Below, in pieces: positions 1 through 64,000 of a stretch of 64,000 bases of DNA. The first letter of the stretch is position 1. Each line of letters opens with the position of its first letter. Source of the stretch: Verrucomicrobiota bacterium (lineage in GTDB: Bacteria > Auribacterota > JABMQX01 > JAFGEW01); assembly GCA_016931415.1 (NCBI GenBank), contig JAFGEW010000124.1, forward strand, positions 1-64,000, in the 5' to 3' direction. The notes under the pieces were generated by a model. That model saw only the letters and a list, made by a program, of their open reading frames with translations. It did no database searches and was not told where the DNA came from. The position numbers were made by a program, and so were the translations under genes.

Positions 1-308
1 ACGCGCCCGCCGTGACACGACAGCTCCACGGAATCCTCGCCCGTGTAGCTGCGCGGCGCACGCATAACGTTAAGCAACACGGTATCAATCAGCCCGTCGT
101 CGGATACGACGCGCCCGAAATGCACCGTGTGCGACTCGAAGCTCGCCGGATCGCCGCTCACCCCGCGGAACACGCGCCCGGCAATCGCCACCGCGTCCGG
201 CCCGCTCAGCCGCACAATGCCCAGCGCCCCGCGCCCCGCCGCCGTCGCAATCGCCGCGATCGTGTCGCTCTCCGTCGGCATGGGATTCGTGGCGCCGGGC
301 TCGCTCAC
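1..308 (-). CDS. mnmE: tRNA modification GTPase MnmE (5' part, runs off window)
   Basis: About 102 N-terminal residues of MnmE (TrmE), the GTPase that with MnmG modifies the wobble uridine of certain tRNAs. The reverse strand reads through the N-terminal signature RGALGIVRLSGPDAV and then SYTGEDSVELSCHGG, the conserved tetrahydrofolate-binding/dimerisation region. The GTPase domain lies outside the window. The proposed start is GTG at 308, giving a GTGA overlap with the stop of the zinc-ribbon gene upstream; an in-frame ATG at 281 is an alternative. It appears to be the last visible gene of the minus-strand trmD-rplS-rnhB-dUTPase-zinc-ribbon run. This ORF is interrupted by the window edge, not by a mutation. 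Confidence 0.9.
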   Translation of the reverse strand, partial: MSEPGATNPMPTESDTIAAIATAAGRGALGIVRLSGPDAVAIAGRVFRGVSGDPASFESHTVHFGRVVSDDGLIDTVLLNVMRAPRSYTGEDSVELSCHGGR

Positions 309-790
309 GGGCGGCGTCCTCCGCCCAGCGTGATCCGGCCGGTGAAGAGGCGATACGTCCCGACCACCGCTCCGCTCACGGCGCGGCCGGGCCCGAGCAG
401 GCGCACGAGGCGCAGCTTGAGGTTCTCAGAGGGGTGAGCGAGGTAGCCCACCGTGCCGCTAAGGGCCTCATGGTCAAGCGTCGGGCGGCACACCCATGCT
501 ATCGCGGAGTACACGATCAGCGCGCCGGCCACCATCCCAAGGTGCGCTGTCGTACGCTCGACCCCGCCCAGGATGAAGATGAGGTAGTAGAGCCCGCCGA
601 CGATGGCGGCCGACAGTACCCAGCAGCCCAGCACGCCGCCCAGGGTCGTGGGACCGTGGCGCATCCGGCGCGGGGGGATCCGGCTGCTCTCCAGCGGGGC
701 ATCGGTGCCCCAACCGCACGACGGACAGAACGCCTTCCCTGTCCGGTAAGAGAGGCTTGTCTGGCGCCCGCACCTCGGGCACTCCTTCAT
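305..790 (-). CDS. Zinc-ribbon membrane protein (paralogue 4 of a tandem array)
   Basis: 161 aa. The N-terminus carries a zinc ribbon with two CxxC knuckles (CPRCG near residue 4 and CPSCG near residue 22). A charged linker follows, then two hydrophobic helices at about residues 50-72 and 83-100, and a basic amphipathic tail. It shares this layout with three neighbours upstream, and all share the phrase x-GxxxYx(L)F followed by arginines at the end. No enzyme motif is visible. The stop overlaps the mnmE start by four bases, so the two are probably co-translated. Function unknown; a membrane-anchored zinc-binding or protein-interaction role is a guess. Confidence 0.75.
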   Translation of the reverse strand: MKECPRCGRQTSLSYRTGKAFCPSCGWGTDAPLESSRIPPRRMRHGPTTLGGVLGCWVLSAAIVGGLYYLIFILGGVERTTAHLGMVAGALIVYSAIAWVCRPTLDHEALSGTVGYLAHPSENLKLRLVRLLGPGRAVSGAVVGTYRLFTGRITLGGGRRP

Positions 791-895
791 CGCTCACCTC
801 CTGCACCTCGAGCGCACCCATCGTACCACGAGCGCGCCGGGACCGCACCGCAAACGCCCGTAACGGCCCACGGCCCGCGCCCGCGAGTTGCACAC

Positions 896-1357
896 TCACA
901 GCCACCGCGTAACGAGCCGCACAAGGCCGCTCGCCGCGTCCGCAATCGCCCGCGCGGAATGGAGCATCAGGCGCAGGATGAGGCCATGAACAAGCTGCCC
1001 CGTGATGCAGCCGATCGGGTCCAGGATCGTGTCGGCCGACACCGGCTCGATCGAGCGCAGCACGGCCCCGACAGTGCCATAGCCGGCCATCGCCCCAATG
1101 AAGATCAGCCCGCTAACGACGGTGAGCGGCGTCTTGCTCACGTCGAACACGAGCCAGAACGCGCCAGCGATGAACACCAGCGCGATCACAAGATGCCAGA
1201 CCAGCTTGACGCGGTCCTCGCCGCGCAGACCGGCTTCTTGGGTCTGGACGCCGCGCGGCGGTTCCTCGAGCACGTCGTACCCGCACGCCCGGCAGTAGAC
1301 CTCGTAGCCTTGCTCGTTGCGCTCGAGCCGCGTGCCGCAGAACGGGCAGAGGATCAT
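896..1357 (-). CDS. Zinc-ribbon membrane protein (paralogue 3)
   Basis: 153 aa. It starts with a zinc ribbon (CPFCG at about 4, CRACG at about 23), followed by a linker rich in E/R and two predicted transmembrane helices at about 53-70 and 80-100. An amphipathic C-terminal segment ends in arginines. The ATG at 1357 overlaps the stop of the gene upstream (ATGA), so the pair is translationally coupled. It belongs to the same family as its neighbours at 305-790, 1354-1920 and 1992-2527. No catalytic residues are recognisable and the function is unknown. Confidence 0.75.
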   Translation of the reverse strand: MILCPFCGTRLERNEQGYEVYCRACGYDVLEEPPRGVQTQEAGLRGEDRVKLVWHLVIALVFIAGAFWLVFDVSKTPLTVVSGLIFIGAMAGYGTVGAVLRSIEPVSADTILDPIGCITGQLVHGLILRLMLHSARAIADAASGLVRLVTRWL

Positions 1358-1920
1358 AAACCGAATCGACTCCCCATCTGACCGTTGCCCGAACCGCCTA
1401 CGTCACCCCCTCCGCCTCGGCCCGCAGCCGCCTGGCGAATGAAGCGGAAGGTGTGCACGATGGCCAGACCGATCACCCGGCCGGGGAAAAGGGCGATGGC
1501 GAGCGCGAGGTTGTTCTCGCCTTGTTCGTCCGCCCGTCGCCCGCTGTACGACGGGCCGTTGTAGAGCCAGTTGCTCCCCTCCTCGTCGGCGGCCGGCTGC
1601 AGGAAGTAGCCGACCACCGCATACGCCACGACGCCGCCCACGAAGAACAGCAGGTTCCTGTCGGTCGGCTTGACCTTCGCCAGATCGAACACGGCCCACG
1701 CGGCGATGGCCGTCACAACCGCGGAAACCAGCCACAGCAGCACAACGTTCGTCAGATTCGTCACTGGGACCGGGCACTTCCTGGACTGAGCAGGTCGTCT
1801 ATCGTATTCCGGCACGGAGGCCGGCCGCCCCGTCCTCCAGCCGCACGTTGGGCACGAAAGCTCCCCCGTTTCGTAGCGGATCCTGATTCGTCGTCCGCAC
1901 GCCGGGCACTTGGTCATCAT
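1354..1920 (-). CDS. Zinc-ribbon membrane protein (paralogue 2)
   Basis: 188 aa, with an N-terminal zinc ribbon (CPACG and CPTCG, residues 5-27), a linker of about 25 residues, two transmembrane helices at about 55-75 and 88-106, and a loop. A third hydrophobic stretch is near 138-158, followed by a glycine-rich tail. A good Shine-Dalgarno (GGAGGG) precedes ATG 1920; the next codon is also ATG. It is the longest member of the four-gene array and overlaps the next gene by four bases. Function unknown. Confidence 0.75.
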   Translation of the reverse strand: MMTKCPACGRRIRIRYETGELSCPTCGWRTGRPASVPEYDRRPAQSRKCPVPVTNLTNVVLLWLVSAVVTAIAAWAVFDLAKVKPTDRNLLFFVGGVVAYAVVGYFLQPAADEEGSNWLYNGPSYSGRRADEQGENNLALAIALFPGRVIGLAIVHTFRFIRQAAAGRGGGGDVGGSGNGQMGSRFGL

Positions 1921-1991
1921 CGCTCTGTCCCTCCACTCGCCGCACGGCCACTATGATACCACGTGCGGCAAGGCCCAGTGGTGGCCGCCTC

Positions 1992-2527
1992 TCATGTGCC
2001 CAGGCGATGAGTGGGGAAGCCAGACCGAGCCCGCTCCTGCAACTCCCTGAGCCGGCGCCGGGCACAGACAAAGCGGTACGCGCCGATCGCACCGAGCGCC
2101 ATGAGCCTGCCCGGACAGAGCAGCAACCACAAGAGCCACAAGCGCGTTGTCACGTGCATCGTCGGCGAGAACTGCCCGAGCCGACCCAACATGGTGAAGG
2201 GCTCGAGCGTGGACCGGCGGGCCACCACCCATCCCACAACGGCATAGACAGTCACCCCACAGGCAAACAGAACGACGCTGAGCAGGGACGCCCGGATTCC
2301 ATAGAAGCCGAACGTGACGAGGGCGGCAAGGGCCACGACGCTGCCCGAGACAAGCAGGGCGCCAACGAGTTGGACCGGATGTGCCTCCTTCGCAAGATCT
2401 TCCCTCTCGACCGCCTCACGCAGCTCGGGGGCGTCGGGCCGAGAGACCCCCAGCCGCAAGCCGGACAGAGGGAACGCCCGAGCTCCTCGCGGTACCGAGT
2501 CTGCTTTCCGCACATGGGGCAGTTCAT
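1992..2527 (-). pseudogene. Zinc-ribbon membrane protein (paralogue 1), frameshifted
   Basis: The fourth zinc-ribbon paralogue is split over two frames. From ATG 2527 one frame reads the zinc ribbon (MNCPMCG...CPACGWG). The other frame, closed at 1992, reads two transmembrane helices and the arginine-rich end seen in the neighbours. The break falls at a run of five G on the plus strand (2427-2431). Adding one base there would restore a continuous protein of about 178 aa with ...PTPPELREAVER at the joint. This is either a true single-base deletion or a homopolymer error in the assembly. The intact part retains family-like features, which favours a recent event. Confidence 0.7.
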
Positions 2528-2695
2528 GAGGCACGCCTACTCAGCCGGCCACCGCACGCGGAGCCATCGCGCGCTCCGGTTGCCACACCACATTGTAGCA
2601 TGCCCGCACGCGACCAAGGTCGCGCGCAAGCAGGCCGGATCTTCCCCGTGCCCCCCGTGCTCGCCCGGCGGAGGCGGGTGCTTTCTGGTCGGGTC

Positions 2696-3070
2696 TCAGA
2701 TATCCTTGTTGTCCGACTCGTCTTTGGTCGTGTAGCCGGAGTCCTGGCGGGCGAAGTTGATCTCGTTCTTCTTCGTGTAGGCGGCGTAGACATCGTCGGC
2801 GCTCAGCCCCACGGTTTGGGCGAGCGAGATGAGGAAATGGAACAGGTCGACGATCTCGACCCGGGCGTTCTGCTTCTCGAACTTCTGGTAGTTGGCCCAC
2901 CACTTCCACGGCACGCTGTCGACAAGCTCGGCGAGCTCCTGGCCGAGTGCGCGCGAGTAGTTGAGCACCCACTCGACGCGCGCATCGTCGTCCATCGTGT
3001 CGGTGTCCTGGCCGATGCGGCGGTTGAGCTCCTTCTGCATCACGAACATCATGTCGAGCTTGTCGCCCAC
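2696..3070 (-). CDS. Dimeric-type dUTPase / all-alpha NTP pyrophosphatase
   Basis: 124 aa, matching the dUTPase_2 (all-alpha, MazG-like) family that hydrolyses dUTP to dUMP and pyrophosphate. The acidic metal-binding motif is visible in two halves: ELAELVDSVPWKWW at about 44-57 and VEIVDLFHFLIS at about 72-83. The family's C-terminal signature K(K)NEINFARQDSGY is also present. Length is at the short end for the family. The start overlaps the rnhB stop by 22 bases, so both belong to one transcription unit. The trimeric beta dUTPase is a different fold. A related MazG-type NTPase substrate cannot be fully excluded. Confidence 0.85.
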   Translation of the reverse strand: MGDKLDMMFVMQKELNRRIGQDTDTMDDDARVEWVLNYSRALGQELAELVDSVPWKWWANYQKFEKQNARVEIVDLFHFLISLAQTVGLSADDVYAAYTKKNEINFARQDSGYTTKDESDNKDI

Positions 3071-3750
3071 AGCGTACCTCCTTCGCGCGGAATCTCCCGC
3101 GCCCCGAGCAGTTCCTTGACGGGCGCAAACCCCTTACGGTGCGCGGGACACGGCCCGTGTTTCCTGAGCATCTCGACGTGGTGCTTTGTGCCGTATCCCT
3201 TGTGCCGCGCGAAACCGTACGCGCCGTACTGCCCGTCAAGCTCGAGCATCAACCGGTCACGCGTCACCTTGGCGACAATCGACGCCGCCGCGATCGACGC
3301 GCTGAGCCGGTCGCCCTTGACGATGCGCCGGTGCGGCAGCGTCATCCCCTTGATGAACGTGCCGTCGACGAGCAGGAAGTCGGGCTGCACGGGCAGCGCC
3401 TCGACGGCGCGAATCATTGCCCGCCACGTCGCCCCGAGAATGTTGAGCGCCTCGATCTCCTCGACCGAGCAGACACCCACACCGGCGCGCACCTCGGGAT
3501 CGGCCGCAAGCCGCGCAAAGACCGCCTCGCGCGCTGCGGCGGTGAGCCGCTTTGAATCGTCGATCCCCGCGATGAGCCGCTCGCGCGGCAACACGACCGC
3601 CGCAGCCACCACCGGGCCCGCGAGCGGTCCGCGTCCGGCCTCGTCGACGCCGGCCACGCACCGTCGCCCGGCCGCCCACGCCTCGCGCTCGTAGACGAGC
3701 ATCGCCTCGAGCCGCTCGATCTCAGGATCCGGAATCCCCGCGCTGTCCAT
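3049..3750 (-). CDS. rnhB: Ribonuclease HII
   Basis: 233 aa. Removes ribonucleotides misincorporated in DNA and RNA of RNA-DNA hybrids. Conserved blocks are clear: GVDEAGRGPLAGPVV with the catalytic Asp-Glu pair, LLVDG, SIAAASIVAKVTRD, and HKGYGTKHH near the end. The frame stays open upstream to 3867, but the start at ATG 3750 (MDSAGIPDPEIERL) gives the usual RNase HII N-terminus, so the longer version is not used. It sits downstream of trmD and rplS, the common bacterial order, and overlaps the dUTPase gene. Confidence 0.95.
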   Translation of the reverse strand: MDSAGIPDPEIERLEAMLVYEREAWAAGRRCVAGVDEAGRGPLAGPVVAAAVVLPRERLIAGIDDSKRLTAAAREAVFARLAADPEVRAGVGVCSVEEIEALNILGATWRAMIRAVEALPVQPDFLLVDGTFIKGMTLPHRRIVKGDRLSASIAAASIVAKVTRDRLMLELDGQYGAYGFARHKGYGTKHHVEMLRKHGPCPAHRKGFAPVKELLGAREIPREGGTLWATSST

Positions 3751-3930
3751 GCCCGCAGTATGCCGACGCCGGGTTTGAGCGGCAAGAGCGAATCGGAGAG
3801 TCGAGCCGACACGAGGCCGGACGAAAAGAGGAACGCCGGCGGCAAGCCAGCGCACGAATGCGTTCACCGAATGCGCTCTTCAATGGCAGAGCATTGGCCC
3901 GAGGATCCGAGCCGCTCGGCCTCTCGCGCC

Positions 3931-4311
3931 TTACGACGCGCGGCGCTTGGCCTTGACGCGGGCGGCCTTGCCGATCTTCTCGCGCAGGTGGTAGAGCTTG
4001 GCGCGGCGCACGTGGCCCTCGCGCACCACCTCGATCTTGTCGAGCCGCGGCGAGTGCAGGGGGATGACGCGCTCGACGCCCTCGCCGTATACGACGCGCC
4101 GCAGCGTGATCGATTCCGAGGTGCCGCCGCCCTTGCGCGCGATCACGGTGCCCGTGAACGGCTGGCTGCGCTCGCGGTCACCCTCGACGATCTTGATCCA
4201 GACCTTGATCGTGTCGCCGATGTTGAACTCCGGCAGGTCGCTGCGGAGCTGTTCCTTCTCAATCGCCTTGATTGCTTCCATTGCGCTCATCATTTTCCGC
4301 TGCTTCGCCAT
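3931..4311 (-). CDS. rplS: 50S ribosomal protein L19
   Basis: 126 aa, the usual length for L19. The signature regions are [20 protein letters not shown] at about 29-48, [18 protein letters not shown] at about 54-71 and the basic C-terminal end. The frame is open upstream to 4422, but ATG 4311 ([14 protein letters not shown]) is the family-like start. L19 lies at the 30S-50S interface. It is placed between trmD and rnhB, as in many bacteria. The gap to trmD is only 44 bases, so one transcript is likely. Confidence 0.96.
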
Positions 4312-4355
4312 GCGTAGCCTATCCGTTCTGGTAGTGGAACGGCTTACTGTACGGA

Positions 4356-5030
4356 TTATTCCCCGTTCGTCAAGTCCGGACGCCGCTCCCGGGTACGTTT
4401 TTCGGCCTGCTCTCGCCGCCACCGGGCGATCTCGCCGTGATTGCCGCTCAGCAGCACCTCCGGTACTCGCATCGCCCTGAAAACCTCGGGGCGCGTGTAG
4501 TGGGGGCAGTCAAGCAGCCCGTTCGAGAACGAGTCCTGTTCGGCCGAGTCCTCGTGTCCGAGCACCCCCGGCAACAGCCTGACCACGGCATCCACGAGCA
4601 CCATGGCAGGCAGTTCTCCGCCCGTGAGCACGTAGTCGCCGATGCTAATCTCCTCGTTCACAAGGGCTTGGCGCACCCGCTCATCGACGCCCTCGTAGTG
4701 GCCGCACAGCACGGCGAACGCCTCGCGTCCCGCCAGCTCCATGGCCTTGGCGTGAGTCAGCGGTGTTCCCTGGGGCGTCATATATACTAGTGGCGTGCCC
4801 GCGGGCACCTCGGTCTCGAAGCACTCACAGATCGGCCCCGGCGTCATCACCATCCCCGGTCCGCCGCCGAACGGCCGGTCGTCGGCCGTGCGGTGCTTAC
4901 CGTGCGAATGGTCCCGGATATTATGTATCCGGATATCCACGAGGCCCCGCTCGCGGGCTCGCTTGATGATGCTCTCATCGAACGGCCCGGCGAACATCTC
5001 GGGAAACAACGTCAGTAGATCGATCCGCAT
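4356..5030 (-). CDS. trmD: tRNA (guanine-N1)-methyltransferase TrmD
   Basis: 224 aa. Methylates G37 of tRNAs using S-adenosylmethionine, preventing +1 frameshifting. The trefoil-knot SPOUT motifs are visible: GGGPGMVM at about 57-64, [11 protein letters not shown] at about 112-122, and [13 protein letters not shown] at about 132-144. The start at ATG 5030 gives the standard [13 protein letters not shown] beginning; the upstream extension to 5345 is spurious. It heads the visible minus-strand operon trmD-rplS-rnhB. Its usual upstream partners rpsP and rimM are not next to it, because the gene above is an unrelated secreted protein. Confidence 0.96.
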
Positions 5031-5179
5031 TCGCAGCCCCTGCACGCCCAAGTGCTCGTCGTCCCCTGCGATGGGGACGCTCATATAGCATCGCGCGCGC
5101 GCGAAGGCAAGGAGGAAGGCAGGCCGCGGGGCACAAGGCTCCCACGGCCCTGCTCCCCGCGGCTTGCGACTCGGGTCGG

Positions 5180-6781
5180 TCAGTCCGTGTCGATGATGAA
5201 GACGGGATCTTCGATCACTCCGGCCGGTTCGCCTTCCGGCTCCGGCTCGCCCTCCATCTTGGCCACGACGAAGCGCAGCTCGCAGGCGACGTGCTCCTCG
5301 CCCGCGTCGAAGATCGTCTGCATCAGCGGTCCGGACGGACGCCATCCACGCTCGGCCATCTGGTGCACCATGATCTCGTGCGCCATGCGGACGCCGGCTT
5401 TGGGTCCCTCATAGTGAGCACGCGCATAGGCGGCTTCGGGGAAGACCCTCATCTGAAGCGGTGCGGCCACCTCGCGCTCGCCGGCGATCGGAACGAACAG
5501 CTCGACGTACGGCCCCTTGTCCGGCTCCGTATGAAACGTGCGCGTGCACGGGCCCATCGGCTCGACGCCCTGCGCCTCAAGCGCGGCCATGAACGACTCG
5601 GTCGCCTGGTTGAGCTCCTCGAACGGGCCTTCATGCGTCATCACGACCCGCACCTGCGGCCCCACAATGACGATCTCACTGTCCACCGGCGGCATCTTCT
5701 CGACTCGGATGGTCAGGATCGTCTCCTGCGGCGGGTGCTCGGGCGGATGGATGCCCTCGACAGGATCCTCGATCGTCGGCTCCGGTCCCGGGTGCTTCGG
5801 GTGCATGCCGCGCGTTCCCCCGCCGACGATCGGCGGCCCGACGGGGATGTAGCCCCGCATCGTGGCGTACTCGATGAGACCGTGGACGGCGGGTGCGGCT
5901 TCCTCGAACGGCCCGGGGCACGCCGTGCGCGCAACGACGCGCTCGGGAAGCCACCGCAGCTTGAGCGGCTCGGACAGCTCGCGCTCACCCTCGATCGGCA
6001 CCGCCACTTGCCAGTGCAGCTCCGCGTCGGGCGTCATGCTGGCGCCGTCGAGCAAGACGTGCATGATCGGACCGACCGGCTCGACGCCCTGCTTGCCCAG
6101 TTCGGCAATAAACGCATCTGTCGACGGGCCAATGTCGCCCGGTCCGCCCGAATACTCACCGAACACCAGCAGCACGGGCTCGGGGATCACCAGCTCGGCT
6201 GCGATGCCGTGCGGCTCTCCCACGCCGGGCCCGGCGGCCACAGGGAACATGATCGTTACATCGATCAGGCGCGATGATGGGATGCCGTTGTAGCTCTCCA
6301 TCGCCGGACCCACCGGATGGTGACCCATCGCGACCACGGCGTCCACAAGCTGGGCATAGACCGCCCCAAGCTTATCGGGAGCGCCCCTGTAGTGCGTTGT
6401 GCCGACGAGCCCCGCTTCGAGGACCCTCGCCTTCAGCGGCGCCGCCACCTCAGTGCCCTCGGCAATCACCACAACGACGTCCCACCGCAGGTCTTCTTCC
6501 GCAACCGTGTTCGGGTCGTTGAAGTAGATGGCCATCACCGACCCGGCCGGTTTGATCTTCTGCTTGCTGAGCTGTTGCATGAGCGTCGAGATCGCTTTGC
6601 CGATGTTCGAGTACGGCCCCGTGTGCTCCATACAGGCCACGTTGACCGGCTCGAACTTGGCGATCTTGACGTCGATCGGAGCCGCGTCGGCGGCCGCCAG
6701 GGGCTCGATCACCTCGCCGGCCTGCGAGGCACACACCCAGGCAGACAGCAATAGCGCAACAAGACAATACACCCTCACCAT
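5180..6781 (-). CDS. Secreted protein with three tandem GyrI-like (SOUL/effector-binding) domains
   Basis: 533 aa with a signal peptide (residues 1-22, cleavage near SQA-GE), preceded by AAAGGAGGG eight bases before ATG 6781. The mature protein is three repeats of about 150 residues, each containing the motif pattern x-HTGPY/EGPF-x-x-[IL]xxAxxxFMxxLxxQ and V/E-PxGP, as in the GyrI-like/AraC effector-binding fold. They run at about 33-185, 195-345 and 385-515, joined by Pro/Gly/His-rich linkers, and the C-terminus is acidic. GyrI-like domains bind small amphipathic molecules, and some bind DNA gyrase. A three-domain exported version suggests an envelope or periplasmic ligand-binding role; this is inference. 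Confidence 0.75.
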
Positions 6782-7131
6782 GACTGGACCCTCCTTTGCA
6801 GACCTCGTGTGCAGCAGACGGCGGGCAGTATAGCACACCGATCCGCTCAGGCGAACGGCGCCTCGCGCACACCGGTCCCGCCGCCTGAGGCCGCACCCAG
6901 AGCCGAGGCTTCTTCTTCTCAACTCTGAGAGCATCCGTCGCCCCGCTTCTCAGGCAGAAGAACGTCCGGGACATAAGTGGCCCCGCTCGGCGACCGGGTG
7001 CAGAACGCTAATCTCTTGCCGTGCCGCCTATTGTGAAAGCCGTCGCCGCAATGCCCCGCGCGTTGGCACATCGGATGCTCAATGGGGTCGCACCTGAAAA
7101 GAACAACCCGGAATTCGGAGGAGAACGAACA
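6782..7131. other. Divergent intergenic region between GyrI-like gene and first prepilin
   Basis: 350 bases between the start codons of two divergent genes. The right part holds a sigma-54-type promoter match at 7064-7079 and the prepilin ribosome-binding site GGAGGAG. The left part holds the ribosome-binding site of the minus-strand gene. No convincing coding sequence is seen; small open frames here have no family-like features. Confidence 0.6.
7064..7079 (+). promoter_or_regulatory. Candidate sigma-54 promoter of the first prepilin gene
   Basis: TGGCACATCGGATGCT fits the -24/-12 consensus (TGGCAC-N5-TTGCW) with the invariant GG and GC ten bases apart and one mismatch in the -12 element. 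It lies 53 bases before the ATG of a type IV prepilin, a class of gene often transcribed by sigma-54. An NtrC-type activator is encoded at 40564. Confidence 0.6.
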
Positions 7132-7467
7132 ATGTCCAAGAAAGGCTTCACACTCGTTGAGATCATGATCGTGGTCGCCATCATCGGCTTGCTGGCCGCG
7201 ATCGCGATTCCAAACTTCATCAAGGCGCGCGAGACGTCGCAGACCAACGCGTGTATCGAGAACCTGCGGCAGATCGACTCGGCCAAGCAGCAGTGGGCGA
7301 TCGAGGAGAAGAAGGTCTCGGCCGATACACCGGTGGCCGCCGACCTCGATGACTACATCAAGGGCACCTACGCGGCTCTGGCATGCCCGGCCAGCGGCGC
7401 CTACACGATCAACAACGTCGGCACCAACCCGACCTGCAGCGTCGGCGGCGGTCACGTACTGCCGTAA
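7132..7467 (+). CDS. Type IV prepilin (major pilin-like, short)
   Basis: 111 aa. The N-terminus MSKK-GFTLVEIMIVVAIIG is a textbook type III signal: prepilin peptidase cuts between G and F, and E5 of the mature protein is present. One long hydrophobic helix follows and the globular part is short (about 75 residues) with a C-terminal CPASGAYTINNVGTNPTC that could form a disulphide loop. The start at ATG 7132 follows GGAGGAG; an upstream in-frame ATG at 7021 is rejected because it would bury the leader. It has its own candidate sigma-54 promoter and is followed by an intrinsic terminator, so it may be expressed more strongly than the second prepilin. Confidence 0.93.
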   Translation: MSKKGFTLVEIMIVVAIIGLLAAIAIPNFIKARETSQTNACIENLRQIDSAKQQWAIEEKKVSADTPVAADLDDYIKGTYAALACPASGAYTINNVGTNPTCSVGGGHVLP

Positions 7468-7496
7468 GCGAGCGCCGACACAACGAGGGAAAGTGC

Positions 7497-7526
7497 GAGG
7501 GGGCGGCCTGACCGCCCCCTCTTTTT
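7497..7526 (+). terminator. Intrinsic terminator between the two prepilin genes
   Basis: A perfect 10-bp G/C-rich stem (GAGGGGGCGG pairing with CCGCCCCCTC) around a 5-base loop, followed at once by TTTTT. It lies 30 bases after the first prepilin stop and 42 bases before the second prepilin start. It would end most transcripts after the first gene, with read-through feeding the second. Confidence 0.85.
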
Positions 7527-7567
7527 ATCGGGCAAGCGCCCTGGTGGCGCAAGGAGACGGACACGCT

Positions 7568-7960
7568 ATGAGCAGCAACGGCAAGGGCTTCACACTCGTT
7601 GAGATCATGATCGTGGTCGCCATCATCGGCTTGCTCCTGGCAATCGCGATCCCCAACTATGGCAAGGCGCGCGAGACGGTCCAGCGCAACACGTGCCTCG
7701 AGAACCAGCGCCTCGTCGTCTCGTCCTCCGTGACGTACGCGATGGAGAACAACACCAACTTCCCGGAGGGCGCCAACAGCGTCGCGTTGCGCGACACGCT
7801 GCTGAGCAACGAGTACATCCGCAATCGCAACGCGTTTGCATGCCCGGCCAGCGGCGCTGACGACAGCGCCGATTACGTGCTGACCTACGCCGGTGCTGGC
7901 ATCGACGGCATCTGCTGCACCATCGAGCCAGCAGTGCACGCGTTGGACTGGAACGACTAG
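7568..7960 (+). CDS. Type IV prepilin-like protein (second)
   Basis: 130 aa. The leader MSSNGKG is followed by FTLVEIMIVVAIIG, the same hydrophobic N-terminal helix as the first prepilin, and by a globular region with AFACPASGADDSADYVLTY, a shared pilin motif. A terminal CC pair is at about residue 115. It starts at ATG 7568 after GGAGACGG; the frame is open upstream to 7349 but that would hide the leader. The DNA encoding the first 25 residues is nearly identical to that of the gene before it, showing tandem duplication. It could be a minor pilin or an alternative major pilin. Confidence 0.9.
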   Translation: MSSNGKGFTLVEIMIVVAIIGLLLAIAIPNYGKARETVQRNTCLENQRLVVSSSVTYAMENNTNFPEGANSVALRDTLLSNEYIRNRNAFACPASGADDSADYVLTYAGAGIDGICCTIEPAVHALDWND

Positions 7961-8018
7961 GGACCCCGCAAGAGGCGGTGGCGTCCTCGACGCCATCGGA
8001 GAAAACGCCCTTCGCAGG

Positions 8019-8520
8019 ATGAGACGACACCCGGGCGGCTTCACACTGGCCGAGGTCGTCGTGGCCGTGCTCATCGTGACCTTCCCAACGCCGGCGCTAC
8101 CGGCCGCACCCATCACGGGCCGCCTCGCCACCAAAACGACAAGACACCGCGCCCAGGCCACCACCGTGCTGCGGGCGCGCGCCAAGAACGCCAACGGGCT
8201 CGACTACGACGCGGACCCCATGATCCCTATGACCATCGAACCCCAAGTCCCCATCGACTCGGTGCGCGGTGGGACCGCCGTGCTCCGCGGCGCGCACCAC
8301 GACGATCACGGACGACGACGAGGCCGGCCTGCACGCCGCGGCCATCGTCGATCCGCTCACCATCACCAGACAGAACAATAACGTCGAGCTCGTGCTCGTG
8401 CTCCGGCGCGCAGTGCAGGCGTTCGACACCGCCGCCAAGGTGCGCGTCAGCACCTGTGTCCGCCCCCATGCGCCCGCTCTGATTCCGAGACGACGGTCGG
8501 GCGTCGTCGGCCCAAGTTGA
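8019..8520 (+). pseudogene. Decayed third prepilin / pseudopilin (frameshifted)
   Basis: From ATG 8019 the frame reads MRRHPGGFTLAEVVVAVLIV, a prepilin leader resembling GspI/PilV minor pseudopilins. Instead of a long helix it soon becomes Pro/Arg-rich and, after about 8265, reads low-complexity His/Arg to a stop at 8379-8381. In the next frame, 8290-8517 reads a protein-like segment (DDDEAGLHAAAIVDPLTI...VELVLVLRRAVQAFD). One frameshift near 8260-8290 would join the two halves. The gene thus looks inactivated, although a programmed or assembly frameshift cannot be told apart from the sequence alone. Confidence 0.55.
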
Positions 8521-8531
8521 CCGTGCTTCTC

Positions 8532-8547
8532 TGGCATGCTTGTTGCT
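8532..8547 (+). promoter_or_regulatory. Candidate sigma-54 promoter of pilM operon
   Basis: TGGCATGCTTGTTGCT matches the sigma-54 consensus TGGCACG-N4-TTGCW with one mismatch and correct GG-N10-GC spacing. It lies 184 bases before the pilM start, leaving room for a leader. It is the best sigma-54 match I noticed in the window. Confidence 0.65.
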
Positions 8548-8730
8548 CCAGCCCCGCCCTGTATTGCCGGAGACAACCGGCTCGGGACATGGGCGTGCAT
8601 GGCCCTCATGCTCTGAACCATCTCCCTCAGACCAATGCTCAGTTCGTGAACACGAGGGCGGCGCCGCCGGAAATGCCGCGTGAGGTTTTTTCCGGCACGC
8701 CGGCCAGAACCTTCCGCAGAGGGAGGCCCG

Positions 8731-9762
8731 ATGTTTGGGAAAAGAAAGCGCAAGCGCATAGCCGTTGGCGTCGATATCGGCAACAGAGCCGTCAAAACCG
8801 TCGCCCTGGAGACGGACACCGTCAAGGGCAAACACCGGCTCGTGGGATACCACGTCGCCGCCACCCCCGGAGTGGCCACAGCCATGTCCGACAAAGCGCT
8901 GGGCGATCTCGTGCACGCGGCGGTGGCCAAGTGCCCCGGCGACGAGCACGGCGTGCGCGCATCGGTGTCGGGCAACGTGGTCGTGGTTCGCTACATCCGG
9001 ATGCCCAAGATGGATCTGCAGGAGCTTCGGTCCTCGATCCGCTACGAGGCCGGCCAGCACATCCCATTCGACGTCAAGGAAGTCGAGCTCGACTGCACCA
9101 TTCTGCGCGCGCCGCAGAACGGCGACGGCAAGATGGAGGTGATGCTCGTGGCGGCGCGCAAGAACGCCTGCGAGCGCGTGCTCAATATCCTCAAGGCGGC
9201 CAAGCTGACCGCCAACTGCATCGACGTCGACCCGGTGGCCACGATCAATGCCTATCTTCTCTCGCACCCCAGCGACACGGACAAGCCCACGGCGCTGCTC
9301 AACATCGGCGCCAAGCAGACCACTGTCAGCATCCTGTCGGCCGGCATCCCGGCCTTCACGCGCTGCATCGAGATCGGCGGCGAGGGGCTGTCGCTCGCGA
9401 TCGCGCGCGGACTGGGCGTCGAGCTCGAAGAGGCCGAGCGGCTCAAGGTCTTCGGCGACTCGCTCATCCAGCCGCACATCGAGATGGTGCTCAACAGTAT
9501 CGCGCGCCAGGTGCGCACCTCGTTTGACTACTTCGAGGGACTCGCCGGCCGCACGGTGGCGGCCCTCTACGTAAGCGGCGGCACCGCCAAGCTCGACGGC
9601 ATCGGCGAGTTTCTTAGCGAGGCGCTCGGTGTTCCAGCCCACGAGTGGGATCCTCTCGAGGGCATCGACACGTCGGACTTCGCCACTGACGACGCACTGC
9701 CATCGCTGGCACCGACACTCGACGTTGCCGTGGGTCTCGCGGCACGGTCTGTCGAGACGTGA
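8731..9762 (+). CDS. pilM: Type IV pilus assembly protein PilM
   Basis: 343 aa. PilM is a cytoplasmic actin-like ATPase-fold protein that binds the N-terminal tail of PilN and links the inner-membrane complex of the pilus to other parts. The sequence shows the actin-fold phosphate-1 motif VGVDIGNRAVKTVAL at about 10-24, SIRYEAGQHIPFDVKEV, typical of PilM, at about 107-123, and the second nucleotide site ALYVSGGTAKLDGIGEFL at about 280-297. A strong ribosome-binding site GGGAGG precedes ATG 8731. It is followed after 32 bases by pilN; together pilM-pilN-pilO-pilQ form an operon. Confidence 0.95.
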   Translation: MFGKRKRKRIAVGVDIGNRAVKTVALETDTVKGKHRLVGYHVAATPGVATAMSDKALGDLVHAAVAKCPGDEHGVRASVSGNVVVVRYIRMPKMDLQELRSSIRYEAGQHIPFDVKEVELDCTILRAPQNGDGKMEVMLVAARKNACERVLNILKAAKLTANCIDVDPVATINAYLLSHPSDTDKPTALLNIGAKQTTVSILSAGIPAFTRCIEIGGEGLSLAIARGLGVELEEAERLKVFGDSLIQPHIEMVLNSIARQVRTSFDYFEGLAGRTVAALYVSGGTAKLDGIGEFLSEALGVPAHEWDPLEGIDTSDFATDDALPSLAPTLDVAVGLAARSVET

Positions 9763-9794
9763 TGGGCGACGCACGAACGTCGCACGGAGAAGCC

Positions 9795-10424
9795 ATGATC
9801 GAGATCAACCTGCTGCCAGAACAGCTCCGGGGGCGCACTCAGACGGCGCCCAAGAAGACGCCCACGCTGGCGCCCATACCCAAGGCGTTTCCGATCGCGC
9901 TCGCGAGCTTGACGGTCCTGATGGTGCTGCTCATCGTGGTGTCGAGCACGCGGGCCGGCGCCGGCCAGCGCCGGCTCCGCGAGGTCGAGGACGAGCTCAA
10001 GCAAGCCAAGGCGCAAGCCACCGAGGCCGAGCAGGTCACCGCCAGCCTGCCAGCCATCGAGGCCCGCTACGGGGTGCTGGCCGACCGCCTCGACGGCAAG
10101 ATTATGTGGGCCGAACTGCTGCGCGTCGTCGCTCTGCGCTGCCCCGAGGGGGTGATGCTCACGTCGGTCAAGATCGAGATCGATCGACGGACCAGTCAGC
10201 CGGCCCGCCTCGTCATTGCCGGCGCCTACGATGGCACCTCGAGCCTCGAGATGCTGTTCGCCAACGGGCTCAAGGAGTCGGCGACATTCTCCAACGTGTT
10301 CGAGTCCGTCATCCCCGAGAAGAACCTCGAGCCGGACGGCCGGACCAGCTTCGCGCTGTTCTGCGCGTTCCGGCCCCGGATCGACCCCCTTCTCAACGCG
10401 ACTGACAAGGCCCAGACGCCATGA
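9795..10424 (+). CDS. pilN: Type IV pilus assembly protein PilN
   Basis: 209 aa. PilN is a bitopic inner-membrane protein. The first residues MIEINLLPEQLRGR contain the INLLP motif that inserts into PilM. A transmembrane helix is at about 37-55, followed by a heptad-rich region (LREVEDELKQAKAQATEAEQV) and a ferredoxin-like domain with the family pattern WAELLRVVALRCPEGVMLTSV. The start chosen is ATG 9795, because it directly gives the INLLP motif; in-frame GTG and ATG codons lie upstream at 9759 and 9762. Its end overlaps pilO by four bases (ATGA). Confidence 0.93.
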   Translation: MIEINLLPEQLRGRTQTAPKKTPTLAPIPKAFPIALASLTVLMVLLIVVSSTRAGAGQRRLREVEDELKQAKAQATEAEQVTASLPAIEARYGVLADRLDGKIMWAELLRVVALRCPEGVMLTSVKIEIDRRTSQPARLVIAGAYDGTSSLEMLFANGLKESATFSNVFESVIPEKNLEPDGRTSFALFCAFRPRIDPLLNATDKAQTP

Positions 10425-11359
10425 GCTACTCGAAGGAACAGACTCAGACCATCGCGCTGGTCGTGCTGATCGGCCTGGTCATCGCTGTCGGCTCCTACAT
10501 GGGAATGATCAAGCCCAACCTCGGCCGCGCCGGCAAGCACGAAGCGAGCTTCCAGAAGCTCTCCGCCGACCTGGCCCAACAGCGCCGGCTGCTCAAGAGC
10601 ACCCTCGACGATGTTCAGCACGCCAAGGCCATCGAGGCGCGCACCGCAGAGCTCGAGGCGAGCCTGCGCCACGGGCTGTTCGCCGGCCGGCTCACGAGCT
10701 GCTTCGAGGAGCTTCGCCGCGCGCACGGCTTCGACTTCCGGTTCACCAACGACCTCGAGCGCATCGAGCCGGTCAGCGGCGGGCGCTACTACGAACTGGC
10801 GAACAGCTTCGAGATCCTCTCGTGCCAGTTCTTCAACCTCGTGCGCTTCCTCCAGGTGCTCGAGACCACACACCCGAGCGTGCGGATCAGCAGCATCGAG
10901 GTCTGGCCGCACGACACAGCGGCGGCCGACGGTCGCATCGTCGCCCGCATCGAGTTGCGCGTCTTCGGCCTCAAGGACGGCCAGGACGCGCCCTGGGAGA
11001 GCGCCTCGGTCGAAGCCTCCAAGCTTGAGGGCCGCAACCCGTTCGCGCCGCCGGGGGTCATCGAGCTCGACGTGCACCGCGGCCTGCGCGCCCAGCTTGC
11101 CCTGATTCAGTTTCAGGGCACGATCGACGGCAACGCCTGGCTGCGGCCCGCGCCGGGCACGTCCGCCACGGTCGTCAAACAAGACCAGCGCTTCCGACTT
11201 GGCGCCGGGGACGGTGAGATCGTGCGCCTCGTGCGTTTCTCGCGCAACACACTTGTCGTCTACCACGAGGCAAGCTCGCAGTACTTCAAGCTGACGCTCT
11301 TCACCGCCGGCGATCGGGCCGGGCAGGTTGAGTCCGTTGAGGAAATCACACCGGAGTAA
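10421..11359 (+). CDS. pilO: PilO-like pilus protein with C-terminal PilP-like extension
   Basis: 312 aa, longer than the roughly 200 aa of a standard PilO. Residues 1-200 form a PilO: short cytoplasmic start, transmembrane helix at about 10-30, coiled-coil (LSADLAQQRRLL...IEARTAELEASL), then a ferredoxin-like domain. After about residue 200 comes EGRNPFAPP, the hallmark that begins the ordered part of PilP. A beta-rich stretch (FQGTIDGNAWLRP...FRLGAGD) follows, like the PilP domain that contacts PilQ. No separate pilP gene is present between pilO and pilQ, which supports a natural PilO-PilP fusion. The ATG overlaps the pilN stop. Confidence 0.85.
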   Translation: MSYSKEQTQTIALVVLIGLVIAVGSYMGMIKPNLGRAGKHEASFQKLSADLAQQRRLLKSTLDDVQHAKAIEARTAELEASLRHGLFAGRLTSCFEELRRAHGFDFRFTNDLERIEPVSGGRYYELANSFEILSCQFFNLVRFLQVLETTHPSVRISSIEVWPHDTAAADGRIVARIELRVFGLKDGQDAPWESASVEASKLEGRNPFAPPGVIELDVHRGLRAQLALIQFQGTIDGNAWLRPAPGTSATVVKQDQRFRLGAGDGEIVRLVRFSRNTLVVYHEASSQYFKLTLFTAGDRAGQVESVEEITPE

Positions 11360-11434
11360 CCTACGACTGTTCCCACGGAGCAGTGAAAGCGACGCGTGAG
11401 CGTCGTACGGCACAGACGCAAGGAGGGTTCCACA

Positions 11435-12970
11435 ATGCGCTGCGCGATCAGGCCGCTGTTTTGGCTCGCAGGCCTCGTGCTGTCCATCTCGATGACGCTC
11501 GCGTTCACGTCCGCCGCCGCCTCGGCCACCGAGGCCGACGAGGCCGACGAGGGGGATGCGAACGACCTCGAGACGACCGTCGAAGAAGAAGGGGGCTTGA
11601 GCCCCGAGGAAGATCTGCTTAGCAGCCAGTTCGACGAGAGCGATGGCGCGGGCGCGCTTGAGCTCCAGGAGGGGAAGGTCACGTTTGCCCTGCAGGGCGC
11701 CGACGTGCGCGACTTCTGCAACTGGTTCGCGGAGCGGCTCGAGATCAACATCGTGCTCTCGCCCAAGGTCATGGGCCCGATGAACATCTCGCTGACAAAC
11801 GTCCCCTGGGAGACCGCGCTGCGCAAGGCGCTCAAGACCCACGGCTACGTGCTCACTGTCGACGAGAACGGCATCTACACGGTCATCACCCAGGAAGAGG
11901 TCGCCGCCGAGCCGCTGCAGACCGAGATCTACAGCCTCAGCTACGCCTCGGCCAAGCAGGCAGCCGAGATCGTCAAGCCGCTGCTTACCGCCGACCGCGG
12001 CACGGTGCAGTACGACGTCGACAGCAACCAGCTCGTCGTCACCGATGTGCCGGCCAAGCTTGCCGATGTCGAGCGCGTGCTGGTCAAACTCGACCGGCAG
12101 ATCGCCCAGGTGCAGATCGAAGTCAAGCTCGTCGAGAAGACCTCGACGGACGGCTCCGACCTCGGCATCAAGTGGTCATCGCTCGAGAGCTACGCGGTCG
12201 GCGCCTCGAGCATCAAGCGCACCTACAGCCACGACAAGCTGCGCACCGACCGGAACCTCATCTACACCAACGAGGCGTGGAGCCAGCAGATCGAGCCAAC
12301 CCGCGGCCTGGAAACGCGCACCGTCGGGGGCAGCCGGGTCACCGGAGACCCCGAGCTGGCGATCCCGCTCGAAGAGGTCGTCAAGGACGTCACCAAGACA
12401 CTCATCCTGTCGGCAAGCGACTTCAGCATCGTGTTCAGCGCGCTGCTGCGCGAGGACAACACCGAGCTTATCTCGAGCCCGAGCGTCACCACGGTGGACA
12501 ACCGCACCGCGACGATCAACGTGACGCGCCTGCTGCCGATCCCCAAGTACACCTACAACGAGGAGACCGGCTCCTACGAGATCAGCGACTTCTCGGAGAA
12601 AGAGGTCGGCATCAAGCTCGAGATCACCCCGCAGGTCAATCAGGACGACTACATCACGATGGATGTCCGGCCGGAGCTGTCGACCCAGTTCGGCAACCAG
12701 GTCTTCGTCATCAGCGGCTCGGAGATCACCATCCCGATCATCGACACGCGCAACGCGAGCACGCGCGTGATCGTAAAAAGCTCCGAGACCCTCGTGATCG
12801 GCGGGCTCACCAGCACCGACGAGACCATCAGCGTCACCCGCGTGCCGGTGCTGAGCAGCATCCCGATCGTGGGCAACCTGTTCAAGCACAAGGCCACCGA
12901 CAAAGTCAAAACGGACCTGTTGATCTTCATCACGCCGACGCTGGTCAAGGGCGCTGCCGACGAGAGCTAG
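11435..12970 (+). CDS. pilQ: Type IV pilus secretin PilQ
   Basis: 511 aa. PilQ forms the outer-membrane ring through which the pilus passes. A signal peptide (about 1-36) and an acidic linker come first. Next is an STN/secretin N0 domain (about 70-150; VTFALQGADVRDFCNWF) and an N1 domain (about 155-235; YSLSYASAKQAAEIVKPLL). The secretin core (about 300-505) contains VGIKLEITPQV, ETLVIGGL and VPVLSSIPIVGNLFK, the standard secretin closing motif. AMIN domains found in longer PilQ proteins are missing. Start ATG 11435 follows AAGGAGGG. It closes the pilM-Q operon and is followed by a long hairpin. Confidence 0.95.
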   Translation: MRCAIRPLFWLAGLVLSISMTLAFTSAAASATEADEADEGDANDLETTVEEEGGLSPEEDLLSSQFDESDGAGALELQEGKVTFALQGADVRDFCNWFAERLEINIVLSPKVMGPMNISLTNVPWETALRKALKTHGYVLTVDENGIYTVITQEEVAAEPLQTEIYSLSYASAKQAAEIVKPLLTADRGTVQYDVDSNQLVVTDVPAKLADVERVLVKLDRQIAQVQIEVKLVEKTSTDGSDLGIKWSSLESYAVGASSIKRTYSHDKLRTDRNLIYTNEAWSQQIEPTRGLETRTVGGSRVTGDPELAIPLEEVVKDVTKTLILSASDFSIVFSALLREDNTELISSPSVTTVDNRTATINVTRLLPIPKYTYNEETGSYEISDFSEKEVGIKLEITPQVNQDDYITMDVRPELSTQFGNQVFVISGSEITIPIIDTRNASTRVIVKSSETLVIGGLTSTDETISVTRVPVLSSIPIVGNLFKHKATDKVKTDLLIFITPTLVKGAADES

Positions 12971-13028
12971 TGCCTCCTCGACGTGCTCGACGGCCCGCAC
13001 GCGACGGGCACGCGACGACCGATAGCGC

Positions 13029-13063
13029 GCGGGCCCCATCCCCAACCACGGGGTGGGGCCCGC
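13029..13063 (+). terminator. Hairpin after pilQ
   Basis: An imperfect 14-15 bp G/C-rich stem (GCGGGCCCCATCCCC with GGGGTGGGGCCCGC, one bulge) with a small loop, 58 bases after the pilQ stop. No T tract follows, so termination strength is uncertain; it may also protect the 3' end of the mRNA. Confidence 0.5.
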
Positions 13064-13200
13064 CTCACTCTCGTGCCCTGTGGAAAGCCTGCGGGCCCGC
13101 GCGGGGCCTGCAGCGCAACATCATTGCCTCCCGGTGCCCCGACCCCGTATGATGCCCGTCAAGAACAAACACGCCGAAACGGGGGCGCAGGCGATTCCGC

Positions 13201-14778
13201 ATGGCCAAAGAGATCATCATCAACGTCGAACCGACCGAGAAACGCGTCGCCGTCATGACCAACGGTGTGCTCGAGGAGTACTACTTCGAGCGCAGCGAGA
13301 ACCTCCGGATCACGGGCAACATCTACCGGGCCCGGGTCGTCAAAGTCATGCCCGGCATCCAGGCAGCGTTTGTCAACACCGGCCTGCGGAAGAACGGCTT
13401 CCTCCACGTCTCGGACATCACCGGCGAGGGCGCGCCGATCGAGGCACTCGCCGGTGAAGAGCTTGACGAAATCAAGCCCGCGGCCCCGCGCCGCCACAAA
13501 GGCCATCGCCTCATCGAAGACCTCGTCAAGCAGGACGAGGACCTCCTCGTGCAGGTCGTCAAGGAATCCATCGGCACCAAGGGGCCACGGCTCTCGACCA
13601 ACATCAGCCTGCCCGGCCGCTACCTCGTGTTGCTGCCGACGACGCCCCGGCTCGGCATTTCGCGCCGCGTCACCGACCGCGCCGCACGCGACAGCCTGCG
13701 CCAGCTTGCCGAGACGCTGCCCGTGCCCAGCGGCATGGGGCTTATCATGCGCACCTATGCCCAGGAGCGCACCAAGCGCGAGGTCACGCGCGACCTCCAG
13801 GCCCTCATCACACTTTGGGAGGAAATCCAGGCACGCTACAAGGCGGCCAAGAAGCCTACCGTCCTCCACAACGAGACCGAGCTGCTCACCCGCGTCGTGC
13901 GCGACGCGCTGGCCGAGGAGGTCGATCGCATCGTCATTGACTCGCGCAGCGACTACCGGGAGCTGCGCAGCTTCGTCTCGGCCTCCGGAGCCACGGGCAT
14001 CAAGGTGGAGCTCCACACCGCGCGCACACCGATCTTCGAGGCCTACGGCATCGACGCCGAGATCGAGAAGGCCTGCCGTCGCCGCATCTGGCTCAAGTGC
14101 GGCGGCTCGATCGTCATTGAGCGCACCGAGGCGATGGCCACCATCGACGTGAACACCGGCCGCCACGTCGGCCAGCGCCCCGGCCCGGGCCAGCATGCTG
14201 ACGCCGAGGACACCATCCTGACCACCAACCTCGAAGCCGCCGTCGAGGTGGCCCGCCAGCTCAAGCTGCGCAACATGGGCGGGCTGATCGTCATCGACTT
14301 CATCGACATGCGCTCACGCACCAACCAACGCAAGATCTACAGCACGCTGCTCGCCGCGCTCAAGGACGACAAGGCGCGCACCACCGTGCTGCCGATCAGC
14401 AAGCTTGGCCTCGTCGAGATGACACGCGAGCGCGACAAGGAGAGCTTGGGCGAGGAGCATTTCGGCGAGTGCCCGTATTGCCGCGGCACGGGTCGCATCA
14501 AACAGGTCGGCACGGTCAGCCTCGAGGTGCAGCGCGCGCTGCGCAAGCTCGTCGCCCTGGGCAGCGCGGGCGAGTACAAAGTCTGCGCCCATCCCGACGT
14601 GATCGACCGGCTTCGAAACGAGGATGCCCCGGGCGTCGACAAACTCCTCAAGCGCTCCAATCTGATCGTCGAGTTCCTTCCGATCACCGACTACCACCTC
14701 GAGGAATGGCACTGCTACCCGACCCAGGCCGGCGATCTGGAGGAGGAGTTGCAGCAGATGCGGCCCCCGCGCGAGTAG
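13201..14778 (+). CDS. rng: Ribonuclease G/E family endoribonuclease
   Basis: 525 aa, the length of RNase G rather than the longer RNase E. It cleaves single-stranded AU-rich RNA and processes rRNA and mRNA ends. Residues 36-120 hold the S1-like domain (GNIYRARVVKVMPGIQAAFVN, GFLH), with a basic insertion typical of the family. The DNase I-like catalytic region shows EAMATIDVNTGR near 315 with the metal-binding Asp, and LIVIDFIDM near 362 with the second Asp. The zinc-link is CPYCRGTG near 423. The upstream ribosome-binding site is weak. A short hairpin overlaps its stop codon. Confidence 0.95.
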   Translation: MAKEIIINVEPTEKRVAVMTNGVLEEYYFERSENLRITGNIYRARVVKVMPGIQAAFVNTGLRKNGFLHVSDITGEGAPIEALAGEELDEIKPAAPRRHKGHRLIEDLVKQDEDLLVQVVKESIGTKGPRLSTNISLPGRYLVLLPTTPRLGISRRVTDRAARDSLRQLAETLPVPSGMGLIMRTYAQERTKREVTRDLQALITLWEEIQARYKAAKKPTVLHNETELLTRVVRDALAEEVDRIVIDSRSDYRELRSFVSASGATGIKVELHTARTPIFEAYGIDAEIEKACRRRIWLKCGGSIVIERTEAMATIDVNTGRHVGQRPGPGQHADAEDTILTTNLEAAVEVARQLKLRNMGGLIVIDFIDMRSRTNQRKIYSTLLAALKDDKARTTVLPISKLGLVEMTRERDKESLGEEHFGECPYCRGTGRIKQVGTVSLEVQRALRKLVALGSAGEYKVCAHPDVIDRLRNEDAPGVDKLLKRSNLIVEFLPITDYHLEEWHCYPTQAGDLEEELQQMRPPRE

Positions 14779-14799
14779 CCCCGGGCGGGCCCCCGGGGC
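14778..14799 (+). terminator. Hairpin at the RNase G stop codon
   Basis: An 8-bp G/C stem (GCCCCGGG with CCCGGGGC) whose first base is the last base of the TAG stop codon. A modest GGTTTG follows. A weak terminator or mRNA-stabilising hairpin. Confidence 0.4.
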
Positions 14800-15132
14800 C
14801 GGTTTGCGGCATGGGCATCAAAACAGCCGAAAGCTGGGGGCCAAAACGGACGATACATTGTAGTGGCCCCACGCACCGGGCAGCCCCACAGCAGTCTGGG
14901 GTGCGGCAGTTCCTGGGGCATGAACGGAACGCCCTACGCAACAAATGATTACGGCGATGCCCCTCGCACCGCGCCCCCGCGAGCCCGGTGGGTTTGGTAT
15001 GCGTCTTGCTCCTGGGCATGACAACTGGACGGGCGGTGGGAACCCGGGGTCCCGTCCGCAGGTGTTGTCTCGACGGCCGTGTGCCGTGCGGGCCGACGGT
15101 CGGACATGGGAAGGAGAAGGAGCGTGCACGCG
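14800..15132. other. Intergenic region upstream of the roadblock-MglA operon
   Basis: About 330 bases without a convincing gene. It holds hairpin-forming sequence near 14860-14925 (including CCCCA...TGGGG arms around 14890-14910) and a sigma-54 promoter match at 14995-15010. AAGGAG ribosome-binding sequence lies just before the first roadblock gene. Confidence 0.5.
14995..15010 (+). promoter_or_regulatory. Candidate sigma-54 promoter of the roadblock-MglA operon
   Basis: TGGTATGCGTCTTGCT has the exact GG-N10-GC spacing and a perfect TTGCT -12 element. The -24 element has two pyrimidine swaps. It lies 123 bases before the first roadblock start. Together with the matches before the prepilin and pilM it suggests common control of pili and the GTPase module. 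Confidence 0.5.
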
Positions 15133-15486
15133 ATGACGGAACTGACAGGAGTCCTCGACGACATCGTCAGCGGCGCCGGCATGCGCTTTGCCTGCATCGT
15201 CTCGGGCGATGGGTTCCTGATCGAGAACTCCACGGCGATCGAGGAGAGCGACGAGGTCGCCAGCGCCACGGTCACTTCGATCCTGCGCGCCGTGCAGGAG
15301 GCCGGTGATGCGCTCGCGTTCGGCTCGACGGCACAGATCATGATCCAGTACCAGGACGGTTGGCTGCTCGTGACCCGGCTCACCGAGGAGTGTTTGCTCG
15401 TGGCCGCGGTCAACAACGAATCCAACCTCGGCTGGGTGCGCCACGCGATCCGCAAGCACACCAAGCAGATAACCGACGCGCTCTAG
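15133..15486 (+). CDS. Roadblock/LC7-domain protein 1
   Basis: 117 aa, a single roadblock/LC7 domain: an initial helix (LTGVLDDIVSGAGMRFACIVSGDGFLIEN), then ATVTSILRAVQEAGDAL and QIMIQYQDGWLLVTRLTEECLLVAAV. Such proteins dimerise and often act as GTPase-activating partners of MglA-type small GTPases (MglB is the model). The next gene, 63 bases on, encodes such a GTPase. Start: ATG 15133 with AAGGAG ten bases upstream; GTG 15124 is an alternative. The arrangement suggests that it is the direct MglB-like partner, but several other roadblock proteins in the cluster compete for this role. Confidence 0.85.
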   Translation: MTELTGVLDDIVSGAGMRFACIVSGDGFLIENSTAIEESDEVASATVTSILRAVQEAGDALAFGSTAQIMIQYQDGWLLVTRLTEECLLVAAVNNESNLGWVRHAIRKHTKQITDAL

Positions 15487-15549
15487 CCTGCTCGCAGCGC
15501 CGACGCCCATACGCGCGCGCGGCCGGGCGCATCGAGAGAAAGGGATGCC

Positions 15550-16164
15550 ATGTCCGCGATCAACTACGCCTCCAAGGAGATCTACTTCAAGATCGTCTAC
15601 TATGGGCCGGGGATGGGCGGCAAGACGACCAACTTGCAGTACATCCACGAGGCCGTCCCGCAGACCAACAAAGGCGACCTGGTCAGCCTGGCCACCGATC
15701 AGGACCGCACCTTGTTCTTCGACTTCCTGCCCGTCGAGGCGATTCAGATCCACGGCTTCACCACGAAGTTCCAGCTGTACACCGTGCCGGGCCAGGTCCA
15801 CTACAACGCCACGCGCAAGCTTGTGCTGCGCGGCGTCGACGGCGTGGTCTTCGTGGCCGATTCCCAGTGGGAGAAGATGCAGGAGAACGTCGAGAGCTTC
15901 CGCAACCTCGAGGAGAACCTCGCCGAGTACGACTACTCGTTCGACGAGGTCCCGTATGTGCTCCAGTACAACAAGCGCGATCTGGCATCGATCGCGCCCA
16001 TCGACTACATGGACTACCTGCTCAACCGGCGCCCGACGCGCGTGTCGACCTTCGAGTCGGTGGCCACCGCGGGCGTGGGCGTGTTTGACACGCTCAACCG
16101 CGTCGCCAAGCTCGTCCTGCACAAGTTGAGCAAGGAGATGGCGGCGCACACGTCGGCCCGCTAG
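15550..16164 (+). CDS. mglA: MglA-like small Ras-family GTPase
   Basis: 204 aa, matching MglA, the prokaryotic Ras-like GTPase that sets cell polarity for gliding and pilus-driven motility. The P-loop is YYGPGMGGKTTN at about 18-29. The switch II region reads YTVPGQ in place of the DxxG of Ras, as expected for MglA. The base-recognition motif is NKRD near 137. The Thr-rich switch I region falls around TDQDRTLFFDFLP. Length matches MglA (about 195-205). It is flanked on both sides by roadblock proteins. Symbol is given by family; whether it controls motility here is inferred from the nearby pilus genes. Confidence 0.92.
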   Translation: MSAINYASKEIYFKIVYYGPGMGGKTTNLQYIHEAVPQTNKGDLVSLATDQDRTLFFDFLPVEAIQIHGFTTKFQLYTVPGQVHYNATRKLVLRGVDGVVFVADSQWEKMQENVESFRNLEENLAEYDYSFDEVPYVLQYNKRDLASIAPIDYMDYLLNRRPTRVSTFESVATAGVGVFDTLNRVAKLVLHKLSKEMAAHTSAR

Positions 16165-16221
16165 GTCCCGCCCGCAGCGGGGCCTTCGGGACGACAAGTG
16201 CACACGGAAGGAGAGTTTGCC

Positions 16222-16701
16222 GTGGCTGGCTGCAACTGGGTGTTGTTCGAGGAAGACGTCGAGCGGATCAACACAACACTCGACGTGTTCCTGCGCGAAA
16301 CCGAAGCCAAGTGCGTGCTCGTCATCGACAAGGGAGGCCACCTCATCTCCGTGCGGGGCGTGACCGACTCGATGAACACTGCCTCGCTTTCGGCACTCGC
16401 GGCCGGGGCGTTCGCTTCGACGCGCGAGATCGCCCGCCTCATCGGCGAGCCCGAGTTCAGTGTGCTGTTCCACCAAGGCCGCCGCGAGCACATCCACGTC
16501 TCGCTCATCGACGACGACACGTTGCTCATGGCCATCTTCGACGATCATACGACGATCGGCATCATCCGCCTCTACGCCAAGGACACCGAGGAAGAGATCG
16601 CCCGCCTGTTCGCCGACGTGCGGGGCCAGCGCCGGAGCGGCGCTCGGGTGCTTGAGGAGCTCGACGGCGCCCAGGTCGACACCCCGTTCCGGTCGGCCTA
16701 A
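16222..16701 (+). CDS. Roadblock/LC7-domain protein 2 (MglB-like)
   Basis: 159 aa. Roadblock domain over about 1-120 (INTTLDVFLRETEAKCVLVIDKGGHLISVRG, ALAAGAFASTREIARLIG, VSLIDDDTLLMAIFDD), matching MglB, followed by a 35-residue helical tail. AAGGAG sits nine bases before GTG 16222, which is why that start is preferred over GTG 16198. MglB normally stimulates GTP hydrolysis by MglA. The adjacency and the typical MglB pattern (CVLVIDKGG..ISV) make this the strongest MglB candidate of the cluster. Confidence 0.87.
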   Translation: MAGCNWVLFEEDVERINTTLDVFLRETEAKCVLVIDKGGHLISVRGVTDSMNTASLSALAAGAFASTREIARLIGEPEFSVLFHQGRREHIHVSLIDDDTLLMAIFDDHTTIGIIRLYAKDTEEEIARLFADVRGQRRSGARVLEELDGAQVDTPFRSA

Positions 16702-16721
16702 GGCGAGGCACAGGCAGACCC

Positions 16722-17447
16722 ATGGGACTCGCCGGCAACCTGAGAGACCTAAGCATCACCAATCTCATCGAGCTGAGCTGCGTCGAGAAAACCCGCTCGC
16801 AGCTTCTGGTAAAGACGCGCTCGGGCGATGCCATCGTCTTCTTCGACCGCGGCAATATCGTCCACGCCCGCTGCGGCGACCTGAAAGGCACCGCGGCGCT
16901 CTATCACATCCTGCGGCTCACCGACGGCGAGTTCCGCGTCACCACGAGCGTCGCCGCGCCCGAGCGGACCATCTTCGAGTCCTGGAAGGGCCTGGTGCTC
17001 GACGGCATGCGTGTGCTCGATGAGACCCAGCGCATCAAAGACACAATCGCCCACGGCTTGGCCGAGGAGCTCAAGGCGCTCTCGGGCATCCTGCGGCTGC
17101 TCGTGGTCTCCAAGGACGGCGCCGTCGTACACCAGCAGGGAGCCGCCGACCCCGAACGGGCCTACGCGCTCAGCGCCTTTCTCACCACCCACGGTGCGGC
17201 GCTCAGCGACATGCTCCACTTCGGTCCGCTCAACTACGCCGCCTACGTACGCGGCAACGAGAAGGAATTCGTCTTCAACTGCGATCCGTTCCTCGTGCTG
17301 CTTGCCGTACCGCGTGCGGCCGACATCCGGCCGACGAGCGCCCTGATCGAGACCATCCGGGCCAAGCTCAAGTCGAGCGAGCACGTCCTGGTGCCCGACG
17401 CCGCGAGCGATTCCGTGGCCAGACCTGGGGAGGCGGCGCGCCGATGA
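16722..17447 (+). CDS. DUF4388 (PATAN) plus roadblock-like protein
   Basis: 241 aa. The first ~95 residues match the DUF4388/PATAN domain: GLAGNLRDLSITNLIELSCVEKTRSQLLV, a characteristic -FFDRGNIVHARCGDLKG- and ALYHILRLTDGEFRV. PATAN domains are found in response regulators and in proteins linked to MglA/pilus polarity in other bacteria. Residues about 110-215 form a roadblock-like domain (LSGILRLLVVSKDGAVVHQQGAADPER...). It overlaps the next gene by four bases. A scaffold or adaptor in the GTPase pathway is likely; no enzyme motif is seen. Confidence 0.8.
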   Translation: MGLAGNLRDLSITNLIELSCVEKTRSQLLVKTRSGDAIVFFDRGNIVHARCGDLKGTAALYHILRLTDGEFRVTTSVAAPERTIFESWKGLVLDGMRVLDETQRIKDTIAHGLAEELKALSGILRLLVVSKDGAVVHQQGAADPERAYALSAFLTTHGAALSDMLHFGPLNYAAYVRGNEKEFVFNCDPFLVLLAVPRAADIRPTSALIETIRAKLKSSEHVLVPDAASDSVARPGEAARR

Positions 17448-17971
17448 CGCCTCTGCTCAACAGGCTGCTCCGACGTGGGAACCGGGCGATCTCCGAGGTG
17501 CTCGACCCGCTCGCCGCCGTGCCCGGCGTGACTGACTACGCGCTGCTCGACGCCGCGGGCGGCGTGCTCGCGCGCACGTCGAACTTCGGCTACACCGAGG
17601 AGCGGCTGCGCGAGTGCGGCGCCGTGCTGCGGCGCACCAGCACGCTCGTCAATGAGTATCTCTGCGCCAGTCCCCGGGGCACCGGGGACGCCGCGCCGGA
17701 CGAACCGCTCGCGCTGCACTTCCGCAACGGCTGGCTGCTCGCCTGGCTCATCGGCGGCGCGCTGCTCATCGTGTTCGGACGCGAGGGCCTCGACCTGCCA
17801 ACATTGCGCATGCGCGTGAGCATCTTGCGCACCGAGCTGACTGATGACAAGCGCTTCCGCCGGTCGCTGGCCGAACGCCGCGAGACGGGCCCGGCCTGGC
17901 TGCGCCAGACGGCCGCTTCGGAAACCGAACGATGCTGGATCGACGCCATCTGCGGGGAGGGCCGGACATGA
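17444..17971 (+). CDS. Roadblock-like protein 3 (diverged)
   Basis: 175 aa. Residues about 15-125 have the outline of a roadblock/LC7 domain (VLDPLAAVPGVTDYALLDAAGGVLAR..., LHFRNGWLLAWLIGGALLIVFG), more diverged than the other members. The C-terminal 50 residues are basic. It overlaps neighbours on both sides (ATGA and ATGA), so it is part of a tightly coupled operon. Its role is unclear; it may pair with the PATAN-roadblock protein. Confidence 0.65.
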   Translation: MTPLLNRLLRRGNRAISEVLDPLAAVPGVTDYALLDAAGGVLARTSNFGYTEERLRECGAVLRRTSTLVNEYLCASPRGTGDAAPDEPLALHFRNGWLLAWLIGGALLIVFGREGLDLPTLRMRVSILRTELTDDKRFRRSLAERRETGPAWLRQTAASETERCWIDAICGEGRT

Positions 17972-18255
17972 TTCCCGACGATCCCGTGGGCAACGCGGCG
18001 CCTCGCGCCGACGACGACAAGGTCATCGCCGTGGTTCGTGCCGAGTTCACGCGCGCCATCGGCCCGATGGCCCACGTCGTGCTCGACGAACTGCTGGCCT
18101 CGTTCACTCCCGGCGGCGGTCAGGTCCCGCCCCAGAAGTGGCCCGAGCTCATCGAGAAGCTCGGCTGGGAGATCCACAGTGACCGCCGGCGAGTCGCCTT
18201 CCAGAAACAGGCGCTGAGCCGGCTCCAGGAACTGCGCCAGGAGGACCACCCATGA
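17968..18255 (+). CDS. Small conserved-looking protein of the MglA cluster
   Basis: 95 aa, soluble and mainly helical. The centre reads VIAVVRAEFTRAIGPMAHVVLDELL, a pattern seen at the C-terminal end of some bacterial signalling proteins next to roadblock genes. The rest is charged. GGGGAGG precedes ATG 17968; both ends overlap neighbouring genes by four bases, which strongly supports that it is real and co-translated. No function can be assigned; a helper or adaptor role is guesswork. Confidence 0.6.
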   Translation: MIPDDPVGNAAPRADDDKVIAVVRAEFTRAIGPMAHVVLDELLASFTPGGGQVPPQKWPELIEKLGWEIHSDRRRVAFQKQALSRLQELRQEDHP

Positions 18256-19040
18256 CGGCCCACGCCGAACGGCCGGGCGGACGCGCCACGCTGCGCTGGA
18301 CGCTGTGCGTCACGGCTGTCGTCATCATCGTCGGCTCGGCAGCGCTCTTTCTTGCGCTCCTGCGCGACGGTGTCGAGCGCTTCGTGCGTCAAGATGAGAT
18401 CTCCGGCCTGCGCGGTGGCGCGCTCGTCGAGCTTCGGACCCGCTGCAAGGACTATGTGCTCAATCCAGACCGGGAGGCGATCGAGAAGTATCTCGTCTCC
18501 CTCACCGAGCAGCACGAGTCGATCGCGTATGTCGGCTTCGTTGACCCGCATCTCGAGGGTGACGGGCTGGTCTCGAGCATGACCGAACCGGCCTCTGGAC
18601 TGCTCGATGCAGCTCGAGACGCCGCGGCCGTACCTGAGGGGCGTACACGGCGCGTCGGCGGCGAGCTCGTGATCGATTTCACCGAGACGATCCAGGCCGA
18701 TCCTGCCTACACCGTCCACGTCGGCCTGCGCCAAGCCGTGATCCGCGAGCGCACGCGCAGCCTGTTCGTGCGCATGACGATCATAGCGGCCCTCATCGCC
18801 GCCGCCGGCGCGGCGCTCGCCTGCGGGGTTATCCTGCTCATCGTCGGCCCCGTCGACAAGCTTGTCGCCGATGCGACGCGCCTGAGCTTGGGCGACATGC
18901 GCGTCACCTTCACCCCGCGCGGCCGCGGCGAGCTCGGCCGGCTCGCCGACACCCTCGATCGGCTCAAGGAAAGCGTGCTCTGCGCGCTGCGCCGCAGCGG
19001 CGTGAAGTCGGCCGGTCCCAAGCCCGAAGACAAAAAGTAG
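18252..19040 (+). CDS. HAMP-domain membrane sensor without output domain
   Basis: 262 aa. A short cytoplasmic start is followed by a transmembrane helix (about 16-37), an extracytoplasmic region of about 135 residues (RCKDYVLNPDREAIEKYLVSLTEQHESIAYVGFVD, sensor-like), a second helix (about 178-200) and a HAMP domain (about 200-250; VGPVDKLVADATRLSLGDM). It then ends in about 20 charged residues: no kinase, methyl-accepting or cyclase domain. It must signal through a partner protein. The position inside the GTPase operon suggests that it feeds an envelope signal to the roadblock/MglA module. Confidence 0.8.
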   Translation: MTAHAERPGGRATLRWTLCVTAVVIIVGSAALFLALLRDGVERFVRQDEISGLRGGALVELRTRCKDYVLNPDREAIEKYLVSLTEQHESIAYVGFVDPHLEGDGLVSSMTEPASGLLDAARDAAAVPEGRTRRVGGELVIDFTETIQADPAYTVHVGLRQAVIRERTRSLFVRMTIIAALIAAAGAALACGVILLIVGPVDKLVADATRLSLGDMRVTFTPRGRGELGRLADTLDRLKESVLCALRRSGVKSAGPKPEDKK

Positions 19041-19041
19041 C

Positions 19042-19070
19042 TTGACAGCCTGAAACTCCCCTGCCTAGCC
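19042..19070 (+). promoter_or_regulatory. Possible sigma-70-type promoter before the V4R gene
   Basis: A perfect TTGACA lies at 19042-19047, just after the HAMP gene stop, with CTAGCC 17 bases on as a poor -10 box. It could drive the V4R-ParA part of the cluster separately. Weak evidence because of the poor second element. Confidence 0.3.
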
Positions 19071-19140
19071 TTGCCCATACGCCGCAGTGCAGGCCAGGAT
19101 CGTGCCGCGGCCGTTTGCCGACGGATTCCAGCCGGGAGCC

Positions 19141-19818
19141 ATGCCCATGCCGAGACCCTTGAGATCGACAAGCTCGGGCAACATCGACTTCGAGTCCTTC
19201 TTGACCTCGAACGCCTCGACGGGCGAGATCCGCACCAGGCGCGACGCCCGCGCCGTGGTGCTTACCGCGGAATCGTTCCTGGCGCTCGCCGACGCCGTGC
19301 GCGACCGCCTCGGCGACGAGGTGAGCGAGGTGCTCTACCGGGCCGGGCATGCCTGGGGCCGCCAGCGCTTCGCTGACTTCGCTCAGGACACCGAGCAATC
19401 CGGCGGCGTGCTCTACCACCTACGCAACATGGGCATCGAGCACTTCAAGGACCTGTTCAACGATCTGCTCGTCTGCGGCGGCTGGGGCACGTTCACCATC
19501 GAGGAACGCCACGAAGTCGTGCTTGTCCACGTTCATAACTCGGCCTTCCACGAGATGGTCTCGAGCACCGACCGGCGCTACACCGACTTCTTCGCCGGCT
19601 TCCTCGCCGGTTTCTTCAGCGAGCTCATCGGCGTCAAGCTCGACGCCGTGCAGATTGGCGGCTTCGGCGAGACGCAGGAGCCGTGCACGTTCCTGCTCGC
19701 CGATGCCGCCATCATCACCGCCGCCCGCCGCTGGCTCGACGCCGGCAAAGGCGTCGACGAGGTGCTCGAGCTTGTCCGGACCGGCGAATACGACGCCCAC
19801 GCCACGTCGAAAAGCTGA
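19141..19818 (+). CDS. V4R-domain (Bet3-like) protein
   Basis: 225 aa. A 30-residue flexible start precedes a V4R (4-vinyl reductase) domain, about residues 40-195. It contains LGDEVSEVLYRAGHAWGRQ, GGWGTFTIEERHEVVLVHVHNSAF, then FFAGFLAGFFSELIGVKLDAV and the terminal EPCTFLLA with the conserved Cys. V4R is the prokaryotic relative of eukaryotic Bet3, a core subunit of the TRAPP complex that acts on Rab GTPases; it often binds small hydrophobic ligands. Start ATG 19141 follows GGGAG; the frame opens earlier but without a better site. The location beside MglA and roadblock genes is striking (see findings). Confidence 0.75.
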   Translation: MPMPRPLRSTSSGNIDFESFLTSNASTGEIRTRRDARAVVLTAESFLALADAVRDRLGDEVSEVLYRAGHAWGRQRFADFAQDTEQSGGVLYHLRNMGIEHFKDLFNDLLVCGGWGTFTIEERHEVVLVHVHNSAFHEMVSSTDRRYTDFFAGFLAGFFSELIGVKLDAVQIGGFGETQEPCTFLLADAAIITAARRWLDAGKGVDEVLELVRTGEYDAHATSKS

Positions 19819-19830
19819 CGGAGCCAGCCG

Positions 19831-20316
19831 ATGACCAGCCGGCCCAAGCCCGAACGACAACGTCCCGCGGACAACGCCGCGCGTCAGGATGACGCCTTCG
19901 AGGAAGCGCTCGAGGCCGCCGAAGTCTTCGGCGAACTCGCCGAAGATGAACCCCGCACCCTCGCCGTCGAGCCGCTCGAGACGGTCACCGAACCCGAGGA
20001 GGCCGGCCGGCAGAACGACGCGGCGTTCGCCGACGAGTTTGACCTGCGCGGCGTCGTCGCCCGCGCCGAGGCCGCCCTCGACTCCGCTGAAGCGACGTTG
20101 CTCGACAACACCCCGCCTCCCGAGACGCCGCCAGCCCCCGTTGTCGAGTCGCCGCCGGCGCCGCAGTCCGCACCGGCACAGCCTGCCGCCCCGGTCGGCG
20201 GCCGCTCCATCGGTCAGCTCTTCAGCACGGTGGTCAAACACTCCCCGCCATCGAGAATCCGGATCGAGCCCGACTCGGTCGGCGCTCTGTTCCGACGGTT
20301 CATCGAGCAGGAATGA
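19831..20316 (+). CDS. Acidic, Pro/Ala-rich linker protein
   Basis: 161 aa, largely disordered: residues 1-95 are rich in Glu, Asp and Ala, residues 95-125 are mainly Pro and Ala. The conserved-looking part is the last 35 residues (SIGQLFSTVVKHSP...DSVGALFRRFIEQE), which could be a docking helix. It begins 12 bases after the V4R stop and ends 7 bases before the ParA gene. Such charged linkers with a short terminal motif often link a ParA ATPase to its cargo. That role is inference; no family was recognised. Confidence 0.6.
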   Translation: MTSRPKPERQRPADNAARQDDAFEEALEAAEVFGELAEDEPRTLAVEPLETVTEPEEAGRQNDAAFADEFDLRGVVARAEAALDSAEATLLDNTPPPETPPAPVVESPPAPQSAPAQPAAPVGGRSIGQLFSTVVKHSPPSRIRIEPDSVGALFRRFIEQE

Positions 20317-20323
20317 TCGCCCC

Positions 20324-21118
20324 ATGAGCGACAGGAATCGCCCGATGTGCGAGGTGATCAGCGTCGTCAGTCAGAAGGGCGGCGTGGGGAAGACAACGAC
20401 CGTGCTTTGTCTCGGCGCCTTCCTGGCGCGCGCCGGATCACGCGTTCTGCTCCTGGACCTCGACGTGCAGAACGGCTTGGCGCTCGGCGTTGGGCTGGCC
20501 AAGAGCGAGCGCGCCGCGGGCACCTACGACGTGCTCACCCACCGCATGCGCCTCGACGACGTCCTTCGCCCGACGCGCTTCGAGCGGCTTGACGTGGTGC
20601 CCTTCGGCGAGTCCTCGGTCAGCCCCACGCTCGTCGAGGCGACCTTCGGCCTCGGCAGCACCAAACGCACGTTCGCCGATGCGCTCGCCAAGCTGCGCGA
20701 GCATTACGACTACATCCTGGTCGACAGCCCATCGGGCAGCGCAACGACCATCAAGTTCGCGCTCTTCCGCGCCGACAGTGTGCTGCTGCCGCTGCAATGC
20801 CAGCCGTTGGCCCTGCGCATCCTGCCCGGCCTGCTGCGCACCATCCGCGCCGTCAAACACACGATCAACCCCACGCTGCGCATCCGCGGCCTGCTGCTGA
20901 CCATGTTCGACCTCTGGGACGACACGAGCGAGCACATCGCCTCGCAGGTCTGGGCCCACTTCCCCGAGCGGCTGGTGTTCCGCACCACGATCCCCAAGTC
21001 CGACCTCTTCCAGAACCTCTTCTCCAACGAGGCCAACCCCTTGATCGAGGCCGACCCGCCGGAGGCGCTCCGCGCCTACGAGCTCATCGCCGAAGAGATC
21101 GCCGGCAAAGGGCGATAG
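20324..21118 (+). CDS. ParA/MinD-family ATPase of the MglA cluster
   Basis: 264 aa. A deviant Walker A box KGGVGKTTTV (about 17-26) with the signature lysine identifies the ParA/MinD family of dimerising ATPases that position plasmids, chemoreceptors or protein clusters. The switch I region reads DLDVQNGLAL instead of the usual DxDPQ, and Walker B is YILVDSPSG near 133. There is no N-terminal HTH and no amphipathic MinD tail, so it resembles orphan ParA-type positioning proteins. The frame extends far upstream, but ATG 20324 sits 7 bases after the linker gene. It is probably a positioning partner of the GTPase system. Confidence 0.88.
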   Translation: MSDRNRPMCEVISVVSQKGGVGKTTTVLCLGAFLARAGSRVLLLDLDVQNGLALGVGLAKSERAAGTYDVLTHRMRLDDVLRPTRFERLDVVPFGESSVSPTLVEATFGLGSTKRTFADALAKLREHYDYILVDSPSGSATTIKFALFRADSVLLPLQCQPLALRILPGLLRTIRAVKHTINPTLRIRGLLLTMFDLWDDTSEHIASQVWAHFPERLVFRTTIPKSDLFQNLFSNEANPLIEADPPEALRAYELIAEEIAGKGR

Positions 21119-21156
21119 AAGAGGCGGAAGGCATTTCCTCATCCGTCTTGGGCTTC

Positions 21157-21185
21157 TTGCACGCGACACGCGAGATTGGTATACT
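21157..21185 (+). promoter_or_regulatory. Sigma-70-type promoter for the 21257 gene
   Basis: TTGCAC, a 17-base spacer and TATACT make a good -35/-10 pair. Transcription would start near 21192, about 65 bases before the ATG at 21257. This separates the next gene from the ParA cluster. Confidence 0.55.
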
Positions 21186-21256
21186 CCTCGTGAGGGGTGG
21201 TTGCATGGTCTTTGTGGCCGGAATCGCCGATGCCCCGGCAGAAGAAGGAGGCCTTT

Positions 21257-21982
21257 ATGCGGATGCGAGCTTTCACACGCGACGCGGTCTTCGTCGTGGG
21301 ACTCTGCAACATCGTGGCGGGCGCATTGATCTTCTTCCTGTTCGCGCAGATCCTGGACTTGTTCCGCATCGAGGCGGACGTCCAGGCACTGACGCCCGTC
21401 GTCCGAGTCGCCGCCTTGTTCCTGTTCGTCTTCGGCGTCGGCTACCTGTTCGCTTCGAGCAATGTGGTAGGCAACCACCTCATGCTTTTCGTGGGGCTGC
21501 TCCAGAATGCTGGCATCGTGGGCATCGTCGTCTGGTACTGGCTCTATGAGCCGGGGCAGATACCGTACGCTTGCCTCCTGCCGGCCGGGTTGAGCGCCTT
21601 GTTCGCCCTCGTCTTCCTCATCACTTGGCCGGGAGCGCTTGTCGAGGCGCGTCTCCAGCGCCGGCGCACGCACCTCGTCAAGGTCGCGCCGTCGAGACCG
21701 GCTGCACCGCCGCCCACCCGCGAACCCGCCGCCGAACCGGAACCCGAGCCGGCTGGGATCGAGGAGGGGACCTTCCCGTCCGAAGAGGTGCGTCCCGACA
21801 AAGAGGCGTCCACCGCGGCCACGGTGGAACCAGAGCCGCTGGAGCTCGAACCGGGCGCCACGGAGATAGCGCCGCCGGAAGAACCAGCGGGACCTCCGCC
21901 CGACGTGCCGCCGCTCCGTCCTCTGGCCTACCGCGACCGGAGCGGTGCCGACGCGGAGAACACGCCCGACGCGCCTAAGTGA
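21257..21982 (+). CDS. Membrane protein with Pro/Glu-rich tail
   Basis: 241 aa. Four hydrophobic segments (about 9-29, 45-62, 71-90 and 98-122) fill the first half. From about 140 on, the tail is rich in Pro, Glu and Ala (for example EPAAEPEPEPAG), is probably cytoplasmic and has low complexity. AAGGAGG precedes ATG 21257. No recognised family; the compact four-helix part resembles small DUF-type membrane proteins. It has its own promoter and is followed by a long gap, so it appears to be a single-gene unit. Confidence 0.7.
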   Translation: MRMRAFTRDAVFVVGLCNIVAGALIFFLFAQILDLFRIEADVQALTPVVRVAALFLFVFGVGYLFASSNVVGNHLMLFVGLLQNAGIVGIVVWYWLYEPGQIPYACLLPAGLSALFALVFLITWPGALVEARLQRRRTHLVKVAPSRPAAPPPTREPAAEPEPEPAGIEEGTFPSEEVRPDKEASTAATVEPEPLELEPGATEIAPPEEPAGPPPDVPPLRPLAYRDRSGADAENTPDAPK

Positions 21983-22359
21983 GACGCTGGTCCGCAGGCT
22001 GGCCCAAGTCCTGCAACAAGCATCGCCCAACCCCTCAGGAGCAGGCGTCTTGGTGCGCCCGTTACGCAGTGCGCCGGGTTCTGTGCAACGCGAGCGCGCT
22101 CCATGGCGTCCTCACCTCCAACGCAGAGAGGACAGGAGAGCCAGTCTGAGAAGCTTCTCGAGTCTGTGCTCCACAACGCCGGCGGGGCGGTGGTGGGGCA
22201 CGACGGTGAGGGCCGACTGCCCCGCGACACGTCCTGAGCAGGCCCGCGCCGGCCATCCCGGCGCAAACCACAGGCTGGAAGCCCCTGCCATAAGCCGCTA
22301 CAATCCCCCCACGAGCAAGGCCCCTGACCTGCCACGCCACAAAGCGGAGAGACAACACC
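21983..22359. other. Gene-free stretch before ilvD
   Basis: 377 bases with only arginine/proline-rich shadow frames. A possible -10 box (TACAAT at 22300-22305) lies about 55 bases before the ilvD start. The text ACGCAGAGAGGACAGGAGAG near 22118 resembles the degenerate purine-rich repeats also seen after other genes here. Confidence 0.4.
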
Positions 22360-24081
22360 ATGCGCTCGGACATCACCAAGAAGGGCTTCGAACGCGCACC
22401 GCATCGCGCGCTCATGAAGGCCACCGGCATCGCCGACGAGGAGATCCACCGGCCGTTCATCGGTATCGCCAACAGCTACACGGACGCCGTGCCCGGCCAC
22501 GTCCACCTCGACAAGGTCGGCGAGTACGTCAAGCAGGCCGTGCGCGAGGCCGGCGGCGTGCCCGTGCTGTTCAACTCGATCGCGCTGTGCGACGGCATCA
22601 TCATGGGCCACGCGGGAATGAAGTACTCGCTGCCGTCGCGCGAGCTCATCGCCGACTGCGTCGAGACGATGGTGCAGGCACACGCCTTCGACGCCCTCAT
22701 CTGCATTCCCAACTGCGACAAGATCATCCCCGGCATGCTCATGGCGGCGATGCGCTGCAATATCCCGACGATCTTCGTCAGCGGCGGCCCGATGGCCGCC
22801 GGCCGCACGCGCAACGGCCGGGCCGCCGACCTGATCAGTGTCTTCGAGGCCGTCGGCGGCTACAAGGCGGGTTCGATTACAGCCGAGGAGCTTGCCGAAC
22901 TCGAGAACGTCGGCTGCCCGGGTTGCGGCTCCTGCTCGGGCATGTTCACGGCCAACTCGATGAACTGCGCGTGCGAGGCGCTCGGCCTGGCGCTGCCGTT
23001 CAACGGCACCGTGCTCGCCAAGAGCCCATCGCGCAACCGCCTCTACCGCCAAGCGGCCTCGCAGATCATGGAGCTGCTCAAGGCCGACCTCAAGCCGCGC
23101 GACATCGTCACCGCCGAGGCGCTCGACAACGCGTTCGTGCTCGACATGGCGATGGGCGGCTCGACCAACACGGTGCTCCACCTGCTTGCCGTCGCGCATG
23201 AGGCGGGCATCGCGTACGACCTCGATCGCATCAACGCGCTCAACCACCGCACGCCGACCCTGAGCAAGATCAGCCCGTCGAGCACGTACCACATCCAGGA
23301 CCTCGACGAGGCCGGCGGCATCCCGGTCATCCTCTGGGAAGTGCTCACCGGCGTGCCCGGCCTGCTGCACGAGAACGCGATCACGGTGACCGGCAAGACG
23401 CTCGGCGAGAGCATCCGCGAGCACAGCGTGCGCAACCCCGAGTGCGACTGCGGTAGGCGTTACGAACCGACGGGCGACCACCTCGACATCGTGCGCACCG
23501 TCGAGACGGCGTACTCGCCCACGGGCGGGCTCGCCATCTTGCGCGGCAATCTGGCGCCCAACGGCGCGGTGATCAAGACCGCCGGTGTACTGCCCGGCAT
23601 GGAAGTCTTCGAGGGTCCCGCCGTCATCTTCGACAGCCAGGAGGAGGCGTGCGAGGGCATTCTCGCCGGGAAGGTCAAGGCCGGCAACGTCGTCGTCATC
23701 CGCTACGAAGGCCCGTGCGGCGGGCCCGGCATGCAGGAGATGCTCGCGCCCACAAGCTACATCATGGGCCAGGGCCTCGGCGACAAGGTGGCCCTCATCA
23801 CCGACGGCCGGTTCAGCGGCGGCACGCGCGGCGCCTGCGTCGGCCACGTCAGCCCCGAGGCTGCCGCCGGCGGTCCCATCGGCCTCATAGAGCCCGGCGA
23901 TATCATCTCGCTCGACGCGCCCAAGGGCCGCCTCGACGTGAAACTGAGCGACGCCGAACTGGCCAAGCGCCGGGCCGCCTTCAAACCCAAGCTGCGTAAG
24001 CTCGACAGCCCCTGGCTCGGCCGCTACCGCGCCCAAGCCACCAGCGCCGACACCGGCGCCGTGCTTAAGGACCCGGAGTAG
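22360..24081 (+). CDS. ilvD: Dihydroxy-acid dehydratase
   Basis: 573 aa. Converts 2,3-dihydroxy-isovalerate or -3-methylvalerate to the 2-keto acids in valine and isoleucine synthesis, using an iron-sulphur cluster. The cysteine ligands are visible at [23 protein letters not shown] and [17 protein letters not shown]. The C-terminal region has [13 protein letters not shown] and [12 protein letters not shown] with the substrate- and metal-binding residues. GGAG lies nine bases before ATG 22360. It stands alone without other ilv genes, so regulation by attenuation is not evident. A close relative, 6-phosphogluconate dehydratase, is longer and less likely. Confidence 0.96.
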
Positions 24082-24260
24082 CCGCAGATTCCACAGATCG
24101 CACAGACCAGAACACGGGAGAACGGGACGCAGGGCGGCCCCCCCGATCCCGTCGTAGCGCCCGCCGAGAGACCCGGCGGAGCTGAAGGCGCGAAAGGAAT
24201 CGCGTAGGGCGCGGCACACGTTCCAGCGCAGTGTTGCTTGTCGTCGGACAGAAGCAGGAC

Positions 24261-24282
24261 GGCGGGCCGAGTGTAGCCCGCC
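24261..24282 (+). terminator. Hairpin between ilvD and the DMT transporter gene
   Basis: A 7-bp perfect stem GGCGGGC/GCCCGCC with an 8-base loop, 180 bases after the ilvD stop. It is not followed by a T tract. It may be a weak terminator or part of an interspersed palindrome family. Confidence 0.35.
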
Positions 24283-24320
24283 TCACATTGCTCGCGTGCA
24301 AGCGCAGGTGAGATCCAAAC

Positions 24321-25202
24321 ATGCCCCTGACCGTCTTCGTACTCGTCTTGTTCTCGGCCGGGTTGCATGTGCTTTGGAATGCGTTTGTCAAGGCATGCCG
24401 GGACAAGGTGTCGTTCGTGTGGTTGGTCTGCGTGGGCGGCACAGCAGTGGCGTCGGTCGTGTTTGTTGTCGGGCGGGTGTTTTGGCCGGGGGCGTTGAGC
24501 TGGGAGGTCGTTGGGTGGGCGGCACTGTCGGGCCTGTGCGAGGCAGGCTACATCATCCCGTTGTTCATGGCCTATGACCGGACCGATCTCTCGGTGGTCT
24601 ACCCGCTCAGCCGCGGCGTGGCGCCGCTGCTGACGCTCGCGCTCGGCGGCGTGCTGCTGGGCGACGTGGTGGGGCTCGAGCACGGCTTGGCCGTGCTCGT
24701 CGTGGTGGCGGGCGTGGCCGCGGTGAGCTGGTCCGCATGGCTGTCGGCGCCGCATCGGCACACGCTCATGGGCGTGGCGCTCGCGGTATGGGCCGGGGGC
24801 CTGATCGCCGGCTACCACCTCATCGATCGGCACGCGATGACGCTCGAAGCCGCGCCCAGCCCTGTCGAGTACATGTTCTTCATGCACGCCTTCCTCGTGT
24901 TCTTCGTGTCGCTCTGGCTCGTCGTGGGCCGGGCGCGGCGCAAGCGGGCGCTCAGCGAGTGGCGCGTGAACAAGCGCGGCGTCTGCCTGGTCAGCGTCAT
25001 CAGTGTCGCCAGCTACCTGCTCATCGTCATCGCGCTCCAATACGGCAATGTCACCCTCATCACGGTTGGCCGCAACGTGGGCATCGTGCTCAGTACGTTC
25101 GCCGGCGGGCTGTTTCTCAAGGAGGCGGTGTCGTGGCGGCGCGTCGTCGGCGCGGTGCTCATCACGCTGGGCGTCGCCGCGCTCGTCGTGCTGGGCGGCT
25201 GA
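24321..25202 (+). CDS. EamA/DMT-family transporter
   Basis: 293 aa with ten hydrophobic segments, the standard drug/metabolite transporter layout. The internal duplication is visible as two EamA-like halves: GLHVLWNAFVKACRDK and YPLSRGVAPLLTLALGGVLLGD in the first half, then SYLLIVIALQYGNVTLITVGRN and LFLKEAVSWRRVVGAVLI in the second. Substrate is unknown (amino acids and metabolites are common in the family). The TGA stop lies inside the left inverted repeat of the element that follows. The first 250 bases are richer in G and T than the neighbourhood. Confidence 0.88.
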   Translation: MPLTVFVLVLFSAGLHVLWNAFVKACRDKVSFVWLVCVGGTAVASVVFVVGRVFWPGALSWEVVGWAALSGLCEAGYIIPLFMAYDRTDLSVVYPLSRGVAPLLTLALGGVLLGDVVGLEHGLAVLVVVAGVAAVSWSAWLSAPHRHTLMGVALAVWAGGLIAGYHLIDRHAMTLEAAPSPVEYMFFMHAFLVFFVSLWLVVGRARRKRALSEWRVNKRGVCLVSVISVASYLLIVIALQYGNVTLITVGRNVGIVLSTFAGGLFLKEAVSWRRVVGAVLITLGVAALVVLGG

Positions 25203-25261
25203 AGCCACTCGTCGGAAAGCACGCTGAAGCGCGCTCAGAGCGGAAGACAGTGTCCTCAACA

Positions 25262-25281
25262 CCACCGCCTGAAGGCGGTGG
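25262..25281. repeat. Left inner palindrome
   Basis: CCACCGCCTGAAGGCGGTGG: an 8-bp perfect stem with a TGAA loop. It mirrors the palindrome at 25704, whose loop is TTCA. Confidence 0.85.
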
Positions 25282-25304
25282 CACAACCGATCCCGGCTGC
25301 CAGG

Positions 25305-25682
25305 CTCAGGCCGGCAACCGTGCTCAGGCCGACCACCACGCCCAAGCCGGTTCCCATGCCCAAGCCAGCTACCACGCCCAGGCCTGCTACCATGCTCAGG
25401 CCCGCTACCATGCCCAGGCGGACTGCCATGCCCAGGTCAACGACCAACTGCAGACTGGCAGTCATGCTCGGGTCGGCTACTACGCTCACGCCGGCTCCCA
25501 TGCCCAGGCCGGCTATCATGCGCAGACCGACTACCATGCCCAAGCCAGCTCCCACGCTCAGGCCAGCTACCATGCCCAAGCCAGCTATCGTGCCCAGACC
25601 GACTGCCATGCCCAGGCCGGCTCCCACGCCCAAGCCGGCCATCATGCCCAGACCGACTACCATACCCAAGTCGGCTTGCATG
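25305..25682. repeat. 18-nt tandem repeat array, 21 units
   Basis: Consecutive degenerate units with the consensus CCCAGGCCGGCTACCATG run without a gap for 378 bases. Because 18 is a multiple of three, several frames on both strands stay open: one plus frame would code for a PRPATM-like hexapeptide repeat, another for HAQAGS-like units, and the minus strand for GLGMVA-like units. No start with a convincing ribosome-binding site or terminal domain is present, so I treat the array as non-coding satellite DNA. Confidence 0.9.
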
Positions 25683-25703
25683 CGCAGGTAGGAGTAGGTG
25701 CTG

Positions 25704-25723
25704 CCACCGGCTTCAGCCGGTGG
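25704..25723. repeat. Right inner palindrome
   Basis: CCACCGGCTTCAGCCGGTGG: an 8-bp perfect stem with a TTCA loop, in inverted orientation to the left palindrome. Confidence 0.85.
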
Positions 25724-25898
25724 TTGCCGGGCAGACCATCAGATCAAGCACGCTTCAGCGTGCTTCCCGACAGAGGGCTTCAGCCATACCCGAGCATGCC
25801 GGCATCTCAGCGCCTGTGTGCGGCCTTTTTCGCTTCGCCGACGGGTGGGGCTCTGCTAGGCTCTCGTCAGCGCGGATACAGGAGGCACAACAGCAGTC

Positions 25899-26777
25899 AT
25901 GGCCGACTCGCCGGCCGGCCGGATCGTCACGGTCGCCAATCAGAAAGGGGGCGTGGGCAAAACCACGACCGCCATCAACCTGGCCGCGTGCCTGGGGCGC
26001 GACGGGTTGCGCGTGCTCCTGATCGATTTCGACGCCCAAGCCAATGCCACCAGCGGGCTGGGCAAGCGCGACGAGGCCGAGACGCGCAACATCTACCGCG
26101 CCATCACCGGCGAGCAGGCCATCGACGACTGCGTCCTCGAGACCGGCTGCGCCAACTTGTGGCTCATCGGCTCGACGCCCGACCTGGCTGGCGCCGAGGC
26201 CGAGCTCATCGAGGTACCCGGCCGCTACACGGTGCTGCGCGAGCGCCTCGATCGCCTTACCCTGTCGTTCGACTACACGATCATCGACTGCCCGCCGGCG
26301 CTGAGCCTGCTGACCGTCAACGCGCTGTGCGCCGCCAACCGCGTGCTGGTACCCGTGCAGTGCGAATACTACGCGCTCGAGGGGCTGAGCCAGCTCATCC
26401 GCACGCTCAACCTCGTCCACAAGAAGATCAATCCGAAGCTCGTCATCGACGGCTTCGTGCTCACCATGGCCGATAGCCGCACCAACCTGAGCCAGCAGGT
26501 TGCCGGCGAAGTGAGGCGGTTCTTCAAAGACAAGGTGTACGAGACCGTCATCCCCCGCAACGTCAAGCTCAGCGAGGCGCCCGGCTTCGGCAAGTCAGTG
26601 GTTGACTACGACCCACACAGCAGCGGCGCCGAGGCGTACTGCGCGTTTGCCACCGAGTTCAGACTCCGCCAGAACCATGCCGCACCCCCCACCCCGCTCG
26701 ACGAGCCAGGGCCGATGACAGGGGAGCAGGACCGAGGGAGACCGAGGGAGGGAAGAGGAGAGCAGGAGAACCGGTGA
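25899..26777 (+). CDS. ParA/Soj-family chromosome partitioning ATPase
   Basis: 292 aa. It is a close match to Soj/ParA: deviant Walker A QKGGVGKTTTAINLAA at about 15-30, LLIDFDAQANATSGLG with the conserved DxQ, YTIIDCPPALSLLTVNAL as Walker B, QCEYYALEGLSQL, and the closing VIPRNVKLSEAPGFGKSV..YDPHSSGAEAY. Such proteins act with ParB at parS sites near the origin. No parB follows here; the next gene is on the other strand. The final 40 residues are a charged low-complexity tail. It is clearly distinct from the ParA-type gene at 20324. Confidence 0.9.
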   Translation: MADSPAGRIVTVANQKGGVGKTTTAINLAACLGRDGLRVLLIDFDAQANATSGLGKRDEAETRNIYRAITGEQAIDDCVLETGCANLWLIGSTPDLAGAEAELIEVPGRYTVLRERLDRLTLSFDYTIIDCPPALSLLTVNALCAANRVLVPVQCEYYALEGLSQLIRTLNLVHKKINPKLVIDGFVLTMADSRTNLSQQVAGEVRRFFKDKVYETVIPRNVKLSEAPGFGKSVVDYDPHSSGAEAYCAFATEFRLRQNHAAPPTPLDEPGPMTGEQDRGRPREGRGEQENR

Positions 26778-26820
26778 GAGCCGTTGGACCCTCGCCCGTT
26801 CGCCTGCTCGCCTCCTCTTC

Positions 26821-27429
26821 TCAGGCCTGCGTCGTTGGCTCTCTGAGGCGGATCGAGATCTCAGCGATGCGGGCGGCCTCGTCGGCGATCGCCAGGGCAA
26901 TCTCGGCATCGATGCTTCCGGCGTGGGCGCGCTCGAGCAACTGCTGCGCGTGGCCGCAGAGCGCCTCAAGCGGCGGGCTGACAGCGGCCTGGTAGTCGCG
27001 CACGAGCTGCTCGGTCGCACCGAGGCGCTCGTGACTCGCCGACGCGGTGGGGGCCGCGTCGGGCCGCGGCTCCGGCCTCTCGGCGGCCACCAGCTCGAGC
27101 CGCTTGGCAATGCCGTCGATCTCGCGCTTGGACTCATCGAGCCGCAACGCCGCGCCGACCAGCGCGTCCGAGAGCACAACCTGGGAAACGAACTCGCGCG
27201 CCCACTCGAGCCCGTCGGGGCCATGCAGACACGTTGCTCCGTCGCCGGCTTCCGCCGGCTTCTGACTGACCGAGAGGCTGTGCTCGGACGCCAGCGTGCA
27301 GAACATGGCAAGGCGCTCCTCATCCGACAAGGCCTGGAGCGCCGAGCGACACTCCGACAGCGCCTTGAGTACCTTACGGCAGTCGCACTGCGTCGCGGCA
27401 TTCGCGCACGCTGTCTGTCCATCCGGCAT
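26821..27429 (-). CDS. Helical hypothetical protein
   Basis: 202 aa, no hydrophobic segment. The N-terminal half contains Cys-rich CANAATQCDCRKVL and the helical LKALSECRSALQALSDEERLAMF. The C-terminal half is helical as well (ALCGHAQQLLERAHAG, EIALAIADEAARIAEISIRL). ATG 27429 has GGAG at a correct distance; a TTG two codons upstream is too close to it. It is convergent with the Soj gene (gap of 43 bases) and divergent from the pilB gene. I recognise no family. Confidence 0.55.
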   Translation of the reverse strand: MPDGQTACANAATQCDCRKVLKALSECRSALQALSDEERLAMFCTLASEHSLSVSQKPAEAGDGATCLHGPDGLEWAREFVSQVVLSDALVGAALRLDESKREIDGIAKRLELVAAERPEPRPDAAPTASASHERLGATEQLVRDYQAAVSPPLEALCGHAQQLLERAHAGSIDAEIALAIADEAARIAEISIRLREPTTQA

Positions 27430-27469
27430 GACCAATCACTCCGCTCTGTTGCGCGCCGCGAACACTCGC

Positions 27470-27485
27470 CGGCACTTAGTGTGCA
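27470..27485 (+). promoter_or_regulatory. Possible sigma-54 promoter of pilB
   Basis: CGGCACTTAGTGTGCA has GG-N10-GC with two mismatches to the consensus TGGCAC-N5-TTGCW. It lies 211 bases before the pilB start in the divergent promoter region. The weakest of the four sigma-54 candidates. Confidence 0.35.
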
Positions 27486-27663
27486 TGGGACTTCCCGGCC
27501 TTAGTATCGGCAGGGACGGCACGGAATTGAGCACAAGTTGGCTCTGTCGTTCCCATAGCCGTGCCAACCCCTCTGGGCAGAAAGGGATAAAGGACCGCCC
27601 CTGGAATGCCGACCATTCCATCAGTGGGTCGGGAGGACCACTCTGATCTCAGTTCCTGGTCTG

Positions 27664-27682
27664 GCCCCGCCTGAGGCGGGGC
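27664..27682. repeat. Palindrome before the pilB ribosome-binding site
   Basis: GCCCCGCCTGAGGCGGGGC: an 8-bp perfect stem with a 3-base loop, ending directly before the sequence TGAGGAG that serves as the ribosome-binding site. It resembles the inner palindromes of the 25.2-kb element and could influence translation of pilB. Confidence 0.6.
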
Positions 27683-27695
27683 TGAGGAGTAGGCT

Positions 27696-29861
27696 ATGAC
27701 AGCCGGGTTGCAGCGGATTGACAGGCGCCTGATTGACATGGGCCTTATCAGCGAGGATCAGATCGACGAGGCTCGCCTGTCATCCAAGGGCAGCAAGCGT
27801 CCCATCCTCGATGAACTCATCGAACTCGGCTACCTGGGCGACGACGATCTGATCTCCGTGTTCCTGTCGGCCGACCCCAGTCTCGCCGTCGCCGACCTTC
27901 GCGCGGTGTCTGTCGATCAGTCGCTGCTGTGTCGCGTTCCGTATGCGCTCACGCAGCGCCACTCGGCGCTGCCGATCGAGGTGCGCGACGGCGAACTTGT
28001 GGTGGCGATGACCAACCCGTGGGATCTGATGGCCACCGACGACCTGTCGCTGGCCGCCGGCGAGCCCGTGCGCCCCGTGCTGGCCAAACGTTCCGACCTG
28101 ATCGAGGCCATCGAGCGCTTCTACTGCGTTGACGGATCGGTCTATGACCTGTGCAAGCACATGCAGGCCGATGATGCGATCGAGGTGACGCCCGCTGGTG
28201 AGATCGACAGCCGCACCGTGGCCAAGCTCGAGACGTCCGCCGGCGATGCGCCCGTGGTCCGCCTCGTCAACCTCATCATCGCCGATGGGCTCAAGCAAAA
28301 CGCCTCCGACATCCACATCGAGCCGACCAGCGAGAAACTCATCGTGCGCTACCGCATCGACGGCGTGCTGCGCACCGTGCTCGAACTGCCGTCGCGGCTT
28401 ACCCCGGCGGTCACCTCGCGCATCAAGATCCTGGCGGGCATGGACATCGCCGAGCGCCGCAAGCCCCAGGACGGCCGCATCAAGGTGCGCCGCGCCGGTC
28501 AGGAAGTCGACGTGCGCGTCTCGGTCATCCCGGTTTTCACGGGCGAGAAAGCCGTGCTGCGGCTGCTCACGTTCGCCGGCACCGGGTTGTCGCTCGAGAA
28601 AATCGGCTTCGGGCCCGACGAGCTGAGCTTCTACCGCGAGATGCTGCTCCGGCCCCAGGGTATGCTGCTCGTGACCGGGCCGACCGGCTCGGGCAAGACG
28701 TCGACGATCTACGCCTCGCTCCTGGCGCTCAACGACGGCATTCGCAATATCACCACCGTCGAGGATCCGGTCGAATACCAGCTCGATGGGATCAACCAGA
28801 TCCAGATCAACGAGGCGGCCGGGGTCACGTTCGGCTCGGCGCTGCGCTCGATTCTACGCCAGGATCCCAACGTGATCTTCGTCGGCGAGATTCGCGACGC
28901 CGAGACCGCCGAGATCGCCTTCCGCTCGGCGCAGACAGGCCACTTGGTCATCAGCACGCTGCACACCAACAGCGCGGCGGCGGCTTATACGCGCCTGCTC
29001 GACATCGGCATCGAGCCGTTTCTGATCTCGTCGTCACTGCTCGGCATCGTGGCCCAGCGGCTCGTGCGCCGCCTCTGCCCCCAGTGCAAGGCGCCCTACG
29101 AGGCGGGGCCGCACGAGCTGCAGCGTCTCGGCGAGACGGTGCCGCCGGGCACCACCGTGTATCGCGCCCTCGGATGCGCCGCGTGCAGCTACTCGGGCTA
29201 TCACGGCCGGATGCCCGTCTTCGAGATCCTGCCGGTCACCGATCAGGTCAAGCAGCTTATCAGCCTGAACCGCCCTGAAACGCTGCTCGCGGACGTGGCC
29301 CTCGAGGCCGGCATGAAGCCGCTCTCAACGCGCGCCGCCGAGCTCGTGCTCGAAGGCCTGACCTCAGCCGAGGAGGCAGCGGCCCTCTGCCCGGCCGAGA
29401 TCCGGCGCCCCGCGGTCTCGGCGACATTCGCCGCGCCGGCCTACGACCCCAACCCGGCGCCCAAGATCGCCGCGCCCACGGTCCTCATCGTCGATGACGA
29501 TCCGGCCATCCGGCTGCTGTTCCGCCGAACTTTTGGCAGAGATCCGATCGAGATCCACGAGGCCGAAGACGGCGAACAGGGCCTGCGGCTGGCCCATCAG
29601 CTCAAGCCGAACCTGATCATCCTCGACGTGATGATGCCGGTCATGGACGGCATCGAGGCGTGCCGCCGGCTCAAGAGCAGCGTCGAGATGGCCAACATCC
29701 CCGTCATTCTGGCCACGGCCAGAACCGGCGACGAGGACGAGGTCGAGGGCCTGCGCGCCGGGGCCGACGACTACCTGGTCAAGCCGCTTAGGCCCGAGAA
29801 GCTCCGGCTCCACGTGCTCAAGCACTTGGGCAGGAGGTACCCGGCGCTTCGCGTTACCTAG
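27696..29861 (+). CDS. pilB: PilB/GspE-type pilus ATPase fused to a receiver domain
   Basis: 721 aa, against about 560-570 for a normal PilB. An MshEN-like N-terminal domain (about 1-150; ...DDLISVFLSADPSLAVADL) is followed by the hexameric extension ATPase. Walker A GPTGSGKTSTIYA is near 328, the Asp box TTVEDPVEYQLDG near 352, Walker B NVIFVGEIRD near 390, and the zinc tetracysteine CPQCK...CAACSYSGYHGR near 463-507. After a Pro/Ala linker, residues ~595-715 form a complete REC domain: VLIVDDD, LIILDVMMPVMDG with the phosphorylatable Asp, TAR and KPL. Pilus extension may therefore be switched by phosphorylation in the same chain. Confidence 0.93.
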   Translation: MTAGLQRIDRRLIDMGLISEDQIDEARLSSKGSKRPILDELIELGYLGDDDLISVFLSADPSLAVADLRAVSVDQSLLCRVPYALTQRHSALPIEVRDGELVVAMTNPWDLMATDDLSLAAGEPVRPVLAKRSDLIEAIERFYCVDGSVYDLCKHMQADDAIEVTPAGEIDSRTVAKLETSAGDAPVVRLVNLIIADGLKQNASDIHIEPTSEKLIVRYRIDGVLRTVLELPSRLTPAVTSRIKILAGMDIAERRKPQDGRIKVRRAGQEVDVRVSVIPVFTGEKAVLRLLTFAGTGLSLEKIGFGPDELSFYREMLLRPQGMLLVTGPTGSGKTSTIYASLLALNDGIRNITTVEDPVEYQLDGINQIQINEAAGVTFGSALRSILRQDPNVIFVGEIRDAETAEIAFRSAQTGHLVISTLHTNSAAAAYTRLLDIGIEPFLISSSLLGIVAQRLVRRLCPQCKAPYEAGPHELQRLGETVPPGTTVYRALGCAACSYSGYHGRMPVFEILPVTDQVKQLISLNRPETLLADVALEAGMKPLSTRAAELVLEGLTSAEEAAALCPAEIRRPAVSATFAAPAYDPNPAPKIAAPTVLIVDDDPAIRLLFRRTFGRDPIEIHEAEDGEQGLRLAHQLKPNLIILDVMMPVMDGIEACRRLKSSVEMANIPVILATARTGDEDEVEGLRAGADDYLVKPLRPEKLRLHVLKHLGRRYPALRVT

Positions 29862-29871
29862 GAGCACGACG

Positions 29872-30525
29872 ATGGATCCGTACGTTCCGCCAAAGCCGGA
29901 CGTGCCGTGCGCCGAACACAAGGACCGGCCAGCCACGGCGTACTGCAGCATCTGCTTCCGCCCCATGTGCGACGACTGCTGCGATCTCACGGCGCCCGAG
30001 CCGTGTTGCCGCCGCTGCTCGGTCGAGGACATCCTCTCCCAGATGCGCAAGGACTGGACCGGCAGAGAGGAAAGGAAGAGGCACGTCGCCGGCACACCCG
30101 CCGGAACGGACGAGACGCAGGCGCTCAGGTGGCGGCGGTTCGGCCTCGCTGCCGTCGCCATCATCTCACTGCTGCTCATGGTGACGACGTTTCCGGCCTC
30201 GACGCTGCGTGGCCACCAGATGTACGCCCTCAACCTGCCGACCGAGGGCGGGCCGGGTCTCAACGGATGCCTGCGCGAGATGTGGAACGTACGCGGCGCG
30301 ATCGAGGCGCACTTGGCGCGCAGCGGCACCGTGCCACACACGCTCTCGGACATCGTCAGCACGACGGCCGCCATCTGTCCGGCGTCAAACAAAAGGTACG
30401 TCTATGAGCGCCAGGACGCCGTGCAGTACGTGCTGGACTGCCCCGCGCCGGAGATCCACCGGGTCAGCGGGATCAGGGTGCGCTCCGGCAGCGCGCCCGT
30501 CATCTTGGACACATCCGCCCGGTAG
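29872..30525 (+). CDS. B-box-like zinc finger, transmembrane, pilin-like protein
   Basis: 217 aa. The first 50 residues form a Cys/His-rich zinc-binding region like a B-box (CAEHKDRPATAYCSICFRPMCDDCC). A transmembrane helix follows at about 90-105. The rest is a short extracytoplasmic domain with CLREMWNVRGAIEAHLAR and CPASNKRYVYE, similar to the C-terminal half of the prepilins in this window but without a prepilin leader. It is 10 bases downstream of pilB. It probably interacts with the pilus machinery; the details are inferred. Confidence 0.7.
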   Translation: MDPYVPPKPDVPCAEHKDRPATAYCSICFRPMCDDCCDLTAPEPCCRRCSVEDILSQMRKDWTGREERKRHVAGTPAGTDETQALRWRRFGLAAVAIISLLLMVTTFPASTLRGHQMYALNLPTEGGPGLNGCLREMWNVRGAIEAHLARSGTVPHTLSDIVSTTAAICPASNKRYVYERQDAVQYVLDCPAPEIHRVSGIRVRSGSAPVILDTSAR

Positions 30526-30539
30526 CGAGGGAACCGACC

Positions 30540-31001
30540 ATGCTCCGCAGTAATCGAGGCCTGACACTCGTCGAGCTCATGCTCGTCGTCTTCATCATCG
30601 GCATGCTGGGTGCTGCTGCCGCCGGCTCGCACATGCGCGCGCGCGAGCGCAGCCAACAGGTGCTTTGCCTCCAGTATCGTCAGGCGATCGAGGCCGCCGA
30701 AGAACGCTACGTCCTCGGCGAGGGCCTGCATTCACCCGCTCTGGCGGATCTCGAAGCGAAAGGCTACCTCGCCCTGTTCGAGACCTGCCCCGCCGGAGGC
30801 TCCTACGCTTGGGAAGAGCAAGACCCCGACAGCGCCCTGTACCGCACGGCGCTCGTCTGCTCCATCCACGGCACCACAGACGATCCCCAAGGCGGTGGCC
30901 AAGCAGCAGGCCGCCAGCGGCAGAACTTGCGGCAATACCGTCCCGGGCCTAATCCGCCTCGGCACCCAGACCACGACTCAGGCGTCTCACGACAAAGATG
31001 A
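30540..31001 (+). CDS. Prepilin-like protein with N-terminal methylation motif
   Basis: 153 aa. MLRSNRG-LTLVELMLVVFIIGMLGA fits the prepilin leader, with G before the cut and mature E5; the first residue after the cut is Leu, an uncommon but known variant. The globular part includes CLQYRQAIEAAEERYVLG and TCPAGGSYAWEEQ, the pilin pattern. The last 50 residues become Gln/Arg/Pro-rich. The 3' end overlaps the convergent gene by 53 bases. It is 14 bases after the zinc-finger protein, so it belongs to the pilB operon and is probably a minor pilin. Confidence 0.85.
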   Translation: MLRSNRGLTLVELMLVVFIIGMLGAAAAGSHMRARERSQQVLCLQYRQAIEAAEERYVLGEGLHSPALADLEAKGYLALFETCPAGGSYAWEEQDPDSALYRTALVCSIHGTTDDPQGGGQAAGRQRQNLRQYRPGPNPPRHPDHDSGVSRQR

Positions 31002-32295
31002 GCTTGTCCCACGTCAACCTGAGCATATAGACGGGCAGTTGCTTGGAACGGAACTCATCGAGGACGCCGTCTGTGCACGGCAGGTAGCGCACTTCGCCCT
31101 TGTGCTTGACGCGATACACCTCAACCTTGGCCCCCTGCCCCACCGGTCGCTCGGTCGTCTCCTCGTAGTCAAGCCGCACACCGGCAGCGACCTTCTCCGC
31201 GGGGGACAGCGTTGTCTTACCGCCCGGATCGGGGCTGTAGAGCGTCGCGTCGATCACGGTGACCTTCACGAACTGGCCGGGCTCTGGGATCTGCCCCGTG
31301 AAATGGTAGACGCCGAACATGACGGCGAGCACGAGGCCGGCCAAGAGCGCCGTGCCGATAAGCCATGCGAACGGCGCGAGGACCGGCGCGATCCTGTGCA
31401 CGCGATTGGCCCCGATGATCTGGAGCACGATCAGGTAAGGCGCCGTGATGATGGCCACGAGGGCACCGCTGCCGTAGACGACGATCTTGTATGTCATCGT
31501 CAGGTTGGCCTTGCCGCCAAAGAGCTTGAACGCCACGTGCAGCATGGCGGCGTGCAGCAGGGCAAGCACCATGAGCACGAGGCTCGTCACAAGGCCCAAC
31601 AGGAAGATGCCGAGCAGAATGAAGAAGTAGGCCATCAGCTTGGGCACCAGGTCTTCGCGGTCAGGATAGAGGCCCGAGGTTTCGCCGAAGTTGAACGCCA
31701 TCTGCTCGACGGTGTCCCGGTGGATGATGGCCAGCACAAGGAAAACGATCAGCGCGGGGATCACGACCACCTTGAAGAGGAACCGGTTCGTCTTCTCATC
31801 GCGCCCGGGCCGCAGTCCGCTGAAGAACGTCACCGGCCCGACGACGAGTTTGGTGAGCGTGGCCTGGAAACTGCCCTCGGTCGGGTTCCAGAACGGGTTG
31901 GCGCGGCGCACCAGCTCGAGCCGCGAGGTCTTGTCGGACCTGGGCGAGTAGGTCTCGCAGTAGCTGCGCAGCTTCAAGAGCACCTCGCCCACCTCGGCCC
32001 AGCGCTGGCGCAGCCGGCGCTGTTGGAACTCGGATTGACGCGCCAGATACCGCAGACTGGGCGCGTCATGGATGACGCTCATCGTCAGCCCATGCAGATC
32101 GAAGCGGTCGCGCTCGACCTCGACAACGCGCACGAGCTGCTCGACCATGGCGCCCTGGAACTCGAGGAACTCGTCCTCGCGCGCGTCGGTCACCTCGTCG
32201 GGCGCGATGGCGTCCAGGTAGAGCATGCCGAACCGGTCCCACAGCCCGATGAAGTCCCGGACAGTCCCAAGCCACTCCTCGCGAATGTCTTTCAC
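30949..32295 (-). CDS. Yip1-like multipass membrane protein
   Basis: 448 aa. The first ~160 residues are cytoplasmic and helical. Five hydrophobic stretches span about 165-340 (NFLFKVVVIPALIVFLVLAII, MAYFFILLGIFLLGLVTSLVLMVLALLHAAMLHVAFKLFGGKA, and so on). The region with FKLFGGKANLTMTYKIVVYGSGALVAIITAPYL has the pattern of YIP1-family domains. A soluble C-terminus of about 120 residues includes DPGGKTTLSPAEKVAAG. No catalytic site. It overlaps the convergent prepilin by 53 bases. It runs in the same direction as tsaE-thiL-mtnA. Confidence 0.65.
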   Translation of the reverse strand: MKDIREEWLGTVRDFIGLWDRFGMLYLDAIAPDEVTDAREDEFLEFQGAMVEQLVRVVEVERDRFDLHGLTMSVIHDAPSLRYLARQSEFQQRRLRQRWAEVGEVLLKLRSYCETYSPRSDKTSRLELVRRANPFWNPTEGSFQATLTKLVVGPVTFFSGLRPGRDEKTNRFLFKVVVIPALIVFLVLAIIHRDTVEQMAFNFGETSGLYPDREDLVPKLMAYFFILLGIFLLGLVTSLVLMVLALLHAAMLHVAFKLFGGKANLTMTYKIVVYGSGALVAIITAPYLIVLQIIGANRVHRIAPVLAPFAWLIGTALLAGLVLAVMFGVYHFTGQIPEPGQFVKVTVIDATLYSPDPGGKTTLSPAEKVAAGVRLDYEETTERPVGQGAKVEVYRVKHKGEVRYLPCTDGVLDEFRSKQLPVYMLRLTWDKLIFVVRRLSRGLGAEAD

Positions 32296-32343
32296 CGGCC
32301 TCTCCTCTGTTTGCCCGTTGTGGCCAGCTTCTCGGGCCGGATC

Positions 32344-33063
32344 CTACTGCGTCGGCACGGTCGAGTCAACCGTGCTCGGGGCCGGGCCGCGCGGCTCAAG
32401 CGCGGGGAGCCGGTCTGTCCAGTACTCGTGGTGGCCGTCCTTGAAAATGACATTCATGCCGCGGTCCTTGTGGTTGGCCAAGCTCTGGTCCCAAAGTAAG
32501 GGCAGCTTTGCATCGCCCTCTTCCTTGGGGAATCTGTAGCCGCCCTGGTAGAAGTAACTCATCCCCGGCCCCTCGGGTGAGGTCCCGTCGTTCTTGAGGT
32601 CGTCGCGCGTGGTCACGGTGTTGGCCGTGCCGGGGCACTCGAAATGGCGAAGCCGGAGCTCGGGACCGAACAGCGGCCGGAGGTCGTTATTGGCTGGCGG
32701 GAACACGCTGGAGCCCGCCGCGTACGCCGTGAGCGCCCTGCAGATGTATTCCATGTTGCGCTTGCACTCACGCGCCGTGTCGATGCGCATGAACGTGTAG
32801 ATAAGCAGCACGGTCGAGCCGACGACGAACAGCACGAGCGCAACGGCGCACCCGAGCACGGTGTAGCGGATGGCCCGGTTGTCGTACTGCTCGCGGAACG
32901 GCTGGAGTTCGTCGAGCGCGCGGCCCGCCTCGGCACAGTCGCGGCAGTAGAACCGCCCGCGCACCGTGGTGACCTCTTCGACGTCGGCGAGCTTGCCGCA
33001 CAGCTCGCACTTGACCCCCTTGCGCTCCGGCAGTTCCGGCGCGTCGGTCTGCGTCTCCGTCAT
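32344..33063 (-). CDS. Zinc-ribbon, transmembrane, H-X9-DG pilin-like protein
   Basis: 239 aa. It begins with a zinc ribbon (CELCG at about 19 and CRDCA at about 39), followed by a transmembrane helix (about 68-90; VLGCAVALVLFVVGSTVLLI). The outer domain ends with NHKDRGMNVIFKDGHHEYW, the H-x9-DG motif of PVC-type prepilin-processing proteins, but there is no prepilin leader. It starts at ATG 33063, overlapping the tsaE stop by four bases. It is built like the gene at 29872, another example of a cytoplasmic zinc module joined to a pilin-like exterior. Confidence 0.75.
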   Translation of the reverse strand: MTETQTDAPELPERKGVKCELCGKLADVEEVTTVRGRFYCRDCAEAGRALDELQPFREQYDNRAIRYTVLGCAVALVLFVVGSTVLLIYTFMRIDTARECKRNMEYICRALTAYAAGSSVFPPANNDLRPLFGPELRLRHFECPGTANTVTTRDDLKNDGTSPEGPGMSYFYQGGYRFPKEEGDAKLPLLWDQSLANHKDRGMNVIFKDGHHEYWTDRLPALEPRGPAPSTVDSTVPTQ

Positions 33064-33521
33064 GCTTGCTCCTCTCCGCCGCGGGTGACCTCGATCCGGC
33101 GCCGGTCCGGGCCGAGCGTAGTGCACACGACGCGCAGCGCGCGCGCCGGCAGCAGCGGCCCGGCCCGTTCGGCCCACTCGACGAGCGAGACGCCCTCGCC
33201 GCCGAAGAAGTCGGCGTGCCCAAGCTCGGCGAGCTCGCCGGGCGAGTGGATCCGGTACAGATCGAAATGATACACGGGGCAGCGCCCGTGGTAGATATTC
33301 ATCAGCGTGAACGTCGGGCTGGTAACCACGCGCGCATCCGGCACGCCGAGCCCGAGCGCACAGCCCTTGATGAACGTCGTCTTGCCGGCGCCAAGCTCGC
33401 CGAACAGCCCGACAACCTCGCCCGAGCCGAGCAGCGCACCCACGGCGCGGCCCAGCTCCAGAGTCGCCTCGGCGCTTTCGCTCACGACGCGGATCGGCTT
33501 ATCCAAAGTGGTCAAAGCCAC
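33060..33521 (-). CDS. tsaE: tRNA threonylcarbamoyladenosine biosynthesis ATPase TsaE
   Basis: 153 aa. TsaE assists TsaB/TsaD in making t6A37 of ANN-decoding tRNAs. Its P-loop is FGELGAGKTTFIKG near 39-52, followed by TSPTFTLMNIYHGRCPVYHFDLYRI at about 68-92 and VSLVEWAER near 112. All are hallmarks of TsaE (YjeE). It overlaps thiL upstream by 23 bases and the next gene by four. tsaB and tsaD are not nearby. Confidence 0.95.
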   Translation of the reverse strand: MALTTLDKPIRVVSESAEATLELGRAVGALLGSGEVVGLFGELGAGKTTFIKGCALGLGVPDARVVTSPTFTLMNIYHGRCPVYHFDLYRIHSPGELAELGHADFFGGEGVSLVEWAERAGPLLPARALRVVCTTLGPDRRRIEVTRGGEEQA

Positions 33522-34455
33522 TGGCCGTCAACTCCTGCGTGCGCCCATCGGGGTGGATCAACGTCACGTGCGGCCCAGCCGTCGTGCGGCCGAGCACGTA
33601 GAGCGGCTCGCCGAAGGTCGCATGATAGCCGCTCGCCGCCTCGTCGAGCAGCTCGGGCGGCACCGTAGCGAGCAGCTCGAAGTCCTCACCGTCGTAGAGC
33701 GCGCGGCCCAGCGGCGTGCTTGCCCGCGCGCCCGTCTGCGCGAGCTGTCTCGCCGCCTCGGCGATCGGCACCCGGTCGGCGAACAGCTCGGCGCCGACGT
33801 TGCTCGCTTTGCAGACGTGGTGCAGGTCGCTTGCCAGCCCGTCGCTCACGTCGATCATGGCGCTCACGAGCCTGCGCTCGGCCAGCCAACGCCCCTCCCG
33901 CACGCGCGGCGTGAACGTCATGTGCTTGCCGAGCATCGAGCCGCCCAGTCCGCCGGTGACGACGATGAAATGCCCCGCCTTCGCCCCGCCGCGTCGCACG
34001 CACAGCTCGCGCTCGACCTCGCCCACGATGGCCACCGACAGGATCAGCCCCGCCGGCGAGCGGTGCGTGTCGCCACCGGCGAGGTCAACGTCGAACGCCG
34101 CCGCGAGTGCGCGCATGCCGGTCCAGATCCCGTCGATGGTCGCCACCGGCGTCTCGGCGCCGCAGCCAAGCGAAACCGTGATCGCTCGTGGCATACCGCC
34201 CATGGCGGCGATATCGCTCAAATTGCAGGCAAGCGCCTTGTGCCCGATCTGCTCGGGCGCCGCGTCCGGCATGAAGTGCACGCCCTCGGCGATCGTGTCA
34301 CATGCAAAGAGCAGCAGACGGCCCTCGCCCGGCCCTTCGAGCACGGCCGCATCGTCGCCGATGCCCTCGACGACGCGCGCCGAGGTCGTGACCTGCTCGC
34401 GGAGCCGCGCGATCAGCCCGAATTCGCCCAGATCGCTCACGCGTCTTGCCGTCAT
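33499..34455 (-). CDS. thiL: Thiamine-monophosphate kinase
   Basis: 318 aa. Phosphorylates thiamine monophosphate to thiamine pyrophosphate. Motifs: EFGLIARL, VEGIGDDAAVLE with the metal-binding GDDAA, LFACDTIAEGVHF, SDIAAMGGMPRAITVSLG and IDVSDGLASDLHHVC, all standard ThiL signatures of the AIR-synthase-like fold. It overlaps mtnA by four bases (ATGA) and tsaE by 23, so the three are one operon. No thi-box riboswitch is visible upstream, since mtnA precedes it directly. Confidence 0.95.
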   Translation of the reverse strand: MTARRVSDLGEFGLIARLREQVTTSARVVEGIGDDAAVLEGPGEGRLLLFACDTIAEGVHFMPDAAPEQIGHKALACNLSDIAAMGGMPRAITVSLGCGAETPVATIDGIWTGMRALAAAFDVDLAGGDTHRSPAGLILSVAIVGEVERELCVRRGGAKAGHFIVVTGGLGGSMLGKHMTFTPRVREGRWLAERRLVSAMIDVSDGLASDLHHVCKASNVGAELFADRVPIAEAARQLAQTGARASTPLGRALYDGEDFELLATVPPELLDEAASGYHATFGEPLYVLGRTTAGPHVTLIHPDGRTQELTASGFDHFG

Positions 34456-35513
34456 GGTCGTCCGACCTTCTTGTCTGCCGCAAACAGCGCGCGCAGGGTC
34501 TCATCATACGGCGGCCGCACGATGCCGTCCTCGGTGATGAAGGCGGCGATCAGGTCATGGGGCGTCACGTCGAACGCCGGATTGTAGACCTTCACCCCGG
34601 TCGGCGCCGTCTGCCGGCCGAAGCCGTGGGTGACCTCCAACGGGTCGCGCTGCTCGATGGGAATCGCCTCGCCGCCGGCCAGCGTCATGTCGAACGTCGA
34701 CTTCGGCGCGGCGATGTAGAACGGAATGCCGTGCGCCTTGGCAAGCAGCGCCACGCCGTAGGTGCCGATCTTGTTCGCCGCGTCGCCGTTGGCGGCAATC
34801 CGGTCGGCGCCCGTGATCACGAGGTCGATCCGGCCCTCGCCCATGACGCGGGCGGCCATGCTGTCGCAGATGAGCGTCACGTCGATGCCCGCCTGCTGGA
34901 GCTCCCACGTCGTGAGACGCGCGCCCTGGAGCAGCGGGCGCGTCTCGTCGGCGTAGACGGCCACACGCGTGCCCGCCTCGTGCGCGGCGAAGATCACGGC
35001 GAGTGCCGTCCCGAACTCGGCCGTCGCCAGCCCCCCGGCGTTGCAGTGCGTGAGCACCGTCTGTCCATCGGCGATAAGCGCCCGGCCGTGCTCCCCGATA
35101 CGCCGGCCGATCGCACGGTCCTCCTCGCAGATCGCGTGCGCCTCGTCGAGCAGCCGTTGCCTGATCGCCGCCACATCGAGGCCCCGGCTCGCGCGCGCGG
35201 CGGCGCGCATCCGGTCGAGCGCCCAGAAAAGATTCACGGCCGTCGGCCGCGACGTGGCGAGGTAATCGCACACACGCTCGACGTCGGAGAGCAGCGCTTC
35301 GGCCGTTGCCGCCTTGGACATCTGCGCGCCGAGCGCCACGCCGTAGGCGGCTGCCACGCCGATCGCGGGCGCGCCGCGCACGACGAGCCGCTTGATCGCG
35401 TCCCACACCGCGTCGACGCTGCGGCACGCGACCTCGACGTGCTCGGTCGGCAGTCTCGTCTGGTCGATGAGCCACAGCGCGCCGTCGCGCCATTCGAGCG
35501 TTCGAACCGCCAT
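34452..35513 (-). CDS. mtnA: S-methyl-5-thioribose-1-phosphate isomerase
   Basis: 353 aa. Interconverts methylthioribose-1-phosphate and methylthioribulose-1-phosphate in methionine salvage. The catalytic Cys is in LTHCNAGGLAT near 158, the catalytic Asp in ITGADRIAANGDAANKIGTY near 236. The N-terminus VRGAPAIGVAAAYGVAL is also typical. Related eIF2B-like ribose isomerases share the fold, but the Cys/Asp context supports MtnA. Other mtn genes are not nearby. It is first in the run mtnA-thiL-tsaE, 15 bases after the CPBP protease stop. Confidence 0.94.
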   Translation of the reverse strand: MAVRTLEWRDGALWLIDQTRLPTEHVEVACRSVDAVWDAIKRLVVRGAPAIGVAAAYGVALGAQMSKAATAEALLSDVERVCDYLATSRPTAVNLFWALDRMRAAARASRGLDVAAIRQRLLDEAHAICEEDRAIGRRIGEHGRALIADGQTVLTHCNAGGLATAEFGTALAVIFAAHEAGTRVAVYADETRPLLQGARLTTWELQQAGIDVTLICDSMAARVMGEGRIDLVITGADRIAANGDAANKIGTYGVALLAKAHGIPFYIAAPKSTFDMTLAGGEAIPIEQRDPLEVTHGFGRQTAPTGVKVYNPAFDVTPHDLIAAFITEDGIVRPPYDETLRALFAADKKVGRP

Positions 35514-35528
35514 TGCCTCTCGCGATCC

Positions 35529-36617
35529 CTAGCTGGTCAGGAGCAAGTATACCGTGGTCGTCGAGTTGAACAGAAAATGCAGCACGATGCCGGGCACGAT
35601 GCTGCCCGTCTTATCGAAAAGATACCCGAAGAGCAGCCCAAGGAAAAAGATATTGATGACGACGAACCACCCGCCGTGCAGCGCGGCGAAGATCGCCGCC
35701 GACGCGACGATGCCCGGCCAAGCCCCGGCGTAGCGCTTGATCGTCTGGAACAGCATGCCGCGGAACACGATCTCCTCGAACAACGGCGCGCGCACGGTGA
35801 TGCCAAGCACAAGCGCAAGCCGCGTGCTCAGCAGCGCCGTCTCGCGGAACTCCTCGACGGCTTCGTGCCCCTTGATCGGCGCATCGAAGAGCCTCAACAG
35901 CAGCGCTACGGCCGTCTGCGCCACCGGCATGATGGCCCACGTGAACGCGACGTAGGCCGCCGCGCCCGTGCCGATGTGGCGCCAGAATCGCTCGCGGCCG
36001 AACCCCAGCCCGCGCCAGTAGTTCTCGCCGATCGACCGCGCGACGAAGAGGAAGATAACCAGCACGCCTGTCGATGCGGCCAGCCGGATGAGCTCTTGCG
36101 GCAACGTCGTGAGCACCACGGCGTCTCTGGGTTCGCCGACGAATTCCATCACAGCGTGGCCCTCGGGACCGGTCTCCTCGTCAGCGATGGCGTCCCCCGC
36201 AGGGACCTCGGCGGGCGCGTTCGATTGGCCGACGGGGCGCGGCGGTTCCTCGGGCATGACGATGGTGATGTTGTCCCTCTCCGTCGTTGCGTCATCGCCT
36301 GCTCCCAAGACTGCGGCAAACTCCGGAAGGAGAAACAAGACGACGATCATGATGAATCCTGCAAGAGCGCCCCACGGCAGCCGCGTGACGTAGAGCGAGC
36401 GCCGGCGCCACCCGGGCGTCGCGGCGAACATCGCCACGAAGTGCGCGCCGCCGAACACAAGGACGACCGAGACCGCCCCGATCCAGGGCAGGGTCTCCTC
36501 CGCCTCCTCGACCGCCGCCTCGCCGTTGAGCACCTTCGCCTGGATGGCATTCGCCACGCCAAAGAGCACAATCATCCCGATGAAGACGGCGATATATGTC
36601 GGCCACGAGCGTTTCAT
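35529..36617 (-). CDS. CPBP-family intramembrane metalloprotease
   Basis: 362 aa. Several hydrophobic segments; the protease motifs are in the C-terminal third: EEIVFRGMLF near 286 (the EExxxR motif), FAALHGGWF near 316 and HFLFNST near 347, which together form the glutamate/histidine active site of CPBP (Abi, CAAX-like) proteases. An acidic loop of about 90 residues rich in Glu and Pro separates the first three helices from the rest. Substrates are unknown. It directly precedes mtnA and probably shares its transcript. Confidence 0.88.
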   Translation of the reverse strand: MKRSWPTYIAVFIGMIVLFGVANAIQAKVLNGEAAVEEAEETLPWIGAVSVVLVFGGAHFVAMFAATPGWRRRSLYVTRLPWGALAGFIMIVVLFLLPEFAAVLGAGDDATTERDNITIVMPEEPPRPVGQSNAPAEVPAGDAIADEETGPEGHAVMEFVGEPRDAVVLTTLPQELIRLAASTGVLVIFLFVARSIGENYWRGLGFGRERFWRHIGTGAAAYVAFTWAIMPVAQTAVALLLRLFDAPIKGHEAVEEFRETALLSTRLALVLGITVRAPLFEEIVFRGMLFQTIKRYAGAWPGIVASAAIFAALHGGWFVVINIFFLGLLFGYLFDKTGSIVPGIVLHFLFNSTTTVYLLLTS

Positions 36618-36675
36618 GATGAGCGGGCCCCGTCACACAAATGCGTCAGACCGTAGCATACCCCCTACCCCGCCC

Positions 36676-36723
36676 AAACACAAAACGGGCGCGACGCCCG
36701 TGCTGAACAACCGTCGCGCCCGT
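36676..36723 (-). terminator. Intrinsic terminator after the DUF4139 gene
   Basis: Read on the minus strand: a perfect 12-bp stem (ACGGGCGCGACG with CGTCGCGCCCGT) with a 15-base loop, followed by TTTTGTGTTT. It lies about 20 bases after the stop of the 36744 gene and separates it from the CPBP-mtnA-thiL unit. Confidence 0.8.
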
Positions 36724-36743
36724 CAGGAATACCCTCGCGCGCG

Positions 36744-38456
36744 TTAGAACTCCATCGCGTCCGCGGGCAACTCCATCCCTTCGGACGCGAATGACTCGAC
36801 GACGGCGGGCACGGCCTCCTTCGGGTAGCTGAACTCGAACTCGAACGTGAGCTCCTTGGTCGCTCCCTGGGCCAGCTCGAACTCCCACGTGAGCTCGCCC
36901 GTCGCCTCGTCGGCGGCAATCCGGTCGGTCGCCTGGATCAGCTTCACCTTGATGTCGGCGTCGCGCGAGACCGGCACTTGGTCCGTGACGACGATCGTCG
37001 CCGCCTTGCCGGTGAAGTTTTCGATCGTGATTCTGATTGTATTGCGCACGCTGGCGCGGTTGCGCACCTTGGAGACCTTCGTCATGTCCTTGAGAATCTC
37101 GCGCTTGACCTTGATCCGCGCGTCGGGCCCGAGCGACAGCTCGAAGCTCTCGCCGGGCACGACGCTCTCGATCCGCGCGCGCCCGATGAAGTCCGGCCCG
37201 AGGAACACGTGCACCGGCCCGCCGAGCAGATGCAGCGCGCCCGTGTTCGTCACTTCGGTCTGGAGGTAGGCCGTCGCGCGCAGCTTCGGCACGACCGCAT
37301 AGCGCATCTCGCCCGTGAGCTTGAGGATGCCGATCGTCGTGCGGTGCGGCTCGCCGTCCGACGGGATCGTCTCGAGCTTCGGGATCTCGTAGACGACCGA
37401 TGTGCCGCGTTCGATAACCGCCGCCGTCGCAGGCTCCATCGGCGCCTCGCCTTCGCCGGAGGGCTCCATGTAGACCCCCCTGTAGCCTTCGGGCGCCACG
37501 GCCTCATCGGCGTCGAACCCGCCCGCGCCCGGTCGGGACGGCACAGCGCGCCCACCGAGGTACCACGGCTCGAGCTTGGGCACCTGCGCGCCGACGGCGG
37601 GCTGCGCCGTCGAGAGCACGAGCTTTATGCCGGTCCAGTCCTCGCCCGTGCGCTGCGACACCGTGCCGTAGTAGGTCAGCTCGACCTCGCCCTTGTCGAC
37701 ATCGGCGCGCGCATCGTAGAGCGGCTGCCACGTCGCACCGCGTACAACGTAATCGAGCGCCAGCTCGAGCGTGCCCGCGCCGAGGACCTCGACGGAAACC
37801 GTCACGTCCTTCGTCTCGATGACGCGCTCGCGCTTGATCTGGCCCAGCTCGGCCTGCTTGATTGCGAGTTCCTTCTTGAGCTCACGCAGCGCGATGTTCT
37901 TGTCGCGCGCGTCCTTCATCAGCCCGGTGAGTGTCTCGCCGACGTGGGCCATGATGCGGCCCCACTCGTCGGTGTCGACCTCTTTGAACTGGAACTGCTG
38001 CGCCGCCACTGTCTGTGCCTGGAGCTTCATCTGCGTGATGAAGTCCTTCTGCTCGGCGAGCACGGCAATCTCGTCGGTCATGACCTGGATCTGGTCCTCG
38101 AGCGCCTGGACCTCGTCGCGCAGCTTCTGCACCCGCGCCTCGGGCGTCTCCTTTGTGTAGGCCACCTTCGCTTCGAGCCCGAGCAGCCGCGCCTGCGCCG
38201 TGCCCATGCCGGCGGCGCGCAGCGAATCATCGTCGAGCCAGCGCGGCAGCCCCGTGAAAACGAAGTCGTATTCGCCGGGCTGGACCGTCAGCGACGCCAC
38301 CCGCCGCACGAGCGCCCGGTCGGCATAGACGGTCACCTGCGTGATTCCCGACTCGACCTGCCGCCCCGTGCCCGAGTCCGCCGGCGCCGTGCCAGCCACC
38401 GGCCCTGCCGCCAGCATCAACACACACCACAGCACACACATCACCGTCGTCTTCAT
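36744..38456 (-). CDS. Secreted DUF4139 (MuiA-like) protein
   Basis: 570 aa. A signal peptide (1-23) and the N-terminal DUF4140-like domain (QVTVYADRALVRRVASLTVQPGEYDFVFTGLPRWLDDDSLRA) lead to a coiled-coil (LRDEVQALEDQIQVMTDEIAVLAEQKD..LKKELAIKQAELGQIK). The C-terminal DUF4139 domain includes ATWQPLYDARADVDKGEVELTYYGTVSQRTGEDW. This is the architecture of mucoidy-inhibitor A-like proteins. Function is not established in general. AGGAGG lies seven bases before ATG 38456; the frame is open upstream, but the signal peptide favours this start. The gene ends at a strong terminator. Confidence 0.85.
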   Translation of the reverse strand: MKTTVMCVLWCVLMLAAGPVAGTAPADSGTGRQVESGITQVTVYADRALVRRVASLTVQPGEYDFVFTGLPRWLDDDSLRAAGMGTAQARLLGLEAKVAYTKETPEARVQKLRDEVQALEDQIQVMTDEIAVLAEQKDFITQMKLQAQTVAAQQFQFKEVDTDEWGRIMAHVGETLTGLMKDARDKNIALRELKKELAIKQAELGQIKRERVIETKDVTVSVEVLGAGTLELALDYVVRGATWQPLYDARADVDKGEVELTYYGTVSQRTGEDWTGIKLVLSTAQPAVGAQVPKLEPWYLGGRAVPSRPGAGGFDADEAVAPEGYRGVYMEPSGEGEAPMEPATAAVIERGTSVVYEIPKLETIPSDGEPHRTTIGILKLTGEMRYAVVPKLRATAYLQTEVTNTGALHLLGGPVHVFLGPDFIGRARIESVVPGESFELSLGPDARIKVKREILKDMTKVSKVRNRASVRNTIRITIENFTGKAATIVVTDQVPVSRDADIKVKLIQATDRIAADEATGELTWEFELAQGATKELTFEFEFSYPKEAVPAVVESFASEGMELPADAMEF

Positions 38457-38542
38457 GACACACCTCCTGTGGGCTACAGAAATCTCTTTGCTCCCATGTG
38501 CAGCAGCCGACATATCCTTCATACCCCAACGCGCACGCGGAT

Positions 38543-40441
38543 TCACGCTTCTTCGTGCAGGGCGGCGTAAACGGCTTGTGCGGCGGCATCGGTCATCTTC
38601 GGCGCCGCGGCGAGTTCGTCAACCGTCGCCTCGCGGACGCGCGCGACGCTGCCGAAGTGCCGCAGCAGCGCCTGCTTACGCGCCGGGCCGACACCGGGCA
38701 CCGCGTCGAGCACAGACGCGAACTGTGCCTTGCGCCGCACCTGCTTGTGGTACGTGATGGCGAACCGGTGCGCTTCGTCCCGGATCCGTTCGAGCAGGAA
38801 CCGCACGGGCGAGTGACGCTTGAGCCCCACGGGATCCTTGACATTCGGCAGGTAGACCTTCTCGAGCTTGAGGGCCCCGTCCTGCCACTCCGCTTTGTCC
38901 TTGGCGAGACTCACGACGTCGAGCTCGTCGAGCCCCAGCTCGTGCAGCACGGCGCCCGCCACGTTGAGCTGGCCCTTGCCGCCGTCAATGACGATGAGGT
39001 CGGGCAGGCCGCCTTCGGCCTGGGCGCGCGTGTAGCGCCGGGCGAGCACCTCACGCATCATGGCGTAGTCGTCGCCCAGCTCGACGCTCCGGATACGGAA
39101 CTTGCGGTACTCGGCCTTCGCCGGCTCGCCGTCGCGGAACACAACCATCACGCCGACGCGGTGCGCACCGGCGATGTTCGACATGTCGAAACAGTCAATG
39201 CGCTCGGGCAGGCGCCGCAGCCGTAGCGCGCGCTGCGTCTCGTCGAGCAGGCCGCGCCGCAGTTGCGTGCGGTCGCGTGCGGCCTCGAAGGCATTCCGGG
39301 CGTTCTTCGCCGCGAGCTCGACGAGGTTGTGCTTCTCGCCGCGCTTGGGCGCGACGAGCTCGACCTTGCCGCCGCGCCGTTCGGCAAGCACCTCGGCCAC
39401 ACTCGCTGCGTCGTCGGGCTCGATCGGCACGACGACCTCGGGCGGCACGAGGCCCGCGGCGCCGTAGAACGTGAGCAGAAAGGCGCCGAGGAACGCTTCG
39501 TCGGCCTCGGTCACTTTCGAGAAGGCGCGCGTTGTGGTCTCGAGCAGGCGGCCGTCGCGTACGTGGAGCACGCCGATCTGTAGCTCGTCGGCCTCGCGGT
39601 ACAGGCCAAAGACGTCGCGCGAGCCCCACGTCGTCGAGATGACACGCTGGCGCTCGAGCGTCGCGCCCACGGCCGCGAGCTGATCGCGCAGCCGGGCCGC
39701 TTCCTCGAAGTTCTCGCCGCCCGCGGCGACCTCCATGCGCTGCTTGAGGTCGGCAACCAGCTCGTCGCCTTGCCCGCGCAGGAACTGGATCACGTTGCAC
39801 AGAATGAGCGCGTAGTCGGCCGGGCTGATCGCGCCCGTGCACGGGCCGTAGCACTTGCGCATCTGGCAGTTGAGGCACGGCCGGCCCGTGCGCTGCGCCT
39901 CGCGGAACTGCACGTCCGAGCACTGCCGCAGCGGGAAGATCTCGTGGAGCATCTTGACCGTCTGCCGCACCTTCTTTGCCGACGAGTATGGGCCGAAGTA
40001 GAGCACCTTCTCGCGGCCGCCGCGCGCACCGTCGCTCGGCTTCCGGCGAACGCGCACGATCTCGAGCTTCGGATACGGCTTGCGCATGTCGATGCGGAGG
40101 CTCAGGTAGGTCTTGTCGTCGCGCCAGAACACGTTGTAGCGCGGCTGGTGCTCCTTGATCAGGGTCTCCTCGAGGAGCAACGCCTCCTTCTCCGTCGTGG
40201 TGACGATCGTGTCGATCGCCGCCACGCGCCGCATGAGGAACGGCACGCTTGCACGTGTGTCCCGCTCGGGCGTCAGGTACTGGCGTACACGCGCGCGCAG
40301 TTCCTGCGCCTTGCCGACATAGATCACCCGCCCCGAGGCGTCTTTCATGATGTAGATGCCCGGCGAGCGCGGAATGTCGTCGAGGATCGCCGCGTCGAGC
40401 AGGGGCGCGCCTTTCGCCTTGCCTGTCGGTTTCTCGGTCAT
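38543..40441 (-). CDS. uvrC: Excinuclease ABC subunit C
   Basis: 632 aa. UvrC makes both incisions in nucleotide excision repair. The GIY-YIG nuclease is at the N-terminus (SPGIYIMKDASGRVIYVGKA). A four-cysteine cluster follows (CSDVQFREAQRTGRPCLNCQMRKCYGPC, about 187-214). Then come a UVR region (ENFEEAARLRDQL), an RNase H-like endonuclease (IDCFDMSNIAG, VIDGGKGQL) and terminal helix-hairpin-helix motifs (VPGVGPARKQALLRHFGS). ATG 40441 is chosen over GTG 40453, because both lack a clear ribosome-binding site. It is followed after 86 bases by the DUF4139 gene. Confidence 0.96.
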   Translation of the reverse strand: MTEKPTGKAKGAPLLDAAILDDIPRSPGIYIMKDASGRVIYVGKAQELRARVRQYLTPERDTRASVPFLMRRVAAIDTIVTTTEKEALLLEETLIKEHQPRYNVFWRDDKTYLSLRIDMRKPYPKLEIVRVRRKPSDGARGGREKVLYFGPYSSAKKVRQTVKMLHEIFPLRQCSDVQFREAQRTGRPCLNCQMRKCYGPCTGAISPADYALILCNVIQFLRGQGDELVADLKQRMEVAAGGENFEEAARLRDQLAAVGATLERQRVISTTWGSRDVFGLYREADELQIGVLHVRDGRLLETTTRAFSKVTEADEAFLGAFLLTFYGAAGLVPPEVVVPIEPDDAASVAEVLAERRGGKVELVAPKRGEKHNLVELAAKNARNAFEAARDRTQLRRGLLDETQRALRLRRLPERIDCFDMSNIAGAHRVGVMVVFRDGEPAKAEYRKFRIRSVELGDDYAMMREVLARRYTRAQAEGGLPDLIVIDGGKGQLNVAGAVLHELGLDELDVVSLAKDKAEWQDGALKLEKVYLPNVKDPVGLKRHSPVRFLLERIRDEAHRFAITYHKQVRRKAQFASVLDAVPGVGPARKQALLRHFGSVARVREATVDELAAAPKMTDAAAQAVYAALHEEA

Positions 40442-40563
40442 CGCGTTACACACGCCGCGTTGTCGTTTGCTTCATTATAGCACCGGGCAAGCCGCATCGG
40501 GCACTGGACGCCGCGGCGGTGTCCATGCCACAATGGTCGGGTCGAACAGGTTGGGAGGCCGGC

Positions 40564-41979
40564 ATGGCGAGAGACACGTCACGCGACAGAATCCTGCTCG
40601 TCGACGAGCAGCCCGAGGTCCAGCGCGCCGTCATCGAGATGCTCGAGGACCGCGACCAACAGGTCGTCGTCGCCGACACGGCGAAGCGGGCCCTCACGCT
40701 CGTCGGCGACGCCGCCCAGCCGTTCAGCCTCGTGCTGCTCGACCTCGATTTGGGCGGCGGTGTCGACGACGGTTTCACGCTCCTCGGCGAGATCAAGCGG
40801 CTCCAGCCCGACCTGCCGGTCGTGATCCTCACCGGCAACACGAGCATCGAGAACGCCAAGCGCGCCTTCAAGGGCGGCGCCAACGACTTCCTCGAAAAGG
40901 ACACCTACCTCGCCGACAACCTCGAGGTGAGCTTCGAGAAGATCGCGCCGTTCCGACGCGTCGTGGCCGAGAACAAGGCGCTGCGCCGCCGCACCGAGGC
41001 GCTCGAGCGCACGGCGACCTTCCTCCGCCGCAAGCTCGAGCACAGGTACCGCATCGTCGGCCGCAGCGCGGTGATCCGCACGCTGCTCGACACGATCGAG
41101 AAGGTCGCCCCGATTCCGCGCCCGGTGCTCGTGGTCGGCGAGCGCGGCTCGGGCAAGGAGCTCGTCGCCGCCGCCATCCACCACGCCAGCCCCCGGCGTG
41201 ACGAGCCGTTCATCACCATCAACTGCGCCGCCGTGCCCAAGGACCTGCTCGGCAGCGAGCTGTTCGGCCACGAGAAGGGGGCCTTCACCGGCGCCGACAA
41301 GCGTAAGCTTGGGCTCTTCGAGCTCGCCGACCGCGGCACGTTGTTCTTCGACGAGATCGGCAACATGCCGATGGAGTTTCAGAAGAGCGTGCTGCGCGTC
41401 ATCGAGTACCAGACCTTCACGCGCGTTCAAGGCACCGAGACGATCGAGGTCGACGTGCGCATTATCGCCGCCACCAATGCCGACCTGACCGCCCTCGGCG
41501 CCGCGGGCGAGTTCCGCGAGGACCTCTACGACCGGCTCGCCTTCGAGACGATCCGCGTCCCGCCGCTGCGCGAGCGGCCCGAGGATATCCCGAGCCTCGC
41601 CGAGCACTTCATCGCCACGCTCATCGAGGAGGCCCCGTCGCTGCGCTCCAAGACGCTCACCCCGGCCGCCATCGAGGCGCTCCGGGCCTACTCGTGGCCG
41701 GGCAACGTGCGCGAGATGCGCTACACGATCGAACGCGCCCTCTACAAAACCGAGGGCGACACGATCGGGCCCGCCGACCTCGACCTGCCGCACGTGAGCA
41801 GCACGCCGGGCGTCCTCGACGAGAACGCCCCATTCGATGAGCGCGTGGCGCACTTCGAGCGCGGCCTCGTCGAGAGCGCGCTCGCCGCCGCCGCTGGCAA
41901 CCAGGCGAAGGCCGCCGAGACACTGGGCATTACCTACGACAAGTTCCGGTACCTGTACCGGAAGTACTCCGGGAAGTAG
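40564..41979 (+). CDS. NtrC-type sigma-54 response regulator
   Basis: 471 aa in three parts. The receiver domain (about 8-125) has ILLVDEQ, the acceptor Asp in VLLDLDLGGG, and FLEKD in place of the usual K-P. The AAA+ sigma-54 domain (about 165-390) shows Walker A-like VVGERGSGKELVAAAIH, the sigma-54-contacting GAFTGA, FFDEIGNM, and RPEDIP. The Fis-like HTH is at about 430-468 (LAAAAGNQAKAAETLGITYDKFRYLY). GGGAGG precedes ATG 40564. No histidine kinase is adjacent. It is a candidate activator of the sigma-54 promoters before the pilus genes. Confidence 0.93.
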   Translation: MARDTSRDRILLVDEQPEVQRAVIEMLEDRDQQVVVADTAKRALTLVGDAAQPFSLVLLDLDLGGGVDDGFTLLGEIKRLQPDLPVVILTGNTSIENAKRAFKGGANDFLEKDTYLADNLEVSFEKIAPFRRVVAENKALRRRTEALERTATFLRRKLEHRYRIVGRSAVIRTLLDTIEKVAPIPRPVLVVGERGSGKELVAAAIHHASPRRDEPFITINCAAVPKDLLGSELFGHEKGAFTGADKRKLGLFELADRGTLFFDEIGNMPMEFQKSVLRVIEYQTFTRVQGTETIEVDVRIIAATNADLTALGAAGEFREDLYDRLAFETIRVPPLRERPEDIPSLAEHFIATLIEEAPSLRSKTLTPAAIEALRAYSWPGNVREMRYTIERALYKTEGDTIGPADLDLPHVSSTPGVLDENAPFDERVAHFERGLVESALAAAAGNQAKAAETLGITYDKFRYLYRKYSGK

Positions 41980-42210
41980 GAGCGGGTCTCCCTGTGTCCC
42001 CCGTGCCCCCATGGTCAGATGAGAAAGCACAGGCAACACGGGGAGAAGGACAACAGGTCACTTGTCATGGATTCTGCGTTGACGCGAGGAGCGCACAACG
42101 ACTAGTATGGCACCCGACAACTGAAGCGACCGTCCCGCCGACACGCCAGGCGCGGGGCGGATCTGGAGGTCTGGGTCTGCCGGAAGCAGACAGGCTGTTC
42201 AGGTCACGGT
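41980..42210. other. Short gene-free stretch with GGGGGACACGGGGG-like repeats
   Basis: Contains CTGTGTCCCCCGTGCCCCC and an opposing CAACACGGGGAGAAGG about 35 bases later, forming an inverted repeat. Similar degenerate purine/pyrimidine-rich runs occur after other genes (near 2640-2665 and 54079-54150). Nothing coding seen. Confidence 0.45.
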
Positions 42211-42286
42211 GGGGGATTAGCTCAGCTGGTAGAGCACATGCATGGCATGCATGGGGTCACCGGTTCGATCCCGGTATCCTCCACCA
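42211..42286 (+). tRNA. tRNA-Ala (anticodon GGC)
   Basis: Full cloverleaf: acceptor GGGGGAT with ATCCTCC, D-arm GCTCAGCTGGTAGAGC, anticodon stem CATGC/GCATG with loop ATGGCAT (anticodon GGC), T-arm ACCGGTTCGATCCCGGT. CCA is encoded at 42284-42286. It decodes GCC/GCU alanine codons. Its end lies only 28 bases before the nfeD start. Confidence 0.95.
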
Positions 42287-42313
42287 TTCTTTTTGGTCGC
42301 TGGGAGGGACTCG

Positions 42314-44038
42314 ATGCTTTTCGGACCAACCGCTAGGCGGGCCGCACGTCCCCGACGAGCGCGCCGACACCGCTGGGAACGCCTGACCCTTGCCCTCGTC
42401 ATGATTGCGCTCGGTCTGGCGCTCGGCCCGGCGCGCAGCCTTCTCGCCGGTGAGGAGCCCGTCAGCGACGCGCCCGCCGCCGAGCCCACCGAATCGGCGG
42501 CCCTGACCGAGCCGGCCAAGCAGCCGCTCATCTACGTGCTCAGGCTCGATCGCACGGTGGATCACGTCATGGAGATCTACGTGCGGCGCGGCCTCGCGGA
42601 CGCTCAACGGGCTGGCGCCGGTCTCGTTGTCATCGAGCTCGACACGTTCGGCGGGCTGGTCACCTCGGCAATCAATATCAGCGAGCTGCTCAACGCCTCG
42701 ACGGTCCCCACAGTGGCCTGGATCCACGGCAAGGGCATCTCCGCCGGCGCGATGATCACCTACGCCTGCGACGATATTGTCGTGTCGCGCGGCAGCGCTT
42801 TCGGCGGCGCGGTCGTTGTCGGCCTGACGCCCGAGCAGGAGAACTCGCCCGTCGGCGAGAAGTACACGCGCATCACGGCCCAGCAGATGCGGGCCAATGC
42901 CGAAGCACACGGCCACTACGGCGAGTTCGCCGCGGCGATGACCGACGTCGAGATCGAGGTCAAGTACGACGACTATGCCAGCCTGATGCGCGACAGGGGC
43001 ATCACCCTCGGCGTGCCCGAGCAGTACGCAGACAGCCGGGAGAAAGCCAGCGGCCCCCGCTTCGTCAGCCCCGGCGAGAGCGCCACCGGTTCGCCCCGGT
43101 GGCAGGACTACGGCAAGGAATACATCGTCAAGGAAGGCGAGGTGCTCCACTTCACGGATCGCGAGGCCCTGTTCCTGCGCGTCGCCATCGGCCGCGCCGC
43201 CGTGGTCGATAAGCCCGAGGGGGACGCTGCCGAGGCCATCACCGACATTGACGAGTTCGCCAAGTTCCGCGGCGCCAAGGTCGTCACGATCCACTCGACC
43301 TGGTCGGAGGCCGTCGCGGCCTTCCTGAGCAGCCCGATGGTCTCGGTCCTGCTCCTGCTCGGCGGCATCGTCGGCATCGCCACCGAGCTCAAGGTGCCAG
43401 GCTTCGGCTTCCCTGGCATCCTCGGCATCACGTGCATAGCGCTGCTGTTCTTCGGTCAGCTCGGCGCCGGCGCGGCGCGCTGGAGCGACCTGATCCTCGT
43501 CGTGGTTGGCATCATCCTGCTCGGCATCGAGCTGTTTCTTATTCCCGGCTTCGGCGTCGTCGGCGTCCTGGGCATCATCGCCATCGTGGCGGGGCTGTTC
43601 ATGATGCTCATACCCAACCCGCCCAAGGATCTCCCGGTGCTGCCGGGCGACATCCGGAACGCTGTTGTCATCCTGGGCGGCGCCATCGCCGGCAGCGCGG
43701 TCGCCCTTTTCCTGCTTTACACCTATGTGCTGCCCCACACCCAGCTCTTCGGCGCGATTGTGCTCACGAGCACACAGAAACACGCCGCCGGCTACCACGC
43801 CTCACAGGGCACCGCGCTCGCCGAGCCCGAGCGACTCATCGGCCTCATCGGCACCGCCAAGAGCACGCTGCGGCCCGCGGGCCGCGCTGTGTTCGACGGC
43901 CATCCGCTCGACGTGGTGAGCCGAGGCGACTACATCGATGCGGGCGCCCAGATCCAGATCGTCGAGGTGACGTCAAACCGCATCGTCGTCAGGCAGATCC
44001 GACCGCCCGCAGAGACGCCGCCGGACAAGGAGGCCTAG
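42314..44038 (+). CDS. NfeD-family membrane serine protease-like protein
   Basis: 574 aa. After a signal-like helix (about 22-42) it has a ClpP-like serine protease region (about 85-300), with TFGGLVTSAINISELLNAS and IHGKGISAGAMITYACDDI carrying the catalytic Ser. From about 355 on it has four transmembrane helices, and a C-terminal OB-fold NfeD domain (about 500-565; GLIGTAKSTLRPAGRAVF, DVVSRGDYIDAG). Long NfeD (NfeD1b) proteins cleave C-terminal parts of partner membrane proteins of the stomatin/flotillin group. It heads a cluster leading to FloA. GGGAGGG is a strong ribosome-binding site. Confidence 0.9.
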   Translation: MLFGPTARRAARPRRARRHRWERLTLALVMIALGLALGPARSLLAGEEPVSDAPAAEPTESAALTEPAKQPLIYVLRLDRTVDHVMEIYVRRGLADAQRAGAGLVVIELDTFGGLVTSAINISELLNASTVPTVAWIHGKGISAGAMITYACDDIVVSRGSAFGGAVVVGLTPEQENSPVGEKYTRITAQQMRANAEAHGHYGEFAAAMTDVEIEVKYDDYASLMRDRGITLGVPEQYADSREKASGPRFVSPGESATGSPRWQDYGKEYIVKEGEVLHFTDREALFLRVAIGRAAVVDKPEGDAAEAITDIDEFAKFRGAKVVTIHSTWSEAVAAFLSSPMVSVLLLLGGIVGIATELKVPGFGFPGILGITCIALLFFGQLGAGAARWSDLILVVVGIILLGIELFLIPGFGVVGVLGIIAIVAGLFMMLIPNPPKDLPVLPGDIRNAVVILGGAIAGSAVALFLLYTYVLPHTQLFGAIVLTSTQKHAAGYHASQGTALAEPERLIGLIGTAKSTLRPAGRAVFDGHPLDVVSRGDYIDAGAQIQIVEVTSNRIVVRQIRPPAETPPDKEA

Positions 44039-44041
44039 GCC

Positions 44042-44539
44042 ATGGTTCCGGTTGTCGTGCTGCTTGCGCTCGCCGGCATCGGCCTGATTATGGCCGAGGT
44101 CTTTGTGCCCGGCGGTGTGCTCGGCACGCTGGGGCTCGGCGCGCTCGTCGCGAGCATCGTCTTGGCGGCGCTCCATTTCTCAACGGCGGGTGTCATCCTC
44201 ACTGTCGTGCTCATCCTCGTCGGCGCCATCGGGGCGTGGACGCTGACTTTCAGGGTGTTCCGCCGCAGCCGGATGGGCCAGGGCGTGTTCCTGAGCACGA
44301 CGCAACGGGGCATGAACGTGCTCGCCGACACCGCCGAGCAGTACCAGCGCCTCGTCGGCAAGCGCGGCGTGGCCCAGTCCTATCTGCGCCCCGCGGGTGT
44401 GGCCGACATCGACGGCAATCGCGTCGACGTCGTTACCGAGGGCGACTACGTCAAGGCCGGCACGCCGATCGAAGTCATTGAACTCGAAGGCAACCACCTC
44501 GTCGTACGCGCCATTGAAGAGGAGCAATCGGGCGCCTAG
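44042..44539 (+). CDS. Short NfeD-like membrane protein
   Basis: 165 aa, the membrane and OB-fold part of NfeD without the protease domain. Two to three hydrophobic helices (about 3-25, 30-47, 52-72) are followed by an NfeD OB-fold ([44 protein letters not shown]). It starts three bases after the long NfeD stop. Short NfeD proteins normally pair with flotillin-like or stomatin-like proteins, and floA lies 570 bases downstream. Confidence 0.88.
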
Positions 44540-44574
44540 CGCTGCGACTGGCGCTCGCTGAGTACACCCATCGA

Positions 44575-45057
44575 GTGGTCGGATTCGTGGCCGCAGCAAT
44601 TAGAGAACTGATAGCCATTGTCGCGCTGGCGACCAACAACGGCCCCATGGCAACCGGCGTCGTCGTCCTTTTCTATGTCGGCGGCTTGATGGCACTGATC
44701 CTCTTCGGTGTCGTCCTCGTGTTCTTCAAGACGTGGATTCGGGCACTGGCGGCGGGCGTGGGGGTCAGCTTCGGCACACTGATCGGCATGCGCTTGCGCA
44801 ACGTGCCGGCGGGCCGAATCGTCGAGGCGCTGATTACCGTCCACAAAGCGGGCATGAGCGATGTCACGATCGAAATACTTGAGCGCCATCACCTCGCTGG
44901 TGGTAACGTGACAAGAGTGGCCCGAGCCCTTGCCGCAGCGCGGGTGGCCGGCATCGACCTGACCTTCGAGCACGCTGCCGCCATCGATCTGGATGGCCGC
45001 GACGTGTTCGCGGAGGTGCAGCAGGCGGCGGGCACCATCCCGACGCTGGAAGCATAG
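44575..45057 (+). CDS. FloA-like N-terminal fragment (truncated paralogue)
   Basis: 160 aa, similar along its whole length to residues ~45-190 of the FloA that follows ([48 protein letters not shown]). The match ends where the SPFH/PHB core should start, and no long Glu/Ala helix is present. It thus has the membrane hairpin and the first soluble segment only. It could be a decayed duplicate or a capping/regulatory partner of FloA. The start is uncertain (GTG 44575, GTG 44587 or ATG 44647), with no clear ribosome-binding site. Confidence 0.65.
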
Positions 45058-45108
45058 AAGCAGTCTTTACTCAATCAACATACGAACGAAGGGTCGAGGG
45101 AGGCATTC

Positions 45109-46275
45109 ATGAACACACTTCGATATGACCTGGTTGCCAAGGCACTTGGCGCGCTGGCCTGCGCGGCTGTGCTGATCGGCATCACGCTGGCGAGCATGCC
45201 CGCGCTGGGCATTGTCCCGGGTGCCTGTGAGCTGATCGCCCAGGAACCGGGTGGCAACCCCCTGGGAACGGTCTGGACGATTGTGGCCGTCGTTGCCGTT
45301 ATTGGTGCCCTGATCTTCATCGGCATCTTCATCGCCTTCTTCAAGATCTGGATCCGGGCGCTGGCTTCCGGCGCGCGGGTCGGCTTCGGGACGCTCATCG
45401 GCATGCGCCTGCGTAAGGTGCCGGCCGGCCTCATCGTCGAGGCCAAGATCATGGCCGTCAAGGCCGGCCTGGAGGCGATCTCGACCAACGACCTTGAGAC
45501 CCACTACCTGGCTGGCGGCAACGTTGTCCAGGTCGTGCGCGCACTCGTGGCGGCCGACAAGGCTAACATCCCGCTCTCGTTCCAGAAAGCCGCCGCCATC
45601 GACCTCGCGGGCCGCGACGTGTTCCAGGCCGTGCAGATCAGCGTCAAACCCGAGGTGATCGACGCGCCCGACCCGAGCAAAGGCCCCGACAAGGTCGGCG
45701 CCGTCGCCAAGGACGGCATCCAGCTCTGGGCCAAGGCCAAGGTCACCGTACGCGCCAACATCGAGCGCCTCGTCGGCGGCGCGTGGACCGAGACCGTCAT
45801 CGCCCGCGTCGGCGAGGGCATCGTGACCACGATCGGCTCGGCCGAATCGCACAAGGCCGTGCTCGAGAACCCCGACATGATCTCGAAGAAGGTGCTCGAG
45901 AAAGGCCTCGACAGCGGCACGGCGTTCGAGATCCTCTCGATCGACATCGCCGACGTCGACGTCGGCGAGAACATCGGCGCGCGCCTCCAGACCGATCAGG
46001 CCGAGGCCGACAAGCGAGTCGCCCAAGCCAAAGCCGAAGGCCGCCGCGCCATGGCCGTCGCCCAGGAGCAGGAGAACATCGCCCGCGTCGCCGAGATGCG
46101 CGCGCGCGTCATCGAGGCCGAGGCCCAAGTACCGCTGGCCATCGCCCAAGCCTTCCGCGAAGGCAACCTCGGCATCATGGACTACTACAACATCAAGAAC
46201 ATCCAGGCCGACACCTCGATGCGCGACTCCATCGGGGGCCGGCCGACCGAACAGAAGAAACCCGATCAACCATAA
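45109..46275 (+). CDS. floA: Flotillin-like protein FloA
   Basis: 388 aa. FloA forms clusters in membrane microdomains. Signal-like start, transmembrane helix (about 54-75; [17 protein letters not shown]), [28 protein letters not shown] (the FloA signature), the PHB core (about 185-275; [46 protein letters not shown]), and a heptad-like Glu/Ala helix (about 290-350; [27 protein letters not shown]). Length is a little above the bacterial average because of an N-terminal extension. Together with the two NfeD genes it forms the usual FloA-NfeD set. Confidence 0.93.
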
Positions 46276-46281
46276 CCGGCC

Positions 46282-47181
46282 ATGATCTACTGGATCCGAC
46301 ATATCCCGGCGGCCGACGACGGCGAAGGGATCGAGACGATCATCTTCGTCGTTGTCTTCGGCCTCATCTCGCTCATCGGCGCGCTGTCGCAGGCGTTGGC
46401 CAAGTCACGCCAGAAGCGTGAGCAGCAGAAGCGCGGCCTCCAGCCGGGCGGCGCTCAGCCGAGCGCCCCCGCGCCCAAGCCGGCGACGGTCGACGAGTTC
46501 CTCGAGCAGATCAAGCGGATGGCACGTGGCGAGGACGTCGCGGGTGCGCGGGGCGACGACGACGCGGGTATGCGCGGCGACGCCACCTCCCGCGCGCTGG
46601 CCGGCGCCGCTCAACCGCTTCAGTCACAGAAGCCGTCCACGCTGCAGCGGCCCGCTCCTCCGCCGCCGCCGCGGCCGACGCCCCTGCTGCAGGCCAAGAG
46701 GCCCGGCGTGCCACCGCCCCCGCCCAGGCCGGTGGCGCCCCGCCCGGCCGGTCTCCAGACGCCGAGCACACCGCCATCGCATCTCGGGCCGGCCAGGCCG
46801 GACTATGGCACACAGACCGTGACGCCCACGCTCGTTGATCGGCCAGCGGGACACCGCCCGCCTGAATCGGCTCCGTCCCTCACCCGGACGCCCACCGCGT
46901 CAGGCCCGCCCAAACCGGCGGCCCTGACACAGATGCCGCGCACGGGACCGCCCAAACGCCGAAAGGTCCAGCAGCCAGAGGCCTCGGCCAAGGAAGCCAA
47001 GGGCAAACGGCCCATGCTCAGCGGCACCCCGGCTCAACTGCGCGCCGCGTTGCGTGCGCGTCTGGCCGCGGGCCCCGCCGCGATGCGCGAGGCCGTCCTG
47101 CTGAGCGAGGTGCTCGGCCAACCGATCAGCATGCGCCGCGGCCGCTTCCGACGCCCCGGCATGCCCGGCCGCCTGTTCTGA
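46282..47181 (+). CDS. Proline-rich membrane protein linked to FloA
   Basis: 299 aa. A single hydrophobic helix (about 18-38; IETIIFVVVFGLISLIGAL) precedes a basic region and a long Pro-rich stretch (about 110-230; PPPPPRPTPLLQ, PPPPPRPVAPRP). The last 35 residues read AMREAVLLSEVLGQPISMRRG, a short conserved-looking element that appears at the end of FloA-adjacent proteins in PVC bacteria. It starts six bases after floA. It probably acts in the same membrane microdomain; the Pro-rich part may bind partners. Confidence 0.7.
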   Translation: MIYWIRHIPAADDGEGIETIIFVVVFGLISLIGALSQALAKSRQKREQQKRGLQPGGAQPSAPAPKPATVDEFLEQIKRMARGEDVAGARGDDDAGMRGDATSRALAGAAQPLQSQKPSTLQRPAPPPPPRPTPLLQAKRPGVPPPPPRPVAPRPAGLQTPSTPPSHLGPARPDYGTQTVTPTLVDRPAGHRPPESAPSLTRTPTASGPPKPAALTQMPRTGPPKRRKVQQPEASAKEAKGKRPMLSGTPAQLRAALRARLAAGPAAMREAVLLSEVLGQPISMRRGRFRRPGMPGRLF

Positions 47182-47294
47182 GCCGCCGGACCCGGCGAGC
47201 ATCCGCTTGATCGGTCCGAGGCGCCGTGGTATGAGAACACCGGTCTGTCGGCGCCCCCTCGTCGGCCCGCTGACAGAGCGGCGTCCTACGCATC

Positions 47295-47378
47295 GCCGGA
47301 GTGGTGAAAGTGGTAGACGCAGGGGACTCAAAATCCCCCGGGGGCAACCCCTTGCCGGTTCGAGTCCGGCCTCCGGCA
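47295..47378 (+). tRNA. tRNA-Leu (anticodon CAA)
   Basis: Acceptor GCCGGAG with CTCCGGC and discriminator A; anticodon stem GGGGA/TCCCC with loop CTCAAAA (anticodon CAA); long variable arm (CGGGGGCAACCCCTTG) as expected for leucine; T-arm GCCGGTTCGAGTCCGGC. The 3' CCA is not encoded, unlike the alanine tRNA. Confidence 0.93.
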
Positions 47379-47542
47379 TTCTTTGAAGCACGCTGACGCG
47401 GCAAAGACATGCTCGTGGCGACGCGAGGTGGGCTTGCCGCTCTCGGCGCCCCGCGCGACACCACCAACTAACGTCTCCCGCGAGAGCGAACCATCGCAGG
47501 GCCACTGCTCGCCCTGAGCCTGCCGAGGGGCAGGCCCCGAGG

Positions 47543-48991
47543 TCACATCAACCCAAGTTGCTTTGCGATGCCGTCGCCGTACCTCTTATCCGCCTTGCGG
47601 AAATGGGCAATCATCTTCTCCTGAAGCGCCTTCGGAACCTTCCCCAAGCTGCCGGCGATGTTCGTAACGAGCCTCTCCTGTTGATCGGGAGACATCAATC
47701 GGTACAGATTGCCGGGCTGGACATAGTCATCGTCGACACCGCGCTTCTGCTCGTAGCGGTCCGCATCCCCGGAAATGCGCAGGGGCGGCTCGGCATAGGC
47801 GGGATCGGCCACGGGGCCACCCAGGCTGTTCGGTTCGTAGTTCGGGTCCGGTCCGCCATTGTCGTCGAACCGCATCGCCCCATCCCGCTGGTAGGTATTC
47901 TGTACGGTGGTCGCGCGCGGAGCGTTGATCGGCAGTCGCTCGAAGTTGACGCCGAGCCGGTAGCGGGCCGCATCACCATATGAGAAGATGCGTGCCTGCA
48001 GCATCTTGCACGGCGAGAAGGAGATCCCCGGGACGACGTTGCCCGGCGAGAAGGCCGATTGCTCGACTTCCGCGAAGTAGTTTGCCGGGTTGCGGTTCAA
48101 CTCCAGCACGCCGACCTCGATCAGCGGGTAATCCGCGTGCGGCCAGACCTTGGTAAGGTCGAACGGATTCCAGCGGTAGGTCTCCGCCTCCTTCTCCGGC
48201 ATCACTTGGATGTAGAACGTCCACTTGGGGTAGTCGCCGCGCTCAATCGCCTTGAACAGCTCCAGGGTGTGGTAGTCGGGGCATTCGCCCGCCAATTGCC
48301 GCGCCTCTGCCACCGGTATGCACTGGATGCCCTGCTGGGTCTTGAAGTGGAACTTGACCCAGAACCGCTCGTTGGCGGCGTTGATGAAGCTGTACGTGTG
48401 GCTCCCGTAGCCGTTCATGTAGGGGATGCCTTTGGGGATGCCGCGATCCGAGAACAGGATGGTTACCTGGTGCAGCGATTCCGGGACCTGAGACCAGAAG
48501 TCCCATTGAGCGAAATCCCTCGGGGCGTTGGTTTGTGGCTCGCGCTTCTGGGTATGGATGAAGTCGGGAAACTTGATGGCATCGCGGATGAAGAACACCG
48601 GGGTGTTGTTCCCCACCATGTCCCAGTTGCCTTCCTCGGTGTAGAACTTCAGCGCAAAACCGCGAACATCGCGGACCGTGTCCGCCGATCCCTTTTCGCC
48701 AGCCACGGTCGAGAACCGGCCGAACATCTCGGTCTTCTTGCCGACCTTCGAGAACAGCTTGGCCTTCGAATACTTGGTGATGTCCTGCGTGACGGTAAGG
48801 ACTCCATGCGCCCCTGCCGCCTTCGCGTGCACGACGCGCTCGGGGATTCGCTCGCGGTTGAAGTGAGCCAGTTTCTCGAGCAGGTAATGGTCCTGCAGCA
48901 ATGTAGGACCTCGTTCTCCGGCAGTCAGAGAGGTCTGATTGTCGGGAACTGGGATCCCGGCCGCCGTGGTCAGAGTCTTCTTCTTGCTCAT
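47543..48991 (-). CDS. katA: Haem catalase (monofunctional, small-subunit)
   Basis: 482 aa. Breaks hydrogen peroxide down to water and oxygen. The distal His is in [13 protein letters not shown] near 53, the distal Asn in [18 protein letters not shown] near 125, and the proximal Tyr in [12 protein letters not shown] near 338, which binds the haem. Length fits clade 3 small-subunit catalases. GGAGGAG precedes ATG 48991. No OxyR/PerR-like regulator is adjacent. The base composition is somewhat lower in GC than flanking core genes, so later acquisition is possible. Confidence 0.96.
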
Positions 48992-49430
48992 CGCTCTCCT
49001 CCCTTCTGGTTCGGTCCTTCGTCCACAGCCTCTGCGTGCTGATCGCTGTTGGTCGTCGGCGGAAGAGCCCGGTCTGAAATCGTGAGGATGTGTCCCTCCT
49101 CTCGCGCAATCTGACGTGACGTTCTCCGGATGTTGAGCCTAGCTGGTTACGCGATCTGTTTCCAGTGCTCTTCAGTACCCGGATCATCGGGTACGGGCCA
49201 CGGGCGCCGCCGGGGCGTAGGGCGCGGCGGGGCCGGGAGGTTCCGCCCTACATCGGGCCGCCTCGCTCGACGTGACGCCGATGTGGGGCCCGCCGTCCGG
49301 GCATTGCAGCCGCGGATGATCCACGGGCAGGTCGCCCCCAGCCCGCCGAGACGTTACCTCGCTCTGCCGCGAGAGGTCCTCCAAGCGCCCCATCCACCGG
49401 GGTGAATGGGCGCTCGACGAGAAAGGCCTT
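48992..49430. other. Gene-free stretch upstream of katA
   Basis: About 440 bases with the katA ribosome-binding site and, near 49200-49270, a G/C-rich palindromic segment (GGGCGTAGGGCGCGGCGGGG facing CCGCCCTACATCGGGCC). No gene seen. Confidence 0.4.
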
Positions 49431-49631
49431 CTATCCAAGAATCTGGGCGCCCGACTGGTCCTTGTAGTACTCGTCGGTCAGTAGGCCCACCACGTCGTAG
49501 GTGAAGTCCGCCCACGAGCCGTTGGCGTACGTGACCCGGCTCCGCAATCCCTTGGTGTCGAACGCGTGCGTGTAGCTGCTCAGAAGCTCGCCCGCGTTGA
49601 TCTTGTCCGCCAGCGTCACCACCCGGTCCAA
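49431..49631 (-). pseudogene. RHS/YD-repeat protein fragment
   Basis: 66 codons reading SYTHAFDTKGLRSRVTYANG and FTYDVVGLLTDEYY, the tyrosine-aspartate pattern of RHS/YD repeats. Real RHS proteins have dozens of these and exceed 1,000 aa. Here the frame ends soon on both sides, with no start or signal and no second repeat. It is most likely a leftover of an RHS gene. Confidence 0.55.
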
Positions 49632-49759
49632 GTCGCTGGACCAGATCCGACAGCCTCGGGCGGAAGAGGCCGTTCACCTTCTCTCATGAGCATGCCTCGC
49701 TCGTACGCGAGCGCGCGCCGTGCACCCACACCTCTCATTGCATCGAGAACCCGGGGCGC

Positions 49760-51781
49760 TCAGTACTCCAGCCGGATGCAGAGCGGGGAATCGCTGACGA
49801 GCAGATTCCCAATCAGGATCTTGCCATTTTCTACGGAGTAGTTCAGTTCCTGTTCCCGGCCGTTGAGGAGGTCAATGCCGACGAGTCGCGACGGTTCTTT
49901 GGCCTCGATGAGCAGGTCGGTCGCCTTGCTCTCGTAATCGTCGCTGCCGAGCTCGCGGGATTTCTCCGCGATCCATACCGCCAGGAGCGTGTGCCCCTGG
50001 GGCAGCGCATAGCTGTGGATCTGCAGCTTCTCGATCGGGGCGACAGCCTGGGCCGCGACGCTCGCCGGCTTGGCACCCTCGGTCAACGTGCAGAGGGTTC
50101 TCATCATGTAGTACGACTCCGCCGGCTTGAGGTCGGGCGGCGTGGACTCGAAGAACTGCTGCCACGGCGGGCGCATCAGCGAGGTGGTCTCGTTCCAGAG
50201 CATCGGGACGCCCAGGCTCGTGTGGACGAACACGCTCCGCGCGAGGTACTTGGCCGACACCCGCTGCGACGTGCGGTTGGCGTGAATGGCGTACGCGCCG
50301 CACTCGTTGGCCGTCAGCTCGCCTTTGAAGCCGAGCTTCGCAACCTCACGGCGCAGGTATTCCACCGCGTCGGCGTAGGTCCGGACCTCCGGCGGCGCCC
50401 AGACATGGCGGGGCCGGTCGAGCTCCTCGGGCGCGTAGTCCTGGTCGGTGTCGTCGGGGAAGGAATAGGGATGCCACGACACCACGTCCACCAGATCGGT
50501 CATGCCCGCCCGCAAGCATTCGAGGATGAAGTCCGCCACGAGCGGGCAGGGGCCGACGAGAATGACCTTGGCCTCGGGATCGATCTTGCGGATCGCCTTG
50601 GCGACCGGGATGGCCATGGCGACGTAGTTCTTCGCTTCTTCCTTCACCGGCCCCGGCTTGTTCGGGCCGTAGGCGTCCTGGTTGTAGTACTCGTTGAAGA
50701 TCTCATAGTAGCGGATCCGCCCCTTGAAGTGCCGGACCATGAACTCGGCGTACTTCGTGACCTGCTCCACGTCGGTGGGCGGGCCGAGCGTGAGGCACAC
50801 CTCGATGCCGCAGTCCTTCGCCTGCGTGATCAGCTTGTCGGTGTAGGGATCAATGACGTATATGCCCGGCTCGCGCTCGACGTGCGGCAAGATCAGCGGC
50901 GAGAGGTAATAGCTCACCCGCAGCCACTTGATGCCCAGGTCGTACTGCATCTGCCACAGCGCCGCCTGCGTCGTCTCGGAGAGCCAGTACAGGTACTGGC
51001 TGCGGGAGACCGTCACGCCGCAGCCCTTGGAGATCAGGGCGATGTTGTTGCCGTCCTCGTCGTACACTTCGATGCCGTTGAGGATGAAATTGGCCGGCGA
51101 GTTGATGCTCAGTTCGCGGACGGGCACGGGGTCGAACTGGTAGACGGTCTTCGCGACGGGCGCCTTCTCCGTCCTGTCTTCCGGCTGGTAGACGTTGGGG
51201 GCGGTGTTGTCCGGGCGCTTGATCTCCTGCGGTGTGCCGCCCGACATTTCATAGACGGTCTGCCACTCGCCCTCGCGCTCCCACAGATCGTATGCATGCA
51301 CGCGGACCTCGAAATCGCCGGGCGGCGCGCCCAGCAGCGCGACGGCCTTGACCTTCGTGGTGCGCGGGAAGTCGATGCGCACCCACGCGCGCGCGATCTT
51401 GGCGTCGCCGGTCGGCATGCCGGCGAAGCCGCGCGTGGCCGGGTCGCCGTCCACAAAGGAGACCGGCTTGAACGGCTCGATCTCGACGGCCGTGCTGCTC
51501 GGCATGCGCGTCGGCGTCAGGCCGATCAGGTTGTTCCGGATCTCCCACGATTTCTTCGGGGCGATCTTTTGCCAGGGATTGGCGTTCCCCTTCTGGAGCT
51601 GGAGGCGCTCGTCATAGGTCGGGCTGACCTCGTAGACCTCAAACTCGCCGTACGAAAAGACCTTGTACCCGTCAACCACCGCACAGACCGGGCGCGGCGA
51701 TCGCGGATCCACATTTACCTGCCCAAAACTCGCGCTGCATGCGGCCATGATTGCTCCCCACAAAGTAACGATGTGTTTCAC
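49760..51781 (-). CDS. Secreted glycoside hydrolase (GH-A clan) with discoidin-like N-terminus
   Basis: 673 aa. A GTG start at 51781 with GGAG eight bases upstream gives a good signal peptide (VKHIVTLWGAIMAACSASFGQ). Residues ~65-240 form a beta-rich F5/8-type-C-like region (VSFVDGDPATRGF, ARAWVRIDFPRTTKVKAVALLG). The barrel (about 250-590) contains IRYYEIFNEYYNQDAYG, where the first Glu after Asn is the expected acid/base, VDVVSWHPYSFP, and GELTANECGAYAI with the likely nucleophile Glu. The last ~80 residues are a beta domain. This resembles GH39/GH5-type enzymes; the sugar is unknown. The frame continues much further upstream, but that is antisense to the sigma-factor gene. Confidence 0.75.
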   Translation of the reverse strand: MKHIVTLWGAIMAACSASFGQVNVDPRSPRPVCAVVDGYKVFSYGEFEVYEVSPTYDERLQLQKGNANPWQKIAPKKSWEIRNNLIGLTPTRMPSSTAVEIEPFKPVSFVDGDPATRGFAGMPTGDAKIARAWVRIDFPRTTKVKAVALLGAPPGDFEVRVHAYDLWEREGEWQTVYEMSGGTPQEIKRPDNTAPNVYQPEDRTEKAPVAKTVYQFDPVPVRELSINSPANFILNGIEVYDEDGNNIALISKGCGVTVSRSQYLYWLSETTQAALWQMQYDLGIKWLRVSYYLSPLILPHVEREPGIYVIDPYTDKLITQAKDCGIEVCLTLGPPTDVEQVTKYAEFMVRHFKGRIRYYEIFNEYYNQDAYGPNKPGPVKEEAKNYVAMAIPVAKAIRKIDPEAKVILVGPCPLVADFILECLRAGMTDLVDVVSWHPYSFPDDTDQDYAPEELDRPRHVWAPPEVRTYADAVEYLRREVAKLGFKGELTANECGAYAIHANRTSQRVSAKYLARSVFVHTSLGVPMLWNETTSLMRPPWQQFFESTPPDLKPAESYYMMRTLCTLTEGAKPASVAAQAVAPIEKLQIHSYALPQGHTLLAVWIAEKSRELGSDDYESKATDLLIEAKEPSRLVGIDLLNGREQELNYSVENGKILIGNLLVSDSPLCIRLEY

Positions 51782-51988
51782 CAAGTTGTGCTCCGCCTCT
51801 GGCCCGACTCCCGTGCCGGAGTCTGGCGTGACCTCCAAGTCCGATCGGAACAGGGTAGCCGCTCGGGCGGCGCCGTGCAACTCACAACGACGGCCCCCAC
51901 ATCGTCGGACAAGGAGCCGGCTTGCCGGGCATGGTATCCTCGAGGCCTCCGATTGGGTCTTACCGGCGAAACGAGTTGTGGAGACCGC

Positions 51989-53911
51989 ATGGAGCAACTC
52001 AGCACGCTGATCGAACGGACGCGCTCGGGCAACCTCGAGGCGTTCGGCCGGATCGTCCGGCGGTTCCAGGACATGGCCTACGGCTACGCGTACTCGATCC
52101 TGGGCGACTTCCACCTCGCTCAGGACGCGGCGCAGGAGGCCTTCGTCGATGCCTACCGCCGGCTGGCCGATCTGCGAACACCGGACGCGTTCCCGGGCTG
52201 GTTGAGGCGGATCGTGTTCAAGCACTGCGACCGGATCACGCGCCGAAAGCAACTGCCGACGCTGCCCATCGAGCACGCCGTCGAGGCGGCGGCCCACCAC
52301 GACGGCCCCGACCGGCTCGTGGAGCGTCGCGAGATGCGCGAACAGGTCCTCGATGCGATCCGCGCGCTGCCCGAGCATCAGCGGGTCGTGACGACGCTCT
52401 TCTACATCAACGGCTACTCGCAGGCCGAAGTCGCCGAGTTCCTCGAAGTGCCCGTCACGACGGTCAAGAAGCGCCTCCACGACTCCCGGAAACGACTCAG
52501 ACAAAGGATGATGACCATGGTTGATGAGACGCTCAAGAGTCACGCGCTGCCCGGCACGTTCGCAGACGTGGTGGTCCGCGCGGTCGCCTCGGAAGCGGAC
52601 CTGAAGGCGGCGTCGCGGATCCTCGGCGATTCGCACCACGGCAAGCGCACACCCGAGATGTTCGAAACCATCGATGCGGCGAAGGAAGCACGCATCTACG
52701 TTGTCGATGAGAAAGGTGAGACAGTGAGCGCCGGCTGGTACGACGAGACTCGGCTCGGCATCGGCTCGACGATACTGAACGCCCTCCGACCGCGTGAGGC
52801 GGCAAGGGAGGGCAAGGGCGTGCCCGATCCGGTCTTCGTCAAGGGCATCCAAGGCTGCTTCGCGATGGCCAAGGAGAAAGGCGTCGCCATCTCGATCGTG
52901 CACGGCACCATGTACGACCACGCGTTCTGCGGCTACGTGCCGTGCTTCTTCTACCCGCTCGCCACGCTGCCCGTCGAACAGGCGAAGGCAATCGCCACAT
53001 CGGCGACCATCGTCGAAGCGAACGACAAGGAAGCCGCCCAGGCACGAGAAGCCTACCTGCGCGATCCATACGCGCCCAAGCTCACGGCCTACGTCGAGGG
53101 CGGCGTCCCACACGTGGTCAAGGAGGACGACCGGATCGTCGGGTCGTTGTTGGTCAACACCGGCTTCCGCGCCGCCAAGAACTGCAGCATGCCGATCGGC
53201 TACGTGTGCGACGTCACGGTGCAGACGCGTGAGGCCGCGCTGGCCGTGATCCGGCTCGCTGCCGAGCTCGCCGGGAAGGATGGGGGCGATGAGGTCCGCC
53301 TGATGTACTCGCACATGACACCCATCACGCAGGCGATCCTCAGCCTCGGTGGCACATACGTGCTCCGGCCTTCGTGCCCCGAGCCCGGACTCGACGCCGA
53401 GATGGTGGCCATCATCGACTTCGCCGCGCTCAGCGGGCAGCTCCGCGACGAGTACCAGGCACGCGTTGCCGCGTCACGAGTCGAGGAGGCCGCGCTCTCG
53501 ATCGAGATGACGGGCGAGACCGTCGGGTTCGTCGTCAAGGGCGGTGTGCTCGACGTGGTCACGCGCAAGCAGAAGGTGCACCGCATCCTGCCCCGCTGGC
53601 TCGTCACGCGTCTTGTCGTAGGCTACCACTCCGGCCGCGACGCGCTCGCCATGGGCCCGATCCCGTGCGACCACAGCGATGGAAAGACGCCCGACGACGC
53701 GAAGCTCGACGCCAAGGTCCTCGAGCTGCCGGGGCCGGAAGCAGCATTATTCGAGACCCTGTTCCCCAAGATGTGGCCCACGTCGCTGCCCGATCCCGAC
53801 GTCTGGCCGTGGGTCCTCGGCCAGGAGCACGCGCGCTATTGCGGCAGGCCCCTTTCCGACAAGACCAAAGCCGCCATCGCGTCACTGCGTTTCCCCTGGC
53901 TCGAGCACTGA
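51989..53911 (+). CDS. ECF sigma factor fused to a GNAT (Eis-like) acetyltransferase
   Basis: 640 aa. Residues 1-175 are a complete ECF sigma factor: region 2 (GNLEAFGRIVRRFQDMAYGYAYSILGDFHLAQDAAQEAFVDAYRRL), PGWLRRIVFKHC, and region 4 (LPEHQRVVTTLFYINGYSQAEVAEFLEVPVTTVKKRLHDSRKRL). After MMTMVDETL the chain continues with a GNAT-like region (about 205-480; AYVEGGVPHVVKEDDRIVGSLLV, YVCDVTVQTREAALAVIRLAAELAGKDG) and an SCP2-like end (TGETVGFVVKGGVLDV), as in Eis proteins. No anti-sigma factor is adjacent. The fused domain may itself control the sigma factor. Start ATG 51989. Confidence 0.82.
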   Translation: MEQLSTLIERTRSGNLEAFGRIVRRFQDMAYGYAYSILGDFHLAQDAAQEAFVDAYRRLADLRTPDAFPGWLRRIVFKHCDRITRRKQLPTLPIEHAVEAAAHHDGPDRLVERREMREQVLDAIRALPEHQRVVTTLFYINGYSQAEVAEFLEVPVTTVKKRLHDSRKRLRQRMMTMVDETLKSHALPGTFADVVVRAVASEADLKAASRILGDSHHGKRTPEMFETIDAAKEARIYVVDEKGETVSAGWYDETRLGIGSTILNALRPREAAREGKGVPDPVFVKGIQGCFAMAKEKGVAISIVHGTMYDHAFCGYVPCFFYPLATLPVEQAKAIATSATIVEANDKEAAQAREAYLRDPYAPKLTAYVEGGVPHVVKEDDRIVGSLLVNTGFRAAKNCSMPIGYVCDVTVQTREAALAVIRLAAELAGKDGGDEVRLMYSHMTPITQAILSLGGTYVLRPSCPEPGLDAEMVAIIDFAALSGQLRDEYQARVAASRVEEAALSIEMTGETVGFVVKGGVLDVVTRKQKVHRILPRWLVTRLVVGYHSGRDALAMGPIPCDHSDGKTPDDAKLDAKVLELPGPEAALFETLFPKMWPTSLPDPDVWPWVLGQEHARYCGRPLSDKTKAAIASLRFPWLEH

Positions 53912-54206
53912 GAAGGACCTCACGCAGAGGCGCAGAGTCCGCAGAGCAGAAAGGAACCCGTTCCCCTCTATGTGCTCCACGCCTGAAGAAGCCCCGCCTC
54001 TTCCAAGCGACCGGCCATGCCAGTCGCCCTGCACTTCCCCTGGCTGGACCGCTGAGGCGGGTCTGACGGAGATGTGTAACCACCGGGTGCACGGGGAACA
54101 CGGGGAAGGCAGGGCGCTCCTCACCCCGTGTCCCCCGTGCGCCTCGTGGTTTGAACTCCCTTTTGTGGCTTCTCCTTGTTCCCTCCCCGCGCTACACTGC
54201 GTGTAC
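53912..54206. other. Gene-free stretch with degenerate repeats
   Basis: Contains CACGCAGAGGCGCAGAG and CCGCAGAGCAGAAAGG just after the sigma-factor gene, and further on CACGGGGAACACGGGGAAGG facing CCCCGTGTCCCCCGTGCG. These are typical of interspersed degenerate repeats of environmental genomes. It also holds the small duplicated gene end at 54017-54055. Confidence 0.45.
54017..54055 (+). pseudogene. Remnant of a second copy of the sigma-acetyltransferase C-terminus
   Basis: Reads MPVALHFPWLDR and a stop. The end of the ECF-GNAT gene at 53911 reads ...SLRFPWLEH and a stop. The similarity of about 30 bases suggests the leftover of a duplicated or related gene whose remainder has been lost. Confidence 0.4.
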
Positions 54207-54289
54207 GCCGGGGTGGCGGAACGGCAGACGCTGGGGACTTAAAATCCCCTGGGCCTCAGCCCGTGTGGGTTCGACTCCCACCCCCGGCA
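54207..54289 (+). tRNA. tRNA-Leu (anticodon TAA)
   Basis: Acceptor GCCGGGG with CCCCGGC and discriminator A; anticodon stem GGGGA/TCCCC with loop CTTAAAA (anticodon TAA); long variable arm; T-arm GTGGGTTCGACTCCCAC. CCA is not encoded. Sits at the border between the core-like region and the accessory region to the right, a common place for integration. Confidence 0.93.
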
Positions 54290-54353
54290 CTCCTCTCATC
54301 TTCAATGACTTGCGGCTTCGAGCAAGGGCGTTGGAGTGCGGCGGAGAAGCTCA

Positions 54354-54398
54354 GCAGGGGACTTCCAGTCCCCTGCGCAAGTGCAGGCTGTCTGCACT
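54354..54398. repeat. Two adjacent hairpins downstream of tRNA-Leu
   Basis: Hairpin one: GCAGGGGACT/AGTCCCCTGC, 10 bp, 3-base loop. Hairpin two: AGTGCAG/CTGCACT, 7 bp, 5-base loop. The first resembles the anticodon arm of the tRNA-Leu just upstream (GGGGACTT...TCCCCTG shared). Confidence 0.6.
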
Positions 54399-54643
54399 GC
54401 GGCCCCTCTCTCCCAATCACTTACGACTCAGCCCTGACTGGCAGCCAGAAACGCCTGGTGCCAATCTGGTGCCGTAAGCAGATCAGAACGACGCCGCCAG
54501 CATCCATGCGAGCACGACGACGGGCAGTGAAAGTCGTCGTAGAGTTGATGGGCGTGTCACCGCATGCGTGATGTGAGGCGGCCGGTCAAAGCGCGTGCAA
54601 GTGCCCGCTGGAATCCGGGATCGTCCGCCTGACGCGCCTGGAC

Positions 54644-54673
54644 TTGACGTCGCCGGTCGCTTCTACCTAGTAT
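54644..54673 (+). promoter_or_regulatory. Candidate sigma-70 promoter in the gene-poor region
   Basis: TTGACG, an 18-base spacer and TAGTAT. It would start transcription about 455 bases before the kinase gene, leaving a long leader or a separate small RNA. Confidence 0.4.
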
Positions 54674-55133
54674 GTTGTGCGAGTCTGAGGCGGCAGCTTC
54701 TTCTGCTATGAGTTGACACCCCGCACTGATGAACCAGCCGGTCCGCCGCCGAGCCCGCACAACAAGGAGGGGGAGGGCGAGGAGTGTCTGAGGAGACGCC
54801 CAGGAGCCCGCGTCGGCTGGATCGCAGTCGGCCGCCGTGCGGGAGGAACCCCTCCCTTCACGGTGATTTGGGCCGGCCCTGCCACACCACACACGTCCGG
54901 CGGCGTGCGATTACCCAAGCGGCCGGGTGTGTCCGGACGCGACTGACGGTGAGCTGCGCGTGTTTGCAGGCTGTGCGCTGGCGGCCTTGCCCGGATGGAG
55001 CCGTGAGCCGCTCGTTCTCAGAAGCTTCCTCTCGTGGCGATACGTCAGGACTCCCAACTGCTGTCCAAGGTAATCGCGTCTTTCTGATCATTCTGGAGGG
55101 GAGCAGCTCTGGACCTACAGGAGCCGACAACCG

Positions 55134-57344
55134 ATGAGCTGGACCACCGTCATATGGTCGATGAGTGGCGGGATCTGCTTGGCCCTGGCGGCTGTGCACT
55201 TCCTCGTCTGGTGCAAGGCGCGCAACTCGTGGCTGCATCTGGCCTTTGCCGTCAGTGCTGCGGCTGCGGCAGCCGCCGGCGTTTTCGAGTTACTGATGAT
55301 GCATTCACAGACGACGGTGGAGTATGGTCAGGCTCTGCGCCTGCTGCAAATACCTGTCCAGGTACTGGTTGTATCACTTGTCTGGTTTGTCTACCTGTAC
55401 CTGAAGGCGGGCCGAAGATGGCTGGCGTGGTCCATCTATGTCTTGCGCGCGCTGATACTCGTCGTCGATTTTGCCTCTGCGCCGAATATCAACTTCCTTG
55501 AAATCACCGCCCTGCGGCAAATTCCGTGGTGGGGCGAAAGGCTGGTTGTGCCGGTCGGTGTTGTCAACCCCTGGGTGTACCTCATCCGGGTAGGAGATGT
55601 GTTGCTGCTCGCGTTTGTCGTGGATGCGGCCGTCGCGGCTTGGCGACAGGGCCGACGACGGCGTGCACTGGTTATGGGAGGCGCAGTAGTCTGCACCATT
55701 ATCGTAGCAGTGACGGTGGCGGTGTTGATGGTCATCGGGGGGCTTTTCATTCCAACGACAGTGACTGTACCTTTCTTGCTCATCGTGTTTGTCATGGGGT
55801 ATGAGATCAGTGTTGATCTGGTTCGAAGCCATCAGCTTGAGCAGGAGTTGCAGGACAGCGAGGCACGCATGCGGCTGGCCGCCGCGGCCACCGGCGTCGG
55901 CCTGTGGGAGTGGAACATAGCAAAGGATGATATCTGGGCCACCGAAAAGACCCGGGCACGCGTCGGCCTCGGAGAATCCGAGAACATGGACTTTGATCGC
56001 TACTTGGAATCGGTTCATCTCGACGACCGTGAGCCGACGCGGCAGGCCGCGCTCCGTGCGCTTGAAGGCCGCGGCGAGTATAGGGCGGAATTTCGGGTGG
56101 TCACTGCGGACGGCGTAACACATTGGGTTTCAGGCCAGGGCCGGGTCGAGCGCGACGGGCAGGGCAAGCCATTTCGCATGAGAGGTACTTCAATTGACAT
56201 CACTGAGCGCAAACAGACGGAAGAGGCTCTCAGGAAAAGCGAAGAGCGGCTCAAGGAGGCCCAGCGTATCGCGCATGTGGGGAACTGGGACTGGAACATC
56301 GTCACGAACGATCTGCTCTGGTCGGACGAGATCTACCGAGTATTCGGTTTGGCTCCGCAGGAGTTCGGGGCCACGTACGAGGCCTTTCTCGACCGCGTCC
56401 ATCCCGACGATCGTGAATTCGTCACCCGTTCGGTGGAGGATGCCGTCCGTGACGGGAAACCGTACAGCATCGATCATCGGATCAGGCTGCCTGACGGTTC
56501 GGAAAGAATAGTCCATGAGCAGGCGGAGGTGATGCGCGGCGCCGATGGCGAGCCGATCCGTATGGTCGGGACTGTGCTTGACATTACCCAGCGCGTTCTT
56601 ATCGAGCAGGAAGCGCGCCGCCTGCACTCGCAGCTCGCCCACTTCGGCAGAGTGAGTATTATGGGGCAGTTCGCAGCATCGCTTGCCCACGAGCTCAACC
56701 AGCCGCTTACGGCGATCCTGAGCAATGCGCAGGCAGCGGTGCGCCTCCTGGCCAACGACAAGCCCGATATTGAGGAGACCCGAGCCGCCCTGGCTGACAT
56801 CGTCCACGATGGCCGTCGTGCCGGTGACGTAATCTACCGGCTCCGGGACCTGCTGAGGAGGGACCGGGAACACAAGTCTTCCTTAGACCTTCATAGCCTG
56901 ATCGAAGAACTGGCATCCCTTCTACGAGGTGAGGCCCAGGCTGAGAACATCTCCATGACTCTGGATCTTGACGAGACTCTGCCGATGGTCCTCGCAGATA
57001 GAGTGGAGATCCAGCAAGTGCTGCTTAACCTGCTTATCAATGGCATTGAAGCGCTCAGAACACGGACAGACACGCCCCGTCATCTGGCTGTTAGAACCTC
57101 GAGGGCGTCAGATAGCCGCATAGAGGTAGCCGTTGCTGATAACGGCGGGGGCATCGGCACAGATCATCTGGAGCGGATCTTCGAGCCGTTCTTCACTACG
57201 AAGGAAGCCGGTATGGGGATGGGCCTGGCGATCTGCAACTCGATCGTACAGGCGCACGGTGGCCGGTTGTGGGCAACCAGCGATCCTGATAGCGGCGCAA
57301 CCTTCCATTTCACGCTGCCCATCTGCGAAAAGGAAGACAGATGA
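55134..57344 (+). CDS. PAS-domain membrane sensor histidine kinase (FixL-like)
   Basis: 736 aa. Six to seven transmembrane helices fill residues ~1-225. Two PAS domains follow (about 245-360 and 375-490), both of the PAS_3 type with W-x-W and ending with ITERK/ITQRV PAC motifs. The HisKA domain has the phospho-acceptor His in FAASLAHELNQPLTAI near 519, and the HATPase domain shows NLLINGIEAL, DNGGGIG and KEAGMGMGLAIC. The H-box and short loops are of the FixL/HPK4 class. It overlaps the response-regulator gene by four bases, so they are a cognate pair. Confidence 0.93.
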   Translation: MSWTTVIWSMSGGICLALAAVHFLVWCKARNSWLHLAFAVSAAAAAAAGVFELLMMHSQTTVEYGQALRLLQIPVQVLVVSLVWFVYLYLKAGRRWLAWSIYVLRALILVVDFASAPNINFLEITALRQIPWWGERLVVPVGVVNPWVYLIRVGDVLLLAFVVDAAVAAWRQGRRRRALVMGGAVVCTIIVAVTVAVLMVIGGLFIPTTVTVPFLLIVFVMGYEISVDLVRSHQLEQELQDSEARMRLAAAATGVGLWEWNIAKDDIWATEKTRARVGLGESENMDFDRYLESVHLDDREPTRQAALRALEGRGEYRAEFRVVTADGVTHWVSGQGRVERDGQGKPFRMRGTSIDITERKQTEEALRKSEERLKEAQRIAHVGNWDWNIVTNDLLWSDEIYRVFGLAPQEFGATYEAFLDRVHPDDREFVTRSVEDAVRDGKPYSIDHRIRLPDGSERIVHEQAEVMRGADGEPIRMVGTVLDITQRVLIEQEARRLHSQLAHFGRVSIMGQFAASLAHELNQPLTAILSNAQAAVRLLANDKPDIEETRAALADIVHDGRRAGDVIYRLRDLLRRDREHKSSLDLHSLIEELASLLRGEAQAENISMTLDLDETLPMVLADRVEIQQVLLNLLINGIEALRTRTDTPRHLAVRTSRASDSRIEVAVADNGGGIGTDHLERIFEPFFTTKEAGMGMGLAICNSIVQAHGGRLWATSDPDSGATFHFTLPICEKEDR

Positions 57345-57964
57345 CGACTCCAGGCGGGGTGGTGTTCATCGTTGATGATGACGTCTCGGTCCGAAAGGCC
57401 CTTGAGCGTCTGGTCAGATCGGCTGGCCTTGATGCCATTGCCCTCCCTTCCGCCACGGACTTCCTGGAACTCGATCTTCCGGAACGGCCGTGCTGTCTGG
57501 TTCTTGATGTGCGGATGCCGGGACTCAGCGGGCTAGGTCTTCAGGATCAGATGCGGGCAAGGAAGCTCGAGCTGCCAATCATCTTCATCACTGGTCATGG
57601 CGATGTCCCGATGACTGTCCGTGCAATGAAAGCGGGCGCGGTTGACTTTCTCCAGAAGCCTGTTGATGACGGTGTCCTGCTCGACACCATATCCAGCGCT
57701 CTCAAGAGGCACGCTGAGTCCCTCACGGCAAGCGCCGAACTCGAGGATATCCACGGGCACCTTGAGCTGCTGACGCCTCGCGAGCGGCAAGTCCTCGGGT
57801 ACCTCATCACGGGCATGCTCAACAAGCAGATTGCGTCTGAGCTTCGCATCACGGAGAAGACTGTCAAAGTCCACCGCGCCCGCGTTCTGAGCAAGATGGG
57901 CGTCGTCTCGATCGCCGAGTTGGTCAGGCTGTCTGAGAGGGCAGGAATACACCCCGCCTCATAG
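57341..57964 (+). CDS. FixJ-type LuxR response regulator
   Basis: 207 aa. The receiver domain (1-120) contains VFIVDDDVSVRKALERLV, the acceptor Asp in CLVLDVRMPGLSGLGLQ, ITGHGDVPMTVRAMKAGAVDFLQKPV. The LuxR HTH lies at about 135-195 (LTPRERQVLGYLITGMLNKQIASELRITEKTVKVHRARVLSKM). This is the FixJ/NodW/TodT pattern. It overlaps the kinase gene by ATGA, so the two are co-translated. The target genes may be the porin and hydrolase genes downstream, which is inferred from position. Confidence 0.94.
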   Translation: MTTPGGVVFIVDDDVSVRKALERLVRSAGLDAIALPSATDFLELDLPERPCCLVLDVRMPGLSGLGLQDQMRARKLELPIIFITGHGDVPMTVRAMKAGAVDFLQKPVDDGVLLDTISSALKRHAESLTASAELEDIHGHLELLTPRERQVLGYLITGMLNKQIASELRITEKTVKVHRARVLSKMGVVSIAELVRLSERAGIHPAS

Positions 57965-58055
57965 CCCCGGCCATTGGACCAAGGTCCAATAGACGCCACC
58001 TCCCATAGTGCCTATCGTTCGGAATAGCGGAATCACTCACAGTAGAGGAAACGGC

Positions 58056-58433
58056 GTGCAACGTCACCTTCACGAGATAGTGGTCGTCGACGACGACGTG
58101 AGTGTCTGCCGGGCCTTCTCAAGACTTCTGAAGAGCTGTGGCTTCGATGTCAGGACCTACACATCCACGGAGAGCTTTTTCGACGCCGAGACACCTTGTG
58201 ACAAGTGTGTGCTGATACTCGATATTCGAATGCCGGGGATCGATGGCCTGGAAGTGCAGGACATCATCCGGAAGACCAATCCGGCCACACCCATCGTCTT
58301 TGTGACGGCTCATGAGGACGAGGAGGCAAGAACAAGGGCCCTCGACGGCGGAGCCAGAGCGTTTCTGCGGAAACCCGTGAATGAGGAGGACCTGCTGCGG
58401 GCCGTAAATGAGGCTATGGGCGGGGTGGAATGA
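58056..58433 (+). CDS. Stand-alone receiver domain protein
   Basis: 125 aa, receiver domain only: IVVVDDDVSVCRAF, acceptor Asp in LILDIRMPGIDGLEV, TAHED and FLRKPV. No output domain. GAGGAAAC precedes GTG 58056; an earlier GTG at 58008 lacks a ribosome-binding site. It may be a phosphate sink or a second target of the kinase. It lies 91 bases after the FixJ-type gene. Confidence 0.85.
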   Translation: MQRHLHEIVVVDDDVSVCRAFSRLLKSCGFDVRTYTSTESFFDAETPCDKCVLILDIRMPGIDGLEVQDIIRKTNPATPIVFVTAHEDEEARTRALDGGARAFLRKPVNEEDLLRAVNEAMGGVE

Positions 58434-58558
58434 TGGGACGGGCTCACTGCAACGATGGACCCCTGGATTTCTCGCGACGCGGCTACAGATGCGAAAGACA
58501 GGCCCAAATAGCAGAGGATGAGCAGGAGGCCTATGGCCGATCGTCCGGAGTCGTCTCT

Positions 58559-59914
58559 ATGGGAACGAGGTTTGCACTGACTCTCATTGGGTTGTCGGTG
58601 GTTTTTGCCTTTGCCGTTGCGAGCGCACGGGCCCAAGAGACGACCGGGAAGAGTCCTCCCGTTATGTCCGAGGCGGCCGGCGGTCCCGCAGCATCGGCAA
58701 GTCAAGAGCAGGAAGCTGCCACCGGCATAGCCGGTCCAGGCGCGTCCTCGCGAGATCGTCTGACCGGTGACTGGGGCGGCGCGAGGACTTCTCTCGAGGA
58801 GAGGGGTTTTACCATACGAGGGTGGTTCACGCAGTTCATACAAGGTCCCGTATCCGGTGGGAGATCAAACCGCGCCAGCTTCGGCAGCAAGCTCAACATC
58901 GACCTCAGCATCGACGGCGAGAAGGCAGGACTCTGGGAAGGCCTCAGGGTTGATATTCGCGCCGAGGGCCGGTTCGGAGATTCCGCGACTGATGACATGG
59001 CCGCGCTGTTACCCGTGAGCTTTGCGATGAGCCAACCGTCTTCCGACTACGACGGGATGTCGATACCCAACTTCAAGATCACGCAGAGGATCACCGATCG
59101 GATCTCGGTGTTTGCCGGTCGCGCGCTGCTTCTTGACGGCTATCGAAATGCCTTCGCGGCCGGCATGGGCGAGACGGCATTCGTCCACACGGCCCTTGTT
59201 GCCAAGCCCGTGCTCTCGGGACAGATGAGCTACTCAGCATGGACCGCCGGGAGCGTGTTCAGCCTGGGGGGCGGGGTCTCTTTCAAGTCAGTCGTTCAGG
59301 ATCCCCACAATGTACCGACAACACTGGGGCTTGATACGCTGGGCGACGACGGCGTCACCCTGCTTCAGGAACTGAGTTTCCCCACGCGCTTCGGCGGACT
59401 TCCCGGCTCGCATATCATTGATTTTACGTGGAGCAACAAGGAGCGCACCTCTCTCGACCGCAACGACGCCGTTGTCGTCCCGGAAGGCGGCGTGGTGCCC
59501 GGCACGAAGGACACCAGTTGGGGGCTGTACTACCAGTTCGACCAGTTTCTGTGGGTGGTGCCCGGTGACGAGTCACGCGGGTGGGGAATCTTCGGCCAGT
59601 TGTCCGTATCCGATGGCAATCCCGATCCGATCGAGTGGTTCACTCATTTCGGGGTCAGCGGTGTCGGCAACTGTGGAGGACGGCCGCGCGACCGATGGGG
59701 AGTCGGCTATTTTTACGCGGGGTTGTCTGACACTCTCAAGAGGTCGCTCAGTTCGGTGCTCGACCTGCGGGACGAGCAGGGCTTCGAGGCCTACTACAGC
59801 ATCGCCATGACACCGGCATGCCACCTGACTCCGGACATACAATTCGTGCGGGCGGCGGATGGACGGGAGGACTGGACGACAATTCTGGGGCTCAGGGTGA
59901 GGCTGGAGTTCTAG
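58559..59914 (+). CDS. OprB-family carbohydrate-selective porin
   Basis: 451 aa. A signal peptide (1-25, ending SARA-QE) and a Ser/Ala-rich spacer are followed by DRLTGDWGGARTSLEERGFTIRGWF, the OprB hallmark, and a long beta-barrel pattern ending in Phe (LGLRVRLEF), as in outer-membrane barrels. OprB-type porins let sugars or related solutes cross the outer membrane. Start: ATG 58559 with CGGAG upstream, preferred over ATG 58430, which overlaps the previous gene and lacks a signal peptide. It is likely to be in the same unit as the amidohydrolase gene. Confidence 0.88.
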   Translation: MGTRFALTLIGLSVVFAFAVASARAQETTGKSPPVMSEAAGGPAASASQEQEAATGIAGPGASSRDRLTGDWGGARTSLEERGFTIRGWFTQFIQGPVSGGRSNRASFGSKLNIDLSIDGEKAGLWEGLRVDIRAEGRFGDSATDDMAALLPVSFAMSQPSSDYDGMSIPNFKITQRITDRISVFAGRALLLDGYRNAFAAGMGETAFVHTALVAKPVLSGQMSYSAWTAGSVFSLGGGVSFKSVVQDPHNVPTTLGLDTLGDDGVTLLQELSFPTRFGGLPGSHIIDFTWSNKERTSLDRNDAVVVPEGGVVPGTKDTSWGLYYQFDQFLWVVPGDESRGWGIFGQLSVSDGNPDPIEWFTHFGVSGVGNCGGRPRDRWGVGYFYAGLSDTLKRSLSSVLDLRDEQGFEAYYSIAMTPACHLTPDIQFVRAADGREDWTTILGLRVRLEF

Positions 59915-60009
59915 GACACAGACAGGGCCTCAAACGGCGACTGTAACCATATAAGAACGTCACGGCAGCTTGGAAGACAGAACAAGATGAACCAAATAGG
60001 AGGAGAAAG

Positions 60010-62502
60010 ATGAAGACGCTGTTCAGCATCCTCGTTCTCGCGGCTCTCTCGGTGCTTGTGGCATCGGCATTCGCCGTGGAGTACGACCTGGTCGTCAATA
60101 ACGGCCGGGTCATGGACCCGGAGACGATGTATGACGCCGTCGCCAACGTTGGCATCACGGACGGCAAGATCGCTGTCATCACCCAGGACAAGATCACGGG
60201 CAAAGAGACCATCGACGCCACGGGGTTGGTGGTTGCGCCGGGATTTATCGATGGGCACCAACATTGTATTGAGCCCTATCAATACCGGTTGATGCTCCGC
60301 GACGGTCGTACGACGCTTCTGGACACAGAGATCGGCGCTCACGGTCCAAAGCTCGACGAGTGGTACAAACGGCGTGAAGGAAAAGCACCGGTGAATTACG
60401 GCGTGGCGGTGGCACACGAATTTGCGCGGGCTGAGGTCTTGGACGGCTTTACCGATTGGAAACATTTATACACTCCCGACGCGGAGAAAACCCGCTCCAC
60501 AAAGGTCAAGATAGACGGCAAAGAAACCATTAAGGAGGGTTGGTCCAAGACCCGGCCCAATCTGGAGCAGGGAAACCAGATCCTTTCCCTGATTGACGAA
60601 GGCTTGGCGCAGGGAGCACTTGGCATCGGTTCTACCGTTGGCTACATGCGCGCCGGGGTCTCGGCCCGCGAGATATTTGAACTGCAAAAGCTGGGCGGGC
60701 TATACGGCCGCTTTATCGCCATGCATTTCCGCTATACGCCCGGTGATGATACCACCGAAGTCAACGGTATCCAGGAGATGCTCGCAAACGCGGCGGCATT
60801 AGGGACGCCGGCCATCGCCTCCCATTTCAATAATCCGGGATACAATATGGTGCATGAGCTTATGGTGCGGATGCGGGAACGGGGTTACAACGTCTGGGGT
60901 GAAATCTATCCATATGCCGCAGGATCCACTGCGCTGAATGCTGTATTTCTCGAGCCGGAAGTCTGGGTACAGGCCCTGGGCAACAAATACGAAGATACGC
61001 TTCAGGATGTCGCGACCGGCGAATTCTACACCCAGAACTCGCGTGAGGAGATGCTCAAAAAGGAACCCGCACGTCTCGTGCTTGTCTACAAAAGCCCCGA
61101 ATCGGCGATTGTTGACTGGCTTAGAATGCCCGGCGTGGCTATTGGTAGCGACGGCATGCCCATGATCCCAAGCGATAACCTAACCTGGGATACTCCCTTC
61201 GAAGATCTGCCCAATACCCACCCGCGTACTTCCGGATCTTTTGCCACAGTGCTTCGCCTGTCAAGGGAAAACAATATTCCGCTGATGCAGGCCATATCCA
61301 TGACCAGTTACAATTATGCAAAGCCGCTGGGGGAGATGGGTTTGGAGTCCATGCAGGTTCGTGGCCGCATGCAGGAAGGCATGGTTGCCGACATCACCAT
61401 ATTCGATCCTGAAACGGTAAGGGACAATTCGACCTACGCAAACGGTAGACTACCGTCCACGGGAATTCTTCACGTACTTGTCAATGGAGTCATCGTCATG
61501 AAAGACCAGGAGCCTCTAAAGGACGTGAATCCTGGGCAGCCGATCCGCTTTGAACCCGTCAAGAGCAAGTTCGAACCGCTCACCAAAGAGGGGTGGACCC
61601 AGACCTACTATGCCTCCCCGATTGATTTTGGCGGCGGTGTGCCCGGATCGCAACCTGCCAAGACAAGAATCCCTCAAGAAGACCAGGGAAAAGAGAGTAC
61701 CGAGCTAGGGCCCAACCCCTTGATGAAGCAGGCGGTGTCAGCCGACGAGGTTGCCAGGCAGTTGGCAGATCCGAACTCTGTGCTTGGGTCATTGAACTTC
61801 AATCTCGACTACATTACTTATAAAGGCGACCTGCCGGGGGCATCTGATCAGAGCGCAACTCGCTTGACCTTTCAACCCGTCTTTCCCTATCCGATCAACG
61901 ACACTACCAACTTTTACCTGCGGCCCGCTGTGCCGGTTGTGATTGCTCAAGACGTTCCGAAAGCAGGCGGATTCGATAATAAAGGTGTCGAACTTGGGGA
62001 TATTGGCTTTGATGCCGCGGTGGGCAAAAGTCTTCCAGGTGGCTATGTGGTGGTCGGTGGTATTGTGGGCACCTTGCCCACGGCAACAGACGACGCATTG
62101 GGTCTGGACCAGTGGTTGCTCGGCCCAGAGGTCGCTTTTGGAAAGGTTGCCAAATGGGGTGTGGTCGGTTTGCTCGTCTCGCATCAGTGGGACGTTGCTG
62201 GCGAGGACAGTTTTTCAACAAGTATCACCGGTGGACAGTATTTCTACACGTTTAACCTCAGCGATGGCTGGCAGATTAGCTCGTCTCCGACCTTCTCCTA
62301 CAACCACGAGGCGCAAAGCGGACAAGAGTGGACGTTTCCGCTGGGTGTCGGTGTGTCTAAGACCACAATCCTTGCTGGCCGGCCCTGGAAGTTCGGTCTC
62401 CAATACTGGAACTACATCGAGCAACCCGATCCATTCGGTCCCGATTGGGAGGTGCGTTTCACCGTAACCCGGGTAGTCTCCTTGCCATGGGGTAATAAAT
62501 AG
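60010..62502 (+). CDS. Exported D-aminoacylase-like amidohydrolase fused to an outer-membrane barrel-like domain
   Basis: 830 aa. A signal peptide (1-22) is followed by an amidohydrolase of the N-acyl-D-amino-acid deacylase type (about 25-520): YDLVVNNGRVMDPETM, GFIDGHQHC with two metal-binding His, GIGSTVGYMRAGVSAREIFEL, SDGMP, and the closing GRMQEGMVADITIFDP. From ~570 on the chain is a different, beta-rich region (YITYKGDLPGASDQSATRLTFQPVFPYPI, GGIVGTLPTATDD, DQWLLGPEVAFGK, TFSYNHEA, WTFPLGVGVSKT) ending WGNK, as in neuromedin U-like 'transporter' barrels. A linked enzyme-barrel is unusual. AGGAGG lies before ATG 60010. The composition is less GC-rich than the core. Confidence 0.82.
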   Translation: MKTLFSILVLAALSVLVASAFAVEYDLVVNNGRVMDPETMYDAVANVGITDGKIAVITQDKITGKETIDATGLVVAPGFIDGHQHCIEPYQYRLMLRDGRTTLLDTEIGAHGPKLDEWYKRREGKAPVNYGVAVAHEFARAEVLDGFTDWKHLYTPDAEKTRSTKVKIDGKETIKEGWSKTRPNLEQGNQILSLIDEGLAQGALGIGSTVGYMRAGVSAREIFELQKLGGLYGRFIAMHFRYTPGDDTTEVNGIQEMLANAAALGTPAIASHFNNPGYNMVHELMVRMRERGYNVWGEIYPYAAGSTALNAVFLEPEVWVQALGNKYEDTLQDVATGEFYTQNSREEMLKKEPARLVLVYKSPESAIVDWLRMPGVAIGSDGMPMIPSDNLTWDTPFEDLPNTHPRTSGSFATVLRLSRENNIPLMQAISMTSYNYAKPLGEMGLESMQVRGRMQEGMVADITIFDPETVRDNSTYANGRLPSTGILHVLVNGVIVMKDQEPLKDVNPGQPIRFEPVKSKFEPLTKEGWTQTYYASPIDFGGGVPGSQPAKTRIPQEDQGKESTELGPNPLMKQAVSADEVARQLADPNSVLGSLNFNLDYITYKGDLPGASDQSATRLTFQPVFPYPINDTTNFYLRPAVPVVIAQDVPKAGGFDNKGVELGDIGFDAAVGKSLPGGYVVVGGIVGTLPTATDDALGLDQWLLGPEVAFGKVAKWGVVGLLVSHQWDVAGEDSFSTSITGGQYFYTFNLSDGWQISSSPTFSYNHEAQSGQEWTFPLGVGVSKTTILAGRPWKFGLQYWNYIEQPDPFGPDWEVRFTVTRVVSLPWGNK

Positions 62503-62903
62503 CAGGGGCCAAGACCTGGAAAGATGGAAATCGAAAAGATACAGCTGATTAAAGAAGCTTGTTCAGGGCCTGGCGGCAGATTCTTACCGCCGATGAAATC
62601 TTCCCGGACATGAATGTTACTATTGGGTAGGAGAACTAAATTGAAATGACTAACAGCGCTTTTAGCGGAAATGAGAATGAAGACTACATTACATGTTATC
62701 CAATGGCTGGTGCTGGTCGTCACCCCGATGTCATCATGAAGGACGGCAAAATCTACAAAAACAATATTAAATAGGTAACTGGTTCGTAATGCTTCGAACC
62801 CTGTAAGTTTAAAAAAGGAAAATGGAGGAAAATGGAAAACATGATGAAAAAGATAGTTAGACACTTAAATCTGATAAACACAAATATTCGAAGGAGAATA
62901 CCC
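62503..62903. other. A/T-rich gap between two hydrolase genes
   Basis: About 400 bases clearly richer in A and T than anything else in the window. It contains the amidohydrolase-like tail at 62646 and a second possible start (ATG 62832, after GGAGG) that is in frame with the serine-hydrolase gene. It marks a junction of material of different origin. Confidence 0.5.
62646..62774 (+). pseudogene. Small ORF resembling an amidohydrolase C-terminal tail
   Basis: 42 codons. The end reads HPDVIMKDGKIYKNNIK, the usual closing phrase of imidazolonepropionase-like amidohydrolases (V-MKDGKIYKN). The first 25 codons have no counterpart. It lies in an A/T-rich gap and has no ribosome-binding site. Likely the leftover end of a gene, though a tiny real gene cannot be ruled out. 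Confidence 0.4.
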
Positions 62904-64000
62904 ATGAAACGAAACACAGCGCTGTTTTTTATTGCACTAGTCTCGTCATTGATGACAGTTCAACTGTACAAGTTTCTAAACTCGGTGGCCGTGATTGCCA
63001 CCATTCTAACGCTTTCTGGAACGGCCGCACTTGCCCAGGATCCGCCTCAGGTCGTGGAAGCCCTGAAGGTCGAGGGTGCGCGCGTAACCTTGCCGGTGAG
63101 CGTGGCAATCACCAAGGATGTCTTTACGCCGGAGTTCATTCGCAGCGCGCGCGAGAACTGGGGCAACTTCCATTTCCAGATGGGCGGCGATCACGCGCTT
63201 TACTACGCGATGCACCTGGGCGAGTTCATGCCCTCGGCCGAAGCCTCGCCAAACGTCAACTATAAGGTTCTGGAACGGGATCTCCGGCCCGAGTTACTTC
63301 ATCTCAAGCAGTCCACGAGCAAGGGCGATTTAACGCTCCAGGAATACATGGTCGATCCGCTCTACCGTGCACAGGCCATGATCATGGTGCATAAGGGCAA
63401 GGTCGTTTACGAGAACTATCCGGGTATGCGCCCGACCGACCGTCACCTGACGGCCTCGACTGGCAAGATCACCGTTGGCGCGGTCCTTATGCAGTTGATC
63501 GCCGAGGGTAAGGTCGATCTCAAGAAACCGTTTACCGAGTATGTGACGGAACTGAAGGGCACCGTCTGGGATGATGTGTCCACCTACGCCGTGGCTAATA
63601 TGACCACGGGCCTCGACAACGAGGAAACGGTCGAAGCCCTGCTGCAGCCGGACTCGCCCGTCACGCGCTTCCTCGCCACCACCTTGGGCTCCCCTCGTGC
63701 GACCACGGGTGTAGTCGAGGGCTGGATCGACGTGGCGCGTGACCAGAAGAAGTTGGGTAATGGCGAGAAGCCAGGTGATGTGACGCGCTATGCCTCGCTC
63801 AACACGACTGTCTTGACACGGTTGATCGAGAATATCGAGAAGAAACCCTTCGTTGAAGTTTTCGAGGAACGGTTCTGGTCGAAGCTTTATGCCCGTCAGC
63901 CGATGATGTTCGGCCTTACGCCCGATGGAACCGCACTGCCGGTGGGTTTAGCCATGGCGACCCCCGAGGATTATGCGAAATTCGGGGTGATGTTCACGCC
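62904..64000 (+). CDS. Beta-lactamase-family serine hydrolase (5' part, runs off window)
   Basis: At least 365 residues, open to the window edge. AAGGAG lies before ATG 62904. The N-terminus is hydrophobic with a signal-like end (TLSGTAALAQDP). The class C beta-lactamase-like motifs are ASTGK (SxxK; preceded by RHLT) and YASLN near 285, with the pattern of the 6-aminohexanoate-dimer hydrolase family (MIMVHKGKVVYENY). Further upstream in-frame ATGs are at 62832 and 62952 (the latter gives a clearer signal peptide). Possible roles: esterase, peptidase or amide hydrolase. The catalytic end is outside the window. Confidence 0.85.
   Translation, partial: MKRNTALFFIALVSSLMTVQLYKFLNSVAVIATILTLSGTAALAQDPPQVVEALKVEGARVTLPVSVAITKDVFTPEFIRSARENWGNFHFQMGGDHALYYAMHLGEFMPSAEASPNVNYKVLERDLRPELLHLKQSTSKGDLTLQEYMVDPLYRAQAMIMVHKGKVVYENYPGMRPTDRHLTASTGKITVGAVLMQLIAEGKVDLKKPFTEYVTELKGTVWDDVSTYAVANMTTGLDNEETVEALLQPDSPVTRFLATTLGSPRATTGVVEGWIDVARDQKKLGNGEKPGDVTRYASLNTTVLTRLIENIEKKPFVEVFEERFWSKLYARQPMMFGLTPDGTALPVGLAMATPEDYAKFGVMFT

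Follow-up and report, generated by a model that had tools for sequence, protein, structure and literature searches.

Ten co-directional open reading frames lie on the forward strand at 15133–21118 of the window, by which we mean the entire 64,000-nucleotide stretch of DNA analysed here (Table 1). An ORF check places all ten at or near the positions given in the original prediction, which had described a tightly packed run of same-direction genes; its further mention of many ATGA overlaps slightly overstates the three junctions at which we find them (17444, 17968 and 18252), the remaining intergenic gaps measuring 7–100 nt. A promoter and terminator scan of the operon provided no evidence for a single transcript. 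Directly upstream of this module are the type IV pilus genes pilM-N-O-Q, which had previously been overlooked.

Table 1. Genes of the module and of the upstream pilus region, with window coordinates and the basis for each assignment.
Feature	Coordinates	Strand	Basis
Type IV pilin-like protein	7570..7957 (start approximate)	+	prepilin motif GFTLVEIMIVVAIIGLLLAIAIP
PilM	8731..9762	+	PF11104, 153 bits
PilN-like	9789..10424	+	between PilM and PilO; one N-terminal TM segment; no Pfam match
PilO/PilP-like	10421..11359	+	position; orthologue adjoins PilQ in G011; no Pfam match
PilQ secretin	11396..12970	+	PF00263, 150 bits
RNase G	13201..14778	+	PF10150, 320 bits
rb1, roadblock protein (MglC/CvnB-like)	15133..15486	+	PF03259 (Robl_LC7), 36.5 bits; PDB roadblock 7f8m, 2.5e-5
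MglA Ras-like GTPase	15550..16164	+	Myxococcus xanthus MglA (PDB), 242 bits, 3.7e-71
rb2, MglB-like roadblock protein	16222..16701	+	Robl_LC7, 38.9 bits; Myxococcus MglB, 95.9 bits
DUF4388 (PATAN-type) N-terminal domain with C-terminal roadblock	16722..17447	+	PF14332, 61.9 bits
rb3, divergent roadblock protein	17444..17971	+	profile only: A6 against PDB roadblock 7yh1, 4e-4
g6, small four-helix protein	17968..18255	+	E-x5-(I/V)GP-x-A motif; model pLDDT 77.8
Membrane sensor	18252..19040	+	TM, ~135-aa extracytoplasmic domain, TM, HAMP, short tail; PF00672, 27.2 bits
V4R/Bet3-fold protein	19141..19818	+	orthologue profile score, GxxxG doublets, fold search
Proline-rich disordered linker	19831..20316	+	alignment with G011; no Pfam match, no family
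ParA-family ATPase	20324..21118	+	PF13614 (AAA_31), 128.5 bits; nearest solved structures ParA/Soj

We found one further genome of the class, G011, and no others. There, the order PilO-PilQ-RNase G-module is collinear with that of the window and nine of the ten module genes are kept, MglB being the one missing from that locus. Protein identity between the two genomes ranges from 25% to 77% across the module (25–41% for most genes, 40% for rb1 and 77% for MglA), and because order has been kept at this level of identity, the gene set is not a chance assembly. Conservation of order in related genomes, which the original prediction had raised as a check, is thus found in this second genome. MglA and V4R are absent from 42 other genomes of the phylum.

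Judged by its residues, MglA is predicted to be catalytically complete, with the P-loop (GPGMGGKTT), switch-I Arg53 and Thr78-Val-Pro-Gly-Gln82 (TVPGQ) all intact in an alignment to 5ymx. The proposed count of four roadblock or roadblock-like proteins was right: these are rb1, rb2, the C-terminus of the DUF4388 protein and rb3. Across residues 3–134, rb2 aligns with M. xanthus MglB at 1.9e-26, and it scores under the NCBIfam equivalog cut-off (200 bits) for NF052242. The C-terminal roadblock of the DUF4388 protein scores 15.0 bits in the window and, in the G011 orthologue, 30.9 bits with Robl_LC7, above the cut-off. Roadblock and PATAN neighbours have already been described for MglA systems (PMC4316618), and MglA has a known role in T4aP localisation (PMC11580455).

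The gene that we call g6, which was not named in the original prediction, encodes a new four-helix protein conserved in three lineages. In Zixibacteria it is fused to a roadblock domain, and two deltaproteobacteria have it fused to DUF4388; a fold search with its model returned no PDB match. The adjoining membrane sensor ends ~20–30 residues past its HAMP domain, with the tail RLKESxLxALRR, and both Pfam profiles and sequence alignment found a histidine-kinase region to be absent from it. With small changes, the tail R(L/I)(K/R)xSLxxALxRL recurs in six proteins drawn from four lineages, and in every case DUF4388/g6/roadblock genes lie alongside.

The protein at 19141–19818 had been identified as a V4R protein. 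Its own Pfam V4R score of 14.1 bits lies below the cut-off of 31, but the identification holds for its G011 orthologue, which scores 40.5 bits. The family profile matches PoxR (5e-5), and the best PDB sequence matches are PoxR/MopR domains. Members of the V4R/Bet3 superfamily carry a glycine pair (G-x3-G) in each of helices 2 and 5 (PMC2253512), and both doublets (G69/G73 and G153/G157) are kept in the window protein and in G011; the zinc-site residues are mostly lost, as are C148 and E171, which are near-invariant among relatives. Foldseek searches with a low-confidence single-sequence AlphaFold model (pLDDT 49.6) returned mainly YslB, DmpR/PoxR, Bet3/TPC6 and BcsD folds, with the BcsD structures 7zzq, 8poc and 8pog among the best matches; together with the PoxR profile match, these results support a predicted V4R/Bet3 fold. 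In the linker that follows, alignment with G011 shows an N-terminal acidic stretch and a C-terminal SIGxLFxxVVKxSPxxxxRIExxSxGxLFRRFIE motif to be conserved and the middle not. The ParA protein has a deviant Walker A motif (KGGVGKTTT) with the signature lysine present, and inspection of the protein for a MinD-like C-terminal membrane helix revealed none. Its CBP_BcsQ score is 48 bits against 128.5 for AAA_31, and TIGR03371 falls under its cut-off.

Parts of the module recur separately in other phyla. At two Zixibacteria loci (L014 and L096), seven module components occur in a type IV pilus operon without V4R, linker or ParA, the gene run being roadblocks, REC-DUF4388-roadblock, roadblock-g6, output-less HAMP, TPR-roadblock, rb1, MglA, MglB and PilB-PilT-PilC-PilS(-PilR). 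In Gemmatimonadota, V4R lies within ~2–3 kb of ParA at 21 of the 23 loci examined, where the chance expectation for one locus is ~0.3–0.7%; MglA is not adjacent, and a TPR protein occupies the linker's place. This synteny may reflect a single ancestral event. A tree of ParA proteins (those of the module, the V4R-linked ones of Gemmatimonadota and a third group), built to see if the first two are sisters, gave an uninformative three-group split with long branches. The V4R-linked ParAs are not clearly nearer relatives of the module ParA than Soj is, and in G121 the Soj-type ParA outscores the V4R-linked one. Zixibacteria genome G055 also yields a V4R match, a protein of 376 aa with two-component genes as neighbours, which we regard as having no relation to the module. 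No V4R came up in 95 genomes from the phylum to which G044 (a Rokubacteria record) belongs, a search that had no positive control there.

Since the MglA set occurs without V4R in Zixibacteria and V4R occurs beside ParA without adjacent MglA in Gemmatimonadota, we read the operon as two joined sub-modules, and we favour, with somewhat better than even confidence, a role for the whole in controlling type IV pili, in particular their polarity. We infer its interactions, signal and output as follows. One sub-module would place MglA under roadblock control, with the MglB-like rb2 as GAP and with rb1, the DUF4388-roadblock protein and rb3 as additional dimeric platforms. An envelope signal would reach MglA via the HAMP sensor, whose output would be non-enzymatic, the short conserved post-HAMP helix probably docking on g6 or on the roadblock set; MglA-GTP would then switch on or recruit the pilus machinery, as in Myxococcus. 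The other sub-module, consisting of V4R, the proline-rich linker and ParA, would be a positioning or scaffold unit in which a V4R homodimer, possibly with a hydrophobic ligand, is tethered through the linker to ParA, and ParA positions the V4R assembly. Roadblock regulation of the GTPase, input through HAMP and positioning by ParA are reasonable proposals, and the operon probably governs the site and timing of pilus use. Against this reading, further pilus genes are found on other contigs than the module (PilB/PilC in G000, PilB/PilT in G011), the G011 locus lacks MglB, and the V4R-ParA synteny of Gemmatimonadota may be the legacy of one event.

The original prediction had pointed instead towards TRAPP, whose Bet3-type subunits act on Rab1 in combination with longin subunits; by analogy, V4R and roadblock dimers would together make up a tether or exchange factor with MglA as its direct target. 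V4R is a Bet3 homologue (PMC2253512) whose predicted fold has TRAPP subunits among its matches, GTPase binding is similar in roadblock and longin dimers (PMC10933270), and MglA and V4R share an operon in both genomes of the class. However, MglA/roadblock modules with HAMP, DUF4388 and g6 exist elsewhere without V4R, V4R is kept beside ParA without adjacent MglA in Gemmatimonadota, and the closest sequences of solved structure belong to the ligand sensors PoxR/MopR, not to TRAPP. Moreover, a longin heterodimer forms the core of the TRAPP Rab exchange factor (PMC10933270), and Pfam profiles reported no longin domain in the ten proteins. The steady neighbour of V4R is ParA, not a GTPase, which weakens the analogy: the partner of V4R may be ParA rather than the MglA switch, and a TRAPP-like GEF, a possible idea without specific support, seems to us distinctly improbable. 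Those same PoxR and MopR domains, which sense phenol, and the ligand binding proposed for Asgard V4R proteins (PMC10933270) would suit an independent small-molecule sensor passing a hydrophobic-metabolite or lipid signal to MglA, with ParA either a passenger or a positioning gene in its own right; against this stand the loss of C148 and E171 and the age of the V4R-ParA linkage, and we regard it as unlikely.

The V4R-linker-ParA unit would appear closer to BcsD-BcsP-BcsQ, from cellulose secretion, than to TRAPP. It could be imagined as a cytoskeletal scaffold like BcsD, BcsH/BcsP and BcsQ that holds pilus machines in place, the V4R-fold protein oligomerising, the proline-rich protein stringing and anchoring it and the ParA-like ATPase controlling it. 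The BcsD fold matches and the adjacency of three matching gene kinds speak for this, but the matches come from a low-confidence model, Pfam Cellsynth_D does not match, ParA is nearer Soj than BcsQ and Gemmatimonadota have a TPR protein instead of the linker, leaving it rather unlikely in our estimation. A broader proposal, that roadblock dimers and a Bet3-family protein regulate or position a bacterial Ras-like GTPase, whether as a parallel (or relic) of TRAPP or through a BcsD-like scaffold anchoring pilus machines, seems to us less likely than not. That unrelated genes merely share a transcript is very hard to credit: the full order is seen in just two genomes of the same class, but nine genes have stayed in order with most at 25–41% identity, and module parts recur together in other phyla.

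The M. xanthus MglA/MglB/MglC/RomR polarity module for type IVa pili and gliding offers a close comparison, sharing MglA (242 bits), the MglB-like rb2 (96 bits) and, weakly, an MglC-like rb1; MglA there acts on type IVa pili, and here pilus genes adjoin the operon. No RomR/RomX-like gene was seen in the operon, and the window adds the HAMP sensor, DUF4388, g6, V4R, linker and ParA. The Zixibacteria operon shares a roadblock protein, an rb3-like protein, DUF4388-roadblock, g6, the output-less HAMP, rb1, MglA and MglB, but has a receiver domain on its DUF4388 gene, a g6-roadblock fusion and PilB/T/C/S/R as neighbours, whereas the window operon adjoins PilM/N/O/Q. Actinobacterial conservons (CvnA-D) likewise combine a HAMP membrane sensor, a roadblock protein and a Ras-like GTPase in one operon; the sensor here lacks a kinase domain, no DUF742-type gene is present, and the phylum and pilus context differ. 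With TRAPP (Bet3/Trs33/Trs31, longin subunits and Rab1) the module would have in common a V4R/Bet3 fold, a partner of the roadblock type and a GTPase of the Ras superfamily, their genes lying together; no longin proteins were seen, however, and the GTPase is MglA. BcsD-BcsH/BcsP-BcsQ shares adjacent genes for a V4R-like fold protein, a proline-rich disordered partner and a ParA-like ATPase; by contrast, the window V4R has no sequence-family match to BcsD, and the setting is pilus rather than cellulose.

The literature searched did not contain an MglA operon beside type IV pilus genes that also encodes an output-less HAMP sensor, a Bet3-family protein and ParA. The repeated pairing of V4R with ParA can be followed up and tested in its own right, and the locus lends itself as a natural test for whether proteins of the Bet3 type already worked near small GTPases in bacteria. 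It also suggests a possible kinase-free route from an envelope signal to a Ras-like switch.

The ten genes of the operon run head to tail on the + strand, with ATGA overlaps at three junctions and gaps of 7-100 nt at the remainder; no sigma-70 promoter or terminator is conspicuous, which carries little weight at a genome GC of 67%. Gene 2 encodes MglA (242 bits against M. xanthus MglA) and, since its P-loop, Arg53, Thr78 and Gln82 are all kept, should bind and hydrolyse GTP. Its companions include roadblock protein rb1 (gene 1, 36.5 bits), MglB-like roadblock rb2 (gene 3, 1.9e-26 against M. xanthus MglB), a DUF4388 domain followed by a roadblock part that is clear only in the orthologue (gene 4), and the divergent roadblock rb3, which has profile support (gene 5). 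Gene 6 (g6) encodes a small protein that matches no known family; its model, a four-helix prediction (pLDDT 77.8), found no match in a search of solved folds. Gene 7 encodes a membrane sensor that carries a HAMP domain, as originally predicted. That prediction gave it no output. A short tail after the HAMP domain, approximately R(L/I)(K/R)xSLxxALxRL, is conserved in 6 of 6 sequences; our inference is that it serves as the output by docking on one of the constant neighbours.

Coordinates and composition of the operon, its surroundings and kindred gene sets
Feature	Location	Composition or remark
Operon	window 15133-21118	genes 1-10
V4R (gene 8)	window 19141-19818	
Membrane protein	window 21257-21982	directly 3' of ParA; long acidic, proline-rich C-terminal tail; no Pfam match; G011 contig ends too early to compare operon membership
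Soj-like ParA	window 25899-26774	
PilB/GspE-like ATPase	window 28239-29378	T2SSE match
Pilin-like gene	window 30540-30998	
Stand-alone roadblock, window's genome	G000:C79:26226-26471 (L195:6109-6516)	further copy, distant from MglA
Operon in G011 (same class)		PilO, PilQ, RNase G, two response regulators, rb1, MglA, DUF4388-roadblock, rb3, g6, HAMP, V4R, linker, ParA
Regulators in G011	L085:5434-7457	CheY-like receiver and NtrC-type regulator separating RNase G from rb1; the window has neither
Zixibacteria set	L014:2067-9298	roadblocks, receiver-DUF4388-roadblock, roadblock-g6 fusion, output-less HAMP, TPR-roadblock, rb1, MglA, MglB
Zixibacteria set	L096:5043-12163	as L014
Deltaproteobacterial set	L100:8419-11369	roadblock-sized protein, DUF4388-g6 fusion, output-less HAMP protein of same kind, receiver-DUF4388 protein; near lptD, adjoins flagellar genes
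Deltaproteobacterial set	L101:7554-10519	same four kinds of gene as L100; near lptD

Against the V4R profile the gene 8 protein itself scores 14.1 bits, short of Pfam's cut-off of 31, and so does not pass the check set with the original prediction, whereas its orthologue (39% identity over its length) reaches 40.5 bits. A family profile of 21 sequences matches PoxR at 5e-5 and next the archaeal V4R protein MJ1460, both glycine doublets common to V4R and Bet3 (Podar and colleagues, PMC2253512) are kept, and a low-confidence single-sequence model matches mainly YslB, DmpR, PoxR, Bet3, TPC6 and BcsD. On these sequence and model comparisons we accept gene 8 as a member of the V4R/Bet3 family. A PoxR-like zinc site is unlikely, because Thr and Gln replace the Cys148 and Glu171 of nearly all relatives. 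A proline-rich protein with conserved ends (gene 9) separates V4R from gene 10, a ParA-family ATPase with its signature lysine kept.

The gene order is retained in G011, a genome from another family of the same class, from PilO through ParA. MglA is 77% identical between the two, and because most other proteins share only 25-41%, the order is, judged by this divergence, old. The MglB-like gene is missing from the G011 locus, and no other MglB-like roadblock was found in that 81%-complete assembly. With the thresholds applied, neither V4R nor MglA was detected in any of the other 42 genomes of the phylum.

Genes for PilM, PilN-like, PilO-like and PilQ proteins, preceded by a pilin-like gene, lie just 5' of RNase G and the operon; other contigs hold PilB and PilC in this genome, and PilB and PilT in G011. 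Kindred sets stand within type IV pilus operons of two Zixibacteria genomes, with at least seven roadblock/DUF4388/g6/HAMP/MglA genes each, and continue straight into PilB, PilT, PilC and PilS (also PilR in L014); there a beta-helix repeat-like protein separates g6 and HAMP. Two deltaproteobacterial genomes hold a clustered partial set without adjacent MglA. MglA near MglB and PATAN (DUF4388-type) genes is on record (PMC4316618), as are conservons, which unite a kinase-like HAMP sensor with a roadblock protein and a GTPase (PMC4316618, PMC13343842); the literature searched yielded no MglA operon that adjoins pilus genes and also contains V4R, linker and ParA.

The original prediction proposed a TRAPP-like complex of V4R, roadblock and GTPase. 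The three are encoded together as it described, and such a complex is imaginable because V4R is the prokaryotic relative of Bet3 and roadblock resembles longin; we nevertheless consider it improbable, given that no longin protein is present, that MglA operons of this kind elsewhere do without V4R, and that the nearest solved relatives of V4R by sequence are ligand sensors. The steady neighbour of V4R is ParA, not the GTPase. Among Gemmatimonadota, V4R occurs in 117 of 150 genomes, nearly always in single copy; a ParA-family gene lies 1-3 kb 3' of it in 19 of 20 loci sampled in that phylum, as well as in 2 of 3 loci looked at before, a TPR protein intervenes in the Gemmatimonadota loci inspected by eye, and no MglA match appeared in any such locus examined. 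The chance of ParA beside V4R is below 1% for a single locus; because the loci share descent, the Gemmatimonadota linkage may go back to a single event, and their V4R-linked ParAs did not come out in the ParA tree as closest relatives of the window's. Taken separately from the operon, the V4R-ParA pair is uncharacterised.

As a precedent for V4R, linker and ParA, the trio of BcsD, BcsP/BcsH and BcsQ, a ParA-type ATPase, may serve by analogy, BcsD being among the fold matches of the V4R model. In cellulose secretion, BcsD, proline-rich BcsP/BcsH and BcsQ build cytoskeletal scaffolds (PMC11470070); the likeness to BcsD is likewise remarked on in the Asgard TRAPPC3 paper (PMC10933270). By sequence, however, neither the window V4R nor its ParA belongs with BcsD or BcsQ. 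MglA of M. xanthus acts together with its effector SgmX to bring PilB to the leading pole (PMC11580455). The operon as a whole probably works as a scheme in which MglA and its roadblock regulators would form the switch, an envelope signal would pass from the HAMP sensor to the roadblock set, and V4R, linker and ParA would place or hold the complex.

Follow-up and report, generated by a model that had tools for sequence, protein, structure and literature searches.

We found an exported amidohydrolase and an outer-membrane beta-barrel joined in a single reading frame in the window, the 64,000-nucleotide stretch of DNA analyzed here. The fused gene (60010–62502, + strand) begins with ATG and encodes 830 amino acids without an internal stop. 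Along the same strand, the product comprises a Sec-type signal peptide (residues 1–22, MKTLFSILVLAALSVLVASAFA; 60010–60075), an amidohydrolase domain of the PRK09061 type (residues ~23–545; 60076–61644), a linker that spans the fusion point and contains neither a signal peptide nor a stop (residues ~546–573, GSQPAKTRIPQEDQGKESTELGPNPLMK; 61645–61728), and an outer-membrane beta-barrel domain with a COG4313/FapF-like fold, assigned from the predicted fold and from alignment to relatives (residues ~574–830; 61729–62502). The open frame, the profile matches and the predicted barrel bear out the original prediction of a single frame encoding an exported D-aminoacylase-like enzyme together with an outer-membrane barrel, and the observed fusion is confirmed. 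The protein is a new combination of domains from known families, seen in a single instance; a search of its own genome with the whole protein returned only the fused gene as a match to the entire length, and a literature search for an enzyme-barrel fusion of this kind found no report.

Separate domain searches, the check suggested in the original prediction, gave a family for the enzyme half, as residues 1–515 match NF006560/PRK09061 (NCBIfam, 360.3 bits against a cut-off of 340) and also Pfam Amidohydro_3, but none for the other half, residues 561–830 having no Pfam or NCBIfam match. The superfamily's metal-ligand motifs (HxH, a pair of His, and Asp) are intact and shared with relatives (GHQH at 82–85, H239, H272 and D381), and E107 is a glutamate conserved in the enzyme's group. 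The signal peptide, with a hydrophobic peak of 2.85 over 15 aa, is positioned as in relatives. The nearest solved structures, D-aminoacylase (1m7j) and N-acyl-D-glutamate deacylase (3gip), are distant (E about 1e-21), and the aligned part of the D-aminoacylase match (E 8e-22) does not reach the bridging-Cys region of the characterized enzyme. With the PRK09061/NF006560 amidohydrolases the enzyme half thus shares a whole-domain match above the cut-off, the HxH/His/His/Asp motifs, the signal peptide and the clustering with peptide or amide hydrolases; these relatives stop at ~550 aa with short tails, whereas in the fused protein the usual C-terminal tail is absent and the barrel stands in its place. 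Metal-dependent bile salt hydrolases (PMC13081902) were considered as a lead and dropped, because they are longer, differ in type and have a carboxylated lysine.

The barrel half was identified by alignment and structure prediction. Residues ~575–830 align over their full length with free-standing outer-membrane proteins of ~300 aa, at about 31–64% identity, that are annotated as 'transporter' or hypothetical. AlphaFold2, given the barrel alone with an alignment of ten relatives, predicted about 12 long strands with a helix before the first (pLDDT 81.8); full-length prediction of the fused protein was poor (pLDDT 54.4). In a Foldseek comparison of the barrel model with the PDB, a COG4313 channel ranked first (4rl8, E 1e-7, TM about 0.6) and FapF next. 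The predicted barrel has the 12-strand fold of the COG4313 channels (4rl8, Pput2725; PMC4493636), which are its best fold match and resemble it in strand number, in length and in the helix that precedes the first strand. Those channels are free-standing and carry their own signal peptides, whereas the barrel in the window has no match to their sequence family, has no signal peptide of its own and has an enzyme attached.

In relatives, the two parts are separate genes. A whole-protein scan of GTDB genomes yielded 80 loci, and the amidohydrolase in each locus examined ends at or soon after the position of residue 545, usually with GSQP...HIH or CCDF...H; in some lineages it bears a longer, unrelated tail. 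A barrel lies near the enzyme in 11 loci, as a separate gene of ~300 aa with its own signal peptide, and the two genes are direct neighbors, with under ~250 bp between them, in L022, L047, L049, L054 and L069. The search for the same fusion elsewhere, also proposed in the original prediction, found no second case in the 80 loci or in about 1,600 whole genomes; these included the phylum to which the window belongs, the class containing the Desulfobacteraceae relative, and orders around the gammaproteobacterial, Bacteroidota and alphaproteobacterial relatives. A 1018-aa frame in one genome (G1424) was rejected as a candidate, as it proved to be read-through into a separate neighboring gene. Elsewhere, the longest frames enclosing a strong barrel match run to 430–510 aa; the two of these that were read (L125 and L128) encode barrel proteins of the same family with an N-terminal extension of ~110 aa, which in L125 has no Pfam match. 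Such extensions suggest that the barrel tolerates additions at its N-terminus.

The junction falls where the enzyme's relatives terminate and the barrel's relatives have a signal peptide. The original prediction named as grounds against itself that the parts be separate genes in relatives and that the loss of one stop codon explain the frame. The former is what we observed, but a single lost stop does not account for the frame, because, besides the stop, the frame lacks the enzyme's last ~10 residues, the spacer and the signal peptide of the barrel. Past their signal peptides, the closest barrels begin with segments such as QEEQSNEEIARELANPNT, where the fused protein reads QEDQGKES...SADEVARQLADPNS. 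A hidden frameshift masking a normal gene boundary was also rejected, as the other frames at the junction are interrupted by stops and contain nothing resembling a signal peptide. The deletion endpoints leave both domains whole, and the removed parts are only those that would block a fusion.

The two halves have different histories. The closest enzyme is from a Desulfobacteraceae metagenome-assembled genome (L022/L145), with 90% protein and 91% DNA identity, and the DNA match ends at the end of the enzyme; the barrel encoded at L022 is only 45% identical to that of the window. In the enzyme tree the window is sister to L022 (support 99), while in the barrel tree the window's barrel and those of L022 and L023 lie on opposite sides of a fully supported split. 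This discordance indicates that the fusion joined partners of different ancestry. We consider the balance about even that this is a true gene fusion, formed within a horizontally acquired, rearranged cluster, that tethers an enzyme at a channel.

The surrounding DNA looks most like a cluster that was transferred and rearranged. GC content falls from ~65% to 48–60% between about 55 and 65 kb and then rises again, and GC3 is 0.60–0.72 in the cluster versus 0.89 in uvrC on the same contig, a gene that fits the host's own phylum. A tRNA-Leu(TAA) gene at 54207–54290 (+ strand) has its 3´ half duplicated 15,813 bp downstream, at contig position 70055–70104 (C124; L144 13056–13105), where a perfect 30-bp core lies within a longer copy and there is no complete tRNA. 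Direct repetition of a tRNA 3´ end on the far side is a mark of an integrated, rearranged element; reading the translations of the larger ORFs as far as the repeat revealed no evident integrase. Upstream of the fusion, on the same strand, are genes for a histidine kinase and two response regulators (55134–58433), whose counterparts are identically ordered in the Desulfobacteraceae cluster L145, and an OprB-family porin (58430–59914; PF04966, 122 bits). Downstream, also on the + strand, are a C-terminal remnant of another amidohydrolase (...VIMKDGKIYKNNIK; 62640–62775), with no intact gene, and a serine hydrolase gene that runs past the window (62832–64000; PF00144, 91 bits for the full gene). 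Both the porin and the serine hydrolase had been anticipated as neighbors. The first ~130 bp of the serine hydrolase gene (within 62832–63000) resemble, at 82% nucleotide identity, the leader of a different gene in L145 (L145:9457–9587), which encodes a class A beta-lactamase-type protein unrelated to the serine hydrolase. The serine hydrolase may bear two hydrophobic N-terminal stretches. Farther downstream, an amidohydrolase gene (L144:7415–7993, contig ~64414–64992) breaks off after ~190 aa, at a jump in GC content to ~65%. The Desulfobacteraceae cluster contains a truncated second amidohydrolase (L145:8713–9348), so such clusters are rearranged elsewhere too.

This setting bears on whether the fusion is an accident, that is, left behind by deletions as a transferred cluster decays, functionless as a fusion and with a frame not yet broken. 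The same stretch holds the remnant amidohydrolase end, the truncated amidohydrolase and the serine hydrolase with its joined-on leader, and the fusion is unique among about 1,600 genomes, all in keeping with an accident. Nevertheless, both domains are complete, in frame and undamaged over 830 codons, with the breakpoints outside both, and the enzyme part shows a dN/dS of about 0.15 relative to L022, though most of this divergence may predate the fusion. Taken together, we regard an accidental origin as unlikely, while giving it real weight. We judge it improbable that an assembler joined two genes from different strains or organisms. The fusion is one example from a 134-contig assembly whose contamination is estimated at 4.5%, and its two domains point to different relatives, but the frame is kept, GC and GC3 are similar on either side of the junction, and the host genes alongside, uvrC for example, fit the host's own phylum. 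Moreover, the junction DNA is single-copy in the genome, leaving no repeat to mislead the assembler, so repeat-driven misassembly is rejected.

If functional, the fused protein is most likely an outer-membrane channel with a periplasmic enzyme tethered at its mouth, by analogy with two known systems. In FapF (5o65; PMC5557850), which has a similar barrel fold, a helical plug is linked to an N-terminal periplasmic coiled-coil platform; that part serves amyloid export, whereas the corresponding part of the fused protein is an enzyme. In PlpD (PMC11116518), an enzyme domain N-terminal to an outer-membrane barrel is kept in the periplasm. The PlpD domains are unrelated to those described here, PlpD being an Omp85 protein with POTRA domains and a 16-strand barrel; the fused protein has no Pfam match to a POTRA domain or Omp85 barrel and a predicted barrel of about 12 long strands. 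Together, the periplasmic enzyme of PlpD and the architecture of FapF make a tethered enzyme at a channel the best available mechanism. COG4313 channels are thought to import hydrophobic molecules, and their N-terminal segment sits in the lumen (PMC4493636), so the N-terminus of the window's barrel is expected to be periplasmic, which would suit an N-terminal periplasmic enzyme.

We infer the expression, insertion, topology, tethering and substrate of the fused protein as follows. Loss of the enzyme's final ~10 codons, along with the spacer and the signal peptide of the barrel, would have joined a PRK09061-type exported amidohydrolase in frame to the mature part of a COG4313/FapF-like channel. 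The single signal peptide would route the entire chain through Sec, the C-terminal barrel would insert in the outer membrane, and the amidohydrolase would fold in the periplasm, held by a flexible linker of ~30 residues at the channel's periplasmic mouth, where it could cleave N-acyl or amide compounds entering via the channel. With somewhat less than even confidence, we propose a substrate-processing channel, a COG4313-like uptake pore whose covalently tethered periplasmic amidohydrolase deacylates incoming compounds, formed from two genes that are often neighbors in amide-degradation clusters. Cutting of the chain in the periplasm at the linker, which would release a separate enzyme and channel and reduce the fusion to a coupling of export, appears a distant prospect: the linker is disordered in the low-confidence full-length model and the relatives presumably work as separate proteins, but neither a protease site nor a precedent was identified in this analysis. 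Export of the amidohydrolase to the cell surface by the barrel, as in autotransporters, is highly improbable, since, despite a C-terminal barrel of about 12 strands after a helix and the presence of Hbp and BrkA lower in the Foldseek list, the protein has no Pfam match to an autotransporter (type V) barrel domain, the best folds are COG4313 and FapF, and the barrel has no passenger in its separate state.

Related clusters in other phyla bring together the barrel, an M19 membrane dipeptidase, beta-lactamase-fold hydrolases and D-aminoacylase-like amidohydrolases. The gene neighborhood is compatible with a role in breaking down N-acyl amino acids or peptides; for the originally predicted local breakdown and uptake of N-acyl or peptide compounds, the clustering of amide and peptide hydrolases fits, while no substrate is assignable. 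The barrel and the amidohydrolase sit side by side, with no assigned function, in clusters of several phyla. A functional fusion would be direct evidence that the two act on the same substrate and would give an outer-membrane channel for uptake that carries its own enzyme; an accidental one would document how transferred catabolic clusters yield chimeric genes. We also noted that many exported amidohydrolases of loci L023–L046 have short C-terminal tails rich in His or Cys (HIH, CCDF..H) that may bind metal; the fusion has lost its tail.
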